In this document: positions 1-64,000 of the stretch, one piece after another
How positions within the stretch are numbered: position 1 is the stretch's first letter
Layout: every line of letters begins with the position of its first letter
DNA from: Flavobacteriaceae bacterium
Lineage (GTDB): Bacteria > Bacteroidota > Bacteroidia > Flavobacteriales > Flavobacteriaceae
DNA length: 64,000 bases
Direction of reading: 5' to 3'
Assembly: GCA_013043685.1 (NCBI GenBank)
Contig: JABDNT010000016.1
Span: forward strand, 62,001-126,000
The notes under the pieces: model-generated
The model's database searches: none
Seen by the model: the letters and a program-made list of their open reading frames with translations, nothing else
What the model was told of the DNA's origin: nothing
Position numbers and translations under genes: made by a program

Positions 1-35
1 GATTCTTCGGCTTTCAACTTAATATGGACGTAATA

Positions 36-998
36 TTATGTGGTTACCTCGGCTTCTATAGTTTGTAAATAACGCTCTGCATCCAGCGCAGCCATGCAAC
101 CCGTTCCCGCAGCAGTAACCGCTTGCCTGTATTCTTTATCCTGAACATCACCACTTGCAAAAACTCCCGGTTTATTCGTTTTGGTATTTTTACCATTGGT
201 AATAATATAACCTGTATCGTCCATCTCGAGTTGCCCTTTGAATATCCCGGTATTCGGTGTGTGGCCAATTGCGATGAATAATCCGGTAATTGGAATCTCT
301 TCGGTCTCTCCGGTCACATTGTTCTTGATCCGCAATCCTTCAACAACCATATCGCCCAGGACCTCATCAACCTCAGAATTATAACGCAGATCGATATTTT
401 TAGCCGCGGTTACACGATGCTGCATCGCCTTGGAAGCACGCATTACGTCGCGTCGAACCAACATGGTCACTTTATTACAAATGTTGGCCAGATACGTAGC
501 TTCTTCAGCTGCGGTATCACCACCACCAACTATAGCTACATCCTGACCTTTGTAAAAGAATCCATCACAAACCGCACAGGCGGATACTCCTCCGCCTCTA
601 AGTCTTTGCTCACTTGGAAGGCCAAGATATCTGGCCGTTGCACCAGTTGAAATAATTACGGTCTCGGCTTCAATTTCTTTAGTGTTATCTACAACAGCTT
701 TATGAATTCCCCCAACCTCATCACTAAATTCCACAGATGTAACCATACCAATGCGTACCTCGGTTCCAAATCGTTCTGCCTGTTGCTGAAGTTGTACCAT
801 CATGGTTGGTCCGTCTACGCCTTCAGGATAGCCCGGAAAATTATCTACTTCCGTAGTTGTGGTTAATTGTCCTCCAGGTTCCAATCCTGTGTATAGAACC
901 GGTTTCAGGTCAGCACGGGCAGCATAAATTGCCGCAGTATAGCCCGCTGGACCAGAACCTATTATAAGACATTTTACTCTTTCAATTTGATCTGACAT
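36..998 (-). CDS. trxB: Thioredoxin reductase (NADPH)
   Basis: GSGPAGYTAAIYAARA FAD motif, CAVCDG redox motif, GGGDTAAEEA NADPH motif. Confidence 0.96.
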   Translation of the reverse strand: MSDQIERVKCLIIGSGPAGYTAAIYAARADLKPVLYTGLEPGGQLTTTTEVDNFPGYPEGVDGPTMMVQLQQQAERFGTEVRIGMVTSVEFSDEVGGIHKAVVDNTKEIEAETVIISTGATARYLGLPSEQRLRGGGVSACAVCDGFFYKGQDVAIVGGGDTAAEEATYLANICNKVTMLVRRDVMRASKAMQHRVTAAKNIDLRYNSEVDEVLGDMVVEGLRIKNNVTGETEEIPITGLFIAIGHTPNTGIFKGQLEMDDTGYIITNGKNTKTNKPGVFASGDVQDKEYRQAVTAAGTGCMAALDAERYLQTIEAEVTT

Positions 999-1099
999 GT
1001 TCCTTTTTTATCTGGTTTCTTTCAGGGTAAAAGTAGTAACTTTCCTTAAAACCTTACAGTAAAAGTTATCAATAAAAATCATCGATTTATTAAGAAATA

Positions 1100-1591
1100 C
1101 TATTTCCGGGCAACACGAGGAAAAAAGCGTCCGGCAACTTTTCGATAGTCTCTGTATTCCGGAAACCTTTTAATAAGTAATTTTTCTTCTAACTCGGTTT
1201 TAAAGTAGAACACGACGATAAGAATAACCGTTATGACAAGTCGTCCCATCGAACCGGAATACAGCCCGTAGGTGAACATGAGTGCAATGATGCCGGTATA
1301 AATAGGATGTCTTATATGGCGATAGATCCCATTGGACACTAAACTTGAATTTCTCCTAGGAGATGGAAAGGGTGTGAGGTTTTCATTAAGATTTATAACT
1401 CCCATTGTAATGATCACAGCGGCAACGAAACCTAGTATGAGAAGAAATATATCTATCCACGAAGGTAAATCGATCTTGTAATCAATAATTTTGAAATTAA
1501 TGATATACAGTGCGAAAAGCACGAACTGGATTAAAACAAAACCTATATCTCTTTTCATTTTTCGAAGCGCAAAGTTTTCCTGCATGAACAA
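1100..1591 (-). CDS. Isoprenylcysteine carboxyl methyltransferase-family / PEMT-like integral membrane protein
   Basis: Multiple TM segments; GIYRHIRHPIYTG motif typical of the ICMT/PEMT superfamily. Confidence 0.75.
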   Translation of the reverse strand: MFMQENFALRKMKRDIGFVLIQFVLFALYIINFKIIDYKIDLPSWIDIFLLILGFVAAVIITMGVINLNENLTPFPSPRRNSSLVSNGIYRHIRHPIYTGIIALMFTYGLYSGSMGRLVITVILIVVFYFKTELEEKLLIKRFPEYRDYRKVAGRFFPRVARK

Positions 1592-1672
1592 ATTTAATCA
1601 ATTAAACAAGCCGATGATTCTGGAAAGAGCTATACTCTTCCCTGGCGCATTTAAGTATGCCTGTCTTGATAT

Positions 1673-1715
1673 TGACAATAATCAGTTAAACTTAATCTGG
1701 AATCATTTATATTTA
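1673..1715 (+). promoter_or_regulatory. FNR/CRP-like box + -7 box: TGACAATAATCA - 23 nt - TATATTTA (drives usp 1733)
   Basis: TGAY-N4-RTCA palindrome at 1673-1684 and TANNTTTR at 1708-1715, 23-nt spacer. Confidence 0.8.
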
Positions 1716-1732
1716 GTTCATAATCCAGAGAT

Positions 1733-2563
1733 ATGAAAAACATATTGTTGCCCACCGATTTCTCCCAGAATTCGTACCATGCGATGGATTACGCCATGAA
1801 ATATTTCACGGGTACGAAAATCAACTTTGTGGTATTAAATATCCAGAAATCTTCTGAATACATCATGGATGATCTGATGACCGCATCTCCCGGAACTTCT
1901 GTTCACGAAGCAATTTCAGGTGACAATACAGAGAAACTCCGTGAACTGGTAGATCGTTACAAGGAGAACTATGCAGATGAAGATTTCAGCTTCGAATCCA
2001 TATTCGATTTCGATGTATTCATCGATGCGATTGCGCAAACTGTCGTTTCGAGAAAGATCGATCTTATTGTAATGGGAACCAACGGTGCCAGTGGTGCAAG
2101 AGAAGCTGTCTTTGGAAGTAATACGTTGCAGGTGATCCGAAGTATTAAATGTCCGGTACTGGCGATCCCCGAAGATTATCGTTTTCAATCTCCAGAAAAA
2201 GTGATGCTAACGGTCATCAAAGAACGGTACCCGTCTTCCAATGCTATCCAATCCTTGCAGCAATTGTTCCAATTACACGACCTCCAATTACATGTAGTTC
2301 ATATTACAGATAACACCATTACTGATCGTGGAACAGGCGAGGCAGAGATTTCGAAACTTTTCCCTAAAACCAATATCAGTCATCACTATCTCGAAGATAT
2401 CCCTGTTCCAATGGCTATTAGTTCCTTTACCCAGTTGATGAAAGTCGATATGCATTGTATCCTTGTTGAACAGAAATCTTTCCTCGATCGATTCATCCAC
2501 GGTTCTGATACCTCAAGGATCAGTTACAGTACCGAGGTACCTCTTCTTGTAATTCACAATTAA
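1733..2563 (+). CDS. Universal stress protein, tandem UspA domains
   Basis: N-term ILLPTDFSQNSYHAMDYA; DLIVMGTNGASG...FGSNTLQVIRSIKCPVLAIP UspA signature. Confidence 0.95.
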   Translation: MKNILLPTDFSQNSYHAMDYAMKYFTGTKINFVVLNIQKSSEYIMDDLMTASPGTSVHEAISGDNTEKLRELVDRYKENYADEDFSFESIFDFDVFIDAIAQTVVSRKIDLIVMGTNGASGAREAVFGSNTLQVIRSIKCPVLAIPEDYRFQSPEKVMLTVIKERYPSSNAIQSLQQLFQLHDLQLHVVHITDNTITDRGTGEAEISKLFPKTNISHHYLEDIPVPMAISSFTQLMKVDMHCILVEQKSFLDRFIHGSDTSRISYSTEVPLLVIHN

Positions 2564-2564
2564 T

Positions 2565-3551
2565 TTATAATTCGAAATCGGGAGTTTGTTGCTGTCTCCA
2601 GCAGTTAAGATTGTAGAAGGTAGTTTCCGCAATTTTTTGCAGTGCTTCACGTGTGGCAAACGCCTGGTGAGGGGTTAATAAAACGTTCGGGTGATTCACC
2701 AGTTCCTTGAGTAAGGGATCTTTTATTAAATCACCTCTTCTGTCGTAAAAATAGACGCCCCCTTCTTTCTCGTAAACATCCGACGCATATCCGCCTAATT
2801 TTCCGGAGTCGAGAGCCTTCAATATTGCTTTAGTTTCCACAATCGCACCACGGGCAATATTAACGATATAGGCCCCATCTTTCATTCCAGACAATACGGA
2901 ATCGTCAATCAAGTGATGTGTTTCTGAAGTAAGTGGCAAGCAGATAATCAGCACATCACATTTTTGCTGCATTTCGTGCTTGGACAGATAGGTTACGTCA
3001 TATTTCTTCTGAAGTTCTAAGTCCGGCTCAAGATCATTGGCAAATACCTCACAACCAAAACCATGAAGAATCTTTACTACCACGCTACCAATAGCACCAG
3101 TTCCCAACACCCCTACCCTTTTTCCAAATAGATCGAATCCCACGAGGTTAGACAGGGTGAAGTCCTGCATTTTCATCTGATTGTTTGCCAGTACGATCTT
3201 TCTATTCAGGGATAATAATAATGCCATCGCATGTTCGGCTATAGCATACGGAGAGTATCCAGGCGCGTTGGCAACTTTAATATTAAACTTTCGTGCTGTT
3301 TTTAGATGTACATTATCATATCCGGTAGATCGCAATGCGATATATTTCACGCCAAAATCGTGTAATTTTTCCACTACGTTAATCGAAGCATCGTCCGCAG
3401 AAAAGATAGATATAGCATCAAATCCCAGCGCTTTCATCGCCGTATTAGTAGTAAGTCTGTCGGGAGAAAAAATGACCTCAAATCCTTTAGTGTTGCCCTT
3501 TTTCAAGAAAGGAATTTCGAAATCTTTTGCACTGTAGACCAGTAATTTCAT
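2565..3551 (-). CDS. 2-hydroxyacid dehydrogenase (D-lactate dehydrogenase-like)
   Basis: GVLGTGAIGSVVVKILHGFGCEV NAD motif; IVNIARGAIV; TPHQAFATREA. Confidence 0.92.
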   Translation of the reverse strand: MKLLVYSAKDFEIPFLKKGNTKGFEVIFSPDRLTTNTAMKALGFDAISIFSADDASINVVEKLHDFGVKYIALRSTGYDNVHLKTARKFNIKVANAPGYSPYAIAEHAMALLLSLNRKIVLANNQMKMQDFTLSNLVGFDLFGKRVGVLGTGAIGSVVVKILHGFGCEVFANDLEPDLELQKKYDVTYLSKHEMQQKCDVLIICLPLTSETHHLIDDSVLSGMKDGAYIVNIARGAIVETKAILKALDSGKLGGYASDVYEKEGGVYFYDRRGDLIKDPLLKELVNHPNVLLTPHQAFATREALQKIAETTFYNLNCWRQQQTPDFEL

Positions 3552-4183
3552 TCACGGACAATTACGAGTTCGTTCTTCTCCAATGTTTTAAGCAGCGTGC
3601 GTACATAGTCGTTTATATTTCGCTCCCTGTTATAGGGGTCTACAACGTCTATATTTCCGCGCCATAGCATTTCTCTTTCTTCCCCAGGACAGATGCAGAA
3701 AATACTTGTTTCGGTGTGATACACAGTATAAGACTCTGTTGCATTTTTTCTATACAAATCCTGGTTGGTGCGATAATAGTCTTTGAAATTCTGAAAGTCA
3801 TCTACAAATCCTCTCATTGCCTGTACGGTGGTTACCTTGGCCTCTGTGCCGGTAACTTTGGAGATCAATACCGAGTCGAAACCCGACTCTATGAGTTGAT
3901 TTTCAATTGTATTCAGGTCTTCTTCAGTTTTGTCCGTATCGGTAAATGAACGTTCAAAAAAGTCGATACTTCGAACAGCGACGATCTTTTCTTTTTCAAG
4001 AGCTGAAGCCAGTTTGTCCTCAAAGGTTCGTCTCAACTCGGTATCCGCACTCATACCTATTACCAGTATTTTATTCGACTCGTATACCGGCGTATCGGGA
4101 CTTTCCCATTGATCTATTAATCTGGAAGAGGAACATGACCAGAGAAACGCGGCTGAAATAAAAAGAAGAAATACCTTTTTCAT
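3548..4183 (-). CDS. Lipoprotein, unknown function (DUF4136-like)
   Basis: Lipobox LWSCSSS; conserved-style RLIDQWESPD start; no catalytic motif recognised. Confidence 0.6.
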   Translation of the reverse strand: MKKVFLLFISAAFLWSCSSSRLIDQWESPDTPVYESNKILVIGMSADTELRRTFEDKLASALEKEKIVAVRSIDFFERSFTDTDKTEEDLNTIENQLIESGFDSVLISKVTGTEAKVTTVQAMRGFVDDFQNFKDYYRTNQDLYRKNATESYTVYHTETSIFCICPGEEREMLWRGNIDVVDPYNRERNINDYVRTLLKTLEKNELVIVRE

Positions 4184-4200
4184 AGCATAGGGGATCTTAA

Positions 4201-4647
4201 TCAGGGTTTAAGAAGTTTGCGTTTCTTTTTTTCTTTCAGAATGGCTTTTATCAGGCTAAATACCCGGCGTTTTAGTTTTTTAAAATTGGATAGACAGGTC
4301 GCTGCTTCAAACATGAGCTGATAGTGCTCCGCCTTATATTCGTCTTCTTCGTCGGGAATATCGATATCGTCTATTAGCGTTTCCAAAACGTTCGAATGCT
4401 TCACCAACTTTTTGATCATCGGCTTAACTCTCTTCTTCTGTTTACTTAACTCAATTGCGATTTCCTTGCTTTCTTCAAATAAATTCTCACTCAATATTTC
4501 AAGAGTATGGCTTTTTATAAGGTCTGAAAGAAATTGAATTTCATCTTTTAAAAATCGCAATTCGGAAATACAGGTCACAGAATCTTCATGTAGTCCTTCC
4601 GGGCTTCTCCATTCGATATATTTTATTGATGTAGGATTAATATGCAT
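4201..4647 (-). CDS. Hypothetical helical protein in hsp20 operon
   Basis: ORF in same orientation and tight spacing with hsp20 and downstream genes; no recognised family. Confidence 0.6.
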   Translation of the reverse strand: MHINPTSIKYIEWRSPEGLHEDSVTCISELRFLKDEIQFLSDLIKSHTLEILSENLFEESKEIAIELSKQKKRVKPMIKKLVKHSNVLETLIDDIDIPDEEDEYKAEHYQLMFEAATCLSNFKKLKRRVFSLIKAILKEKKKRKLLKP

Positions 4648-4713
4648 GACTTGAGATTTTATAGGAAAGGCAGAAAACGAATCTTCTATCCCATTTTCTG
4701 CCTTATATAGAAG

Positions 4714-5157
4714 TTATTTTATCTCAATCTTCTTTTTAGGCTGCTCTATGGCCAGATCTTCTTTTACTAGCTGCAAGTTCAGCACTCCATTATTGTAAGT
4801 TGCTTTAACTTCCTTTTCCTGATTTACGGTGTTAGGTACTTTAATTTTACGCTCGAAGGAATTATAGCTAAATTCTTTACGGGTATATCCTTCGACATCT
4901 TCTTCTATAGTTTCTTTCTCTTTTTCTGCAGAAACCAGTAATACATCATTTTCTAGAGATATTTCAATTTCATCTTTGGAAAATCCTGGGATCGCCAATT
5001 CAATGTCAAAGGTTTTTTCAGTTTCTTTTACATTCATAGGTGGCAAGCTCTTTCCTTTTTCAAAGAAATCTTCATCGAATATATCACTAGTGTCAAACCA
5101 TGTTGGTATACCACGATCGATTAGTGGCATCCTTCTTCTGAATTTAATTAGTGACAT
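4714..5157 (-). CDS. Hsp20/alpha-crystallin small heat shock protein
   Basis: ELAIPGFSKDEIEISLENDVLLVSAEKE...YNNGVLNLQLVK alpha-crystallin domain. Confidence 0.95.
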   Translation of the reverse strand: MSLIKFRRRMPLIDRGIPTWFDTSDIFDEDFFEKGKSLPPMNVKETEKTFDIELAIPGFSKDEIEISLENDVLLVSAEKEKETIEEDVEGYTRKEFSYNSFERKIKVPNTVNQEKEVKATYNNGVLNLQLVKEDLAIEQPKKKIEIK

Positions 5158-5196
5158 AATATTCTTTTTAAAAGTTAATATACTTTTTCAATCTAT

Positions 5197-5239
5197 TAAA
5201 TGTAGAGACATGTCGTTTTTCAGACAATGATATATATCA
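5197..5239 (-). promoter_or_regulatory. TGATATATATCA - 23 nt - TACATTTA (drives hsp20 operon 5157->2565)
   Basis: Palindrome 5228-5239; -7 box 5197-5204 on minus strand. Confidence 0.85.
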
Positions 5240-5278
5240 GTTTTAGGAATTAGTAATGAACCGTTTGTTCAATGGTGA

Positions 5279-6649
5279 TTAAATCATAACCGTCACATTT
5301 TCAAATAAATGCGGTGTATTTACACGCCATCCAAAGATATCGGCGATTTTGGTTCTGAGGGCTTCCTGTGCGGTATGCTCACCATGAATTAAGAAAGTCT
5401 GTTCCGGGATATTCTTAACTTCCGACAGCCAATCTATTATCTCGCCCTGATCTGCATGGGCAGATAGACTTTCTACATGATGAACCTCCGCTTTTACCGG
5501 ATAATACTTCCCAAAAATCTTCAATTCATGAGCACCTTCCAGTAGCTGTCTGCCCCGGGTTCCCTCCGCCTGAAATCCCACTAAAAGAATATCGGTGTTC
5601 GGTTCATCTACAAGTTGTTTCAAGTAGGTGAGCACCCTTCCCCCTGTAACCATTCCACTACCGGCTATCACTACTTTCGGCCGCGGATCATCAATGGTTT
5701 CCCAGGTTTCCCGGTAGGAGGTGATGATCTCCATCCGGTTTTGAATAGCTTTGAAGTCATTAGGAGGTAGTTTATGCCATTCGGGGAATCGTTCAAACAC
5801 AGACATTACATTGTTACCCATTGGGCTATCAATGAAGATCGGGATATTGGGTATGCGGTTCTCCCTGAAGAGCTTCCACATTAAGTACATTAAAACCTGC
5901 AGTCGTTCTACTGCAAAGGAAGGAACAATCAATGTTCCCCGCTTATAAATGGTTTTTGTGACAAGCGATGCGAGCGTTTCCGTGACACTGTCCTGGGGAT
6001 GTAACTTATTTCCGTAAGTACTTTCAACAAACAGATAATCTGCCCATTCCGGTTTCTCGGGGTTATATAACAAGTGGTCATTGGTCCTTCCAATATCACC
6101 TGAAAAAACGAATAGTTTATCGAAAATTTGAAGATCGATAAAGGTCGAACCAATAATATGTCCGTTATATCGAAAGCGGCATTTACAATGATCACTCAAT
6201 TCTATCCATTCATCCTTTGAGACAGGCGAAAAGAAATTTTGAGTGGCTTCAGCTTCCCTTATGGTGTAAAATGGTAATGCCGGTCTGTGTTTAGAGTACC
6301 CTTCTTTATTGGCCTTTTCAGCTTCTTCTTCATGTATTTTTCCGCTGTCTTCCAGTATGATCTTCGTCACGGCCAAAGTAGGTCGGGTTGCGATGATCTT
6401 TCCCCGGAATCCTTGCTTTACCAGGCGTGGAAGATAGCCGGTATGGTCAAGATGTCCATGAGTGAGCAGTACAACGTCTATCGATGAAACATTAAAGGGA
6501 AGCGGTTCCCAATTGCGCTCACGCAACTCCTTTAATCCCTGGAACATTCCGCAATCTATCATGATGTTAATCTCGGGGGTCTCAACTATAAATTTTGAGC
6601 CCGTCACTGTTCTGGCCGCACCTAAAAAATGAATTTTAGCTGTTCTCAT
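5279..6649 (-). CDS. MBL-fold / beta-CASP metallo-hydrolase (RNA exonuclease/CPSF-like)
   Basis: LTHGHLDHTGYLPRL; VESTYGN; VIAGSGMVTGGRVL; HVESLSAHADQGEIIDWL; FLIHGE beta-CASP motifs. Confidence 0.93.
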   Translation of the reverse strand: MRTAKIHFLGAARTVTGSKFIVETPEINIMIDCGMFQGLKELRERNWEPLPFNVSSIDVVLLTHGHLDHTGYLPRLVKQGFRGKIIATRPTLAVTKIILEDSGKIHEEEAEKANKEGYSKHRPALPFYTIREAEATQNFFSPVSKDEWIELSDHCKCRFRYNGHIIGSTFIDLQIFDKLFVFSGDIGRTNDHLLYNPEKPEWADYLFVESTYGNKLHPQDSVTETLASLVTKTIYKRGTLIVPSFAVERLQVLMYLMWKLFRENRIPNIPIFIDSPMGNNVMSVFERFPEWHKLPPNDFKAIQNRMEIITSYRETWETIDDPRPKVVIAGSGMVTGGRVLTYLKQLVDEPNTDILLVGFQAEGTRGRQLLEGAHELKIFGKYYPVKAEVHHVESLSAHADQGEIIDWLSEVKNIPEQTFLIHGEHTAQEALRTKIADIFGWRVNTPHLFENVTVMI

Positions 6650-6654
6650 GACTG

Positions 6655-7485
6655 TTAAAGATTACAAAGCATGTTCACCTCATTCATGATATTTTCTTTT
6701 CTCTTTTCGGAAACTCCTAAATGATCCAGGTAGAAATCGTCTTTGTATAATTGACGACACAGCACGATATCGCGGCTCAACAAAAATTGCTTTTCCCTTT
6801 TCGTAAGTAAGGTTGAAACCGTTATGGGATAAAGCCCAAGTCGATCGATTCGTTCGCGAAGGCTGTTACCTTCCGGGTGATCCCAACTTAGCAAATACAA
6901 TCCGGCGCAGGTGCCATAATCCCTGGCATCTCTGGTAAATCTGGTATTTGTTACAACCCATCCCTCGGTAGGGGTATCAACTTTCTGAAATCCCAATATG
7001 TCCTTATACCTGGAATTTATATACAAAGGAATTTTTACATCACACTTTCTGCCTTCATCGCTGTGAAATTTACACTCTGCAACTACATACTCTGAATTCT
7101 TCCGTGCAATTACATCTACCTCATGAGTTACACACTTCCCATTAATGAATTTTCCCACCTGCACATCATAACCGGAATATTGTAGTAGTGCTCCCACAAA
7201 ACGTTCAAATGGGAATCCGGTAGGGCCCAATTCGTATATTGCTTTTTTAAGTTTGTATTTGGAAGCGAAAATGGATTCTTTCCGCTTTAATAAGGAATAT
7301 GCTCGATTATAAATTTCCTTCGTAGAAATTCCTTGATACAATTCGTCGCGGACCACATTGATTATGGTCTTTATAAGCTTCTTATCCGCACCACTACGAC
7401 GCAAGGACGCGCGCAATTTATCTAGTGAAAATTGAACTTTTTCGCCGGAGGACTTTATTACATCTATGGACACTTCTTCCGTCAT
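6655..7485 (-). CDS. ATP-cone + restriction endonuclease-like (Mrr-type fold) protein
   Basis: N-term VIKSSGEKVQFSLDKLRASLRRSGAD ATP-cone; FERFVGALLQYSGYDV...HEVDVIARK...VVAECKFH nuclease core (E...D-x-EcK). Confidence 0.8.
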   Translation of the reverse strand: MTEEVSIDVIKSSGEKVQFSLDKLRASLRRSGADKKLIKTIINVVRDELYQGISTKEIYNRAYSLLKRKESIFASKYKLKKAIYELGPTGFPFERFVGALLQYSGYDVQVGKFINGKCVTHEVDVIARKNSEYVVAECKFHSDEGRKCDVKIPLYINSRYKDILGFQKVDTPTEGWVVTNTRFTRDARDYGTCAGLYLLSWDHPEGNSLRERIDRLGLYPITVSTLLTKREKQFLLSRDIVLCRQLYKDDFYLDHLGVSEKRKENIMNEVNMLCNL

Positions 7486-7504
7486 GACAAGGGCCTAAAT
7501 GAAA

Positions 7505-8362
7505 TTAATTTCTGAAATCGTGCATCGCCAGCACCGGAACCTTTGAATGAATTCCCAGTTCTTTTACCAGTGGCCTTGAGAAAATGCTTCCGAAAAAAGT
7601 GTGCTTTCTATTGATAAAAGCGATCATACCGCTACCCCTGCTTTGCACAAATAATTGGATTGCTTCGCCGATATCATTTTTCTCAAGATTGTGGAAACTA
7701 TGATCGATATCTTCGAAATACTCTTCCAGCATTTTTTTGTAATTCAATTGTTTCTCATCCAATTGATCTTCTGTTTCCACATGCAGCACACGAATTGGGG
7801 CATTGGTTATCTTCGCAATATCGATAAGGTATGCGAGCTCACGTTTTTTAAAATGAGTTTTATAACTGGTTGGAAACACAATTTCCGATGGAGCGGAATA
7901 TTGAACTTGGGGCGGAACTGCCATGACAGGGCAATTTCGTTCTTTCTCCATAACCATAACCGTATTACTTCCGAAGGAAACATTTATAGCATCCGTATCC
8001 CCCTTAGTGCCCATAACTACCAGATCGATATCCTTTAGTTTAACGATTTCCTTTATGGCGTCCATTAAATTATCATTCTTGGAAATTGTGAAGTAGGTAT
8101 GGTCAATACCTTCATCCCTGAAAGACAACTGTTGTAGAATCCTTTCGAGGCCTTTCATCGATTTTTCCCTAACAGCTTCAGCATATTCATTATTCGGTTG
8201 GGCGACAATAATATTGTCCATTGCATATCCGGTGAAGTTATATACGTTTAAAATGTAGAAATCGCAGGCTTCATTCTTGAATAAGTCTACTGCATAGGTT
8301 ATGGCATCCCATGCATTCCTGGAGAAATCGGTGGGTAATAAAATTTTTCGTCGCATGGCCAT
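7505..8362 (-). CDS. Universal stress protein, tandem UspA domains
   Basis: KILLPTDFSRNAWDAITYAVDLF; DLVVMGTKG. Confidence 0.95.
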   Translation of the reverse strand: MAMRRKILLPTDFSRNAWDAITYAVDLFKNEACDFYILNVYNFTGYAMDNIIVAQPNNEYAEAVREKSMKGLERILQQLSFRDEGIDHTYFTISKNDNLMDAIKEIVKLKDIDLVVMGTKGDTDAINVSFGSNTVMVMEKERNCPVMAVPPQVQYSAPSEIVFPTSYKTHFKKRELAYLIDIAKITNAPIRVLHVETEDQLDEKQLNYKKMLEEYFEDIDHSFHNLEKNDIGEAIQLFVQSRGSGMIAFINRKHTFFGSIFSRPLVKELGIHSKVPVLAMHDFRN

Positions 8363-8379
8363 CGATTTTATGATCTAAC

Positions 8380-8422
8380 TAAAAGTACAGTTATCGGAGG
8401 CTCTTTTCTATGATAAATATCA
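8380..8422 (-). promoter_or_regulatory. TGATATTTATCA - 23 nt - TACTTTTA (drives usp-ATPcone nuclease-MBL operon)
   Basis: Palindrome 8411-8422; -7 box 8380-8387 minus strand. Confidence 0.85.
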
Positions 8423-9265
8423 GCTGGCTGGAATGACCAAATAAGGGGTCGTGGGATTTCTTCCGATTTTCTTAACTATAGATTCCCTGAAAAGCTGAAC
8501 AATGAAATTGTATTTATAATAGATAATGGCAAGTAGATCGATATTTTTTTCATCGATATAGTCTGCAATCGCTCTGGTCTTTTCGGTATCGCTATCGATC
8601 CAGTCAACATCGCATTTAACGCCTTCCATTAATTTAAGCAGTTGGTCCAGGTGATCTCGCTGTGCATCAGTTATTTGTTTGTCTTCATAAATATGAAAGA
8701 TCTTCACATCTGAATTATGCAATTTGGCGAGGTAAATCAGCTCATCCAAATCGGAAGGGTCATAATTCTGTTTGAACGAAGTAGCGAATGCCATTCTTGA
8801 AATAGGTTCGAATTCAGTCTCTACAGGTATCACCAGGACTGGGATCTTTTTAATTCTTCTTAGTACATTCACCGTATTACTACCCAGTATCACCTCCTTG
8901 GCTCCGGTTTGACCTTTAGTTCCCATAACGACCATGTCCACATCACGCTGAGCGCAAATCCTATTCATTGCCCTGGGTAGAGACATTGCCGTTGAGATAA
9001 CATCGAAGGTATGTCCGCAACCTTTGGTGTCGGCTATTAGCCGGGATTTCACAGCTTCGCATTTCCTATCGGCCTCGTCGTACAATTCATCTATTACCCG
9101 CTCAGACTTGCCAATATCTACCCGGGAAGTTAGCCGTGAAGCCTGTTCTTCAATCGAATGTAATATATGTATGGTACATGGATTTTTCCCGAACAGCTTA
9201 GTCGTATAAATCAAAGCTTTATACGCGTTCTCAGAAAAATCGGTAGGTACTAATATATGTTGCAT
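8420..9265 (-). CDS. Universal stress protein
   Basis: ILVPTDFSENAYKALIY; MVVMGTKGQTGAKEVILGSNT. Confidence 0.95.
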   Translation of the reverse strand: MQHILVPTDFSENAYKALIYTTKLFGKNPCTIHILHSIEEQASRLTSRVDIGKSERVIDELYDEADRKCEAVKSRLIADTKGCGHTFDVISTAMSLPRAMNRICAQRDVDMVVMGTKGQTGAKEVILGSNTVNVLRRIKKIPVLVIPVETEFEPISRMAFATSFKQNYDPSDLDELIYLAKLHNSDVKIFHIYEDKQITDAQRDHLDQLLKLMEGVKCDVDWIDSDTEKTRAIADYIDEKNIDLLAIIYYKYNFIVQLFRESIVKKIGRNPTTPYLVIPAS

Positions 9266-9286
9266 GGCAACTTTTTTTAATAATTC

Positions 9287-10141
9287 TTAATGCATCATTC
9301 TCTCTTCTGAAGGAATTACAAGAAAAGGAATATTGGTATGATAGGCAATTTCATTGATAACCGGTTTGAAAAGTAAGTTCTCAAAGAAGTTATGCCTATT
9401 ATGTATCATGACAAGCAAGTTTATCTTGTGCTTCACCTGGAACTTCTCAATAGCCCCCTGTACATCAGTGTTTTCGGCAATATGAAACAGATGTGAATTA
9501 TCCTTAAAATATGCGTCCAGATAGGCTTTTACCTGTTTTTGGTCCTTATCCAAAGGTTCGCCGTAATAGGCATTGAGTATATTCAGCCGGGCAGTATGAA
9601 GGTCAGAGATCTCCCGAATGAGCGACAAATAAGGATTGCTCGTGCTCAAACTGTAATCGGTAGGAAATAGTATTTCTTTGGGCGTTTCATATCCAAAGCC
9701 AGAAGGTACTGCGATCACAGGACATTTAACCTTTTTAATAGTATACATGGTATGGGTCCCTAGAAATACTTCCTGCGCGCCGGTAGCTCCCTGAGTTCCC
9801 ATAATAATAAGATCTATTCCTTTGGTTTCTACGATATCCTGAATTTCGTGTACCAGTAAATTAAAGGTAACGATTTTATGAAAATGGTGATTTTTATTCT
9901 TGAATTCAGCTCTAATGGTTTCCTCAACCTCATACATGGAGCGCTCCGCATTTTGCTTGGGCACTTTCTGAAGCTCCAGTGCCGAATAACTATCAGCCAT
10001 ACTTCCCACATTGTAAGCAGCCGGGGTATAGGTGTGTAACAAGTAAAATTCGCAGGAAGAATTCTTAAAAAGTTGTACTGCGTATCGGATTGCGTTCAGG
10101 GCATTCTCCGAAAAGTCGGTAGGTAATAGAATTCGTCTCAT
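9287..10141 (-). CDS. Universal stress protein
   Basis: RILLPTDFSENALNAIRYAVQLF; DLIIMGTQGATGAQEVFLGTHT. Confidence 0.95.
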   Translation of the reverse strand: MRRILLPTDFSENALNAIRYAVQLFKNSSCEFYLLHTYTPAAYNVGSMADSYSALELQKVPKQNAERSMYEVEETIRAEFKNKNHHFHKIVTFNLLVHEIQDIVETKGIDLIIMGTQGATGAQEVFLGTHTMYTIKKVKCPVIAVPSGFGYETPKEILFPTDYSLSTSNPYLSLIREISDLHTARLNILNAYYGEPLDKDQKQVKAYLDAYFKDNSHLFHIAENTDVQGAIEKFQVKHKINLLVMIHNRHNFFENLLFKPVINEIAYHTNIPFLVIPSEERMMH

Positions 10142-10152
10142 AGCGTTGTAAT

Positions 10153-11001
10153 TTAATTACGCGGCAAGTTCTGCAATACCAGGAAAGGGATTTTTATTTC
10201 CAATCCTATCTTCTCGACCTTTGAGGTATAAAGAAAATCCTCTAAAAATGAGTGCCGCGAATTTATCATCACTAAAAGGTCAATATCGTAGCTTTCAACG
10301 GCGTTGTTAATCACATTGGTAATATCGGTTCCTGCAAGTTGGAGGTAGTCGGGTTTTATCTGTTCCATGCAATATTCGAGAAATGCCTTGTTATCTTGTT
10401 GTCGGAACGACAGTTCGTCAAATTTTGAAATATGAAGTACTTTTAGCTTCGCCGCAAAATTTTGAATGATAGTACTCATTAATTTTAATTCCCTTCTCTG
10501 ATACGGAAGCATATAATCGGTAGCGAAAAGTACGTTGGCGGGTTGAATATCTTTGAACACAGCAGGAACAGCCAGAACCGGGCATTTTACATATTTTATT
10601 ACCTGAAGTGTATTACTCCCGAAGGTGAGATTCCTGTCGTCCGACTTTCCTTTGGTCCCCATAACGATAACATCCACGTTTTCCAGTTCAGCAATTTCAT
10701 TTGCTTCATCCACCAATGCTCCAAACACGGATATTGGAAAATAATTATGCCTTGGGTTTGGAGATACTTCTTTCATATGAGCTATAACTTTCTCCAAATC
10801 TGTATTGGTGTTCTTCATCGCTTCCTCCCTGGCGACATTTAAAGACTCGCGATCCACTCCGTCCTTACTGCTGTACAAATCATCGCCATATGCATGCATA
10901 ATGTAAAAATCGGTACGATCGTACTTAAATAATTCCATGGCATATTTAATTGCGTTCATGGCGTTATCGGAAAAATCGGTGGGTATCAGTACTTTTCGCA
11001 T
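10153..11001 (-). CDS. Universal stress protein
   Basis: KVLIPTDFSDNAMNAIKYAMELF; VIVMGTKGKSDDRNLTFGSNT. Confidence 0.95.
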   Translation of the reverse strand: MRKVLIPTDFSDNAMNAIKYAMELFKYDRTDFYIMHAYGDDLYSSKDGVDRESLNVAREEAMKNTNTDLEKVIAHMKEVSPNPRHNYFPISVFGALVDEANEIAELENVDVIVMGTKGKSDDRNLTFGSNTLQVIKYVKCPVLAVPAVFKDIQPANVLFATDYMLPYQRRELKLMSTIIQNFAAKLKVLHISKFDELSFRQQDNKAFLEYCMEQIKPDYLQLAGTDITNVINNAVESYDIDLLVMINSRHSFLEDFLYTSKVEKIGLEIKIPFLVLQNLPRN

Positions 11002-11026
11002 AAGGTTTGGTTTTTATGAATGCAAT

Positions 11027-11069
11027 CAAAGTTATCGTTCATCCCTTTCAGAAAAAATGATATATGTCA
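11027..11069 (-). promoter_or_regulatory. TGACATATATCA - 23 nt - TAACTTTG (drives usp x3 operon 11001->8420)
   Basis: Palindrome 11058-11069; perfect -7 box TAACTTTG 11027-11034 minus strand. Confidence 0.9.
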
Positions 11070-11141
11070 CATGCAATAGAATTAGGAATTCTTTGGGAAG
11101 CCATACCCTTTTTTAGTATTATTTTTAAAACAAAAAATTCT

Positions 11142-11369
11142 ATGAAAATTTCAGCTATGTTCCTGTTGGTCCTCACTTCGTTTATCCTATTAACGGTGGT
11201 ATTATTCTCGGCCATGAATCTTCCGTTCGGATGGGTATTCCTGCTCACCACTTTCGGGCAAGTCATGCTGGTAGTGACTGTTTATAAGGTGTTACGGGAT
11301 AACTATACCACAGATAAAACCTTCGAGGACTTTTACGAAGACCATCCTATAACTGAGAAATACAGATAA
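11142..11369 (+). CDS. Small two-TM membrane protein (start moved from ORF-track 11064)
   Basis: MKISAMFLLVLTSFILLTVVLFSAMNLPFGWVFLLTTFGQVMLVVTVYKVL; upstream ATG at 11064 lies inside the palindrome. Confidence 0.6.
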   Translation: MKISAMFLLVLTSFILLTVVLFSAMNLPFGWVFLLTTFGQVMLVVTVYKVLRDNYTTDKTFEDFYEDHPITEKYR

Positions 11370-11378
11370 GAGTTGTTT

Positions 11379-12221
11379 TTATTCGTGCAATACCAGAAAT
11401 GGTATCTCGGTGTGGTAGCTAATTTTTGCAACTGTGGGTTTAAATAACAATCGCTGGAAAAAATTCAGGTTCTTTGCCACCATGGCAATGATCTGAACAT
11501 CCATCAAATCGATAAATGACTGCAACCCTTCCTCCAGGCGCGGACTCTTAATGCAATGAAAACTATATGATCTTTCCTCCAGTATATCGCGCAGGAAATT
11601 TCGATTTTTTTCCTGTTCGGCATTCAACGGATACTCATTATTAGCAACCCGTAACACTTTGATCGAGGAGTCGTGCACATCGGAAACATCAAATAATGTG
11701 TCTAAAATCCGCTGCTTGTAGATCATGTTGAAATCCGTTGGAAATACAATATTCTTAGGGCTCTCAAAAACAGCGCGTTCCGGTATCACCAAAACAGGAC
11801 ATTTCACCCTGGTAATCACGGCACCCGTATGACTACCGATGGTTACCTCCTTAAGTCCGGAAGCACCTTTGGTACCCATAACCATAAGATCTATGTTGAG
11901 TTCTTCAACCGCACTTTTTATTCCCTCGATAAAGCGTGACTGCGCTACTCTAACATCTATAGTGGCCTGTGTTCTTGGATATAGAGTTTCAATTTTTCGC
12001 TGGAGTGCAATTAATTGTTTCTCCTTGGTCTTTCCTCCTTTTTCAATAATTGCAACCCCATTGGAATACAAATCGTCCTCTCCGTTTATACGTCCGCTAT
12101 AGGCAATATGATACAAATGAATGTGCACAGGCCTCTTATTAAAAAAAGCCATTGTATACTCTATTGCATTCCACGCATTATGCGAAAAATCTGTAGGGAT
12201 TAGAATTCGCTTCATTGTCAT
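11379..12221 (-). CDS. Universal stress protein (start trimmed; ORF-track start 12236 overlaps the -7 box)
   Basis: MKRILIPTDFSHNAWNAIEYTMAFF; DLMVMGTKGASGLKEVTIGSHTG. Confidence 0.92.
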   Translation of the reverse strand: MTMKRILIPTDFSHNAWNAIEYTMAFFNKRPVHIHLYHIAYSGRINGEDDLYSNGVAIIEKGGKTKEKQLIALQRKIETLYPRTQATIDVRVAQSRFIEGIKSAVEELNIDLMVMGTKGASGLKEVTIGSHTGAVITRVKCPVLVIPERAVFESPKNIVFPTDFNMIYKQRILDTLFDVSDVHDSSIKVLRVANNEYPLNAEQEKNRNFLRDILEERSYSFHCIKSPRLEEGLQSFIDLMDVQIIAMVAKNLNFFQRLLFKPTVAKISYHTEIPFLVLHE

Positions 12222-12233
12222 TCTCTTCAACAG

Positions 12234-12276
12234 CAAAAATATATTGCAGAGGTAGCGTAAAGAATGATATATGTCA
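12234..12276 (-). promoter_or_regulatory. TGACATATATCA - 23 nt - TATTTTTG (drives usp 11379)
   Basis: Palindrome 12265-12276; -7 box 12234-12241 minus strand. Confidence 0.88.
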
Positions 12277-12289
12277 GTTTTGAATAATA

Positions 12290-13351
12290 TTACTCGATAT
12301 GACGTAAGCCGTCGAGATCGGTAATTCGGATATTGCGCCCTTCAATTTCTATGAGACCATCTTTTTTAAATCCGGACAGCGTTCGAATAAGGCTTTCTGT
12401 AGCGATCCCTGCAACACTCGCGAGATCGTGTCTCGAAATTTTAATATTGTCATTTTGATTTTTATTCAGAATTTCTGCGAATTGCAGTATGGTAGCCGCA
12501 GTCTTTTTTCGTACCGAGGAGTACGCCATCTGTAAAAGTTGCTCCTTTATTTCCGAAAGATTTTCGGTGAGTACATTCATCAATTCCAGGGAAACCGCGT
12601 TGCTCTTTGAAAGAATGTTCTTCAGAACATTTTTAGATATTACTGCCAGTTCCACATCCTCTACAGCGGTTGCGGACTCCTGGTAAGGTATAGCGTCTTC
12701 AAATGAAGTAAAGCCAAGGAAATCATCTGGTTTGTGAAGCTCGGTAATGAGTTCCTTTCCATTTTCATCCATCTTGTGACTCTTAACAATTCCTTTCAGA
12801 ATTAAAAAGATGTTATTTGAGTGCCCGCCTTCTTTATAAATTACTTCGCCTTTATTATAATTGACAATCTCTCCGTTATCATCGAAGAAATTCTTAAGTT
12901 CATTTAAATTTCTGATGGTTTCCACATCTTCTTTGCGCTCTTCCTTGGAAACATTCGATTCCATTGCCTGAAGGAGTAGCTGGGATTTAGCCAATCTGCT
13001 TTCAATTGCACTTAACAATTCATCTTCTTCGAATGGCTTGGTGAGATAGTCATCCGCTCCCAGGTCCATTCCCTTTCGCACTTCTTTGTGCTCGGTTTTA
13101 GCCGATAAAAAGATGAACGGAATATGTTGAGTTTCCGCATCATGGGACAAGGATTCCAGCACACCATAACCATCCACTTCGGGCATCATTATGTCGCAAA
13201 CGATTACATTGGGATGGTTCTCTTTGGCTTTTTCAATTCCTATTCTACCGTTAGACGCAGTAATCACGGTATAGCCCGAGAGTTCGAGCATTTCGGCAGT
13301 ATTCTCACGTAAGGCCGAATCATCTTCAATAAGAAGTATGTTTTTTATCAT
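12290..13351 (-). CDS. Hybrid response regulator: REC + cNMP-binding fold + CRP/FNR HTH
   Basis: VIVCDIMMPEVDGYG phosphoacceptor; LGADDYLTKPF; IFLILKGIVKSHKMDENGKELI; ISRHDLASVAGIATESLIRTLSGFKKDGLIEI HTH_Crp. Confidence 0.94.
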   Translation of the reverse strand: MIKNILLIEDDSALRENTAEMLELSGYTVITASNGRIGIEKAKENHPNVIVCDIMMPEVDGYGVLESLSHDAETQHIPFIFLSAKTEHKEVRKGMDLGADDYLTKPFEEDELLSAIESRLAKSQLLLQAMESNVSKEERKEDVETIRNLNELKNFFDDNGEIVNYNKGEVIYKEGGHSNNIFLILKGIVKSHKMDENGKELITELHKPDDFLGFTSFEDAIPYQESATAVEDVELAVISKNVLKNILSKSNAVSLELMNVLTENLSEIKEQLLQMAYSSVRKKTAATILQFAEILNKNQNDNIKISRHDLASVAGIATESLIRTLSGFKKDGLIEIEGRNIRITDLDGLRHIE

Positions 13352-14577
13352 AAGTTACCCATAGTTGGGATAGTCACTTTGAAAGTACTACCCTTATTTT
13401 CTTCACTTGTAAAGGTAATAGTACCATCAAGGTTTTCCAAATGGTTTTGTACAATATTAAGTCCTATACCGGTACCCTGATTCAGCAAAGCATTTTCGGC
13501 CCTGAAATACCTGTTGAAGATATGCTTTTGTTCGGCTGCCGGAATCCCCATTCCCTCATCTTCAACCTCAATGATCAATTGATCACCTTCCTCGGTTACC
13601 CTAATATCGATAGTGGTATTCTCGGAAGAATACTTGATGGCGTTATTCACCAGATTCGTAAGTGTAAGTTCGAGTATTTTTTCATCGAAACTTATCACTA
13701 TGGTATCAATACCCTCGGGATAATTAATAATCTGGCCTTCTTTTAACAACATGTTCGCCCCATAGATTACTTCGTTGATCACTTTGCTAATAGGAAAATT
13801 ACTGTATTTGTAATTCACCTTACCACTTTCAATGCGTTCTATGGAGAGAAAATCATCGAGTATATTGTTGAGATATTTTACTTTATTCTGAATGGTCTTG
13901 ATATGCTTCTCCCGCTTTTCCTGCTGTTCTTCCTTTGTATATTTTCCAGCCAGGGTAGCCGAAGTAAAAATACCACTAAGCGGTGTTTTGAATTCGTGTG
14001 ACACAAGGGATAGAAACTTAGTTTTCAAATCACTAAGTTCGCGTTCTTTCCGCAGGGATTCTTTGATCTTATTCTCCGCTTGTTTTCTTTTCTCCACTTC
14101 TTTCTGAAGTTTCAAAATACTCTCATTAAGTGCTTTGGTACGCTCGGCGATCTTTCCTTCCAACTCTGTATTAAGTTCCTGGATTTCAAGTTCCTGTTCC
14201 TTCCTGACGGTTATATCAATTATCAAAGCCATCACATATCGCTTACCGTAAATTTCGAACGGGTTCAGACCTGCTTCTACAGGAAATGTACTCCCATCTT
14301 TCTTCAATCCGTAAAGATCCCGGCCATGACCCATCTGCCGTTTAGTACTTTCGTTCATAAACGATTTAAAATGTGAACTGTGATTGTGGTGGTACTTCTC
14401 CGGAATTAGCGTATTAAGTGACTTCCCCACCAGCTCATCCTTTTTGTAACCAAACAATGAGTTGAGAGATTGGTTGGTGGCAACAATGATTTGCTTTTCA
14501 TTTACAACAACGATACCTTCAGAAATTGCTTCAGTAAGAATCTGATAGATATCACTACTGCTGTTAAAAACCTCCAT
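13348..14577 (-). CDS. PAS-domain sensor histidine kinase
   Basis: PAS core; SLVSHEFKTPLSGI H-box; NNAIKYSS N-box; DEGMGIP; GTGIGLNIV. Confidence 0.95.
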   Translation of the reverse strand: MEVFNSSSDIYQILTEAISEGIVVVNEKQIIVATNQSLNSLFGYKKDELVGKSLNTLIPEKYHHNHSSHFKSFMNESTKRQMGHGRDLYGLKKDGSTFPVEAGLNPFEIYGKRYVMALIIDITVRKEQELEIQELNTELEGKIAERTKALNESILKLQKEVEKRKQAENKIKESLRKERELSDLKTKFLSLVSHEFKTPLSGIFTSATLAGKYTKEEQQEKREKHIKTIQNKVKYLNNILDDFLSIERIESGKVNYKYSNFPISKVINEVIYGANMLLKEGQIINYPEGIDTIVISFDEKILELTLTNLVNNAIKYSSENTTIDIRVTEEGDQLIIEVEDEGMGIPAAEQKHIFNRYFRAENALLNQGTGIGLNIVQNHLENLDGTITFTSEENKGSTFKVTIPTMGNL

Positions 14578-14613
14578 GATTCAAAAATAGGTAAATTAAA
14601 ATTTCCGCTGAAC

Positions 14614-14656
14614 TGATAATTATCATAAAATTTCACCCGACATGAATTTAATTTTA
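14614..14656 (+). promoter_or_regulatory. TGATAATTATCA - 23 nt - TAATTTTA (drives 14676; possibly also bidirectional toward kinase 13348)
   Basis: Palindrome 14614-14625; -7 box 14649-14656; on minus strand TATTTTTG lies 24 nt away (14582-14589). Confidence 0.8.
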
Positions 14657-14675
14657 TACATGTAAATATTAACAC

Positions 14676-15080
14676 ATGACCTATACTGAAAAACCTCAGA
14701 TCGCTTTTTACCAAAAGGTAGGTGAATTATTCTATGCCGTTGCAGCAGCCGATAAGGTGGTACGCGAAGTTGAATACAAGGCTTTAAAGAAATTGGTGCG
14801 CGAAGTATGGTCTAAATACGATGACAGTCTCGACGATTTTAATACACGTGCTATTTTTCAAATGGAAGTAGTTTTCGACTGGTTCGACTATGAGAAAATG
14901 GATGCAGATGCCTGTTTCGAAAGTTTTGAAAACTATGTGAAAGAACACCCGTTATTATTCACCGAGGAACGTAAACAACTAATCTTTCAGACCGCAAATG
15001 AAATTGCAGATGCGTTTTCCGGTAAGAACAAATCAGAATTAATTATACTTGGGAAACTTCATTTACTTTTAGCAGCATAA
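14676..15080 (+). CDS. TerB/DjlA-N-like helical protein
   Basis: FYAVAAADKVVREVEYKALKKLV...AIADAFSGKNKSELIIL resembles tellurite-resistance TerB fold. Confidence 0.55.
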   Translation: MTYTEKPQIAFYQKVGELFYAVAAADKVVREVEYKALKKLVREVWSKYDDSLDDFNTRAIFQMEVVFDWFDYEKMDADACFESFENYVKEHPLLFTEERKQLIFQTANEIADAFSGKNKSELIILGKLHLLLAA

Positions 15081-15134
15081 TAATGTAACCGCCACCAACG
15101 CTATATACCTGGGAGATGTATCGTCAATCAGACC

Positions 15135-15177
15135 TGAGCAATGTCATTTTTATTGCATGGGTTTCAAGCTATTTTTA
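15135..15177 (+). promoter_or_regulatory. TGAGCAATGTCA - 23 nt - TATTTTTA (drives 15198-trx-deoC-deoD)
   Basis: TGA-N6-TCA at 15135-15146 (G at position 4, the only such exception); -7 box 15170-15177. Confidence 0.7.
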
Positions 15178-15197
15178 CCAAATAAAGTTCTGTAAAT

Positions 15198-16076
15198 ATG
15201 AAAAATCTCCTAATTGCTCTATCTGTGTCCATGCTGCTTTTTGGTTGTAAAGACGATCCGAAAAAAGAACTCACCGATGAAATTCCGTTCGAAGAAACGG
15301 ATGAAACACTGCCCGATACAATTATGGCAACTGAGAACGACCTGGATCTTCAGAAACAAATAGATGTAGAGATACGGAAGAAAACCCTGGTAGAAAAGGA
15401 AGACGAACGTGATGAACTGCAGGACCTGATCATATCGAAACGATTTTTAAGGGACGAAGACCTTTATACCATCGATTTCAAATATCCGTACCTGAATGAA
15501 AACCTGAAGGAATCCTATGTAAACTTCAATGAATATATTGCAGAAACGTATCTCGATATTGCTGGTGTGGAAGCTCAAATACTAGAGGATAAGGAATTGC
15601 TTTGTGATACGCTACGCATAAATAAGTTCAGGGAAAAGCGCTACGTAGATTACAAGGTGTATAACGTCAATGAGAAACTGGTGAGCGTGCTTTTCTATAA
15701 AGAGAATTTCTATTCGGGAACTTTACATCCCTCTTACACATTTGACTGTTTGAACTTCGACCTTGACAGATCGGTATTTATGATTTACGAGGATTTCTTT
15801 ATTGAAGGTTCCGAAGAAGAACTACGGAAAATACTCAATGAGATTTTGGTGGCAAAGATCGAGTCCGGGGAAGTGTACTACGATTGCTGGGGAATTTCCG
15901 AAGAAGATTTCTTCGAATACAAAGATAACTTTGTTGTAGACGATAAGATGGTTGAATATTATTTCGACGATTGTGTTATTTGTCCTACGTATACCGGTAA
16001 TTTCTCCGTGGAAATACCTCTTGAGGAGCTTTTACCCGTATTGAGACGCTATAACCTGAATCCATTGCAACTTTAA
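15198..16076 (+). CDS. Lipoprotein with DUF3298/RsiV-PdaC-like domain
   Basis: Lipobox LLFGCK; SGTLHPSYTFDCLNFDLDRSVFMIYEDFF resembles DUF3298. Confidence 0.6.
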   Translation: MKNLLIALSVSMLLFGCKDDPKKELTDEIPFEETDETLPDTIMATENDLDLQKQIDVEIRKKTLVEKEDERDELQDLIISKRFLRDEDLYTIDFKYPYLNENLKESYVNFNEYIAETYLDIAGVEAQILEDKELLCDTLRINKFREKRYVDYKVYNVNEKLVSVLFYKENFYSGTLHPSYTFDCLNFDLDRSVFMIYEDFFIEGSEEELRKILNEILVAKIESGEVYYDCWGISEEDFFEYKDNFVVDDKMVEYYFDDCVICPTYTGNFSVEIPLEELLPVLRRYNLNPLQL

Positions 16077-16096
16077 TTGGAAATTAAATATTTTGA

Positions 16097-16399
16097 ATGA
16101 AAACGACCTTTAAAGATATTATTGAATCGAACAAAATAGTGCTCGTCGATTTCTCTGCCGAGTGGTGCGGTCCCTGTAAAGTTCTTGGGCCAATCCTGAA
16201 GGAGGTAAAGGATGAAGTTGGTGATACGGTAAAAATTATTAAGATCGATGTCGATAAGAATCAACAGTTGTCCGCCCAATATAAAGTAATGGGAGTACCT
16301 ACACTCATTCTATTTAAGGATGGTGTTCAGGCCTGGCGGCAATCAGGAGTAATGCAGAAACAAGAGCTACTCGACTTACTTCAGTCCAAAGCTTCATGA
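16097..16399 (+). CDS. trxA: Thioredoxin
   Basis: VDFSAEWCGPCKVLGP active site. Confidence 0.96.
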   Translation: MKTTFKDIIESNKIVLVDFSAEWCGPCKVLGPILKEVKDEVGDTVKIIKIDVDKNQQLSAQYKVMGVPTLILFKDGVQAWRQSGVMQKQELLDLLQSKAS

Positions 16400-17055
16400 A
16401 ACCGCTCAATCGATATATAGATCATACATTGCTTCATCCCGCTGCAAGTCCGGAGGCTATAGTCGCATTATGCGACGAAGCAAAAGCCTACAATTTTTAC
16501 GCTGTTTGTGTTAATAGCTGCTATGTGTATCTGGCAGCAAAAGAACTGAAGAAATCAGGTATAAGGATCGCATCCACAGTAGGGTTTCCACTGGGTGCGG
16601 CTTCAACAAAATCTAAGGTCGCAGAAGCCAGGAAAGCTGTAAAGGACGGTGCCGATGAAATAGACATGGTGCTGAACATAGGTTTTCTAAAATCGGAACT
16701 CCACAAAAACGTAAAAGAAGATATTGAAGCGGTAAAAAAGGAAATAGGTAAAAAAACCCTGAAAGTGATATTGGAAACCTGTTACCTGACCGATGAGGAA
16801 AAGAAAATTGCTTGTCTTATAGCCGAAAAAGCCGGAGCCGATTATGTAAAGACCTCAACAGGTTTTGGAACAGGAGGCGCCAGCAAAGAGGATGTAACAC
16901 TTATGAAAGCCACTATTGGCGAGTCTATGAAGATAAAGGCCGCTGGAGGTATTTCTTCTGCATCCGAAGCGATCGATTATATCGAGCTGGGAGTAATGAG
17001 AATTGGCACCTCGAACGGCATCCGGTTAATGGAAGGCATAAATACAACTGAATAA
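16396..17055 (+). CDS. deoC: Deoxyribose-phosphate aldolase
   Basis: YIDHTLLHPAASPE; GADEIDMVLNIG; AGADYVKTSTGFG. Confidence 0.96.
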   Translation: MKPLNRYIDHTLLHPAASPEAIVALCDEAKAYNFYAVCVNSCYVYLAAKELKKSGIRIASTVGFPLGAASTKSKVAEARKAVKDGADEIDMVLNIGFLKSELHKNVKEDIEAVKKEIGKKTLKVILETCYLTDEEKKIACLIAEKAGADYVKTSTGFGTGGASKEDVTLMKATIGESMKIKAAGGISSASEAIDYIELGVMRIGTSNGIRLMEGINTTE

Positions 17056-17759
17056 TGAGTAACCATCTTGAAGCCAAACCTGGCGAAATAGCAGAATCAG
17101 TCTTACTACCCGGTGACCCCATGCGGGCTAAATGGATTGCAGAGACCTTTCTAAAAGATGCTCATTGCTATAACGACGTTAGAGCAATGCTGGGGTATAC
17201 CGGCACTTTTAAAGGTCAACGGATTTCTGTTCAGGGGACGGGAATGGGAATTCCTTCGGCTTTGATCTACTGTCATGAACTAATAAACGAATATGGTGTA
17301 AAAAACCTCATCCGCGTAGGGAGCGCAGGGTCCTATCAGCCCGATATCAAATTACGCGATATTGTAATTGCCATGGCAGCTTCCTCTACGTCAGGAATAA
17401 ACAATTCGAGATTTATCAATGCAGATTACTCGCCAACAGCGAACTTCGAATTACTAATGAAGGCTGCTAATTACGCGCGAGATCACGGTATTCCTATCAA
17501 AGCGGGCAATGTCTTATCAACAGATGAATTTTACGAGGATGACTTCGACGCCTATAAGTTATGGGCAGAATTCGGGGTGCTCTGTGTGGAAATGGAAGCG
17601 GCAGGTTTATATACCATAGCTGCCAAGCACAACGTGCGAGCCCTTGCAATACTCACTATCTCCGATTCCCTGGTGACCAAACAAAGATCAACTGTCGAAG
17701 AAAGAGAATCCACCTTTACCAATATGGTGAAGATCGCCTTAAACACCCTCATCGATTAA
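17055..17759 (+). CDS. deoD: Purine-nucleoside phosphorylase (DeoD type)
   Basis: VLLPGDPMRAKWIAETFL; RVGSAGSYQPDIKLRDIVIAMAAS; VEMEAAGLY. Confidence 0.96.
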   Translation: MSNHLEAKPGEIAESVLLPGDPMRAKWIAETFLKDAHCYNDVRAMLGYTGTFKGQRISVQGTGMGIPSALIYCHELINEYGVKNLIRVGSAGSYQPDIKLRDIVIAMAASSTSGINNSRFINADYSPTANFELLMKAANYARDHGIPIKAGNVLSTDEFYEDDFDAYKLWAEFGVLCVEMEAAGLYTIAAKHNVRALAILTISDSLVTKQRSTVEERESTFTNMVKIALNTLID

Positions 17760-17811
17760 AAAAGGGGCTCCCAATAGAAACCCCTTCTCAAAGCATGCAA
17801 TTAGCCGTAAA

Positions 17812-18648
17812 TTACATTTTGAATGTGATCACAGGTAAATCGGAGTGATTTACGAGGTCTTCACTGATACTACCAGTAAAGAAATGTGCTAGCCCTTTGC
17901 GACCATGAGTAGGTATAGCAATTAGATCTGCATTCACTTTGTTACTGTATGCGAATATTCCTTCTTCTATGGAATACGCACTAAAGTATTTTACATCATT
18001 AACACTGTATTCGCCGTTGACATTAGCTTCAACAAAGAAGTCTGCTACTTTCTCCTCCATTTCCTGGGTACTTTTGAAACCATCTCCTGGCGTATTGATA
18101 TAAACTAATTGCATATCAACATCTAAAGTGGAGAATAACTTCCTGGCTTTCAGGAAGGAACTAACATTTTCATTATCGAAATTGTTCGCGAAAACCACCT
18201 TATTCATGGCTTCATCGCCCATTTTGTTCTTAACAACTAATACGGGAATCTCTGAATTTCTTACTACTTTTTCGGTATTGGAGCCTACAAATACTTCTCG
18301 TAAGCCACTACTTCCGTGGGATCCCATCACGATAAGATCTGCCTTAAACTCTTGAGCCACCTGATCTATTTCATGAAATAATTTATAGTTCTGTACTGTA
18401 GTTTGAACCTCAATACCTTCCAGGTAATCACGATCCAGGAAATCTTTAAATCTTTTTTCGGCCAGTTTCATATAATACATAGCTTCAAAAACTTCCTGAG
18501 AATCATCTTTAGTGAGAACAGCTTGCGACAAGCCCATCATATGCAATGCAACAATAGACGAGTCATGCCTTTTGGCAATTTTAGCTGCCACCTCCAGGGC
18601 ATATTCGGAATGATCCGAAAAATCAATGGGTACTAATAGGGTTTTCAT
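17812..18648 (-). CDS. Universal stress protein
   Basis: LLVPIDFSDHSEYALEVAAKIA; LIVMGSHGSSGLREVFVGSNTEKVV. Confidence 0.95.
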   Translation of the reverse strand: MKTLLVPIDFSDHSEYALEVAAKIAKRHDSSIVALHMMGLSQAVLTKDDSQEVFEAMYYMKLAEKRFKDFLDRDYLEGIEVQTTVQNYKLFHEIDQVAQEFKADLIVMGSHGSSGLREVFVGSNTEKVVRNSEIPVLVVKNKMGDEAMNKVVFANNFDNENVSSFLKARKLFSTLDVDMQLVYINTPGDGFKSTQEMEEKVADFFVEANVNGEYSVNDVKYFSAYSIEEGIFAYSNKVNADLIAIPTHGRKGLAHFFTGSISEDLVNHSDLPVITFKM

Positions 18649-18668
18649 AGTGTTTAGGTTTATTAGGA

Positions 18669-18965
18669 TTAGTGATTGTAGGTTGTTTCTTTTCGTTTTC
18701 TAAGTTGTCTATTCAAATCGGTAATGGTTTCTTTCACCGCTACTTCAAAATTATCTTCTACAGAAGTAGCAAAGATCTTCGGACCTGGAAGACTGAGTTC
18801 AATCTCACAAATCTTCTTTCCAACAGCATCTTTTTCAAGTTTAAAATAGACATTCGCATTAATAAGCCAACTGTACTTTGAAGCTAATTTGTTTAACCTC
18901 TTTTCAGTGAATGCCGTAAGGGTTTCACTAGTGGGCATTTTTACGTATTGAATTGAAATTGTCAT
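18669..18965 (-). CDS. hpf: Ribosome hibernation promoting factor / sigma-54 modulation protein family (start moved from 19061)
   Basis: MTISIQYVKMPTSETLTAFTEKRLNKLASKYSWLINANVYFKLE...CEIELSLPGPKIFATSVEDNFEVAV. Confidence 0.85.
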   Translation of the reverse strand: MTISIQYVKMPTSETLTAFTEKRLNKLASKYSWLINANVYFKLEKDAVGKKICEIELSLPGPKIFATSVEDNFEVAVKETITDLNRQLRKRKETTYNH

Positions 18966-18989
18966 ACCTGTTATATTAAATTTATATTC

Positions 18990-19032
18990 CAAATGTACTT
19001 TTCTGAAAATGGATAAAATATGACCGGTGTCA
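18990..19032 (-). promoter_or_regulatory. TGACACCGGTCA - 23 nt - TACATTTG (drives hpf-usp)
   Basis: Palindrome 19021-19032; perfect -7 box 18990-18997 minus strand. Confidence 0.9.
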
Positions 19033-19075
19033 TATTGCATCATCCTTAACATATGCAACAATAAGAAAAAAAAGA

Positions 19076-20173
19076 TTAATAAACCTCGGTGGTATTATAG
19101 TCTATATCTATAACTTCCAGTTCCAACCATTTGAAATCACCTTCCAGAAATTTCCATGTGATTTCGGCTTTATTTGGAATTTGAACTCCGTGAAATGTAT
19201 CGTAATCCAGAGCTTCTATATGCCAGGTTTCTAAATTGGAATTGTCACCTCCACCGTAAAAACGCTGACTTTCAAATGCTTCAAAATTACCATCAGGGGT
19301 AAAATAGAACGTACCTGTAACGGTTACTCCATTCATCATCATAGAGGCTTCTGCTGAAGTATCTCCCACAGATTCCCAATGAATTCTATTATCGAGAGCA
19401 GCTGTTGGATACCAGCATATCTCTGCCAGATATCGCATCAGTGAACCGGAATTGATCTTTGGATTAGATTTTTCATTAACAATAGGTATAAGGCCCATTA
19501 ACTTAATTGACGTCTCTCCTTCTCCACTTTCCAATTTGTCTCTACCAGTTAAATCGATATCTGAGAAAAGTTCTACTTCCGTGGTCCAAATATAGGAAGC
19601 AGCTGGAATGCTAATATACTGCTCGGCTGTAAAAGGCATCCACCGTGCTTGAGGTTTGGTGCGCATTCTTCCTTTTTGCTGTAGTCTTACAGAACTAATA
19701 TAACTGGAATCATGCATGGATGCCCTTAACCACTTTTGTACTATCGGTGGTTTGTTGTTTATCCTGTCTTCAATAGTATTGTTGAGCGATAATGTCTCGC
19801 TAGATACGAGGATTTCTTTAGCTAGTTTTTCGGATCTAACCCTGAATACATTTTCCGAATAACCGAACAACAATACCAGAGCAATAAGGAGATTTGGTAG
19901 GCTTCCGAACCTGGCGTCGGGCCAGACTGTTATTATCAATGCCTGGGATATGAGGACCGCAAGCAATAACAGCCATTTCCATCGTAAATTGTTATAATGC
20001 ATTAGTATAATGCCACTCATGAATAGCAGGGAAGTAGTTAACCATAATATCCCCTCGAGCCTGGAAACAGCTTTCGAAATCTCGCCGATTTCAGCATATC
20101 CGAACCCTTTAAGGAATCCCATGACATGAATCAGAGCATGTATTCCAACGATAAATGTGAATACAATTTTCAT
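19076..20173 (-). CDS. DUF6544/DUF6920-like membrane protein
   Basis: N-terminal TM helices then beta-rich domain with conserved-style MRTKPQARWMPFTAEQY. Confidence 0.6.
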   Translation of the reverse strand: MKIVFTFIVGIHALIHVMGFLKGFGYAEIGEISKAVSRLEGILWLTTSLLFMSGIILMHYNNLRWKWLLLLAVLISQALIITVWPDARFGSLPNLLIALVLLFGYSENVFRVRSEKLAKEILVSSETLSLNNTIEDRINNKPPIVQKWLRASMHDSSYISSVRLQQKGRMRTKPQARWMPFTAEQYISIPAASYIWTTEVELFSDIDLTGRDKLESGEGETSIKLMGLIPIVNEKSNPKINSGSLMRYLAEICWYPTAALDNRIHWESVGDTSAEASMMMNGVTVTGTFYFTPDGNFEAFESQRFYGGGDNSNLETWHIEALDYDTFHGVQIPNKAEITWKFLEGDFKWLELEVIDIDYNTTEVY

Positions 20174-20191
20174 TAAGCCCCAATTAAAGCT

Positions 20192-20234
20192 TGAAAGTAC
20201 TATAAACCAGATATCTAAACAATGACGGCTGTCA
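20192..20234 (-). promoter_or_regulatory. TGACAGCCGTCA - 23 nt - TACTTTCA (drives 19076)
   Basis: Palindrome 20223-20234; -7 box 20192-20199 minus strand. Confidence 0.8.
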
Positions 20235-20246
20235 ATATTTACGGAT

Positions 20247-20289
20247 TGATTTATATCATACTTCGCTTTTCCATAATAGCATAATTTTA
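20247..20289 (+). promoter_or_regulatory. TGATTTATATCA - 23 nt - TAATTTTA (drives upp)
   Basis: Palindrome 20247-20258; -7 box 20282-20289. Confidence 0.87.
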
Positions 20290-20309
20290 GTATTTAAAGT
20301 ACCGTAGAC

Positions 20310-20963
20310 ATGATCATTCATAATTTTGAACAACCCCCTTCCCTACTGGATCAGTTTATTTCTGAAATTCGCGATAAAACCATCCAAACCGATCCTATGC
20401 GCTTCAGAAAAAATATAGAACGTATTGGAGAGATTTTAAGTTATGAAATGAGTAAAACACTCGATTACAAGATCTCAAGTATAGAAACACCGTTCGGAAT
20501 TAAAGAAATGCCCATACTTCAAGATCAATTAGTCCTTTGTTCCGTCTTGAGAGCCGGCCTGCCACTTCACCAGGGTATTCTTAATTATTTTGACAGGGCC
20601 GAGAATGCCTTCATTTCGGCCTATCGCTATCATCCGGAAGGAGGAGACGACTTTGAAGTCATAGTTCGGTATTTTGCTTCCCCAAAGCTCGACAACAAAG
20701 TTCTTGTACTAACCGATCCGATGCTTGCTACAGGGAAGACACTTGAAAATGTGTTCAAAACCTTACGGTCGCATGGGAACCCCAAAAAGATACATATCCT
20801 TTCTGTGATTGGTTCGGAAGAAGGTGTACAATACGTATCCAAGGTATTTCCGGAATCAACCGAATTCTGGACGGCAGCCATAGACAAAACATTAACAGCC
20901 GAAGGATACATTATTCCGGGGCTTGGGGATGCCGGTGATCTTGCCTTCGGAGAAAAATTATAA
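20310..20963 (+). CDS. upp: Uracil phosphoribosyltransferase
   Basis: VLRAGLPLHQGIL; VLVLTDPMLATGKTLENV; YIIPGLGDAGDLAFG. Confidence 0.95.
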   Translation: MIIHNFEQPPSLLDQFISEIRDKTIQTDPMRFRKNIERIGEILSYEMSKTLDYKISSIETPFGIKEMPILQDQLVLCSVLRAGLPLHQGILNYFDRAENAFISAYRYHPEGGDDFEVIVRYFASPKLDNKVLVLTDPMLATGKTLENVFKTLRSHGNPKKIHILSVIGSEEGVQYVSKVFPESTEFWTAAIDKTLTAEGYIIPGLGDAGDLAFGEKL

Positions 20964-20972
20964 TCCATTTCC

Positions 20973-21015
20973 TGATTTATATCATAGGGCTAAAAGCCTT
21001 TATATCTGAAATTTG
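20973..21015 (+). promoter_or_regulatory. TGATTTATATCA - 23 nt - GAAATTTG (drives HlyD-ABC operon)
   Basis: Palindrome 20973-20984; TTTG of the -7 box at the conserved position (21012-21015). Confidence 0.78.
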
Positions 21016-21025
21016 AAAGAAACAA

Positions 21026-22114
21026 TTGGATATGAGATCATTCCTGGTATTTCTTATGTTTATCTCACTGGTTTGCTGTGATTCTAAAGAAGACAGGATA
21101 CAGCCAAAACGTACCGATCTAACAGAATCGGTTTATGCTTCTGCGACCGTCCAACCCGATAGCCTTTACAAAGTGTACGCCGCCGTTAGCGGAATCCTCG
21201 ATGATATCCTGGTAGAAGAAGGTGATACCGTGGTAATTGGTGAACCCGTAGTGAAAATTATTAATACGAATCCTGCTTTATCGTCTGAAAATGCCAAACT
21301 CGCGTACGAACTGGCGAAGAGTAATTATTCCGGAAATTCGGCCATTTTAAAGACCCTCGAAGAGGAGATCGCTGCGGCCAGACTTAAGCTTTCGAATGAC
21401 TCGGTAAATTACTGCCGGCAAAAGAATCTTTGGGATCAGCAAATAGGATCCAAAGCCGAGTATGATACCCGAAAACTGGCTTACGACCTTTCCAAAAACA
21501 CCGTCGCACGTTTGGAAAATAATTATTCCCGAACCAAAGAAGAACTTGAAACGCAATTTCAACAGGCAGGAAATCAATATAAGTCTGCCCTGGTGACCAC
21601 TGGAGACTTTACTGTAAAAAGTAAGATCAACGGTACTGTTTATTCCTTACTAAAAAATCCAGGAGAGCTTGTAAGCACTTTGGAGCCTATCGCAACGATA
21701 GGAAGTACAAATGATTTTATTATTGAATTGCTCATCGATGAGGTCGATGTGGTCAAGGTGCGTAAAGCTCAGAAAGTAATTGTTTCTCTGGATTCGTATG
21801 GTAACCGGGTCTTTACAGCAATTATTTCAAGAATTCTTCCTGCCAAGGATATGCGGAATCAAACCTTCACAGTTGAAGCCATTTTTGAAGAGGAACCAGG
21901 TATTCTATATCCGGGGCTATCTGGTGAGGCAAATATTATTATCGCCGTAAAAGAAGATGTACTAACGATACCGAAACTTTATCTGATAGATGAAAATAAG
22001 GTAAAAACCGAGGACGGTATTGTAGAAATTGAGACGGGTCTGCAGGATCTTGAAAAAGTGGAGATTCTTTCCGGAATCTCTGAAGATGACTGGATATTAA
22101 AACCAGCGCAATGA
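21026..22114 (+). CDS. HlyD/MacA-type periplasmic adaptor lipoprotein
   Basis: Lipobox LVCCDS; biotinyl-lipoyl-like halves; coiled coil; KSKINGTVYSLLKNPGELVS. Confidence 0.88.
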   Translation: MDMRSFLVFLMFISLVCCDSKEDRIQPKRTDLTESVYASATVQPDSLYKVYAAVSGILDDILVEEGDTVVIGEPVVKIINTNPALSSENAKLAYELAKSNYSGNSAILKTLEEEIAAARLKLSNDSVNYCRQKNLWDQQIGSKAEYDTRKLAYDLSKNTVARLENNYSRTKEELETQFQQAGNQYKSALVTTGDFTVKSKINGTVYSLLKNPGELVSTLEPIATIGSTNDFIIELLIDEVDVVKVRKAQKVIVSLDSYGNRVFTAIISRILPAKDMRNQTFTVEAIFEEEPGILYPGLSGEANIIIAVKEDVLTIPKLYLIDENKVKTEDGIVEIETGLQDLEKVEILSGISEDDWILKPAQ

Positions 22115-23373
22115 ATCAGAAAAAGGTATTATTCACTATTGCAAAAACCCATTTGCTTACTAAATTCAGGCAAACGGCTACTGCTGCGTTAGGAGTCACC
22201 TTCGGGATAGGCGCGTATATCACCCTGGTCTGTTTTATGACCGGTTTGAATAAAATGCTGGATGATCTCGTGCTCAATCAAACCCCTCACGTACACATAT
22301 ATAATGAAATAGAGCCATCGGAAAAACAACCGGTGAGTTTGTATAAAGAATTTGAAAATGCGTTGAATACCGTACATTCTATAAAGCCTAAACAAAGCCA
22401 GGTGCGCATCCATAATGCCCTTCCAATCATCGATCATCTGAGGAAGGATGAGAACGTCCTTTGTGCCCTTCCCCAGGTAAGAACACAGGTATTCTATGTA
22501 GCAGGTTCCATCGAACTGGGAGGAACCATCACAGGCATCAATATCAGGGAGGAGGTGGAGTATTTCAATTTTGGGGATTATGTAGTGGATGGCGATCCTG
22601 TAGATCTTAAAAATACCGATAATAGTATTTTACTGGGAGCGGGGATTGCTGAAACGATGTCGCTTCATATCGGAGACCGCGTTCAGATAACCTCCACTGG
22701 AGGAACCATTTTTCCACTGAAGATAGTAGGTATCTTTCAAAGTGGAATTGCCGATGTGGATAACGTACGAAGTTTCACTACTATTAAAACTGCGCAGCGA
22801 ATCGTGGAAGGCTCAGATAATTATATCACGGATATTAATTTAAAACTGAATGATATCTCGCAGGCACCAACAATAGCAAGGACAATTGAACGACAATTCG
22901 ATCTGAAAGCTATCGATATTAACGAGGCCAATGCACAATTTGAAACAGGAACGACTATTCGGAACTTGATCACCTACGCTGTGTCAATCACATTATTGAT
23001 TGTTGCGGGATTTGGCATTTACAATATTTTAAATATGCTCATTTACGAAAAAATGAACGATATAGCCATACTGAAAGCTACCGGTTTTTCGGGTAAAGAT
23101 GTTCAGCTCATATTTATTATGCAGGCGCTCATTATTGGTATCGTTGGCGGAATCCTGGGATTATTTTTGGGAATGGGACTCGCTCATTTAATCGACGGAA
23201 TTGCATTTGAAACAGAAGCACTTCCCACTATTACCACCTATCCTGTAAACCACAATCCGTGGTTCTATGTGATTGGTATAACATTCGCCATTGTTTCAAC
23301 TTTTCTAGCCGGTTATTTACCATCGCAGAGAGCAAAACGGGTAGATCCTGTGAAGATCATCAGAGGACAATAA
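22111..23373 (+). CDS. ABC transporter permease (FtsX/MacB type)
   Basis: N-term TM + periplasmic MacB_PCD-like + FtsX C-terminal: YNILNMLIYEKMNDIAILKATGFSGKDV. Confidence 0.92.
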   Translation: MNQKKVLFTIAKTHLLTKFRQTATAALGVTFGIGAYITLVCFMTGLNKMLDDLVLNQTPHVHIYNEIEPSEKQPVSLYKEFENALNTVHSIKPKQSQVRIHNALPIIDHLRKDENVLCALPQVRTQVFYVAGSIELGGTITGINIREEVEYFNFGDYVVDGDPVDLKNTDNSILLGAGIAETMSLHIGDRVQITSTGGTIFPLKIVGIFQSGIADVDNVRSFTTIKTAQRIVEGSDNYITDINLKLNDISQAPTIARTIERQFDLKAIDINEANAQFETGTTIRNLITYAVSITLLIVAGFGIYNILNMLIYEKMNDIAILKATGFSGKDVQLIFIMQALIIGIVGGILGLFLGMGLAHLIDGIAFETEALPTITTYPVNHNPWFYVIGITFAIVSTFLAGYLPSQRAKRVDPVKIIRGQ

Positions 23374-23377
23374 GGTC

Positions 23378-24052
23378 ATGGACATTGTATTAGAAGCACG
23401 TCATATAGATAAATACTTTACAAAACCGGTAGAGTTCCACGTATTAAAGGATATCAACCTGGAAGTGAAGAAGGGAGAATTCACGTCGGTTATGGGGAAA
23501 TCGGGATGTGGTAAATCTACACTACTTTATATTCTTTCTACCATGGACACGGACTATAAGGGTGAACTTTTTCTAAACGGTGAGTTAACCACTGGCCTGG
23601 ACAGCAATCGTTTAGCGCATATACGTAATAAATACATCGGCTTTGTATTTCAATTTCACTATCTCCTTTCTGAATTCTCTGTGCTGGAAAATGTAATGCT
23701 CCCGGCAAAGAAGCTCGGTGAGAAAAGTGTTGAGGAAATAAAGGAGGACGCTATGCTGAAATTGAAGATGCTGGAAATAGATAACCTTGCGATGAAAAGA
23801 GCCAACCGTATTTCCGGAGGTGAAAAACAACGTGTAGCTATTGCGCGAGCACTTATAAATGACCCATTAATCCTAATGGGTGATGAGCCTACAGGAAATC
23901 TGGACAGTCAAAACGCAGAGAATGTATTCAGGATCTTCAAGAAATTGAGTGATGAACAAGGACTTTCACTGCTGGTGGTAACGCACGATATTGATTTTGC
24001 CGATAAAACCGACCGCATCATATTGATGGGTGACGGTACTATCCTGGATTAG
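23378..24052 (+). CDS. ABC transporter ATP-binding protein (LolD/MacB-like)
   Basis: MGKSGCGKSTLL Walker A; RISGGEKQRVAIARAL signature; LMGDEPTGNLD Walker B. Confidence 0.95.
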   Translation: MDIVLEARHIDKYFTKPVEFHVLKDINLEVKKGEFTSVMGKSGCGKSTLLYILSTMDTDYKGELFLNGELTTGLDSNRLAHIRNKYIGFVFQFHYLLSEFSVLENVMLPAKKLGEKSVEEIKEDAMLKLKMLEIDNLAMKRANRISGGEKQRVAIARALINDPLILMGDEPTGNLDSQNAENVFRIFKKLSDEQGLSLLVVTHDIDFADKTDRIILMGDGTILD

Positions 24053-24770
24053 TAACTATACTGGCGATACCTATTCCTAAGATCAGGAACAATACGATAT
24101 AACGGAACTGTTCATGAGAAATGTATTTAAGGATCCGTTTACCGATCCAGGTACCTAAAATTCCAATGACAATGAGGATAGGGATTAGATACAGTAATTC
24201 CATCTTCATATAACCGTTGAAATAATACACGACCGTTCGGCTGGAATCTACTCCCAGGTCAATCACTGCTGAAGTGGCAATGAATTTGTCTTTACTCATT
24301 TTAAAAGCGGCCAGTGTCATCCCTCGTATGGCTCCTCCGGTTCCTAGAATTCCCGCACTAAATCCAGATAATACTCCACCAATGATCGCATTTGGAGTCT
24401 TTGGTTTTACCTCCAATTGATTAAAAATTAAGAATAACAAGCTAAAGGTAACAAGGAAGCCGCCCAGTATATAGGTTAAGATCACAGGATCGAAGAACTT
24501 GCTCACATAAGCTCCAAGTATCACAAATAGTACGGCTGGGACTCCCAGAGTTAAAATGATCTTCTTATCTATACCTTTTTTAAAGAATGCTATCTTAGTG
24601 ATGTTGCTAGAAACATGGAATAAAGCCGTTATTCCGAGTACGGCCTGAAAGTCCAGGAAATAGTTTGCAACAGGGACAAAAAACACGGAAGAACCAAATC
24701 CACCTACCGTACCAAAAATTTCGGCAAGTAGTGATAGAATTATGAATGCGGGCAGGTATTTCGTCAGCAT
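24039..24770 (-). CDS. TauE/SafE-family sulfite exporter-like permease
   Basis: GTVGGFGSSVFFVPVANYFLDF; GFSAGILGTGGAIRG; WIGKRIL. Confidence 0.88.
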   Translation of the reverse strand: MLTKYLPAFIILSLLAEIFGTVGGFGSSVFFVPVANYFLDFQAVLGITALFHVSSNITKIAFFKKGIDKKIILTLGVPAVLFVILGAYVSKFFDPVILTYILGGFLVTFSLLFLIFNQLEVKPKTPNAIIGGVLSGFSAGILGTGGAIRGMTLAAFKMSKDKFIATSAVIDLGVDSSRTVVYYFNGYMKMELLYLIPILIVIGILGTWIGKRILKYISHEQFRYIVLFLILGIGIASIVTNPG

Positions 24771-24792
24771 GATTTGATACTACGGTTATTGA

Positions 24793-24835
24793 CAAAGTTA
24801 GATGGGTGAAGTTAAATCTGCCATGATATAAATCA
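24793..24835 (-). promoter_or_regulatory. TGATTTATATCA - 23 nt - TAACTTTG (drives tauE-like 24039)
   Basis: Palindrome 24824-24835; perfect -7 box 24793-24800 minus strand. Confidence 0.9.
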
Positions 24836-24910
24836 GATAAGAGCAGCTGTAAAGATTAGTGAAATCTCCTTTGTCGGACTTTTAAATTTCGTTATTTTTG
24901 CCACAAGATT

Positions 24911-24988
<78 letters not shown>

Positions 24989-24992
24989 AACC

Positions 24993-25020
24993 AAAAAGTG
25001 ATGCAGATGCATCACTTTTT
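24993..25020 (+). terminator. Hairpin AAAAAGTGATGCA..TGCATCACTTTTT downstream of tRNA-Pro(GGG)
   Basis: Perfect stem followed by T-run. Confidence 0.85.
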
Positions 25021-25057
25021 TTATTTCCGAGAGCGTACTGAATTTATTCAGTTAAGT

Positions 25058-25227
25058 TTGAGGGAATAAAAAAAAGGAAACACGAAGTGTTCACTTTTTG
25101 ATTTGCAATGAGGGTTTTGTAGGATTCTCTAAATCCTGTTTTGCTTGAGGGAATAAAAAAAGGAAACACGAAGTGTTCACTTTTTGATTTGCAACGAGGG
25201 TTTTGAAGGATTCTCTAAATCCTGTTT
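25058..25227. repeat. Two near-identical tandem ~83-85-bp repeats (25058-25142; 25145-25227)
   Basis: TTGAGGGAATAAAAAAAGGAAACACGAAGTGTTCACTTTTTGATTTGCAAYGAGGGTTTTGWAGGATTCTCTAAATCCTGTTT in both copies. Confidence 0.95.
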
Positions 25228-25230
25228 CTA

Positions 25231-25261
25231 AAAAAAAGTGATGCATTGCTGCATCACTTTT
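25231..25261. terminator. Bidirectional hairpin GTGATGCA-ttgc-TGCATCAC with A/T tracts
   Basis: Same stem as the 24993 hairpin; lies between the repeats and minus-strand gene 25288. Confidence 0.85.
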
Positions 25262-25287
25262 TATAATCAGTCAAAAAACAACTCAAT

Positions 25288-25764
25288 CTATATAAATAAC
25301 AAATGGGTTCCTTCCTTGTCTGCCCTATTATAGAAATCACCAATAGTAAGGATACCGTCCAATTCGTCAATCAGGTCTTCCCTTTCTAAATGGAACATAT
25401 CTATCGCGAGCTTACAGCCCCAAAGTTTACAGCCTGAATCGGATAGAATTTCAAGAAATTCTCCTACGGGAGGCATATCCAGCTTCTCCATTTCTTTCTT
25501 CATCATTTTCGTGGCCAACGCCTCCACGCCGGGCAAAGCACCCAACATAGTAGGCATATGCATTGCAGGATTACCTACGGTTGCCACGTGTAAGTGTTCC
25601 AATTTTTTCTTCTGAATGGCTTCCAATCCAAAGAAAGTGAAGAATATTTCAGACTCAATACCTTCCATGCGTGCTCCATTCGCCATGACAAAGGCAGCGT
25701 AAGCATTTTCAATGGTTGCTTTGGAAAGGATAAAGAGCATTTTTCTAACTTTTGTCTCGCTCAT
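25288..25764 (-). CDS. DsrE/DsrF/DrsH-like family sulfur carrier protein
   Basis: MLFILSKATIENAYAAFVMANGARMEGIESEIFFTFFGLEAI; DSGCKLWGCKLAIDMF. Confidence 0.85.
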   Translation of the reverse strand: MSETKVRKMLFILSKATIENAYAAFVMANGARMEGIESEIFFTFFGLEAIQKKKLEHLHVATVGNPAMHMPTMLGALPGVEALATKMMKKEMEKLDMPPVGEFLEILSDSGCKLWGCKLAIDMFHLEREDLIDELDGILTIGDFYNRADKEGTHLLFI

Positions 25765-25804
25765 AATAAGGTTTATTAAAAATTAATCTCAGTAAAAAAA
25801 CCGG

Positions 25805-26113
25805 TTAAATACAACTTTTAGGTTTTGGTATTCCAGCAATTAATGTGGATTTCTTTAGCGGTCCACCGGGGAATAAGCTGTAAAATTCCTTGATATTGAT
25901 AACGCCGCTTTTCTTTATTCCTCTGATAGAAAGAGCCTCTTCCTTTCGATGTTTATCCTGAAGGTATTCGATCACTTCCCAGTGTTTATCTGTTAATATT
26001 ATATTTTGCTCTTCCGCTAATTTTTCACCAATTTCTTTATCCCACTGGCTGAAATCCAACAGATAGCCTTCTTCATTTACTTCAATTTCACGTTGTTCAA
26101 TCATTTTTTTCAT
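25805..26113 (-). CDS. TusE/DsrC/DsvC-family sulfur relay protein
   Basis: DEEGYLLDFSQWDKEIGEKLAEEQNI-type N-term; C-terminal penultimate Cys (PKPKSCI). Confidence 0.88.
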   Translation of the reverse strand: MKKMIEQREIEVNEEGYLLDFSQWDKEIGEKLAEEQNIILTDKHWEVIEYLQDKHRKEEALSIRGIKKSGVINIKEFYSLFPGGPLKKSTLIAGIPKPKSCI

Positions 26114-26128
26114 GGTCTTATAATTTAA

Positions 26129-27391
26129 TTAATTCACTTTTTCGTAATGTTTTCCTTTTTCACTCATAGTGGCAGAAACGAAAGGTATATGTACTCCTTT
26201 AATAAGCATATTCCAATATACCCACCTGAATGCCATTTTACCCATATGATTCGCCCGGCTCTCTTTCAACAGACGTAATGGCCCGACACCGGGAAAAGGA
26301 AATGTACCTTCTACAGGTTCGTGGGTATAATTAAAGTCGATCAGTAAGGCTTTTCCGTTTCCGGTTTCAATAAAACAGTTCGCGTGTCCGTCAAACTCTT
26401 CTTTTAATTCCTCACCCTTGATATAGCGTAGAATATTATCTGTTAGTATTTCAGCTTCAAAATGAGCAACGGATCCCGCCTTGGAGGCCGGTATGTTGGT
26501 GGCATCACCAATAGCAAAAATGTTTTCATGTTCCAGGGTTTGCAACGAACCTTTATTAGTTGGAATAAAGTTGAGATCATCGCCCATACCAGAGCGCTCA
26601 ATAACGGAATCACCCATATTAGTTGGCACCGTGACCAGGAGGTCATATTCTACTTCCGTATCGGCGTAATCGATTATCTTATTATTCTCATAATCGACAC
26701 GTTCAATATTGAAATCTGTTACCTCCTTAATATTTTTTTCTTCCAATAAATAATGTAGCGTTTTTGTAGCGGTTGGCTTGGTAAAAGCACCGCCTAAGGG
26801 CGTTACAAAGGTTATATCGACCTTATCCCTCATTCCTTTATGCTTGAAGTAAGAATCGGCCAGGAATGCAAACTCCAGTGGAGCGACGGGACATTTAATA
26901 GGCATTTCAGTGATATGAACCACTAGTTTACCACCCTCCCATTCTCGTAATTTATCGCGCAGGGCCTTAGCACCTTCATAGGTGTAGAAGTCGAAAATAT
27001 TCTTATACCACATTGGGCCATCCATGCCTTCAATCTCATCCGGGGCAATTTTAGAACCCGTAGCGACGATAAGAATATCATAGGATAATTGTTCATTATT
27101 TTCGAGAATTACCCTATTCTCCTTCGGCTCAATTAGTTCAATTCGCTTCTGAATATAGGTCGCATTTTTAGGAATGAATTTCCGCCCTTTTTTCTTTACC
27201 TGTTTAGTTGTATAAATATCAAATGGTAAGAACAGAAATCCAGGTTGATAGTAATGTGTTTTAAATTGATCGACAATGGTGATCTTCCATTCATTTTTGG
27301 GGAGCTTCTTGATAAGATGATTAGACATCATGGTACCTGCCGTACCAGCCCCTAGTATTACTAAATTTTTCATGCTTTCTTGATTACCCAT
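26129..27391 (-). CDS. FAD-dependent sulfide:quinone oxidoreductase-like protein
   Basis: LVILGAGTAGTMMSNHL; DILIVATGSKIAPDEIEGMDG; FAIGDATNIPASKAGSVAHFEAE. Confidence 0.87.
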   Translation of the reverse strand: MGNQESMKNLVILGAGTAGTMMSNHLIKKLPKNEWKITIVDQFKTHYYQPGFLFLPFDIYTTKQVKKKGRKFIPKNATYIQKRIELIEPKENRVILENNEQLSYDILIVATGSKIAPDEIEGMDGPMWYKNIFDFYTYEGAKALRDKLREWEGGKLVVHITEMPIKCPVAPLEFAFLADSYFKHKGMRDKVDITFVTPLGGAFTKPTATKTLHYLLEEKNIKEVTDFNIERVDYENNKIIDYADTEVEYDLLVTVPTNMGDSVIERSGMGDDLNFIPTNKGSLQTLEHENIFAIGDATNIPASKAGSVAHFEAEILTDNILRYIKGEELKEEFDGHANCFIETGNGKALLIDFNYTHEPVEGTFPFPGVGPLRLLKESRANHMGKMAFRWVYWNMLIKGVHIPFVSATMSEKGKHYEKVN

Positions 27392-27432
27392 TCTATGTGG
27401 ATATATACTTTACCCAATGAATTATTACGGCG

Positions 27433-27475
27433 TAAAATTAAACGCGTTCACAGGAAATTTTTATGACATTTATCA
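27433..27475 (-). promoter_or_regulatory. TGATAAATGTCA - 23 nt - TAATTTTA (drives SQR-TusE-DsrE operon)
   Basis: Palindrome 27464-27475; -7 box 27433-27440 minus strand. Confidence 0.87.
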
Positions 27476-27512
27476 TGTACTAAGCGTCATTTTTTCGATT
27501 GTTTGTTTTTAC

Positions 27513-27555
27513 TGATTTTTATCATATATCCTGAAAATTCTCGTCTATAGATTTG
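27513..27555 (+). promoter_or_regulatory. TGATTTTTATCA - 23 nt - TAGATTTG (drives OmpP1/FadL 27648)
   Basis: Palindrome 27513-27524; perfect -7 box 27548-27555. Confidence 0.9.
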
Positions 27556-27647
27556 TACCCATTATTGAGTATTAACATGAACTAAGCGGTATAATTTCGC
27601 TTTTGTATTACAGAGAAGAATACCGCTGGTTTTAAACACCATAAACC

Positions 27648-28973
27648 ATGAGAAACTTTTTAAGTATTCTGGTATTCCTGTTTTCTATAGCACTTTATTC
27701 ACAAGCAGGACATATCATGCAGGGAGTAGGATCTGTAAATATGTCAATGGGTGGCGCGGCCACCGGGCAACCAACGGACATTTCAGGTGCGTTGCACTGG
27801 AATCCTGCTGCAATCTCAACTTTCGATGAAGATATATTGAAAGTCGATATCGGATTTTTCTTTTCTTCACCCGAACTAAGTTCAACAGTACCTGTATTTA
27901 ACGAGATGGGAGAACCTACAGGTCAATTTTTCAGTGGGGTCACTGAAGACGACAGAGGTGTTTCTCCTTTGCCAAACCTTGCAATGGTTTGGGGAGCTTC
28001 AGACAGCAAGAGTACATTCGGTGCTTCTGCATTCGGTATAAGTGGATTTGGGGTAACCTTCCCCGAAAATGCTTCTAACCCAATTAACGCACCACAAAAT
28101 TTCGGAGGTTTCGGAAGAATAGAATCCGACTATAGCTTGCTACAGTTAAGTTTTTCCTGGGCCTATCAGTTATCAGACCAATTCTCTATAGGTCTGCAAC
28201 CTAATTTCAACTACGCTACTTTAGAACTTATGCCAAACCCAACTGCTAATCCAACCGCATTTGGTTACCCGTCTACAGATAAAGCCACTGCCCTTGGATT
28301 TGGTGGACAGATTGGACTTTTCTATGATACAGGTGTAGGTTTCAAATTCGGTACTTCCTATAAGACCGTTCAGTCTTTTGGCGATTTCGAATTGGAGAAC
28401 ACCTACCTGAACGGAGCTACAGCAACCAACGAACTGGCATTGGATTACCCCGCTATCTGGTCTTTCGGAGCTGGATTTTCTGAAGGAGATTTCGACATCG
28501 CTCTGGACTACAGACTGGTAGATTACGAAAATACCGACGGATTCTCAGAAACAGGTTGGACACAAACAGCCTCAGTTTCTGGTTTCGGATGGAAGAATAT
28601 TAGCATTATCTCCGCAGGTGTTCAATACAAAGGAGTTGATAAACTTCCATTACGTGTTGGATATACTTATAGTTCAAATCCAATAGAAAGTGACGTGGCA
28701 TTCTTTAACGTACCGGCAACGGCCATTATAGAAAATGCCTTCCAATTTGGATTAAGTTATGAGGTTAGCCACTGTATAAAACTTGATGGAATGTTCCATT
28801 ATGGATCCAGTGCAGGTGCCACCTCAGGCCCATTACTAAATCCGATGTTCATATCCAACTTCCCACCTTACGGAGCAATTCCGGGTAGTGAAGTATCTTA
28901 CGATATGACTACTTCCATGGTTATGGTGGGTGCCAGCTATACCTTCAAAACAAAAACTGAGGACACTGATTAA
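27648..28973 (+). CDS. OmpP1/FadL/TodX-family outer membrane protein
   Basis: Signal peptide; MGGAATGQPTDISGALHWNPAAIS; beta-barrel C-terminal MVMVGASYTFK. Confidence 0.9.
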   Translation: MRNFLSILVFLFSIALYSQAGHIMQGVGSVNMSMGGAATGQPTDISGALHWNPAAISTFDEDILKVDIGFFFSSPELSSTVPVFNEMGEPTGQFFSGVTEDDRGVSPLPNLAMVWGASDSKSTFGASAFGISGFGVTFPENASNPINAPQNFGGFGRIESDYSLLQLSFSWAYQLSDQFSIGLQPNFNYATLELMPNPTANPTAFGYPSTDKATALGFGGQIGLFYDTGVGFKFGTSYKTVQSFGDFELENTYLNGATATNELALDYPAIWSFGAGFSEGDFDIALDYRLVDYENTDGFSETGWTQTASVSGFGWKNISIISAGVQYKGVDKLPLRVGYTYSSNPIESDVAFFNVPATAIIENAFQFGLSYEVSHCIKLDGMFHYGSSAGATSGPLLNPMFISNFPPYGAIPGSEVSYDMTTSMVMVGASYTFKTKTEDTD

Positions 28974-28993
28974 CACTTAGAGTTTTCTGAAAG

Positions 28994-29040
28994 AACTATT
29001 TAAGGCCAAATTCAATTTGGCTTTAAATAGTTCTTTATCT
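28994..29040. terminator. Long hairpin AAAGAACTATTTAA-GGCCAAATtcaATTTGGC-TTAAATAGTTCTTT
   Basis: Near-perfect inverted repeat between 27648 and 29065. Confidence 0.85.
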
Positions 29041-29064
29041 TTCCGGACGGAAATCGAATAAACG

Positions 29065-29769
29065 TTGGAGTTAACTTTCCCTTTCATATCAGCCTTACTG
29101 GCTTCCATGCTTCATGTAATAACTGGCCCGGATCATTTGGCTGCGGTTACACCTTTTGCGTTAACGGCGAAAAGAAAAGCCTGGAGGATAGGTTTAGCGT
29201 GGGGTTTAGGCCACTTGTCAGGTATGCTCATAATAGGGATCCTCATGGCACTTTTCAATGAATTAGTCCCCATAGAAGGAATTTCCAATTATTCAGAGCA
29301 ACTGGTAGGTCTGCTATTAATTGGGATTGGCCTGTGGGTGTGGTATAAAATTTTCAGTCGGAAAAAAGTTCATAAACACCTGCACGTTCATGCGGAGAAT
29401 TCCCCCGTTATTCATACACATGCTCACGACCATAGTGACGAAAAAGTTCATCACCATACGCATGAAAAAAAGTCGCGTCAGAGCGCAACAGCTGCCTTTG
29501 GAATTGGTATTGTCCATGGTCTGGCCGGAATCACTCACTTCTTGCTATTCCTGCCGGTGCTAAGCTTTGAAAGCTGGACAGATTCGACGAATTATATCGT
29601 GGGATTTAGCGTAGGAATCGTTTTGGCGATGACCGCCTATGCGCTTATTGTAGGAAAAATATCCTCATTAGCACAAGGTGGACATAACGATACCTTTTTT
29701 AAGGGTGTTAGGTTCACAGCCGGGCTATTCGCAATAATTATTGGGATCTACTGGCTATTATCGTTTTAA
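29065..29769 (+). CDS. UreH/HoxN-like nickel (metal) permease with His-rich loop
   Basis: HVITGPDHLAAVTPFA; HLHVHAENSPVIHTHAHDHSDEKVHHHTHEKK; GIVHGLAGITHFLLFLP. Confidence 0.85.
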   Translation: MELTFPFISALLASMLHVITGPDHLAAVTPFALTAKRKAWRIGLAWGLGHLSGMLIIGILMALFNELVPIEGISNYSEQLVGLLLIGIGLWVWYKIFSRKKVHKHLHVHAENSPVIHTHAHDHSDEKVHHHTHEKKSRQSATAAFGIGIVHGLAGITHFLLFLPVLSFESWTDSTNYIVGFSVGIVLAMTAYALIVGKISSLAQGGHNDTFFKGVRFTAGLFAIIIGIYWLLSF

Positions 29770-30791
29770 CATATTCGGGGTAACTGCTCTCCGATCAACG
29801 GACTCACTATTCGTTTACCACCAATTATGCTATGCATAACAACTTTCGAAGGATTTTCATTTGAGATTTCTCCTATACAAACAGCGTTTCTTCCTTTTTC
29901 ATCATTTCGCATAGCGTCGATAACCTCATCGGCAATCTCATTGTCAACTATCACAACAAATACGCCCTCATTAGCCACATATAGTGGGTCCAATCCAAGA
30001 ATCTCACACGCAGCAGCTACTTGTTTTTCCAATGGAATATCCTTTTCATAAATTGAAACTCCTTTAGCTGTATCGTTTGCAATCTCAGATAATACACCCG
30101 ATAGGCCTCCTCTTGTTGGATCTCGCAACAAGTGAATTTTTTCACCAAATCCATCCAGCAAATCCTTAACCAGATAATTTAGGTTGGTGGTGTCACTTAT
30201 AATATCTGATTCGAATTGTAATCCCTTGCGCTCCGACATAATAGCCATTCCATGTTGTGCGATATATCCGCTAACAATAATCTTGTCACCTACTTTTATT
30301 CGATCGGTTGAAATGTTAGCTCCGGGATGTACTTTACCAAATCCGGTGGTATTGACGAATATCTTATCTCCTTTACCACGCTCCACTACTTTGGTGTCAC
30401 CCGTAATTACCTGAACACCGCATTCATCTGCCGTCTGCTTTATCGATTCAACGATTTTTATAAAATCGTTCATGTCCATCCCTTCCTCGACTATAAAGGC
30501 AAGTGAGAGATATTCAGGAATACCACCACACATGGCGATATCATTAACTGTTCCGTGAACGGCTAACTCACCTATGTTGCCGCCTTTAAAGAATACCGGA
30601 GAGACCACAAAACTATCTGTAGATATAGCTATTTCACCTTCGATCTTTACAATAGAACCATCGTGCTTTTGGTTCAGATATGGATTGTTAAATACCTTGA
30701 AAATGATCTCGTCCAATAATTCACGGGTCATAAGACCCCCACTACCATGACCAAGATTGATCGATTTATAGTTGGATAACTCTATACTCAT
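29766..30791 (-). CDS. hypE: Hydrogenase expression/formation protein HypE
   Basis: LGHGSGGLMTRELLDEI; C-terminal PRIC; DPTRGGLSGVLSEIA. Confidence 0.96.
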   Translation of the reverse strand: MSIELSNYKSINLGHGSGGLMTRELLDEIIFKVFNNPYLNQKHDGSIVKIEGEIAISTDSFVVSPVFFKGGNIGELAVHGTVNDIAMCGGIPEYLSLAFIVEEGMDMNDFIKIVESIKQTADECGVQVITGDTKVVERGKGDKIFVNTTGFGKVHPGANISTDRIKVGDKIIVSGYIAQHGMAIMSERKGLQFESDIISDTTNLNYLVKDLLDGFGEKIHLLRDPTRGGLSGVLSEIANDTAKGVSIYEKDIPLEKQVAAACEILGLDPLYVANEGVFVVIVDNEIADEVIDAMRNDEKGRNAVCIGEISNENPSKVVMHSIIGGKRIVSPLIGEQLPRIC

Positions 30792-30797
30792 AAATTC

Positions 30798-31889
30798 TCA
30801 ATTATTTAAATTTGTGGCAAAGTGATAATATGCTGCGCAAGCTCCTTCCGAAGAAACCATAGGTGCTCCCATAGGATTTGAAGGGGTACATCTTGAACCA
30901 AATTCACTGCATTCACCCGGTTTTTTTATTCCTTTCAATATCGCACCTGCAATGCATGTAGCGTGTTCTTTTGTGGAAATAGATTCAACACCAAATTTCA
31001 ATTCTGCATCAAAATGGCTGTATTCCGATCGTAGCACATAACCACTTTTAGGAATGGTGCCTATGCCTCTCCAATCCCTGTCCCCAATTTCAAAAACTTT
31101 GGCGATAACTTCTTTCGCGGCTAAATTGCCTTCTTCCTTTACAATTCTGGCGTACTGATTCTCAACAACAAACCTCCCTGCCTCCAACTGAGATACCGCC
31201 ATGAAGATGCCTTCGACCAAATCCAATGGTTCGAATCCGGTAACAACAATTGGGATCTCATATTTAGTACTGAGTTCATGATATTCTGACGTGCCCATAA
31301 TAGCACACACATTACCAGCACCGAGGAAAGCATCAATATTACAAAATTCGTCGTCCAGGATCGCTTCCATGGCAGGTGGTACCAATACGTGCGAAACGAG
31401 GATGGAATAATTTTTAAGTCCTTCGTTTTTAGCGTGTAAAACAGAAAGTGCATTTGCCGGTGCCGTCGTTTCAAATCCCACTGCGAAGAATACGACTTCC
31501 CTGTCCGGGTTATCGGCCGCAATTCTAACCGCTTCCAAAGGTGAATACAGTATACGCAAATCACCACCGTCCGATTTAGCTTCCAACAAGCTTTTTTTAC
31601 TTCCCGGAACGCGTATCATGTCTCCAAATGAACATACGATCACGCCCTGATCCATCAATGCGATCGCCTTGTCTATAAGCACCAGGGGTGTAACACAAAC
31701 AGGACATCCGGGACCATGGATCATCTGTACCTTATCAGGCAGCAGATCAATAATCCCATTCTTTATCAGTCCATGAGTTTGGCCGCCACAAACCTCCATG
31801 ATCTTCCATGGACGAGTCACCGTTTTCTCAATACGCTTGAGGTAATTTTTGGTGGCTTCCAGGTTTCTATATTCGTTTAGATACTTCAT
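30798..31889 (-). CDS. hypD: Hydrogenase formation protein HypD
   Basis: MEVCGGQTHGLIKNGI; IHGPGCPVCVTP; GFETTAPANALSV. Confidence 0.97.
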   Translation of the reverse strand: MKYLNEYRNLEATKNYLKRIEKTVTRPWKIMEVCGGQTHGLIKNGIIDLLPDKVQMIHGPGCPVCVTPLVLIDKAIALMDQGVIVCSFGDMIRVPGSKKSLLEAKSDGGDLRILYSPLEAVRIAADNPDREVVFFAVGFETTAPANALSVLHAKNEGLKNYSILVSHVLVPPAMEAILDDEFCNIDAFLGAGNVCAIMGTSEYHELSTKYEIPIVVTGFEPLDLVEGIFMAVSQLEAGRFVVENQYARIVKEEGNLAAKEVIAKVFEIGDRDWRGIGTIPKSGYVLRSEYSHFDAELKFGVESISTKEHATCIAGAILKGIKKPGECSEFGSRCTPSNPMGAPMVSSEGACAAYYHFATNLNN

Positions 31890-34165
31890 GAATTCGTCGT
31901 ATTCTTAGTACAATGTATGTAATACATTAGTTGTCCAAATGAAATATTTTCATCATTTGGAGATAATTCCCGGTGAAAATACAGTTTATGCCCGCTACCA
32001 ACTATGTCATTTATCATATCCACCAAAATTGTATTCTGAAAAACACCCCCGCTAAAAGCGATGTTCTTGATATTACGGGCCGTTGCCACATCTTTCACCA
32101 GAGAAGCAAGCGTGTACAGAAAATTTACAATGATTCGCTCTCTGGAGGTACCAGACCTGAAATCGGAGTATAAATTATTCCAGATAGCTCGAGTTGAAAT
32201 TATGGTGCCTTCCATTTCCGGAGCATAAGTCATACATTCATCTAAATTATAATTTGAAACATAATTCTCCAATAGGATTGCCGCTTCCCCTTCATAGGAA
32301 TTCAGATCACAAATATCCAACAATGAAGCCACCGCATCAAAGAGTCTTCCAACGGAAGAAGTCTTCAAATTGTTCTCTTCTTTTACCGAACTGTAGATAG
32401 TTATTTCTTGCTCTGAAAATTTGTGTGCGATTTCCGGGATGTCTTCGGAAGAAGTAATTGAAAGAAGCGATAGCCTGGGTTCTTTGGCCATTTTATCTCC
32501 GGCCAGCCAGTCGAAATACTCAAAATGGGATAACCGATCCATAGTCTTGTTTTCAAAGGTGAAGAATTCTCCTCCCCATATGGCACCATCATCGCCATAG
32601 CCCGTTCCATCCCACACAACACCAAGAATGGGTTCTGAATGGTCAAATAAGTTATACTCGCCCATCACGGCTGCGAAATGAGCCTTGTGATGTTGCACCT
32701 TGTAGTGATCAACTTCGTTTTCCTTGGCTAACTCAATACCGTACAGCGTACTTTGGTAGGCCGGATGCTTATCCACGAGTATCACATCAGGTTCTTGTTC
32801 AAATAAACGAATGAATTTAGTAACCGTATCGACGAAGCGCCGATACACATCATAATGGTCGAGTACACCCAGATACTCACTCATGTACAAATAATCATTC
32901 GGAATAAACGCTATGGTACTTTTTAGATTGCCACCCAATGCCATGACCCTTTCAGTAGTGCTTTCTGTTCTCTTAAAAAGATTGGGTGCATATCCCCGCG
33001 AGCGTCTGAACATAACCGGTATCCCCGATCTTTCGGAAATCTTAACCACAGAATCGTCTTGTGGATTTATAATTCTTAAATTATGATTGAAAAAATAATC
33101 GGCCACATCTCTAAGTATGACCGTGCTTTCTTTTTCATCACTTAGGATAGGCGACCCATGCAGATTTCCGCTGGTGGCTACAATGGGTCTGTCAAGTTCA
33201 TTCGCAAGTAGCTGCATAATCCCGGAATATGGTAGCATAACTCCTAATTGACTGAGCCCCGGGGCAACTGCCTTCCCGGCTACATCTCCTTTATAATCCT
33301 TCATGGGAATAATAACGATAGGTCGTTCGGGAGAGCACAGGAGCTTTTTTTGCTGTTGTGATAGTCGCAGTCCTTGTTCCAACAATTCCAGTGACGGATA
33401 CATCACTGCAAATGGTTTGTCCGGTCTGTTCTTTTTCTTCCTTAAACTCTCAACTGTTTCTTCGGAAGTTGCATCGCAACACAGTAAATATCCGCCGGTA
33501 TTCTTGATGGCAATTATTTCTCCTTCACTCAGCAGTTCTGCCATTTTACTGAAGATCTGATTGCGGGTAACCTGCATTTCTTTTTCGTTATTGTCAACCA
33601 GTTTATACCCGATACCACAAACACTACAGGAATTGGTTTGTGAGTGAAAGCGCCGGTCTTCCGGATTCGCGTATTCATTTATGCATTGCTCGCACATCTC
33701 AAATTCACTGATACTTGTATGATCACGTTCAAAAGGGAATGTATTCGTGATTGCCCAGCGCGGACCACAATTTACGCAGGTAGTGAAAGGATAGTGAAAC
33801 CTTCTGTTTTCCCTATTGGAAATATCATTTTTACAATCCTTGCAAATAGCAAAATCCGGAGTGAGTTGAAGATTTAATTTTCCCGATTTTTTTGAAGGGA
33901 TTATTTGAAATTCATCAAACTGTCGCAATTCAATATCCTGAAAGTGATGGCTATTTATTCTGGCAACTTTAGGCGGGTGTTCAATTAATTTTTGATAAAA
34001 GGAATGAACTTCTTCTTCAGTACCTGACGCAATTATTATTACTCCTTCCTCATTATTGGAAACGGTACCCTTAATATTAAATTCCTTAGCCAAAACATAG
34101 ACATACGGTCTAAAACCCACCCCCTGAACCTGACCGGTGATTATTAATTTATATGTTTTGAGCAT
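31886..34165 (-). CDS. hypF: Carbamoyltransferase HypF
   Basis: Acylphosphatase N-term QGVGFRPYVY; zinc fingers; YrdC-like; HHKAHFAAVMGEY. Confidence 0.97.
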   Translation of the reverse strand: MLKTYKLIITGQVQGVGFRPYVYVLAKEFNIKGTVSNNEEGVIIIASGTEEEVHSFYQKLIEHPPKVARINSHHFQDIELRQFDEFQIIPSKKSGKLNLQLTPDFAICKDCKNDISNRENRRFHYPFTTCVNCGPRWAITNTFPFERDHTSISEFEMCEQCINEYANPEDRRFHSQTNSCSVCGIGYKLVDNNEKEMQVTRNQIFSKMAELLSEGEIIAIKNTGGYLLCCDATSEETVESLRKKKNRPDKPFAVMYPSLELLEQGLRLSQQQKKLLCSPERPIVIIPMKDYKGDVAGKAVAPGLSQLGVMLPYSGIMQLLANELDRPIVATSGNLHGSPILSDEKESTVILRDVADYFFNHNLRIINPQDDSVVKISERSGIPVMFRRSRGYAPNLFKRTESTTERVMALGGNLKSTIAFIPNDYLYMSEYLGVLDHYDVYRRFVDTVTKFIRLFEQEPDVILVDKHPAYQSTLYGIELAKENEVDHYKVQHHKAHFAAVMGEYNLFDHSEPILGVVWDGTGYGDDGAIWGGEFFTFENKTMDRLSHFEYFDWLAGDKMAKEPRLSLLSITSSEDIPEIAHKFSEQEITIYSSVKEENNLKTSSVGRLFDAVASLLDICDLNSYEGEAAILLENYVSNYNLDECMTYAPEMEGTIISTRAIWNNLYSDFRSGTSRERIIVNFLYTLASLVKDVATARNIKNIAFSGGVFQNTILVDMINDIVGSGHKLYFHRELSPNDENISFGQLMYYIHCTKNTTNS

Positions 34166-34211
34166 TTTATCATCTTAAGATTCAAAAAGGGAGCGTACTA
34201 ATTTAAGAAAA

Positions 34212-34748
34212 TTAAGAATGTAACTTTTCAGCAAGTTTTAAGACTTTATCAATCGTTCGGGGAATGGCTTCCTTAACGGGTTTTGAGAGTTCAACGGTCA
34301 TAGGTTTCACTTCTTGTATGGAAATGGTGATCAACAGAATTTCCGGTACCTCATCCATTAGATAGACGGCTTCTATCATATCCTTAAGTCCAACATCATG
34401 CACGCTTAGAGCATTTGGGAAATCTGAAGCGAATTTAGGTGTAATAATGCTAATACTTCCGGGAGTTTTACCATCCATAGTGGCATCAATGAAAATAATT
34501 TTCGGGTAGGCCTCAAAACAACTCAACAGCAACAACCCTCCAGTGCCTCCGTCCAAAATGTCAACGGCATCGGGTAGATCCATTTTCGACATTTCCTGGA
34601 TAATATGTACCCCAATACCTTCATCCCCCATTAAATAATTCCCAACTCCCATCACTAAAATACAATCCGATTTGTCCTTTTCGAAGAAAAAGGAATCACT
34701 CGATACAGCAATGGGTGACGGATTATTATCTTTATATGTGCTCATCAC
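34212..34748 (-). CDS. Hydrogenase maturation protease (HyaD/HybD type)
   Basis: VMGVGNYLMGDEGIGVHII; LDGGTGGL; FIDATMDG; SVHDVGLKDMI. Confidence 0.93.
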   Translation of the reverse strand: MMSTYKDNNPSPIAVSSDSFFFEKDKSDCILVMGVGNYLMGDEGIGVHIIQEMSKMDLPDAVDILDGGTGGLLLLSCFEAYPKIIFIDATMDGKTPGSISIITPKFASDFPNALSVHDVGLKDMIEAVYLMDEVPEILLITISIQEVKPMTVELSKPVKEAIPRTIDKVLKLAEKLHS

Positions 34749-35457
34749 TTTCTAAACGTTCTTTACGAACAAATTTGTAGCCACTTATCATCGCAGAAGT
34801 TTCACCGCGCCCTTCTAACCAGTCGTGGTAGAAAACCAAATACACGTGAATTAATGTAAATACTATGAATAACCAGGTAGCCGCATGATGTATAAGCCTG
34901 GTTGGCGCATCACCGCCCAGAAAATCGGGTACCCAGGCAAATAATTGAGGGAGCCACCAACCTGAAGTAGCCGCGTACAAGCCAAAACCTGTAAATATCT
35001 GGACCAAGGCAAGCAGGAACAATACAAGGTAAGAAATTGAAGCCACATAATTATGTCCGATACTAATATTTTTTAGTATTTCCTCTTCTTCATTTTGCAA
35101 CAGTATATCTACCTTTAAAACATGCCATACATTCTTCCACGATCTTTTAGTATAGGGGAAAAGTGCACGCCAATTTGCATAATAATTTCCCCTAAATGCC
35201 CAATATATGCGTACTATGGCGTTCACTAAAAATATATACGCCGTAATGAAATGAATCATTCTCACTGTACCAAACCAATAAGATTCAGAAGCTTCAGCAC
35301 CAGACATAAAGACAGGTGGGTTTGCTATGATTAAACCGGTGACCGTAAGGATAATTACAGATAATGCGGTGATCCAATGACATATTCGAACTGGTAATTC
35401 CCAAACCAATACTCTTTTAAAATCAGAGGTTTGAATCGTCTTTTCCATGATATCCAT
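34732..35457 (-). CDS. hyaC: Ni/Fe-hydrogenase b-type cytochrome subunit
   Basis: VWELPVRICHWITALSVIILTVTG; RLIHHAATWLFIVFTLIHVYLVFYHDWLEGRGETSAMISGYKF. Confidence 0.95.
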   Translation of the reverse strand: MDIMEKTIQTSDFKRVLVWELPVRICHWITALSVIILTVTGLIIANPPVFMSGAEASESYWFGTVRMIHFITAYIFLVNAIVRIYWAFRGNYYANWRALFPYTKRSWKNVWHVLKVDILLQNEEEEILKNISIGHNYVASISYLVLFLLALVQIFTGFGLYAATSGWWLPQLFAWVPDFLGGDAPTRLIHHAATWLFIVFTLIHVYLVFYHDWLEGRGETSAMISGYKFVRKERLESDEHI

Positions 35458-35465
35458 TTTAGAAT

Positions 35466-37199
35466 TTAAATTTCACAACTGTCTATTTGGTTTACCTGTG
35501 ATAAATGACGTCCATGTTCATCATATAAATGAACCGCGCAAGCCAAACACGGGTCAAATGAATGTACAGTTCTAATGATCTCTAATGGAAGTTCAGGGTC
35601 GGCAACCGGAGTATCAATCAGGCTGGCTTCATAGGCAGACATCTGCCCGTTGGGATCCCTTGGTGAAGCGTTCCATGTTGTTGGGACCACCTGCTGGTAA
35701 TTTTCGGTTTTACCATCCTTGATCTTAATCCAGTGAGCCAAACTGCCTCGCGGTGCTTCCGTAAATCCAATTCCTTTAGCTTCTTCCGGCCAATCGGCAG
35801 GTTCCCATAAATCCATGTTTGCCATTCGGCTGTCGCCATTTTTAATATTGGTGAGTAATTGATTATAAAATTCCAAGGTCCAATCGGCCACCAATTGAGT
35901 TTCAATACCCCTGGCAGCTGTTCTTCCCAAGGTTGAGAATAATGCTTCAACAGGAACATCCAAATGACTCAAAGCGGCATTCACGGCATTTTGGATCTCT
36001 TCATGACCCCGGCCGTAGCCCACCAGTAATCGAGCCAATGGCCCAACTTCCATAGGTTTTCCCTGCCATCTTGGTGTTTTAATAAAACTATATTTCTGTG
36101 AAACGTCTAATTGTTCATAGGGTGGTTTAGGCCCCGTATAATTGATATTTGTCTCGCCATCCCAGGGGTGCCTGCCAGTGTCTGCACCTTCAGTATAATT
36201 GTCGTACCAGGAATTATTTACAAACTCTTCAATATCACCATTACGATGATCTACATCATGAATTTTAGATAAATCTCTGTTTAAAATTACACCTTGTGGA
36301 AACTTAAATCCACTGGGATCACCATATCCATTTGTTGGAAAATCGCCATATGACATATAATTTCCATGTCCTTTACCAATAGCACCCCAATCCTTATAGT
36401 ACGAAGCAATGGCCAACAGATCGGGTATATAAACCTGGTTAATGAAATCCTTGCCTTGTTTTAGTAACTTACCAACATAGGCGAGGCGCTCGGCATTTAT
36501 ACCACCCATACTATCTTCATTAATGGCACATGCCATACCTCCAACCAAATAGTTTGGATGCGGATTTTTACCTCCGAAAATGGTATGGACTTTTACCATT
36601 TCTTTTTGCCATTCAAGAGCCTCCAAATAATGAGCTACTCCCAATAAATTTACTGCAGCAGGTAATTTCATTTGCGGATGACCCCAATAGCCATTGGCGA
36701 AAATTCCTAATTGTCCGGAATCAACAAATTTTTTAATCCGCTTCTGTATGTCGCCAAAATATCCCGGGGAACTTTTTGGCCAGTTGGAAATACTTTGGGC
36801 TATTTTTGAAGTTTCACCCGGATCTGCCTGTAGTGCGCTTACTATGTCTACCCAGTCCAGCGCATGTAAGTGATAAAAATGCACTGCATGATCGTGCATG
36901 TATAAAGCGCCCTGCATAATATTCCGAACCATTTCGGCATTTGGCGGAACAGCAATTCCCAGGGCATCTTCAACTGCTCTTACCGATGCAATAGCATGTA
37001 CCGTGGTACATACACCGCATGTACGCTGGGCAAATGCCCAAACATCCCGGGGGTCACGTCCTTTAACTATGTTTTCAAGTCCGCGTACCATGGTACTGGA
37101 ACTGTAAGCGTCAACTATCTTGCCGTCTTTAACTTCGGCCTCTATTCTCAAATGACCTTCGATCCTGGTTACCGGATCAACTACTATTCTGTTTGCCAT
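35466..37199 (-). CDS. hyaB: [NiFe] hydrogenase large subunit (membrane-bound, group 1)
   Basis: RIEGHLRIEAEV; QRTCGVCTTVHA; DPCLACAVH with C-terminal extension. Confidence 0.97.
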   Translation of the reverse strand: MANRIVVDPVTRIEGHLRIEAEVKDGKIVDAYSSSTMVRGLENIVKGRDPRDVWAFAQRTCGVCTTVHAIASVRAVEDALGIAVPPNAEMVRNIMQGALYMHDHAVHFYHLHALDWVDIVSALQADPGETSKIAQSISNWPKSSPGYFGDIQKRIKKFVDSGQLGIFANGYWGHPQMKLPAAVNLLGVAHYLEALEWQKEMVKVHTIFGGKNPHPNYLVGGMACAINEDSMGGINAERLAYVGKLLKQGKDFINQVYIPDLLAIASYYKDWGAIGKGHGNYMSYGDFPTNGYGDPSGFKFPQGVILNRDLSKIHDVDHRNGDIEEFVNNSWYDNYTEGADTGRHPWDGETNINYTGPKPPYEQLDVSQKYSFIKTPRWQGKPMEVGPLARLLVGYGRGHEEIQNAVNAALSHLDVPVEALFSTLGRTAARGIETQLVADWTLEFYNQLLTNIKNGDSRMANMDLWEPADWPEEAKGIGFTEAPRGSLAHWIKIKDGKTENYQQVVPTTWNASPRDPNGQMSAYEASLIDTPVADPELPLEIIRTVHSFDPCLACAVHLYDEHGRHLSQVNQIDSCEI

Positions 37200-37211
37200 G
37201 ATCAGTTATTT

Positions 37212-38345
37212 TCATTCGTTTTTATCTATTTTCTCTTCATTAATACGACCTCTCGTATAGCGTTTTTTATGCTCTTTTCGTTTTGAAATACTTGCCGCAA
37301 CCGCATGGGCTGCCAATCCAGCAACCACAGCTCCTGTGGCTATTTTACCAACCTTATCGGCAGTATTTTCAATAGAGAATCCGGGAACATTGGTTAAGCG
37401 CTCGTAAAACGGACCGTGATCCCAGAAATTGGCCTCACTACAGCCTATACATCCATGACCGGATTGTATTGGAAAACTTACACCATTATTCCATCTCATA
37501 CTTCCACAGGCGTTGTATGTAGTAGGCCCTTTACAACCTACTTTATATAAGCAATAGCCATCTTTAGCATTTTCATCATCAAAGGATTCGGCGAACAATC
37601 CGGCGTCGAAATATGGCCTTCGGTAACAGGTATCATGTACGCGTTTTCCATAAAAGGCCTTTGGCCGGCCAGCCCGATCCAATTCGGGTAGTTTTCCAAA
37701 TGTTACATAATGAACAATTAATGCTGCCATTGCCTCACCTATAGGCGGACAACCCGGCATTTGAACAATAGGTTTATTCTTAATTATCTTGTGAATAGGT
37801 GTAGCATCCGTAGGATTGGGTTTAGCTCCCTGTACACAACCGTTACAAGCACAACTTCCCCAGGCGATAATGGCCTTAGCTCCCTCTGCAGCTTCCTTGA
37901 GATGGTCTATAGCAGTTCTACCGGCTATAGTACAATACACACCATCTGCTCCTAAAGGCACAGAACCTTCAACACACAATATGTACTCACCATAATATTT
38001 TTTCATGGTGTCATGTTTGGCAGCTTCTGCCTGATGACCTGAAGCAGCCATTAACGTTTCAGTATAGTCCAATGAAATATTGTCCAGGATAATATCTGCC
38101 ACTATAGGGTGATCGGAACGAATGAAAGATTCACTACAGCAAGTGCATTCCTGATAGTGTTCCCAAATAATGGGCAACCGGTATGAGGTCTCCAGAGCTT
38201 TTGCCACCTGGCCTATCATGGAATGTTCCAGTCCCATATAAGCTGTGATGAAGGCGGCAAATTTCATAAATTCCCTGCGGCTGTATCCATGACCAATGAT
38301 ATTGTCGAAGTAAGTTTCCCTTTTATTTTTGTGTAGCGTCCCCAT
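37212..38345 (-). CDS. hyaA: [NiFe] hydrogenase small subunit, Tat-exported, six-Cys proximal cluster type
   Basis: YSRREFMKFAA Tat motif; ECTCCSESF; WGSCACNGCVQGAKPNPT; MPGCPP; C-terminal TM. Confidence 0.96.
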   Translation of the reverse strand: MGTLHKNKRETYFDNIIGHGYSRREFMKFAAFITAYMGLEHSMIGQVAKALETSYRLPIIWEHYQECTCCSESFIRSDHPIVADIILDNISLDYTETLMAASGHQAEAAKHDTMKKYYGEYILCVEGSVPLGADGVYCTIAGRTAIDHLKEAAEGAKAIIAWGSCACNGCVQGAKPNPTDATPIHKIIKNKPIVQMPGCPPIGEAMAALIVHYVTFGKLPELDRAGRPKAFYGKRVHDTCYRRPYFDAGLFAESFDDENAKDGYCLYKVGCKGPTTYNACGSMRWNNGVSFPIQSGHGCIGCSEANFWDHGPFYERLTNVPGFSIENTADKVGKIATGAVVAGLAAHAVAASISKRKEHKKRYTRGRINEEKIDKNE

Positions 38346-38413
38346 GGATGATAGTTTTAGAAAAGCAAATTTGACTTTTGTATTGACCTAATCTTCAATA
38401 CTTTATAATTAAA

Positions 38414-38456
38414 AAAAGTTAGCGAAAATTGACATTTTCAGGTATGATATTAATCA
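38414..38456 (-). promoter_or_regulatory. TGATTAATATCA - 23 nt - TAACTTTT (drives hyaABCD-hypFDE)
   Basis: Palindrome 38445-38456; -7 box 38414-38421 minus strand. Confidence 0.87.
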
Positions 38457-38593
38457 TATTTTCATATTTATAACCGATTTAAATAAGAAGGATATGACGC
38501 ACCTTTTTTATTGAGAAAAATTGGATAAGTCCGAAGAATAACCGATACTTATAATTGAAAATATCTTAATCTTCATAATCCAAAATCAGCGAA

Positions 38594-38935
38594 ATGCATG
38601 AAATGTCCATTGCCCTGAGCATTGTTAAAATAGCAGAAACAGAAGCAAAAAAAGCGAAAGTCGATTCCTTTGCAGCTATTGAAATGGAGATCGGAACTTT
38701 GGCAGGTATAGAATTTGATGCATTGGATTTTGTCTGGGAAGCTGCCGTCCGGGAAACGGTCTTGGAAAAGGCGGTAAAACGAATAAAGAAAATTCCTGCT
38801 AAAGCGCGTTGTGGAGATTGTGAAAAGATTTATTCCCTTCAATTTATTCATGATAATTGCCCGGATTGCGGAAGTTTTCTAAAAACTATTATACAGGGCA
38901 AAGAACTGCGTGTAAAAAGCATGGAAACCTTTTAA
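38594..38935 (+). CDS. hypA: Hydrogenase nickel incorporation protein HypA
   Basis: MHEMSIALSIVKIAE; CGDCEKIY...CPDCGS zinc motif. Confidence 0.96.
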   Translation: MHEMSIALSIVKIAETEAKKAKVDSFAAIEMEIGTLAGIEFDALDFVWEAAVRETVLEKAVKRIKKIPAKARCGDCEKIYSLQFIHDNCPDCGSFLKTIIQGKELRVKSMETF

Positions 38936-39040
38936 TTTGGAAGGAATATCTTAAATTTTAAAAGGCATTTCTACTCTTAACTTGTTATTTTTCAGATACT
39001 TGGGAGTGTGACGGAAAAAAATTTATTTTTTTCATTTCTA

Positions 39041-39083
39041 TGACTTTAGTCATTAGTCTCATCCCAAAACTGTTATACTTTTG
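39041..39083 (+). promoter_or_regulatory. TGACTTTAGTCA - 23 nt - TACTTTTG (drives hox operon)
   Basis: Palindrome 39041-39052; perfect -7 box 39076-39083. Confidence 0.9.
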
Positions 39084-39108
39084 AGCGTAAACCTAATATA
39101 CTCGATCA

Positions 39109-40929
39109 ATGATAACAGAGAATAAAGTTGACCGCAGCAAGCTGATGGACGTTATCTGGGACATTCAGCGTAAAAAATTTCAAATCACACATGACGACAT
39201 TTCGAAGATTGCACAAGAATTCGATATGTCCAGAATGGAACTGGAAGGCATTGTTACTTTCTATCATTTTTACCACAGGACCCCTTGTGGAAAATACACG
39301 ATTTATCTGAACGACTCTATCGTATCTGAACATTCCGGAAGACCGGAGGTGTTGCATGCATTCGAAGAAGCACTTGGGATTAAACTTGGCCGAATCACTG
39401 CAGATGGTACGTTTGGTCTTTTTAAAACACCTTGTATTGGATTGAGCGATCAAGAGCCTTCCTGTCTGATTAATTTTAAACCTTTTACCAATTTAACCCC
39501 GGAAAAGGTGCGTGACATTATCGGCCGATTGAGAAATGGTGAAAAACCTTCCAAGATCTGTGATAAACCAAAGACAAACATCCGTTATACCCCGGAACCA
39601 GAAAGAACTGTCTTTTTTAAACCATACACCACCTACTCTTCTTTAGACAAACTCAACGAGTATGAGCCTTCTGAAGTTATCGAACTTGTAAAGAAGTCGA
39701 AACTTACAGGACGGGGCGGAGCTTTCTTCCCTACCGGCTTGAAATGGCAGTTTTGCAGTCAGAATGAAGCGGATATCAGATATATTATCTGTAACGCAGA
39801 TGAGGGAGAGCCAGGAACATTTAAAGACAGAGTGCTGCTGCAAGAGCATCCCGAATTACTGATCGAAGGAATGATCCTCGCGGCATATGCAATTGGGTGT
39901 TCCCAGGGAGCGATCTACCTGCGAGCCGAATACATGTATCTGAAGAAGGAACTTGAGTCTCTGTTGGAAGAGTATCGAAACAACGGATATCTGGGGAAAG
40001 ATATCAAGGCCAAAAAACCATTCGATTTTGATATTTACATCCATATGGGTGCAGGTGCATATGTGTGTGGAGAAGAAACCGCATTGATTCATTCTATGGA
40101 AGGTAAAAGAGGTGAACCCAGTACTAAAGAATATTTTCCGGTTGAAAAAGGATTCAATGGAAAACCAACTGTAGTAAATAACGTAGAAACGCTTTGTGCC
40201 GTTCCCCGGATACTCAATATGGGCCTTGACAAATATCTTACCCTGGGAACCGAGCAAACGCCAGGTACTAAATTGCTTAGCGTATCGGGTGACTGCGGTA
40301 AACCGGGACTATATGAAATTGAATGGGGTATGAAGCTCCGTGAATTTCTAAAACTAATCGAAGCAAGAAACACGAAGTTTATCCTTTTTAACGGCTATGC
40401 TGGCGAATGTCTGTCGGAAGCCGATTTCGACAGGGAAATTTCAGGTAAGAACCTGCTCGCAGACGACGACCTGCTCCACTTTAAAGACACCGAGGAATAC
40501 ACTCAAAAAATGAGTGGCAAGGGATTGCGGGCCGGAGGTTCGGTAATGATATTCAACAAAGGCAGAGACCTGCTTCATGTTTTAAAGAACGTAGCCGATT
40601 TCTTCGTGGCAGAGTCTTGCGGGATATGTGTTCCCTGCCGTACGGGTAATTTCCTTCTGAATAAAAAAATCGACAGGATAAAACTTGGACATGGTGAGGA
40701 AAAAGACCTGGAAGAGATAAAAGAATGGAGCAAGATCATTAAAACAACCAGTCGCTGTGGATTGGGTAAAATGTCCTCTACGGCTTTAAACGATGCGATA
40801 TTCAAGTTCCCCGAAGTTTTCGGAACCATACTTTCTGAAAATACTGATTTCAACAAAGCATTCAACTTAGACGATGCGACAATTGACTATGACCATATTA
40901 TTAACGAAATGACTTCCGACTATGACTAA
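39109..40929 (+). CDS. hoxF: Bidirectional hydrogenase diaphorase subunit HoxF (NuoE-like + NuoF-like)
   Basis: N-term NuoE-like VTFYHFYHRTPCGKYTIYLNDS; GRGGAFFPTGLKW; ESCGICVPCRTGN. Confidence 0.93.
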   Translation: MITENKVDRSKLMDVIWDIQRKKFQITHDDISKIAQEFDMSRMELEGIVTFYHFYHRTPCGKYTIYLNDSIVSEHSGRPEVLHAFEEALGIKLGRITADGTFGLFKTPCIGLSDQEPSCLINFKPFTNLTPEKVRDIIGRLRNGEKPSKICDKPKTNIRYTPEPERTVFFKPYTTYSSLDKLNEYEPSEVIELVKKSKLTGRGGAFFPTGLKWQFCSQNEADIRYIICNADEGEPGTFKDRVLLQEHPELLIEGMILAAYAIGCSQGAIYLRAEYMYLKKELESLLEEYRNNGYLGKDIKAKKPFDFDIYIHMGAGAYVCGEETALIHSMEGKRGEPSTKEYFPVEKGFNGKPTVVNNVETLCAVPRILNMGLDKYLTLGTEQTPGTKLLSVSGDCGKPGLYEIEWGMKLREFLKLIEARNTKFILFNGYAGECLSEADFDREISGKNLLADDDLLHFKDTEEYTQKMSGKGLRAGGSVMIFNKGRDLLHVLKNVADFFVAESCGICVPCRTGNFLLNKKIDRIKLGHGEEKDLEEIKEWSKIIKTTSRCGLGKMSSTALNDAIFKFPEVFGTILSENTDFNKAFNLDDATIDYDHIINEMTSDYD

Positions 40930-42187
40930 GATGGTAAACCTAAAGATTGATGGCAAGCCTATTCAGGCGGAAGCCGGAATGAACCTCGTGGATGTTGCAA
41001 AACAAAATGGAATATACATCCCGACACTATGTTATTTTAAAGAGCTAAATCCCCTGGCCACCTGTAGAATTTGTACAGTGAAAGTGAATGGTAAGGAGAT
41101 TACGGGATGTACCGTAAAGGTTGCGGAAGGAATGGATATTGAGGTGACCACTCCCGAATTACTGGACAACAGGAAAGCTATTATTGAAATGCTCTATGCC
41201 GAAGGTAACCACTTCTGCCCTTCCTGTGAAAAAAGTGGTAACTGCGACATGCAAAACCTTGGCTATGATATGGGTATTACTGTAACGCGGTATCCTCACG
41301 TTTTCAGTGATAAGATTGTCGACTTCAATCCGAAAAGAATGATCATGGAGTCCAACCGTTGTATCCTGTGTAAGCGATGTGTAGAGGAAGTGAAGACTAA
41401 GGACGGTAAAGATGTATTCTCCTTTGTGCAGCGAGGAGTCAAAACCCGTGTACAAATAGACTACGAACAGGAAGCAAATCTAACTGAAGCTGAAGCTATT
41501 CATGCAATGAATATATGTCCGGTTGGAGCCATCCTTGTTAAAGGTATGATACACGAGCAGCCATTTGGCGAACGCAAATACGACCTTCTGGGTAAAGACA
41601 TCAAACCTGTAGTGAAAAAAGATCCACTGCGTCAAAGGGATGGTGGAAAATTTATTGTGGCAACTACGTCCCTGGCCGGGTGTTTCGGATGCCATATGTC
41701 TTTACTGGATATTGACACCGAGCTACTCGATGTATTGGAACTGGTGGAATTCAATAAATCTCCATTGACCGATATAAAGAAATTCAGTAAACAATGTCAT
41801 ATCGGTCTGGTTGAAGGAGGATGTTCTAATTCGGAAAATGTAGAGGTGCTACGTGAATTCCGCAAGAAGTGTGATATCCTCGTAGGCTTTGGAGAATGCG
41901 CTATTATGGGTGGAATTCCTGCGATGCGAAATTTTGTTCCGTTGAAAGAATGTCTGGACGAAGCATATCTTAACGGAGTCACCACAGAGGTTGGAGCCGA
42001 TGTGGTTCCCGGACATGAAGATATTCCAAAGCTTTTGAACAACGTGTACCCCTGTAATGAGGTGGTAAAGATCGATTACTACATCCCTGGCTGTCCGCCC
42101 AATGCGCAACACATATGGAAAGTAGTGAAAAGTATACTGTTGGGTGAGGAATTTTCCATTGCTCATGATGAATTTAAATACGATTAA
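40922..42187 (+). CDS. Fused HoxU-HoxY (diaphorase Fe-S subunit + hydrogenase small subunit)
   Basis: N-half LATCRICTVKVNG, CPSCEKSGNCDMQ, NRCILCKRCV (HoxU); C-half SLAGCFGCHMSLLDIDTELL, LVEGGCSNSENVEVLREFR, GECAIMGGIPAMRN, YIPGCPPNAQHIW (HoxY). Confidence 0.94.
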   Translation: MTKMVNLKIDGKPIQAEAGMNLVDVAKQNGIYIPTLCYFKELNPLATCRICTVKVNGKEITGCTVKVAEGMDIEVTTPELLDNRKAIIEMLYAEGNHFCPSCEKSGNCDMQNLGYDMGITVTRYPHVFSDKIVDFNPKRMIMESNRCILCKRCVEEVKTKDGKDVFSFVQRGVKTRVQIDYEQEANLTEAEAIHAMNICPVGAILVKGMIHEQPFGERKYDLLGKDIKPVVKKDPLRQRDGGKFIVATTSLAGCFGCHMSLLDIDTELLDVLELVEFNKSPLTDIKKFSKQCHIGLVEGGCSNSENVEVLREFRKKCDILVGFGECAIMGGIPAMRNFVPLKECLDEAYLNGVTTEVGADVVPGHEDIPKLLNNVYPCNEVVKIDYYIPGCPPNAQHIWKVVKSILLGEEFSIAHDEFKYD

Positions 42188-42208
42188 CCCCATTCAAATA
42201 ATAAAGAG

Positions 42209-43660
42209 ATGTCACAAAAATTAGTTATAGATCCGGTAACGAGAGTTGAAGGCCATGGTAAAGTAACAGTCCATTTAGATGATCAGAATAAAGTTAAGGA
42301 CGCTTTTTTCCATATCGTGGAGTTTAGAGGTTTTGAACGTTTTATTCAAGGACATCCATATTGGGAAGCCCCTGTTCTTGTGCAACGCTTATGTGGAATA
42401 TGTCCCGTAAGCCATCACCTGGCAGCAGGCAAGGCAATAGACCAAATTGTAGGTCTTGATCCCGGGGATCTGTCTTTACCGGCACAAAAAATAAGGAAGC
42501 TGTTACATTTCGGACAAGTATTCCAGTCACACGCTTTACATTTCTTCTATTTGGCATCTCCCGATTTATTGTTCGGCTTCGATGCGGATCCTGTTAAAAG
42601 AAATGTAGTTGGTGTGGCCATGGATTACCCTGCACTTGCCAAGAAAGGGATCCTTATGCGGAAATTTGGCCAGGAGATCATTAAAATGGTTGCCGGAAAG
42701 CGTATTCATGGTATTTCTACCACTCCCGGTGGTGTGCACAAGAAGATCACCGTTAAAGAACGGAACAGGTTCCTGGATGGGAAAGAACTCCCTTCCATAG
42801 ATACAATGATCGAATGGTCTGTAGAGATACTTGACTTCATGAAAGAATATCACAAGAAGAATAGTGCATTTTTAGATGGCTTTGCAGATTATCCTTCCGG
42901 TCATCTCGGACTGGTTAAAAAAGAGAACGGATTTTTAGAATTGTACGATGGTAATCTCCGCGCTACGGATGCGAAAGGAAATATTACATTGGATGACATC
43001 CCTGATGTGGATTACGCAAAACATTTCTATGAAGGCGTTGAAAAATGGTCGTACCTGAAGTTTCCTTACCTGAAACACATTGGTCGCGAACACGGTTGGA
43101 ACAGAGTGGGCCCTTTGGCACGCGTAAATATTTGTAATGGTATAGAAACTCCTTTAGCCGAAAAAGAACGAATAGAATTTAAGTTAGCCGGAGGAGATAT
43201 AAATAATAAGACCATGCATACGCACTGGGCGAGGTTGATCGAGATATTGTATTGTGCAGAAATGATGAAGAACCTGCTCGAAGATGATGACATAATTTCA
43301 AACGACCTGGTACGCAAGGGAACCAGAAGAAGTGAAGGTGTTGGAATTATCGAAGCACCCAGAGGAACGCTGATTCACCATTATGAAGTAGATGACAAGG
43401 ACCGTATCACCCGTTGTAATCTAATTGTTTCAACTACCCATAATAATGAGGCGATGAATCGGGCGGTACGTTGGGTGGCTCAAAATGAAATTAGTGGTCA
43501 GCCAAAAGTTACAGAGGCCATGATGAACCAGATCGAGGTGGCAATTAGGGCTTACGATCCTTGCCTAAGTTGCGCAACTCATGCCCTGGGGCAAATGCCA
43601 CTGGATATATCAATAATCGACCAATACGGAAATATTCTGGATGAAAGATTACGAAACTAA
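42209..43660 (+). CDS. hoxH: [NiFe] hydrogenase large subunit HoxH (group 3d-like)
   Basis: RVEGHGKVTVHLDD; QRLCGICPVSHHLA; DPCLSCATH. Confidence 0.95.
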   Translation: MSQKLVIDPVTRVEGHGKVTVHLDDQNKVKDAFFHIVEFRGFERFIQGHPYWEAPVLVQRLCGICPVSHHLAAGKAIDQIVGLDPGDLSLPAQKIRKLLHFGQVFQSHALHFFYLASPDLLFGFDADPVKRNVVGVAMDYPALAKKGILMRKFGQEIIKMVAGKRIHGISTTPGGVHKKITVKERNRFLDGKELPSIDTMIEWSVEILDFMKEYHKKNSAFLDGFADYPSGHLGLVKKENGFLELYDGNLRATDAKGNITLDDIPDVDYAKHFYEGVEKWSYLKFPYLKHIGREHGWNRVGPLARVNICNGIETPLAEKERIEFKLAGGDINNKTMHTHWARLIEILYCAEMMKNLLEDDDIISNDLVRKGTRRSEGVGIIEAPRGTLIHHYEVDDKDRITRCNLIVSTTHNNEAMNRAVRWVAQNEISGQPKVTEAMMNQIEVAIRAYDPCLSCATHALGQMPLDISIIDQYGNILDERLRN

Positions 43661-44105
43661 AATATTGCTGCTGGGAATTGGAAATTCCGGAAGATCCGAC
43701 GACGGATTGGGCTGGGCATTCCTCGATGCAATGCAAGATAAATTAACCAGTGAATTCGACCTGGAATACAGATATCAATTACAAATTGAAGATGCCGAGC
43801 TTATCTCCAATTACGATGTTGTGTATTTCATCGATGCACATTTGGACCAATTCGCCCAGGGGTACCATTTAGAACCATGTCTCCCGCTGCGAACAGAGAG
43901 TTTCAGTACGCATCAGTTAGATCCTCGTACCGTTGTCTACCTATGTGAAAGTATCTATAATAAAAGACCGGAGACTTTTACTTTGGGGATCTCGGGCGTT
44001 GCATTCGATTTGAACATTGGGATTTCGGCTCAAGCCAAATCGAATCTTTCCAATGCGTTGAATTTTTTTGAAAACAGTATATTAGAGCTAACAATTAATA
44101 AGTAA
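43641..44105 (+). CDS. Hydrogenase maturation protease (HoxW-like)
   Basis: LLLGIGNSGRSDDGLGWAFLD; VYFIDAHLD. Confidence 0.88.
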   Translation: MKDYETKILLLGIGNSGRSDDGLGWAFLDAMQDKLTSEFDLEYRYQLQIEDAELISNYDVVYFIDAHLDQFAQGYHLEPCLPLRTESFSTHQLDPRTVVYLCESIYNKRPETFTLGISGVAFDLNIGISAQAKSNLSNALNFFENSILELTINK

Positions 44106-44108
44106 GTT

Positions 44109-44933
44109 ATGTGTGGAACCTGCGGATGCTCTCCTGAAGAGAATAAAATAGTGGTATTAGATCCAGTAAAGGCTAAAAGTGAGCCTGAACACAAACATAG
44201 TCATGATCACTCTCATGATCACTCCCATGGTCACACTCATGAACATTCTCATGATCATCATCACGATCACTCACATTCTCACAAGGTACTTGAAGTAGAA
44301 GCAGATATTCTCCGTCAAAACGATCTTATGGCCGCTAAGAACAGAGGCTTTTTTGAGGCAAAAGGAATACTTGCCTTAAATCTTGTAAGTTCCCCGGGCT
44401 CGGGTAAAACGTCCCTGTTGGAACGAACCCTGAGCGATCTGAAGGATGAGCTGTCGTTTTATGTCATTGAAGGGGACCAAAAGACACAGAATGATGCAAG
44501 ACGCATAGCAGCTTTGGATGTACCCGTGGTGCAAATTAATACGGGTAAAGGCTGTCATCTCGAGAGTGATACCGTCCTGGAAGCTGTTAGAAAACTGGAA
44601 GTTGAAGATCGAGGGATCCTGATGATAGAAAACGTGGGTAATTTGGTTTGCCCTTCCATGTTCGACCTGGGCGAAAGCAAGCGAGTTGTGATAATAAGCA
44701 CAACGGAAGGTGATGATAAACCTCTTAAATATCCTGATATGTTCTATACTTCGGATATTTGTATTATCAACAAAATGGACTTGCTGCCTTATTTGGATAC
44801 GGATATCGAGACGATAAAACAGAATGCTCTCAAGGTAAATCCGAATTTATTGTTCTTTGAAGTTTCAGCGACCAAAGGAAATGGAATGAAGGATTGGTAC
44901 CAGTGGTTAACCGAACAATACGAATCAATATAA
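44109..44933 (+). CDS. hypB: Hydrogenase nickel incorporation GTPase HypB with His-rich N-terminus
   Basis: MCGTCGCS; polyHis tract; LVSSPGSGKTSLLERTL; INKMDLLPYLD. Confidence 0.97.
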   Translation: MCGTCGCSPEENKIVVLDPVKAKSEPEHKHSHDHSHDHSHGHTHEHSHDHHHDHSHSHKVLEVEADILRQNDLMAAKNRGFFEAKGILALNLVSSPGSGKTSLLERTLSDLKDELSFYVIEGDQKTQNDARRIAALDVPVVQINTGKGCHLESDTVLEAVRKLEVEDRGILMIENVGNLVCPSMFDLGESKRVVIISTTEGDDKPLKYPDMFYTSDICIINKMDLLPYLDTDIETIKQNALKVNPNLLFFEVSATKGNGMKDWYQWLTEQYESI

Positions 44934-44940
44934 TTTCCAT

Positions 44941-45189
44941 ATGTGTTTAGCTATTCCCGGTAAATTAATTGAATTTACAGCACCTCAGGATAACCCGTTC
45001 CGAACGGGAAAAGTGTCCTTTGATGGTGTTATCAAAGAAGTAAGCCTGGCGCTCATACCAGAAGTAAAACTAAATGAATACGTTTTGGTTCACGTAGGAA
45101 CGGCAATCAGTATCGTGAACGAGGAAGAGGCGAAGAAAACTTTCGAAATACTAAAACAGTTAGACGAATTAAAGGATTTGGAATCGTAA
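44941..45189 (+). CDS. hypC: HypC/HybG/HupF hydrogenase chaperone
   Basis: MCLAIPGKLIEF; YVLVHVGTAISIVNEEEA. Confidence 0.96.
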   Translation: MCLAIPGKLIEFTAPQDNPFRTGKVSFDGVIKEVSLALIPEVKLNEYVLVHVGTAISIVNEEEAKKTFEILKQLDELKDLES

Positions 45190-45398
45190 CGGTTAGGATG
45201 CCAATTTCATCATTTTCTTTTGCTCATCATCATTTCCTTTCAGGTAAACTTTATGTGAGTTCCTTTCATTCAGCATTATTCCCCTACCTTTTATTTTACC
45301 TCCTTCAATATCCTACCTCACCATGAAATATTGATAACGGAGATCATTTGTTTCATAACAACAATGATAAGGGACCCTATTAAAATTGATTATAAAAA

Positions 45399-45428
45399 CT
45401 AATCCCGGGATAACCCGGGATTAGTTAC
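45399..45428. terminator. Bidirectional hairpin AACTAATCCCGGGataaCCCGGGATTAGTT
   Basis: Perfect inverted repeat between convergent hypC and hsp20. Confidence 0.9.
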
Positions 45429-45455
45429 AAGAATAATTACTAATTAATACTTATA

Positions 45456-45920
45456 CTAAGCAATCTCAATTAACTTGGGCTTTTCTTTTCTAGCCTCTTC
45501 CTTTTTGTAAAGGTCAAAACTAAGTATACCATCTTTATACTTGGCTTTTATTTCTTCTTCCTTCACAGTTTCAGGTAACATCAAAGATCTTTCAAATGCG
45601 TTGTAAGAAAATTCTTTGCGCTTGTAGTTCATTTTTTCTTCTTCTTTTGTAACTTTCTTTTCAGCTGAGATGTTAAGACATCCGTCGGCTATCGTTACTT
45701 CGAAGTCTTTTTTAGAGAAGCCAGGGGCCGCCAGTTCAACTTTAAATTCATCATCTGTTTCAATGATATTTAATGCAGGTTCTTTCCATTTTCCATTCCA
45801 GAATCTACTTTCAATAAATGGAATTGAGGGTAAACGCATATCAAAAAATTCATTAGGCTCAAAAAAATCTTTGTCGAACATGGTTTTCCATGGTTTTCTT
45901 TTAAATGTTGTTAGTGACAT
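45456..45920 (-). CDS. Hsp20/alpha-crystallin small heat shock protein
   Basis: FKVELAAPGFSKKDFEVTIADGCLNISAEKK...YKDGILSFDLYK. Confidence 0.95.
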   Translation of the reverse strand: MSLTTFKRKPWKTMFDKDFFEPNEFFDMRLPSIPFIESRFWNGKWKEPALNIIETDDEFKVELAAPGFSKKDFEVTIADGCLNISAEKKVTKEEEKMNYKRKEFSYNAFERSLMLPETVKEEEIKAKYKDGILSFDLYKKEEARKEKPKLIEIA

Positions 45921-45953
45921 AATTTACTATTTAGGATTATTAATTTTAACGAC

Positions 45954-45996
45954 TAAACTTAAGTATCCTGGTACAATATTAAAATGATCTGAGTCA
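45954..45996 (-). promoter_or_regulatory. TGACTCAGATCA - 23 nt - TAAGTTTA (drives hsp20 45456)
   Basis: Palindrome 45985-45996; -7 box 45954-45961 minus strand. Confidence 0.85.
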
Positions 45997-46047
45997 AACC
46001 AAATTCACAAGATCTCAACATTTTTTTTTAAATAAATGAAGCTTGTT

Positions 46048-46090
46048 TGATCCTGGTCATTTTTTATTTTAATATACCTTTTTACTTTAG
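46048..46090 (+). promoter_or_regulatory. TGATCCTGGTCA - 23 nt - TACTTTAG facing an ORF-free region
   Basis: Palindrome 46048-46059; -7-like box 46083-46090; no ORF >=60 aa on + strand until beyond 46592. Confidence 0.72.
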
Positions 46091-46282
46091 CATAATTATT
46101 TCAACGATCTTTTAAATACTGAAAACCCTAAATAATGTGGATTCCAGGTGTAGTGATTATACGTGGGATCCCGGGAAAGAATAGAACCTCATTTATGCAC
46201 CATTCAATTTTTTATTAGCCCAATAATAAGCGAGTATTCGAATTGATATAAGAGGGTATGAATAAGGAATTATACTTTCCAG

Positions 46283-46312
46283 GAAACCGGGGCATTCAAT
46301 TGCTCCGGTTTC
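46283..46312 (+). terminator. GAAACCGGgGCA-ttcaat-TGCtCCGGTTTC hairpin then TGTTT
   Basis: Strong inverted repeat. Confidence 0.75.
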
Positions 46313-46482
46313 TGTTTAACAAACAATGTTATTATGGTATTGGATTATATTTTCGAAAGGGGATATAGTCCTTTTAGAAGAGATTAGAATTATTATCATC
46401 TAATTTGATTTGATGAATTATTTTAGCAATGAAGTAATTTGGCTGTTGATGGTAGATTATAATATTTTTAGCATCTTCTTAG

Positions 46483-46517
46483 GAAACAGGAAGCCCGTGC
46501 TTCCTGTTTCTGTTTTT
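46483..46517 (+). terminator. GAAACAGGAAGC-ccgt-GCTTCCTGTTTC hairpin then TGTTTTT
   Basis: Perfect 12-bp stem and T-run on + strand. Confidence 0.88.
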
Positions 46518-46591
46518 AGGGATATCTTTCTATAGAAAACTTAATTTGGAAATGGCGACATTAACTTTCTATGATAGGTTTACCATTTTGG

Positions 46592-47659
46592 TCATTGAAA
46601 ATTTGCAATCTCTCTCAGACGAGTTTTATTGAGCAGAATAAGCTTCCGTCCTGGACCCATGGCGATGAGCCCTTCGTCCTTTAATTTGTGTAGCATACGT
46701 ATGGCGGTTTCCGTTGCAGTACCAATAAAACCTGCGAAATCCTCCCTTGGAATATCGGTCCCCGAATTAGCCACATCCTTTACAATTCCCTTATTGTATA
46801 ACTCAAGCAAGGCCTTGGCCGTACGTTGACGTACTGATGCAAATGCCATACTCATATTGCGTCTTCGTTCCTTCATGAGTTCATTGGAAACCATCTTTGT
46901 AAAGATTTTGGAAATAACTTTGTCTTTACGCATCAAATCTATAAAATCTGTTCTTGGGATTTCAATTGTTCTGGCATCGGCAATAGCGGTAGCTGTCTCC
47001 GTATTATAACTTTCATCCGCCAGCAGGGATAGCTGACCGATAAATTCTCCCGAGGTATACATTCCCGTTACAAATTCCTTACCGCTTTCCGTATACTTAT
47101 ATGTTTTTACAACACCATTCTTTATGTAATACACATAAGAAGCTTTGGAACCATCTGTAAACAGATCCTGCTTTAGGTTGTAAAGCTTGGTGCGGTACTT
47201 TACGAAATATTTCTCCAAATTCACATCTCGCAGAGAATCGTCTAAATCAGGAGTGATGTCAGGGCTTATGGACAGCCTATTAATAAGCACTTCCTTTTTT
47301 CTTAAACGGCTTTCTATTGACTCTAATAACTCGTGCTCCTCGAAAGGTTTCAGGAGGTAGTCGTCAGCACCTAATATCATGCCCTTTCTCACATCGTCTT
47401 TCTCCGTTTTGGAAGTCAAGAAAATAAATGGGATATGGTTGGTTTCTACGTTTTCACTCAAAATTCTCAAAACTTCATATCCATCCAATGCAGGCATCAG
47501 GATATCACAAAGAATGAGGTCTGGCAAATGTTCCTCAGCTTTTCTCACACCGACATAGCCGTCCTCGGCAGTGATCACATCGTAATTTGCAAATTCCAAT
47601 ATGTCGGCTGTAGTTTCCCGTACATACCTATTGTCCTCTATTAACAGTATTTTCTTCAT
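46592..47659 (-). CDS. Hybrid response regulator: REC + cNMP-binding fold + CRP/FNR HTH
   Basis: LILCDILMPALDGYE; LGADDYLLKPFEE; VYYIKNGVVKTYKYTESGKEFVTGMY; IPREDFAGFIGTATETAIRMLHKLKDEGLI. Confidence 0.94.
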   Translation of the reverse strand: MKKILLIEDNRYVRETTADILEFANYDVITAEDGYVGVRKAEEHLPDLILCDILMPALDGYEVLRILSENVETNHIPFIFLTSKTEKDDVRKGMILGADDYLLKPFEEHELLESIESRLRKKEVLINRLSISPDITPDLDDSLRDVNLEKYFVKYRTKLYNLKQDLFTDGSKASYVYYIKNGVVKTYKYTESGKEFVTGMYTSGEFIGQLSLLADESYNTETATAIADARTIEIPRTDFIDLMRKDKVISKIFTKMVSNELMKERRRNMSMAFASVRQRTAKALLELYNKGIVKDVANSGTDIPREDFAGFIGTATETAIRMLHKLKDEGLIAMGPGRKLILLNKTRLREIANFQ

Positions 47660-48833
47660 GTTTAGCGAAAAATTGGTTTGTTGGAAATTGTACAGTGAAA
47701 GTGGTTCCTGTATTTACCATACTCTTAAAATTGATTGATCCACCTAAAAGTTCAGTATACTGTTTGGCTATATGTAATCCCAGTCCGGTGCCTTGAATAT
47801 AATTCGCATTCTGAGCCCTGAAGAATTTGTTGAATAGATTTTTTTGTTCATCCAAAGGGATCCCAATACCCTGATCTTCGACGGTATAATAGAAGGAATC
47901 ATCGATAGTCCCAACAGTTACGGAAATTACAGATTCTTTAGAGGAATATTTAATAGCGTTCGATATAAGGTTCACAAGTATATGTTCCAGTAATATCGGA
48001 TCTGTAAATACTTTATGGTCAGATTTTTTCTTGATAAGCCGGATAGTCTGTCCTGGTTTCTTGCTGGGTTTAATTTGTTCTATCAATGTGGTTATGAACA
48101 AATCCGGATATATCCACTTCTTTTTTAGTGCTTCCTTTTTGTCCTTCAGCTTTTCAAATGACAGATAATCATCGAGAATTACCACCAGGTTATGTACGTT
48201 AGCTTTTATAATTTTAAAATACTTCTCCCTTTTCTCTCGATATTCGGGGCTTTCAAGTTTTTGGATCATATTTACGGAGGACAATATGGCGCTCAACGGA
48301 GTCCTGAATTCGTGAGAAGCCATAGTGATAAAACTGGATTTTAATTCATTGAGCTCTTGTTCTTTTTGCAATGCCTTCCAGATCTTGGTTTCATATTTTT
48401 TTCGTCGTGAAATATTATAAAACACCAACAACGCTTTTTTACCATTACCCACGATAGTAAATGGCGTTGTGTTCACCGAATAAGTGTTATTATTAAACTC
48501 AGTTTCAAAGGTATTATGTACCCCGTCCAGGGTTTTAAGAACGTCCTTCTTCAATCTGGTTTTCTGGTTTTCGGAGAAAGTAGATATATCATCAACGCAC
48601 ATTCCACTCACAATCACATTCCTCAAACCCAGTTTGTCTAATTCTTCTCCTTCAACATACTCTATTAAAAAATCACCATTGATCACAGCGATCAAACCAT
48701 TGGGAAAGTGCTTAGCGATGGTCTCTAAGGTAATTTTACTGGCGCGGGCTGTTGCCTGGGCAGTATCTGAAATTTTTATCTTGTCCGACAGATGATCCTG
48801 TATTTTCAATTCGTTATCCATAATACGATTCAT
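47628..48833 (-). CDS. Sensor histidine kinase with divergent PAS domain (start likely 48833 or 48821 rather than 48890)
   Basis: TMASHEFRTPLSAI H-box; NLISNAIKYSS; EDQGIGIP; GTGLGLHIAK. Confidence 0.92.
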   Translation of the reverse strand: MNRIMDNELKIQDHLSDKIKISDTAQATARASKITLETIAKHFPNGLIAVINGDFLIEYVEGEELDKLGLRNVIVSGMCVDDISTFSENQKTRLKKDVLKTLDGVHNTFETEFNNNTYSVNTTPFTIVGNGKKALLVFYNISRRKKYETKIWKALQKEQELNELKSSFITMASHEFRTPLSAILSSVNMIQKLESPEYREKREKYFKIIKANVHNLVVILDDYLSFEKLKDKKEALKKKWIYPDLFITTLIEQIKPSKKPGQTIRLIKKKSDHKVFTDPILLEHILVNLISNAIKYSSKESVISVTVGTIDDSFYYTVEDQGIGIPLDEQKNLFNKFFRAQNANYIQGTGLGLHIAKQYTELLGGSINFKSMVNTGTTFTVQFPTNQFFAKHEENTVNRGQ

Positions 48834-48998
48834 TGACACGCATATATATACTCGCCAGAATCTTCCGTGAGAAACGACTTGAAGAATCACCTCATTATTT
48901 CATTCTTTGTTTTACTAGAATTTAAAGGAGAAGTGGTTTAAGTAGACTAGTAAATTTGTTTCCCCCGAATTATATCCTGACCAAAATCATTTAAATAT

Positions 48999-49041
48999 TA
49001 AAGATAGACCTATTAAAAAGTGAGGGAAATGACATATATCA
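48999..49041 (-). promoter_or_regulatory. TGATATATGTCA - 23 nt - TATCTTTA (drives kinase/REC-CRP operon 48890->46592)
   Basis: Palindrome 49030-49041; -7 box 48999-49006 minus strand. Confidence 0.87.
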
Positions 49042-49274
49042 TATTATGCTGTTGCACCACATGCGCTGCTGTAACAGTGAGATACCTCGGAAGAAACATT
49101 TGCAGTGGGACAAGGGAGACCGATGAAGAGTCTTTGCAGTAAGTTTCGATTTAAGAATAATAGTTGAATATGAGAATTAATTCATACGGGCATGACCTCT
49201 AGTTTGTGTGACCATACCCCTTTTTTACTGCACCGAAAAGGCGTTTATAAATCCTTCCTTCGAAATTGCGATCA

Positions 49275-49317
49275 TGACTCCTGTCATCGTTTTGAGCCGG
49301 TTTCCTTATTACATTTG
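49275..49317 (+). promoter_or_regulatory. TGACTCCTGTCA - 23 nt - TACATTTG (drives P-type ATPase)
   Basis: Palindrome 49275-49286; perfect -7 box 49310-49317. Confidence 0.9.
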
Positions 49318-49355
49318 AATGGCATTAGACTGTTTAAAATGGTAAAGTTTCGGGA

Positions 49356-52010
49356 ATGATCCAAAGCCCACACAGTATAACAATCAAAGAGGTTACGGCA
49401 AAACTTGCATGCGACGCAGATCGGGGTTTGTCTTCAAGTGAAATTAAAAATCGCAGAAGAAAATATGGCAGGAACATTTTAAAAAGTACATCGACCAGAT
49501 CCACCTGGTCTATCCTTTTAGATCAATTCCTGGACCCTATTATCTATGTCCTTGGCATCGCCATGATATTAGGTTTTGCTTTTGAAGAATGGTTGGAAGG
49601 ATTCGCTGTCCTGGCGGTGATACTCATAACAGTATCGATCGGGTTTTTTATGGAATTGCAGGCTGTTCGCTCGATAGAATCACTACGCAAGCTGGCACAG
49701 ATCAGTATCAATGTACTTCGAAATGGGAAGATATTTAAAATAAAATCACCTTTTATTGTTCCCGGAGATATAATACTGCTGGCGCCGGGGGATGTGATCC
49801 CGGCAGATGCGCGTCTGATTTGGCATCAGAGTTTAGGTGTTAAGGAAGCCATGCTAACAGGAGAAAGCGACCAGGTTGAAAAAGATACAAAAGTGTTACC
49901 AATAGATACTCCTTTGGCGGAACAAACCAACATGGTATTTAAAGGTACCATCGTTCTTCGGGGTAACGCGAAAGCCATTGTTTCAGCCACAGGTAATGAA
50001 ACACAAGTTGGACAGATCAGTAGCCTAACCCGGGAAGCCGAAAAATCCAGAAACCCTCTTGAAAAACGACTAAATTCCTTAAGCAGGTGGCTTATTGGTT
50101 TAACACTGATATTAGCAGCCATAATCGTTATAAGTGGTTACATTCAGGGAAAAGACCTTTCGTTGATGATTAAAACCGGTATTGCACTGGCTATCGCTAC
50201 AATTCCGGAAGGACTACCCATAGTGGCAACTATTGCCTTGGCCCGGGGTATGATCAAGCTTTCTAAACAAAAAGTGATCATTAAGAAACTGGAAGCAGTA
50301 CAGACCTTAGGTGAAACTACCGTGATCTGTACCGATAAAACAGGTACTCTTACCGAGAATAAGATGTCGGTTCACGAGCTGTTGCTTGACAACCATAGAA
50401 TTAAATACGAAGATTTAATGGATGCCTCTTTCGCAAAACAGCTCGAAAAGAACAGGGCATTCACGAAATTAATGGAGGCTGGCATTTTGTGCAATAATGT
50501 ACAACCTGATGTTACCGGTCTGAATGGAGATTCCTTGGAAATTGCATTGATTGAATTTGCACAAATGTCTGATGTTGATATTGCAATGCTTCGAAAGCAA
50601 TACATGGAGTTAGAAGAAATCCCCTTTGACGCCGAACGGAAAATGATGGTGACCTTAAACCAACATGAAAATGAATATGCAGTTTATGCGAAAGGAGCGG
50701 CAGAGAGCATCCTCGATGTATGTGATTATATTATCGCCAAGGAAGGGAATGTAAAATCCTTAATGGACAAACAAAAGTGGCTGGACCTGGCAGATGAAGT
50801 CGCGTCGGAAGGTTTACGGGTCCTGGCGTTCGCCTTTAAGGACCTGGAGAAGAGGCCAGCAACGGATGAATTTACCGATAAGCTTATTTTTACCGGGCTT
50901 ATCGGATTTCTCGATCCACCAAGAAAAGATGTTAAGCAAGCTATTCAAACGTATAGAGATGCCGGGATTAAAGTGGTTATGATCACAGGTGATCATCCTA
51001 GAACAGCCCGAAAGATTGCGGAAGAAATAGGATTGCTCACTTCAGGTGATCCCGCGGAAAAGGTGATCCATGGTCAGACGATCCTTGACTTAGAATCCAC
51101 TATACCGGAAAATAATGCGTCTATTTTGAATGCGTCTGTCTTTGCACGGATGATTCCGAAACAGAAGTTAGATCTGGTGAAGTTTTATCAGAATCACAAT
51201 GCAGTGGTTGGTATGATCGGTGATGGGGTGAATGACGCTCCTGCGTTGAAAAGGGCCGACATAGGAATCGCGACAGGTATCCGCGGTACAGAAGCAGCGA
51301 AGGAAGTAGCCGATGTCATCCTATTGGACGATCAGTTTACTTCTACCGAATTAGCAATTCGACAAGGAAGGAATATTTTTGGGAATATTCGACAATTTGT
51401 AGTGTATCTGCTGTCCTGTAACCTGGCCGAGATCATTGCGGTAACCGTTGCCTCCTTGTCGAACCTGCCATTACCCTTGCTCCCATTGCAGATCTTATTC
51501 CTAAACCTGGTGACCGATGTATTCCCTGCTTTAGCGCTGGGAATGGGCAAAGGGAATACAGACATCATGAAATTACCCCCTCGGGATCCGGATGAACCCA
51601 TTATGACGGTCAATCATTGGATAATCACTTTCGTATATGGAATTGGAATTACAGCCTCAGTAATGGCGATAACAATATATGCTCACTATCAATTAAGGTT
51701 ACCCTCTGAAGTTGTGAATAATATGGCTTTCTATACACTTATCCTGGCTCAACTCCTCAATGTGTTTAATATACCTGGTCGCGACAGGTCATTCTTCAAA
51801 AATGAAGTCACACAAAATCTATGGATCTGGGCTGCTTTGCTACTCTCCGCAGGAATAATGTTTATTGCCTATACCATACCTCTGACGAATAGAGTATTAT
51901 CATTGGTTGACCTTTCAACAGATCAATTCCTCTTAATAGGTTTGTTTGGCCTGGGTTCCCTGGTATTAATACAAATTATGAAGCGATTAATTGTAATCAC
52001 GAAAAAATGA
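49356..52010 (+). CDS. P-type cation-transporting ATPase (Ca2+/P2-like)
   Basis: AMLTGESDQVEKD; IPEGLPIVATIALARG; CTDKTGTLTENKM; MIGDGVNDAPALKRADIGIA; cation ATPase C-term. Confidence 0.95.
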   Translation: MIQSPHSITIKEVTAKLACDADRGLSSSEIKNRRRKYGRNILKSTSTRSTWSILLDQFLDPIIYVLGIAMILGFAFEEWLEGFAVLAVILITVSIGFFMELQAVRSIESLRKLAQISINVLRNGKIFKIKSPFIVPGDIILLAPGDVIPADARLIWHQSLGVKEAMLTGESDQVEKDTKVLPIDTPLAEQTNMVFKGTIVLRGNAKAIVSATGNETQVGQISSLTREAEKSRNPLEKRLNSLSRWLIGLTLILAAIIVISGYIQGKDLSLMIKTGIALAIATIPEGLPIVATIALARGMIKLSKQKVIIKKLEAVQTLGETTVICTDKTGTLTENKMSVHELLLDNHRIKYEDLMDASFAKQLEKNRAFTKLMEAGILCNNVQPDVTGLNGDSLEIALIEFAQMSDVDIAMLRKQYMELEEIPFDAERKMMVTLNQHENEYAVYAKGAAESILDVCDYIIAKEGNVKSLMDKQKWLDLADEVASEGLRVLAFAFKDLEKRPATDEFTDKLIFTGLIGFLDPPRKDVKQAIQTYRDAGIKVVMITGDHPRTARKIAEEIGLLTSGDPAEKVIHGQTILDLESTIPENNASILNASVFARMIPKQKLDLVKFYQNHNAVVGMIGDGVNDAPALKRADIGIATGIRGTEAAKEVADVILLDDQFTSTELAIRQGRNIFGNIRQFVVYLLSCNLAEIIAVTVASLSNLPLPLLPLQILFLNLVTDVFPALALGMGKGNTDIMKLPPRDPDEPIMTVNHWIITFVYGIGITASVMAITIYAHYQLRLPSEVVNNMAFYTLILAQLLNVFNIPGRDRSFFKNEVTQNLWIWAALLLSAGIMFIAYTIPLTNRVLSLVDLSTDQFLLIGLFGLGSLVLIQIMKRLIVITKK

Positions 52011-52163
52011 TACCAGGATTATCAATGCTAGGTCGAAGAAACTAATTTTTTAATACCCGAGGTCCTGTTTTTGGTTAAGACAATAGGACACCCGAAAGCC
52101 TGTGAACAACTTCTCATATGATCAGGAAAATGCACAGATTCTTCACTATTAGCTATCTCTCGA

Positions 52164-52820
52164 TTATTTGAATGAATCCAGGCGGATTAACTTCCACTTC
52201 TTATCATTCGTATGAAAAGCCACCATATCGGGTGAAAATATATAAGACTTAATAGCCGGTGGTTGTTTCTTCGTTTCCACGGACATTACGAGGTTGACAG
52301 GACCCTTTAAGTAAGCTTTCACACTTCCTTCCGGGTCAATGACTTGTTCCGCATAGCTATAAGAGATCACATCCTTTCCAAGGATTTCATTTCTTCCAAT
52401 AATCTCTTTAGTTACCTTAAGAACAATAGCGTAGCCATTATCAAAAACACGGGCATTTATGAATTCAGGAGCTATAACTGTTTTTCCTGTTTTGTCCATA
52501 TAGCCATAATACTTAAAACCATCCTTCATTTTGAAAATAAGGCATCTGTCTTCAGTAAATCGAGGATATTTCGTAGGTTCTTTTCGTACATATCCTTTCT
52601 TTGTTTCCGTCGCTATGGCTTTCGACCAAACCAAATTATCTCTGAAATCGATTACAATATCTCCCTTGGTATTGACAAAAGCCCATTGATCACCTTTTTT
52701 TACGGCTGCAAGTTCTTCGTGGAACGGAGTGATATAATCAATTCCTTCCAACACCTGAGTAGCACCTGAAAATGGCACGAGCATTAGGGTTACTAATATT
52801 ACTATATAATATCTCATCAC
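52164..52820 (-). CDS. WG-repeat-containing secreted protein
   Basis: Signal peptide; KKGDQWAFVNTKGDIVIDF; YYGYMDKTGKTVIAPEF. Confidence 0.82.
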   Translation of the reverse strand: MMRYYIVILVTLMLVPFSGATQVLEGIDYITPFHEELAAVKKGDQWAFVNTKGDIVIDFRDNLVWSKAIATETKKGYVRKEPTKYPRFTEDRCLIFKMKDGFKYYGYMDKTGKTVIAPEFINARVFDNGYAIVLKVTKEIIGRNEILGKDVISYSYAEQVIDPEGSVKAYLKGPVNLVMSVETKKQPPAIKSYIFSPDMVAFHTNDKKWKLIRLDSFK

Positions 52821-52845
52821 ATTTATATTTTATGAACTGAAAAAA

Positions 52846-52888
52846 ATAATCTACAATTCAAAAAAGATATCTGCAATGATCTGAATCA
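52846..52888 (-). promoter_or_regulatory. TGATTCAGATCA - 23 nt - TAGATTAT (drives 52164)
   Basis: Palindrome 52877-52888; -7-like box 52846-52853 minus strand. Confidence 0.75.
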
Positions 52889-53011
52889 GGCTAATTGTAA
52901 GTTGCGCCTATAAGTTTCAGTGTACCGCGCGATGTGCAGGTAATTGGAGGGCTTTCGCATATCCAATTCCAAATATCGTTTACTGTATAAGCTTTTACGG
53001 TGAGTCCTTCA

Positions 53012-53284
53012 TCAGTAGGCAATGTCGAAGCTTTTGAAGGATTTTGATGCAGATTCTTCAATCTCAACATTCGTTACCACCGCGTGTTGAGGACCGATTT
53101 TACACCATTCTATTAGTTTCTTAAGTGGCGTATCCGGCCCCTCAGCCTCTATATAAACACTTCCGTCTTCCACATTCTTCACAAATCCGGTAATACCCAG
53201 GGTGATGGCTTTTTCCTGAGTGCTTTTTCGATACCAGACTCCCTGAACCTTGCCATATACTCTCAGATTTATGTGTTTTATCAT
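53012..53284 (-). CDS. acyP: Acylphosphatase
   Basis: RVYGKVQGVWYRKSTQEKAITLGITGFVKNVEDGSVYIEAEG. Confidence 0.94.
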   Translation of the reverse strand: MIKHINLRVYGKVQGVWYRKSTQEKAITLGITGFVKNVEDGSVYIEAEGPDTPLKKLIEWCKIGPQHAVVTNVEIEESASKSFKSFDIAY

Positions 53285-53365
53285 AACAGTGGATTGTTGA
53301 TGATCGAATAAAGTAAATTCCTAACTGTTTTGGCAATTTATGAAATAACCAAATCTGGTGTTAAC

Positions 53366-53408
53366 TGACACTAGTCATTTTTTACAAATTCAATTTGCTC
53401 TAACTTAT
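53366..53408 (+). promoter_or_regulatory. TGACACTAGTCA - 23 nt - TAACTTAT (drives methyltransferase-archease-rtcB)
   Basis: Palindrome 53366-53377; -7-like box 53401-53408. Confidence 0.8.
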
Positions 53409-53472
53409 AAAGTTGGCTTTACTACATATAAAATGAAGTGAAGCACTATATAAAACCTAATAAGATTGAATT

Positions 53473-54111
53473 ATGTATCGTACTGAAGTATTTAATAAAA
53501 ATGTAGAGGTATACGAGGCATGGTACGACAAGTATCATGAGGTTTATATGTCTGAACTCGCAGCCCTCAGGGAACAAATTTCAAAACTTCCTGAAAATAT
53601 CAGAGGTATTGAAATAGGATTAGGCACCGGAAGATTTTCCGAGCCACTTGGAATTAAGGAAGGTATAGAGCCTTCAGAAGAGATGGCAAGAAAAGCAGTG
53701 AAACGCGGCATAGAAATAATGGAAGGGGTTGCAGAAAGACTGCCGTATGGTGATATGCAGTTTGATTTTGTGCTTTTTGTTACGATCTGTCACCTGAATA
53801 ATATCAGGCTTGCCATAAAAGAAGCGCATCGTGTATTGAAACCCGGAGGTGCCATTATTATTGGTTTTCTCGATAAGGACCAATCGATTGCTCAACAATA
53901 CATGGAAAAACGGGATCGTAGTACTTTCTTCAGGAATGCTACATTCTACACCGTGGATAGGATTAGAAAATTACTCGAAGAGAATAAGTTCAAAAACTTG
54001 GAATTCAATCAGACCCTGTTTGGAGCATTGGATGAGATTAGTACTATTCAAATACCAGAATTCGGGTATGGTAACGGTTCCTTTGTGGTAGTAAAAGCTG
54101 TGAAGAAATAA
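53473..54111 (+). CDS. Class I SAM-dependent methyltransferase
   Basis: GIEIGLGTGRFSEPLG; FDFVLFVTICHL; EAHRVLKPGGAIIIGF. Confidence 0.9.
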   Translation: MYRTEVFNKNVEVYEAWYDKYHEVYMSELAALREQISKLPENIRGIEIGLGTGRFSEPLGIKEGIEPSEEMARKAVKRGIEIMEGVAERLPYGDMQFDFVLFVTICHLNNIRLAIKEAHRVLKPGGAIIIGFLDKDQSIAQQYMEKRDRSTFFRNATFYTVDRIRKLLEENKFKNLEFNQTLFGALDEISTIQIPEFGYGNGSFVVVKAVKK

Positions 54112-54120
54112 ACCATTATT

Positions 54121-54534
54121 ATGAATATTGAATATCTCCCTCATACGGCAGATATCCGAATGAAAATTCAGGGGTCTTCTATGGAGGAACTGTTCATTCA
54201 CGGAATACAGGGAATGAACAACATTCTGAAACAGGGTTTTTGTGACCCGGCCCATCAATATTTACATAAAACCTCGGTAGAAACTGCATCGTCCGGATAT
54301 ACAAATCTTTTAATCGATTTCTTATCCGATGTATTGTCATACACCTACACCGAAAATGTCATGTTCTGCCAAATTGAATTCATACGTTTCACAGAGAATC
54401 TGGTTGAGGCTCAAATGCTGGGTGCCCCGATAGAATCTTTCGATGAAGAAATAAAAGCGGTTACCTACCACGAAGCCAACATTAAAAAAAACACAAAAGG
54501 AAATTGGGAAACCATTGTAGTATTTGATATATAA
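54121..54534 (+). CDS. Archease
   Basis: EYLPHTADIRMKIQGSSMEELF; LLIDFLSDVLSYTYTE; IKAVTYHEANIKK. Confidence 0.92.
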   Translation: MNIEYLPHTADIRMKIQGSSMEELFIHGIQGMNNILKQGFCDPAHQYLHKTSVETASSGYTNLLIDFLSDVLSYTYTENVMFCQIEFIRFTENLVEAQMLGAPIESFDEEIKAVTYHEANIKKNTKGNWETIVVFDI

Positions 54535-55983
54535 ATGAAAAAAGTTGATAAACATCATATCCGGAAATTAGAAAATTATCTATGGGAAATTCCCAGGTCG
54601 TTCAGAGATGATATGCGGGTTCCTGCCAGGGCGCTGGCCCTCGAAAGTATGTTGGATGATATTCTTAAGGACCGCTCTCTCAACCAATTGGTTAATGTTG
54701 CCACCCTGCCCGGGATCCAGGAAGCATCTTTGGTAATGCCTGATGTTCACGAAGGATATGGATTCCCTATTGGGGGTGTTGCCGCTACTCAATATCCGGA
54801 TGGTGTAATCTCGCCGGGAGGAATAGGATACGATATAAACTGCGGTGTGAGGCTTCTCACTTCTCAATTGAAGATCGATGATGTAAGGCATAGAATGGAA
54901 GACTTGTCTAAAGAGATGTACGCGCAAATACCTTCAGGAATGGGAAAAGGTGGGCAAATAAAACTAACAATCGATGAGATTGATAAAGTGCTGATATATG
55001 GTGCCGAGTGGGCTGTTTCACATGGATATGGTTTTAAGGAAGATTTGCCGTACATAGAAAGTCATGGAAAACTGGAAGCAGCAGATCCAGCCTATGTATC
55101 GGAAATGGCTAAGAAAAGAGGTTCAGATCAACTGGGAACCATCGGATCGGGGAATCATTTTGTAGAAGTAGATTATGTGGACGAGATCTACGACAAAGAT
55201 ATATCGAAAGCTTATAATTTATTCCCGGGGCAGCTAGTGGTATTAATTCATACGGGTTCCAGGGGTCTGGGCCATCAGGTTGCCACCGATTACATACGTA
55301 AGATGGTACGGGCCATGCCAAAGTATGGAATAGAACTCCCTGATAAGGAATTAGCCTGTGTCCCTCTAAACTCCGAAGAAGGACAGCAATACTTCAAAGC
55401 CATGTGTGCCGCTGCCAACTACGCCTGGTGCAACAGGGAAGTAATTTCCTGGGAGGTGAGAAATGCGTGGAAGAACATTTTTGGAGAACAGGCTGAACCT
55501 CTGAAATTATTATATGACGTTGCCCACAATATTGCTAAAATAGAAGACCATTTAATAGATGGGGAACTAAAAAAAGTAATTGTACATCGCAAAGGAGCCA
55601 CAAGGTCCTTCGGACCCGGATTCGAAGAGCTGCCTTCTGAATATATCGATGCCGGACAACCCGTTATTATTCCCGGAAGCATGGGTACCTGTTCATACAT
55701 ATTGGCGGGTGCTTCTGCAGAGAACATCACCTTCGGGTCCTGCTGCCATGGTGCGGGAAGAAGATTATCCAGAACTGCTGCGAAGAAGCAAGTTTACGCT
55801 CCTGGTTTAAAGGAGGAACTGAGGGACAGAGGAATATTTGTTCAAGCCGGCTCCTTTAAAGGTATTGCAGAGGAAGCTCCAATCGCATACAAAGATGTAA
55901 ACGTAGTGGTAGAAACGATTGACACATCCGGAGTAGCCAAAAAAGTAGCAAAACTGAGGCCAGTAGCGGTGGTTAAAGGATAG
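54535..55983 (+). CDS. rtcB: RNA-splicing ligase RtcB
   Basis: PDVHEGYGFPIGGVAA; GIGYDINCGVRLL; GSGNHFVEVDYV; HTGSRGLGHQVA; HRKGATRSFGPG; CCHGAGRRLSR. Confidence 0.97.
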   Translation: MKKVDKHHIRKLENYLWEIPRSFRDDMRVPARALALESMLDDILKDRSLNQLVNVATLPGIQEASLVMPDVHEGYGFPIGGVAATQYPDGVISPGGIGYDINCGVRLLTSQLKIDDVRHRMEDLSKEMYAQIPSGMGKGGQIKLTIDEIDKVLIYGAEWAVSHGYGFKEDLPYIESHGKLEAADPAYVSEMAKKRGSDQLGTIGSGNHFVEVDYVDEIYDKDISKAYNLFPGQLVVLIHTGSRGLGHQVATDYIRKMVRAMPKYGIELPDKELACVPLNSEEGQQYFKAMCAAANYAWCNREVISWEVRNAWKNIFGEQAEPLKLLYDVAHNIAKIEDHLIDGELKKVIVHRKGATRSFGPGFEELPSEYIDAGQPVIIPGSMGTCSYILAGASAENITFGSCCHGAGRRLSRTAAKKQVYAPGLKEELRDRGIFVQAGSFKGIAEEAPIAYKDVNVVVETIDTSGVAKKVAKLRPVAVVKG

Positions 55984-56605
55984 CCTGGTTACATTCTTCT
56001 AAAATCCTTATTGCATTTTCATCCGTAACAGGATAAAATTCCTCATAAAACTGTCCTACGGCCCTGAAATTAAGAGGTGTTTCAAGGCATATCACCTCAT
56101 CTAAGTAAGGAGAATTATTAAGATTCTCAATTGCGGTTGGCGGCGCCACGGGAATAGCCACTATTATTCCGGAGGGCTCTTTGCTATATACCAGTTCAAT
56201 GGTGGCAAGGATTGTATTTCCTGTTGCGATCCCGTCATCAACAATAATTACAGTTTTACCCTTCAGGTCCTGTGGACGCGAATTCTCGTAATATTGCTCA
56301 CTCCGTTTTGCCAATACGTTCCGAATTCTAATTGTTTCTTCCTCAATATAAGCATCAGAAACCTCCATAGCATTACTGAGAATCCTGCTATCCATGCTTA
56401 CAGCACCAATGGCATATTCCTTATTAAACGGATGGCCAATCTTTTTTGTTAGAACCACATCAAGGGGAGCGTTTAAGGCTTCGGCTACAATGGCTCCTAA
56501 GGGCAACCCACCACGGGGAATAGCAAGGACCACGCAGTTGCGATCTTTGAAATTCATCAGTTCTTCGGCAAGCCGTAAGCCTGCATCAGTTCTACTTTTA
56601 AACAA
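55973..56605 (-). CDS. Phosphoribosyltransferase (type I PRTase)
   Basis: VVLAIPRGGLPLGAIVAEAL; VIIVDDGIATGNTILATIELV. Confidence 0.92.
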   Translation of the reverse strand: MFKSRTDAGLRLAEELMNFKDRNCVVLAIPRGGLPLGAIVAEALNAPLDVVLTKKIGHPFNKEYAIGAVSMDSRILSNAMEVSDAYIEEETIRIRNVLAKRSEQYYENSRPQDLKGKTVIIVDDGIATGNTILATIELVYSKEPSGIIVAIPVAPPTAIENLNNSPYLDEVICLETPLNFRAVGQFYEEFYPVTDENAIRILEECNQAIL

Positions 56606-56618
56606 TTTTCTTAGTTTT

Positions 56619-57263
56619 TTACGTTAACTTTTCATTAAACCAGTTAGCCGATATTTTAGCCACCTGTTCAAGTGCGCCCGGTTCTGCAAAAAGATGAGAA
56701 GCTCCGGGAATGATCTCCAGTTTGGCATCACATTGCATTTGTTGGAAAGCTTTCTTATTGAATTTAATAACCAATTCATCATTTCCGCCTACAATCAGCA
56801 AGGTGGATGCAGTCACTTTATCTACTTCTTTCATGGCTAAGTCGGGACGGCCTCCCCTCGAAACGACAACGCTGACTTCATCTTTGAAAAACGCTGCTGC
56901 ACGTAGGGCTGATGCTGCACCTATACTGGCGCCAAAATAACCTATCGGTAATGTATTGGTTTCAGGTAGTTCTTTTATCCATTTCGTAGCCCCAATGAGT
57001 CTTCGGGTAAGTAAATCTATATCAAATCGCATGTGATTAATACGTTCTTCTTCTTCGGTTAGCAGGTCGAATAAAAGTGTAGCCAAGCCATTTCCTTGTA
57101 AAACTTCGGCGACATAATTATTCCTTGGGCTTAAGCGGCTACTTCCACTACCGTGAGAAAACAGTACTATTCCAGCAGGATTTTCAGGAATTATGAGATC
57201 TCCTTTCAAGTTGATATCACCCAATTTAATAGTTACAGCTTGTCTTATTTCTTGTGCGATCAT
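56619..57263 (-). CDS. Alpha/beta hydrolase, dienelactone-hydrolase-like
   Basis: GIVLFSHGSGSSRLSPRNNYVA; IGYFGASIGAASALRAA nucleophile elbow; GASHLFAEPGALEQVA. Confidence 0.88.
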   Translation of the reverse strand: MIAQEIRQAVTIKLGDINLKGDLIIPENPAGIVLFSHGSGSSRLSPRNNYVAEVLQGNGLATLLFDLLTEEEERINHMRFDIDLLTRRLIGATKWIKELPETNTLPIGYFGASIGAASALRAAAFFKDEVSVVVSRGGRPDLAMKEVDKVTASTLLIVGGNDELVIKFNKKAFQQMQCDAKLEIIPGASHLFAEPGALEQVAKISANWFNEKLT

Positions 57264-57305
57264 AGTAGTAATTTTTTATGGTTACATATAATTGAAAAAG
57301 GGCAG

Positions 57306-57348
57306 ATAAAGTACTTACCATCCCCATTCTAGACAATGATTTGGGTCA
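57306..57348 (-). promoter_or_regulatory. TGACCCAAATCA - 23 nt - TACTTTAT (drives hydrolase-PRTase operon)
   Basis: Palindrome 57337-57348; -7-like box 57306-57313 minus strand. Confidence 0.78.
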
Positions 57349-57388
57349 GGACCTTGAAGAAATTTTTCAACTTTTCTTTGAAAGATAG

Positions 57389-57529
57389 GGCCGGTGCTCA
57401 ATGAAAGTCAGAAAGCAAAGCTTCCTGTTACTTTTTTATTCCCACAGGATTACTGGCGTGATCCTGAAGTGGGGTCGGTGCTCAATGATAGTCGGAAAGC
57501 TGCGCTTTCGCCTCCTTTTTTATTCCCAC
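57389..57529. repeat. Two degenerate ~57-bp direct repeats (57389-57445; 57473-57529)
   Basis: GGYCGGTGCTCAATGAWAGTCRGAAAGC...CTTTTTTATTCCCAC in both. Confidence 0.88.
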
Positions 57530-57567
57530 TTCGAAACTTAAGCAAGCTTAGTTTCTCGTGGAAATAA

Positions 57568-57597
57568 AAAAGTCGGACACATTACGTGTCCGACTTT
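57568..57597 (-). terminator. Hairpin AAAGTCGGACAC-gtaat-GTGTCCGACTTT downstream of tRNA-Pro(UGG)
   Basis: Inverted repeat followed by T-run on minus strand. Confidence 0.85.
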
Positions 57598-57603
57598 CAT
57601 TGG

Positions 57604-57678
57604 TCGGGGTGGCAGGATTCGAACCTGCGACCTCCTGCTCCCAAAGCAGGCGCGATAACCGGGCTACGCTACACCCCG
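57604..57678 (-). tRNA. tRNA-Pro(UGG)
   Basis: Acceptor CGGGGTG/CACCCCG; anticodon loop TTTGGGA (TGG); T-arm GCAGGTTCGAATCCTGC. Confidence 0.94.
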
Positions 57679-57762
57679 TTGTAATAGTTTTCACTATTAC
57701 AATTAATACTTTCAATGCCTTGTTCCATAAATGACTACTTCTAAAAGTAGCCCGGGAACCGG

Positions 57763-57814
57763 GCGGAGTTTATCCTGAGCGACGCCTTGGCGGAGTCGAA
57801 GGGCTACACCCCGA
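57763..57814. repeat. Element CGGAGTTTATCCTGAGCGACGCCTTGGCGGAGTCGAAGG joined to a tRNA 5'-end-like fragment GGGCTACACCCCGA
   Basis: Imperfect palindrome CCTGAGCG/CGGAGTCGAAGG; 57801-57814 resembles the rc of the tRNA-Pro 5' end. Confidence 0.6.
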
Positions 57815-57889
57815 AAATTGGATTGCAAATATATTTCTTTTATTTATTTTTCAAACCTTTTTTAGTACCTTTTCAAAAAGAAAATCCAT

Positions 57890-59011
57890 ATGGAAAAGTT
57901 TGCAATGTCATTATGCATTTTACTTCTGTTTATGGGCTGTAAGGAACAATCCCGTGAAAACGATGTTGCTATCAAATCCGAGATTAAACGTGGCTATACC
58001 ACAGAACGAATCGTAGACAATCTGAGTAATCCATGGGGTATGACCTGGCTGCCGGATGGCACAATGCTCATCACCGAAAAGCGTGGGGATATTCTTCATG
58101 TCAAAAACGGTAAAAAAACCAAAATTCAGAACGTACCGGAAGTATATAATCGCGGTCAAGGAGGCCTTTTAGACATTGAGATTCATCCTAATTATAGAGA
58201 GAAGCCATGGATATATTTCACTTATGCTTCCTCGGAAGGTGAAGGAAATGGTGGAAATACCAAGCTTAGTCGAGCCATGCTCGTAGAAGGAAAACTTGTC
58301 AATATTCAGGATTTGTACAAAGCTTATCCTAACACAACCCGAGGTCAGCATTTTGGTTCCCGCATCGAATTTGATAATGAAGGTTATGTTTATTTCAGTG
58401 TTGGAGACAGAGGCGAACGTGATGTGAATCCGCAGGATATTCGAAGGGATGGTGGAAAGATCTATCGACTCTATGATGATGGAAAAATACCGGTGAGCAA
58501 TCCTTTTGTAAACGAGATGAACGCCAAAGCAGCTATCTATAGCTATGGCCACAGAAATCCACAGGGAATTGCCAAGCACCCTGAAACAGGAGAAATCTGG
58601 ATTCACGAACATGGGCCCAAAGGAGGTGATGAAGTAAATATTATAAAGAAACGGGCGAATTATGGATGGCCGGTCATCTCCTATGGTGTGAATTACAGTG
58701 GCACCAAGTTCACTGAAGAGACTGAAAGAGAAGGTATGGAGCAACCTTTATATTATTGGGTACCGTCTATTGCGCCCTGTGGAATGACCTTTGTAACAAG
58801 TGATAAATACCCCGAATGGAAAGGCCACTTACTGGTGGGGTCACTTAAATTTAATTATGTTGAACTATTAAAACTTGATGGGAATAAAGTTGTAGGTCGT
58901 GAGAAAATCGCGGAAGACATCGGACGTGTAAGAAATGTTAAACAAGGTCCCGATGGCTATATCTATATTGCCGTGGAGGGTGATGGAATTTACAAAGTTG
59001 TCCCAAATTAA
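57890..59011 (+). CDS. PQQ-dependent sugar dehydrogenase (aldose sugar dehydrogenase-like) lipoprotein
   Basis: LSNPWGMTWLPDGTMLITEKRG; GGLLDIEIHPNY; YSYGHRNPQGIA; HEHGPKGGDEVNII. Confidence 0.94.
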   Translation: MEKFAMSLCILLLFMGCKEQSRENDVAIKSEIKRGYTTERIVDNLSNPWGMTWLPDGTMLITEKRGDILHVKNGKKTKIQNVPEVYNRGQGGLLDIEIHPNYREKPWIYFTYASSEGEGNGGNTKLSRAMLVEGKLVNIQDLYKAYPNTTRGQHFGSRIEFDNEGYVYFSVGDRGERDVNPQDIRRDGGKIYRLYDDGKIPVSNPFVNEMNAKAAIYSYGHRNPQGIAKHPETGEIWIHEHGPKGGDEVNIIKKRANYGWPVISYGVNYSGTKFTEETEREGMEQPLYYWVPSIAPCGMTFVTSDKYPEWKGHLLVGSLKFNYVELLKLDGNKVVGREKIAEDIGRVRNVKQGPDGYIYIAVEGDGIYKVVPN

Positions 59012-59017
59012 AAGCTT

Positions 59018-59455
59018 ATGAAATCAATCTTAGCGATCATGGCCTTAACTATCCTGTTAAGCTGTAATTCCAATGCAAAACAGCGGGCTTCGGTTAGTTC
59101 TTTGAAACCCGATCCAAAAAAGGAATTGGACGCCAGCAAAGAACGCGGTGGACTTATTTACACCAACTTTTGTATACAATGCCATATGGCGAACGGAAAA
59201 GGCATCCCAGGCACATTTCCGCCTTTAGCAGGTTCCGATTGGTTAACCAATAAACGCAAGGAGAGTATTCACGCGGTTAAATACGGACAGACCGGAGAAA
59301 TCATAGTCAATGGAGAAACGTACAACAGCGTTATGGTTTCTATGGGTCTCAGCGATGAAGAAATTGCTGATGTACTCAATTACGTTATGAATTCATGGGG
59401 CAATACCCAGTTGAAAATGGTAACCGCTTCGGAAGTTGGAGAGATACAGAAATAG
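59018..59455 (+). CDS. Cytochrome c (class I) lipoprotein
   Basis: CIQCHMANGKGIPGTFPPLAGSDW; VMVSMGLSDEEIADVLNYVMNSWGN. Confidence 0.94.
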   Translation: MKSILAIMALTILLSCNSNAKQRASVSSLKPDPKKELDASKERGGLIYTNFCIQCHMANGKGIPGTFPPLAGSDWLTNKRKESIHAVKYGQTGEIIVNGETYNSVMVSMGLSDEEIADVLNYVMNSWGNTQLKMVTASEVGEIQK

Positions 59456-59530
59456 ATGCCTGGTCGAAATAAAACAAAGATCATGTAATCTAACTAACAT
59501 TATTCCTACTTTTGTACAAACCAATAATAT

Positions 59531-60142
59531 ATGCTCACAATTGGAATCGCCGGTGGTACCGGCAGCGGTAAAACCACCGTGGTTCAGCAAATAATAGAAC
59601 AATTACCCGAAGGTGAGGTCTGTCTTATTTCACAGGATTCATATTATAAAGATACCAGTCACCTATCGTTTAGCGAACGGGAGTCTATAAATTTTGATCA
59701 CCCTAAGGCTATTGACTTCGACCTTCTTTCCAGACATTTACAGGAATTGAAGAAAGGTATTTCATTCGAGCAGCCAGTCTATTCTTTTGTAGATCATAAT
59801 CGAACTTCAGAAACAATAACCACTCACCCTAAAAAAGTAGTGATCGTGGAAGGTATCTTAATTCTCACTCACCCCGAAATAAGAGATCTATTCGATATTA
59901 AAGTATATGTGCATGCCGATAGCGATGAAAGGCTGATCCGCAGGCTTAAAAGAGATATCATAGAACGCGGGCGTGATCTGGACGAAGTCCTCACACGGTA
60001 TCAGTCGACCCTGAAACCGATGCATCAGGAGTTTATTGAACCTACCAAAGAATATGCCGATATTATAGTCCCTACGAATCGATTCAATAGAGTGGCAGTG
60101 GAACTGATTCGGAATATTATCAATCAGAAATTAGGTGATTAA
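59531..60142 (+). CDS. udk: Uridine kinase
   Basis: IGIAGGTGSGKTTVV; LISQDSYYKDTSHLS; NFDHPKAIDFDLL. Confidence 0.96.
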   Translation: MLTIGIAGGTGSGKTTVVQQIIEQLPEGEVCLISQDSYYKDTSHLSFSERESINFDHPKAIDFDLLSRHLQELKKGISFEQPVYSFVDHNRTSETITTHPKKVVIVEGILILTHPEIRDLFDIKVYVHADSDERLIRRLKRDIIERGRDLDEVLTRYQSTLKPMHQEFIEPTKEYADIIVPTNRFNRVAVELIRNIINQKLGD

Positions 60143-60480
60143 TGGGGAAGTTTTCAGAAATAAAAAAGAAAAAATGGTTTATCATAGTGAGCAGCACTTA
60201 TGTGCTCATATTGATCTTTTTTATTGTATGGATGATCTTTTTCGACACAAATTCCTATTTCATACACCGTGAATTGGATCAGGATATCAAAGGGCTGGAA
60301 GAGAATAAGGAATTTTATAAGGAAGAGATAGTAAAGGATAAGGCCTTTATAGAAAAAATGAAGGATAGTGGTGAAATGGAAAAATTTGCACGTGAAAAAT
60401 ACTACCTGAAAAAAGATAATGAAGATATATACATCATTGAACACGAAGATAGCCTGAAAAATAAGACAAACGATGAGTAA
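60142..60480 (+). CDS. Septum formation initiator FtsB/DivIC-like protein
   Basis: Single TM then coiled coil; MEKFAREKYYLKKDNEDIYIIE. Confidence 0.88.
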   Translation: MGKFSEIKKKKWFIIVSSTYVLILIFFIVWMIFFDTNSYFIHRELDQDIKGLEENKEFYKEEIVKDKAFIEKMKDSGEMEKFAREKYYLKKDNEDIYIIEHEDSLKNKTNDE

Positions 60481-61843
60481 ATTATTCGAAGAATTTGAAG
60501 GCGTTTCTGCCAAAGCGTGGAAACAAAAAATTCACTTGGACCTGAAAGGGGCCGATTATAATGACACCCTGATTTGGCAATCTCCCGAAGGCATCCATGT
60601 AAAACCCTTTTATCACCCGGATGATTTCGAGGGTCGTTTTGATGACATTCCCGGTCACCCAAAAAAATGGGAAGTAGTCCAGGACGTCTTTATCGATGAT
60701 GAGAACACGGCAAATTCATTGGCAAAGGACGCCCTGAATCGCGGAGCTGAGGCGATCTTTTTCACGGCGGATAAAGTATTCGATCGCAAAAAGGTGTTTA
60801 AAGGTATTGACTTCAGTAAAGGAACTATTTATTTCGACCTGAGATTTCTGAACAAAGAATTCCATAATGAACTTATGACTTTTTTGACAGAAAAAAAGGC
60901 CTGTGTTTTCTATAATATCGACCTGATTGGCAACCTGGCCAGAACCGGAAATTGGTATACGAATTTAAAGGAAGATCATATTGTTCTCGATCAACTGGTC
61001 GAAAAGTTTCCATCTGAAGCATTGCTTAGCGTTGATGCCGCCTTGTACCAAAATGCAGGCGCCAATATTGTGCAACAACTGGCATACGCGATTGCTCACG
61101 CCAATGAATATTTAAATCATTTTCAGGATAAAAAAGATCTGTTGATCAATTTCAAAACGGCAGCAGGGAACAACTATTTCTTTGAAATTGCGAAACTAAG
61201 AGCGTTGCGAAAGTTGTATTCGGTGTTAGGCCATGAATATGAAATGAATCCGGTATGTAATATTCTGTCAACTCCGTCAAGGAGAAATAAAACTATTTAC
61301 GATTACAATGTAAACATGCTGCGCAGCACTACAGAATGTATGAGTGCGATCCTGGGTGGGGCAAATGCAATTAGTAATCTAAGTTACGATACCATTTATC
61401 AAAAAAGCAATGAGTTTGGAGAGCGTATTTCACGAAATCAGTTACTTATTCTGAAGTCTGAGAGCTATTTCGATGCTGTTTCTAATCCTGCAGACGGAAC
61501 CTATTATATAGAATCCTTAACAGCGCAGTTAGCTGAATCGGCGCTGAAGCTGTTTAAAGAAATTGAAGCAGGTGGTGGATTCCTGAAATTGTTGAAAGAA
61601 GGGACCATACAACGGAAGATCAAGGAAAGTGCCCGGAAAGAACAGCAATTATTCGATGATGGCGAACTGGTACTTCTTGGAACGAATAAGCACCCGAATC
61701 CTGCTGATCTTATGAAGGAGACTTTAGAGTTGTATCCTTTTGTTAAAATGAAACCGCGAAAAACCTTGATAGAGCCTGTTATAGAAAAGCGGTTAGCCGA
61801 TTCGATCGAAAAAGAACGACTCGAAAATGAAAATCAGATTTAG
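60473..61843 (+). CDS. mutA: Methylmalonyl-CoA mutase small subunit
   Basis: WKQKIHLDLKGADYNDTLIWQSPEGI; NMLRSTTECMSAILGGANAISNLSYD. Confidence 0.92.
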   Translation: MSKLFEEFEGVSAKAWKQKIHLDLKGADYNDTLIWQSPEGIHVKPFYHPDDFEGRFDDIPGHPKKWEVVQDVFIDDENTANSLAKDALNRGAEAIFFTADKVFDRKKVFKGIDFSKGTIYFDLRFLNKEFHNELMTFLTEKKACVFYNIDLIGNLARTGNWYTNLKEDHIVLDQLVEKFPSEALLSVDAALYQNAGANIVQQLAYAIAHANEYLNHFQDKKDLLINFKTAAGNNYFFEIAKLRALRKLYSVLGHEYEMNPVCNILSTPSRRNKTIYDYNVNMLRSTTECMSAILGGANAISNLSYDTIYQKSNEFGERISRNQLLILKSESYFDAVSNPADGTYYIESLTAQLAESALKLFKEIEAGGGFLKLLKEGTIQRKIKESARKEQQLFDDGELVLLGTNKHPNPADLMKETLELYPFVKMKPRKTLIEPVIEKRLADSIEKERLENENQI

Positions 61844-63976
61844 ATGGACAGAAAAAATTTGGAACACATCACTTTGGATACTATTCCGAATATAAGACGC
61901 GAGAATGAGAACGAATTGTTCAATACTGCCGAAGATATTCGTGTGCAGAAATATTACGATGCCAGGGTGCTAAGCGAAATTGAACATCTTGACTTTGTAG
62001 CTGGAATCGCTCCAAATCTTAGAGGTCCCTATTCAACGATGTATGTAAGAAGGCCCTGGACGATTCGTCAGTATGCTGGATTTTCAACTGCTGAAGACAG
62101 TAATGCCTTTTATAGAAGAAATCTTGCTGCCGGGCAAAAAGGTTTGTCGGTTGCATTCGACCTCGCTACCCATCGCGGATATGACAGCGATCACGAACGA
62201 GTGGTGGGAGATGTTGGTAAAGCAGGTGTTGCCATAGACAGCGTGGAAGACATGAAGATCTTATTCGATCAGATTCCTTTGGATAAAATGAGTGTGTCTA
62301 TGACGATGAATGGGGCAGTGTTACCAATTATGGCATTCTATATCATTGCCGCCGAAGAACAAGGGGTTTCACCGGCAGCGTTGGCAGGAACTATTCAAAA
62401 TGACATCCTTAAAGAATTTATGGTGCGGAACACCTATATCTATCCACCCGCACCCTCCATGAAGATCATTAGTGATATTTTTGAATACACTTCGGAAAAG
62501 ATGCCGAAATTCAATTCGATCTCTATCTCCGGATATCATATGCAGGAAGCAGGTGCCACCTGCGATATAGAGTTGGCCTATACATTAGCTGATGGATTGG
62601 AATACATCAGGACAGGGATAGCAGCAGGTATGGACATCGATAGCTTCGCCCCTCGCCTTTCATTCTTCTGGGCCATAGGGATGAATCATTTTATGGAGAT
62701 CGCTAAAATGAGAGCAGCCCGGATGCTCTGGGCCAAACTGGTGAAACAATTCGATCCTAAGAATCCAAAGTCACTTTCATTGCGAACACATTGCCAGACC
62801 AGTGGATGGAGTCTTACCGAACAGGATCCGTTCAATAATATAGCGCGAACGTGTATTGAGGCAGCTGCTGCCGCTTTCGGGGGAACCCAGTCACTTCATA
62901 CCAATGCACTCGATGAGGCGATTGCTCTGCCTACCGATTTCTCTGCCAGAATCGCCCGAAATACACAAATCTACCTTCAGGAGGAGACCCATATCACGAA
63001 AACCGTTGATCCCTGGGCAGGCAGTTACTATGTGGAAAGCCTAACCAGGGAAATTGCCGAAAAAGCATGGTCCCTTATCCAGGAAGTGGAAGAATTAGGT
63101 GGAATGACCAAAGCAATCGAAGCTGGAATTCCGAAACTGCGTATCGAAGAGGCTGCCGCAAGGAAACAGGCGCGAATCGATAGTGGTCAGGATGTGATCG
63201 TTGGGGTGAATAAATACCGACTCGAAAAAGAAGATCCCCTTCATATACTCGATGTAGACAATCAGAAAGTGAGAACCGGACAGATCGAACGACTGGAACG
63301 AATAAGGGCCAAACGAAATACTGAGGAGGTGAATGCAGCGCTCACAAAATTAACCCAATGTGCTAAAACGGGTGAAGGAAATTTATTAGCTTTAGCTTTA
63401 GATGCAGCTCGCGCACGAGCCACCTTAGGTGAAATATCAGATGCGCTGGAAAAAGAATTCGGGCGTTATAAAGCACAAATCAGATCCTTTAGTGGTGTAT
63501 ACAGTAAAGAAATGAAGAAAGACCCATCTTTTGAAAAAGCCCGCGAAATGGCCGACCAATTCGCAGAGCTGGAAGGTCGACGACCCAGAATCATGATCGC
63601 TAAAATGGGCCAGGATGGCCATGACCGCGGAGCCAAAGTTGTTGCCACAGGATACGCTGATGTTGGATTCGACGTGGACATAGGACCGTTATTCCAAACT
63701 CCGGCCGAAGCCGCTAAGCAGGCGATGGAGAATGATGTACATATTTTAGGGGTTTCTTCCCTGGCTGCCGGACATAAAACCCTGGTGCCCCAGGTGATCG
63801 ACGAACTCAAGAAACAGGGACGTGAGGACATCATGGTGATTGTGGGAGGGGTGATCCCTGCACAGGATTATCAGTTCTTATTCGATGCTGGAGCCGTAGC
63901 CGTCTATGGTCCCGGGACAAAGATCAGCCAGGCGGCTATTGAAATGCTTGAAATCCTAATCGATTCTGTAGCGTAA
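61844..63976 (+). CDS. mutB: Methylmalonyl-CoA mutase large subunit
   Basis: [73 protein letters not shown]12 motif. Confidence 0.97.
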
Positions 63977-64000
63977 AATAAAAAAGCCGTCTTGCGACGG

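Follow-up and report, generated by a model that had tools for sequence, protein, structure and literature searches.

Does the Crp/Fnr-type box in front of an apparently gene-free interval control a non-coding RNA, and if so, of what kind is this RNA? The interval belongs to the window, i.e. the whole 64,000-nt stretch of Flavobacteriaceae DNA analyzed here. It is bordered by a divergent hsp20 gene (PF00011; 45456-45920, - strand) and by the gene of a response regulator with REC, cNMP-binding and Crp-type HTH domains (46592-47659, - strand), which is convergent with the putative RNA and a candidate regulator of the box; the histidine kinase paired with this adjoining response regulator is encoded at 47628-48890 (- strand). 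A preliminary description of the locus, in which candidate non-coding RNA(s) had been proposed, noted the absence of open reading frames of at least 60 aa. This holds for positions 45988-46591, where the longest frame has 41 aa and a TTG start; a spurious frame antisense to hsp20 ends at 45987, outside the ORF-free gap. No consistent reading frame is found across the related loci. On comparative grounds, namely conservation, compensatory changes and a recurring promoter, there is strong support for a non-coding RNA controlled by the regulon box.

Both plus-strand hairpins of related design named in the preliminary description are present at 46283-46312 and 46483-46510, with perfect 12-bp arms and a mismatch-free C-type stem in hairpin 1, and the GGATTCC/GGGATCC stem suspected near 46138-46170 is real as well: it forms the hairpin SL1 at 46137-46172. 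Both halves of the predicted transcript fold alike, with SL1 at the 5' side, an imperfect SL2 of about 105 nt, and a GAAAC hairpin, SL3. The window RNA is thus supported as two predicted tandem copies of one three-hairpin unit of about 175 nt, all on the + strand. In unit 1, SL1 is followed by SL2 (46174-46280), a long imperfect stem closed by GGAAAG/CTTTCC, and by SL3 of C-type, GAAACCGGGGCA/TGCTCCGGTTTC (46283-46312), which is probably not an RNA end. Unit 2 comprises SL1 (46342-46371), the long imperfect stem SL2 with the apical UUUAGCAAUGAA and its GNRA-like loop (46376-46479), and SL3 of A-type, GAAACAGGAAGC/GCTTCCTGTTTC (46482-46511), the stem of a terminator whose U-run GTTTTT (46512-46517) marks the predicted 3' end of an RNA of about 423 nt. 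Compared with shuffled sequences, the fold has z-scores of -4.4 (46092-46320), -6.0 (46321-46517) and -8.0 (46092-46517), and no shuffle was as good. A covariance model, R1, matches both units: unit 2, which is part of the training set, with 91.4 bits, and unit 1, which was held out, with 43.8 bits and an E-value of 1.2e-5, a rough figure because the calibration was shortened. The model also finds many further units. The covariance search with homologous regions suggested in the preliminary description hence recovers a unit on which the model had not been trained.

We retrieved 36 related regions for comparison of neighborhood and structure. When each sequence is folded singly by minimum free energy, i.e. 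without an alignment, the three stems are shared in nearly all loci, and the bases of the SL2 closing stem differ. The two arms of SL2 pair better with each other than with arms of other loci (-12.66 kcal/mol for own arms, -7.88 +/- 0.54 kcal/mol for arms swapped among loci); none of 100,000 permutations matches the observed pairing, and for SL2 of window unit 1 the own-arm pairing beats every swap tried for that locus. For covariation, 27 A-type units were aligned by sequence only; in this alignment, 83.5% of the cells are paired versus 41-51% with partners slid, compensatory changes on both sides occur in 32 out of 52 pairs, and the covariation score reaches 0.318 against 0.08-0.125 with slid partners. 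As these A-type sequences also served to derive the structure, the comparison with slid controls is biased in its favor; the arm-swap test is free of this bias. The helices are not constrained equally: in SL3, with its near-invariant stem GAAAC[A/C]GG...CC[T/G]GTTTC, 8 out of 14 pairs never vary, versus 0 out of 38 in the other helices. The loops of the units vary among loci, except for the apical SL2 loop, which is usually GNRA-like. A plain MAFFT alignment followed by RNAalifold returned three pairs only, because SL3 of A-type and C-type was misregistered by one column, and it was replaced by the arm-swap test and the A-type-only alignment.

The preliminary description had named missing sequence conservation in relatives as part of what would refute the RNA; such conservation is found. 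The SL3 pattern GAAACMGGRRNNN{3,6}NNYYCCKGTTTC occurs in at least 35 out of 400 Flavobacteriaceae genomes, representing 30 of 238 genera; in the same search of 400 genomes, the reversed pattern used as a control has no matches in any listed genome. Among 296 genomes sampled from the class, two have the pattern, that of the window and one further genome, which corresponds to one of about 286 genomes from other families, where the reversed control is positive in two. BLAST with 511 nt yields short matches only, centered on SL3 and in several cases tandem. In most of the retrieved regions the hairpins are located beside Usp genes, a pair of histidine kinase and REC-Crp regulator, or hsp20. Relatives usually form arrays of two to four units, typically at one locus per genome. 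At two loci (L117 and L118) the neighbors of the array are related to the window's own REC-Crp regulator and histidine kinase, and in Spongiivirga citrea the array shares its stretch with hsp20 and a P-type ATPase.

The promoter follows the same layout at most loci of the family. The box TGATCCTGGTCA (46048-46059, + strand) and, 23 nt later, the -7 element TACTTTAG (46083-46090, + strand) are placed exactly as in the preliminary description. Sequences resembling the box are common: the window has 75 matches to TGATCNNGGTCA at up to two mismatches, versus 54 +/- 8 expected, so that the box by itself is weak evidence, and the window copy is imperfect. Upstream of the first unit, TGA-N6-TCA followed by 23 nt and TAnnTT is found in 31 out of 34 related loci when the covariance model delimits the units; of 28 first units, 25 have TAnnTT[A/T][G/A] at equal offset. 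Strong palindromic TGA-N6-TCA boxes located 220-239 nt before the first SL3 number 17, compared with about 0.4 by chance as derived from box density; the window shares this family layout, with box, 23 nt and TAnnTT about 219-237 nt ahead of its first SL3. Activators of the Crp/Fnr type classically bind at -41.5 in class II promoters. The window's -7 element is a variant of the flavobacterial sigma-A element TAnnTTTG. The latter occupies -12 to -5 (PMC9723704), and this placement sets the predicted transcription start at 46095 (+ strand) and the center of the box at -41.5. A promoter of class II activator type is therefore supported as the probable driver of the RNA. The hsp20 gene carries its own box, 23-nt spacer and -7 element on the opposite strand (45949-45996), i.e. 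TGACTCAGATCA at 45985-45996 and TAAGTTTA at 45961-45954; since this layout equals that of the RNA promoter, the two form a divergent pair with matching promoters. As judged by the sequence data, the RNA family with its promoter and layout as described here is, in our estimation, very probably real.

According to the preliminary description, the two hairpins could end separate transcripts of about 220 nt and 420 nt. This was not borne out, as the hairpins represent the third hairpins of tandem units. A terminator scan calls only hairpin 2 terminator-like, and hairpin 1 is followed by TGTTTAAC, so that partial termination at this point is possible. Across the family, where arrays hold one to four detected units with a spacing of mostly 20-42 nt, the 8 nt after SL3 contain on average 2.6 U in internal copies, which are A-rich there, versus 5.3 in last copies (p = 0.001); in some arrays the final unit is shortened and 7-8 U in a row follow. 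Because the U-run follows the last SL3 and not the internal ones, one RNA is likelier than separate products, and the window most likely encodes a single predicted RNA of about 423 nt, from 46095 to about 46517. At one related locus (L112:4425-5056), two arrays apparently follow one another, and a separate box and -7 element are present for each.

Between promoter and first unit lies a short leader motif. GTTC[T/A/C]T[T/C] is found at about +10 to +19 in 20 out of 28 first units versus 2.4% by chance, in most relatives as GTTCTTT or GTTCATT, which also occur in their rRNA operons. Since relatives have the equal sequence ahead of their 16S and 23S rRNA, we read this leader as boxA-like. In Escherichia coli, boxA shields long untranslated RNA from Rho (PMC4807359). 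With a boxA matrix derived from rRNA, 17 of 28 leaders score above the 99th percentile of a random-sequence null; the rRNA instances of this matrix had been preselected by a motif resembling the leader, and the test therefore speaks for similarity, not for function. Leaders of rRNA and of the arrays have GTTC[A/T]TT in common within Flavobacteriaceae and this motif alone, the RNA being ribosomal in the former and non-ribosomal in the latter. In the window, the leader ACGATCTTTTAA (46104-46115, + strand) is degenerate and scores 4.8 bits, under the 99th percentile of the null (8.9), so that for this copy the boxA step is an extrapolation.

Which regulator might act on the box? The preliminary description cited E. 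coli FnrS, an FNR-activated small RNA, as precedent. Its promoter logic stands, with the class II box in 31 of 34 loci, but an FeS-type FNR was not found in the genome. The latter is 97.7% complete and encodes three HTH_Crp_2 proteins, none of which has the N-terminal cysteine set of FNR type; two are REC-cNMP-Crp response regulators. The adjacent two-component system is therefore the best candidate, and the activator is likely to be the REC-Crp protein encoded next door. Low oxygen is suggested as the signal by the box type and the neighbors. Hydrogenase genes in the window are consistent with low-oxygen metabolism: a [NiFe] hydrogenase large subunit and HypF are encoded within 31886-44933, and other genes of hydrogenase type lie close by. 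A single Crp-family protein without a REC domain was found in the genome (L143; G000:C41:17928-18107); it has a CAMTMTCC segment and is not FNR-like, and its gene adjoins TauE-like and persulfide-dioxygenase-like genes, as named from sequence reading.

Four alternative explanations of the hairpin arrays have to be weighed. If the hairpins were ordinary intrinsic terminators, one ending an RNA of about 220 nt and the other serving as a backup or belonging to the convergent REC-Crp gene, their likeness would be incidental. The clear plus-strand U-run of hairpin 2 agrees with such a function, but termination does not need a stem sequence that is near-invariant in about 30 genera, internal copies are devoid of U-runs, and SL1 and SL2 recur with each copy; we consider this explanation improbable. 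The same-strand Usp gene downstream of many arrays is reminiscent of a leader or attenuator of the next gene. This is very improbable given that the next gene in the window is convergent, that several of the Usp genes downstream come with a box of their own (e.g. L091, L102, L110), and that the arrays finish in a U-rich terminator. A DNA-level element, i.e. a REP-type repeat, an attC-like hairpin array or part of a mobile element, would account for tandem palindromes and for a patchy occurrence within the genus. Since the arrays usually occupy a single locus per genome instead of being dispersed, have a promoter at fixed distance, show compensatory changes in the long RNA stem and adjoin regulatory rather than mobile genes, we regard it as extremely improbable.

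A doubtful alternative, although one with more in its favor, is an FnrS-like trans-acting RNA, in which the transcript or units cut from it would repress mRNAs by means of an unpaired seed, most likely the leader GTTCTTT. A stress-type promoter, a terminator and the conservation of the leader (20 of 28 first units, as given above) are in line with this possibility. The leader is better read as boxA given its place before 16S and 23S rRNA, and it occurs once per array, whereas it is the structured units that are multiplied. Apart from the GNRA-like loop, the loops of the units are not conserved; the conserved parts are a double-stranded stem, this loop and the boxA-like leader, leaving no obvious free seed, and there is no match to an Rfam sRNA. 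With moderate confidence, we favor an RNA that would bind protein in a multivalent fashion or be processed over one that would act through a free seed.

Like the window RNA, FnrS is a non-coding gene with an intrinsic terminator behind a Crp/Fnr-type box in activating position; the window RNA differs in being multi-unit, about 423 nt long and highly structured, and scans with Rfam models, that of FnrS included, give no sequence or structure match. Protein-titrating RNAs of the CsrB/RsmZ type carry repeated structural modules on one RNA, as does the window array. The repeats of CsrB expose GGA in hairpin loops, whereas here the loops vary and the stem is constant; a repeated display of GGA was not found in the loops of SL1 and SL3, which vary, and AGGA sits in the paired SL3 stem. 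Multicopy paralogous non-coding RNAs are known in Bacteroidota from Bacteroides, namely FopS and GibS, of which FopS bind the protein RbpB (PMC11697453). FopS RNAs measure about 65-70 nt, lie dispersed and combine a single-stranded 5' seed with a single terminator hairpin; the units described here, unlike these, are about 175 nt long, tandem, three-hairpin and mostly paired. The nearest published candidate, compared by description only, is Rfp18 of Flavobacterium psychrophilum (PMC9723704), which likewise comes from an intergenic region in this bacterial family, folds strongly into three or more stem-loops and is conserved beyond the species. It is reported as a protease regulator, and the main text mentions neither tandem units nor a Crp/Fnr box. 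In F. tegetincola, no match to the model was found.

Rfam scans of the window region gave no family above the gathering score and three weak, unrelated matches with E-values up to 5; L20_leader, which appeared in scans of the window and eight related loci, scored far below the gathering threshold and was rejected. The RNA is not described in the literature searched, which consisted mostly of open-access papers. The model also gives antisense matches (e.g. 46477-46602 of the window, - strand), owing to the palindromic sequence of SL3; these were removed on the basis of their strand. The RNA is absent from six searched congeners, hence its distribution is patchy at genus level, by loss or transfer. 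Genus g156, a large genus of Flavobacteriaceae and possibly Flavobacterium, contains almost no model matches; weak ones of about 40 bits look like ordinary hairpins and were rejected. The window itself contains, at 10980-14577, a cluster of Usp, REC-Crp and histidine kinase genes of the kind that hosts the array in most relatives, here without one. Likewise, no array is present at six REC-Crp loci of three Winogradskyella, Lacinutrix algicola, Flavobacterium tegetincola and Spongiivirga citrea; among these genomes only that of Spongiivirga has an array, at another site.

How could such an RNA work? Under low oxygen or a related stress, a protein of the Crp/Fnr family would bind the box and switch on the RNA together with hsp20, elsewhere with Usp genes; the most likely candidate is the adjacent REC-Crp regulator, which its histidine kinase would drive. 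The boxA-like leader would let RNA polymerase pass the untranslated hairpins without Rho termination. The most speculative step concerns the repeated SL3, which might be the recognition site of a protein or nuclease. Its sequence is constant despite being paired, and its internal copies do not terminate, which suggests recognition of this kind; judged by this conservation, we take the step as possible, if somewhat short of an even chance. The RNA would then act as a multivalent protein-binding RNA or be cut into repeated RNAs of about 180 nt. As a whole, we tentatively propose that the REC-Crp system switches on a boxA-protected, rRNA-like untranslated array; an RNA-binding protein with sequence specificity would be captured by the repeated units or would cut them, and the unit number would set the dose of sites. 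Just as tentatively, Flavobacteriaceae could possess, in such arrays, a multi-unit class of regulatory RNA that is new.

Members of the Flavobacteriaceae are abundant; their regulatory RNAs and their use of Crp/Fnr-type boxes are poorly known. What is gained here is a conserved RNA family with predicted promoter, ends, units and neighbors, found in about 30 of the sampled genera and testable in species that can be cultured, e.g. Spongiivirga citrea. With this family, the Usp/Hsp20 stress regulon would gain a post-transcriptional arm, and a boxA-like element may have a use outside ribosomal RNA in this phylum. A gene for an RNase of the beta-CASP metallo-beta-lactamase type (Beta-Casp and RMMBL domains) is located in the Usp cluster of the window (5279-6649, - strand), and in several other genera (L091, L102, L109, L110, L121) relatives of this RNase are encoded in the vicinity of the array; the enzyme might be a processor of the RNA.
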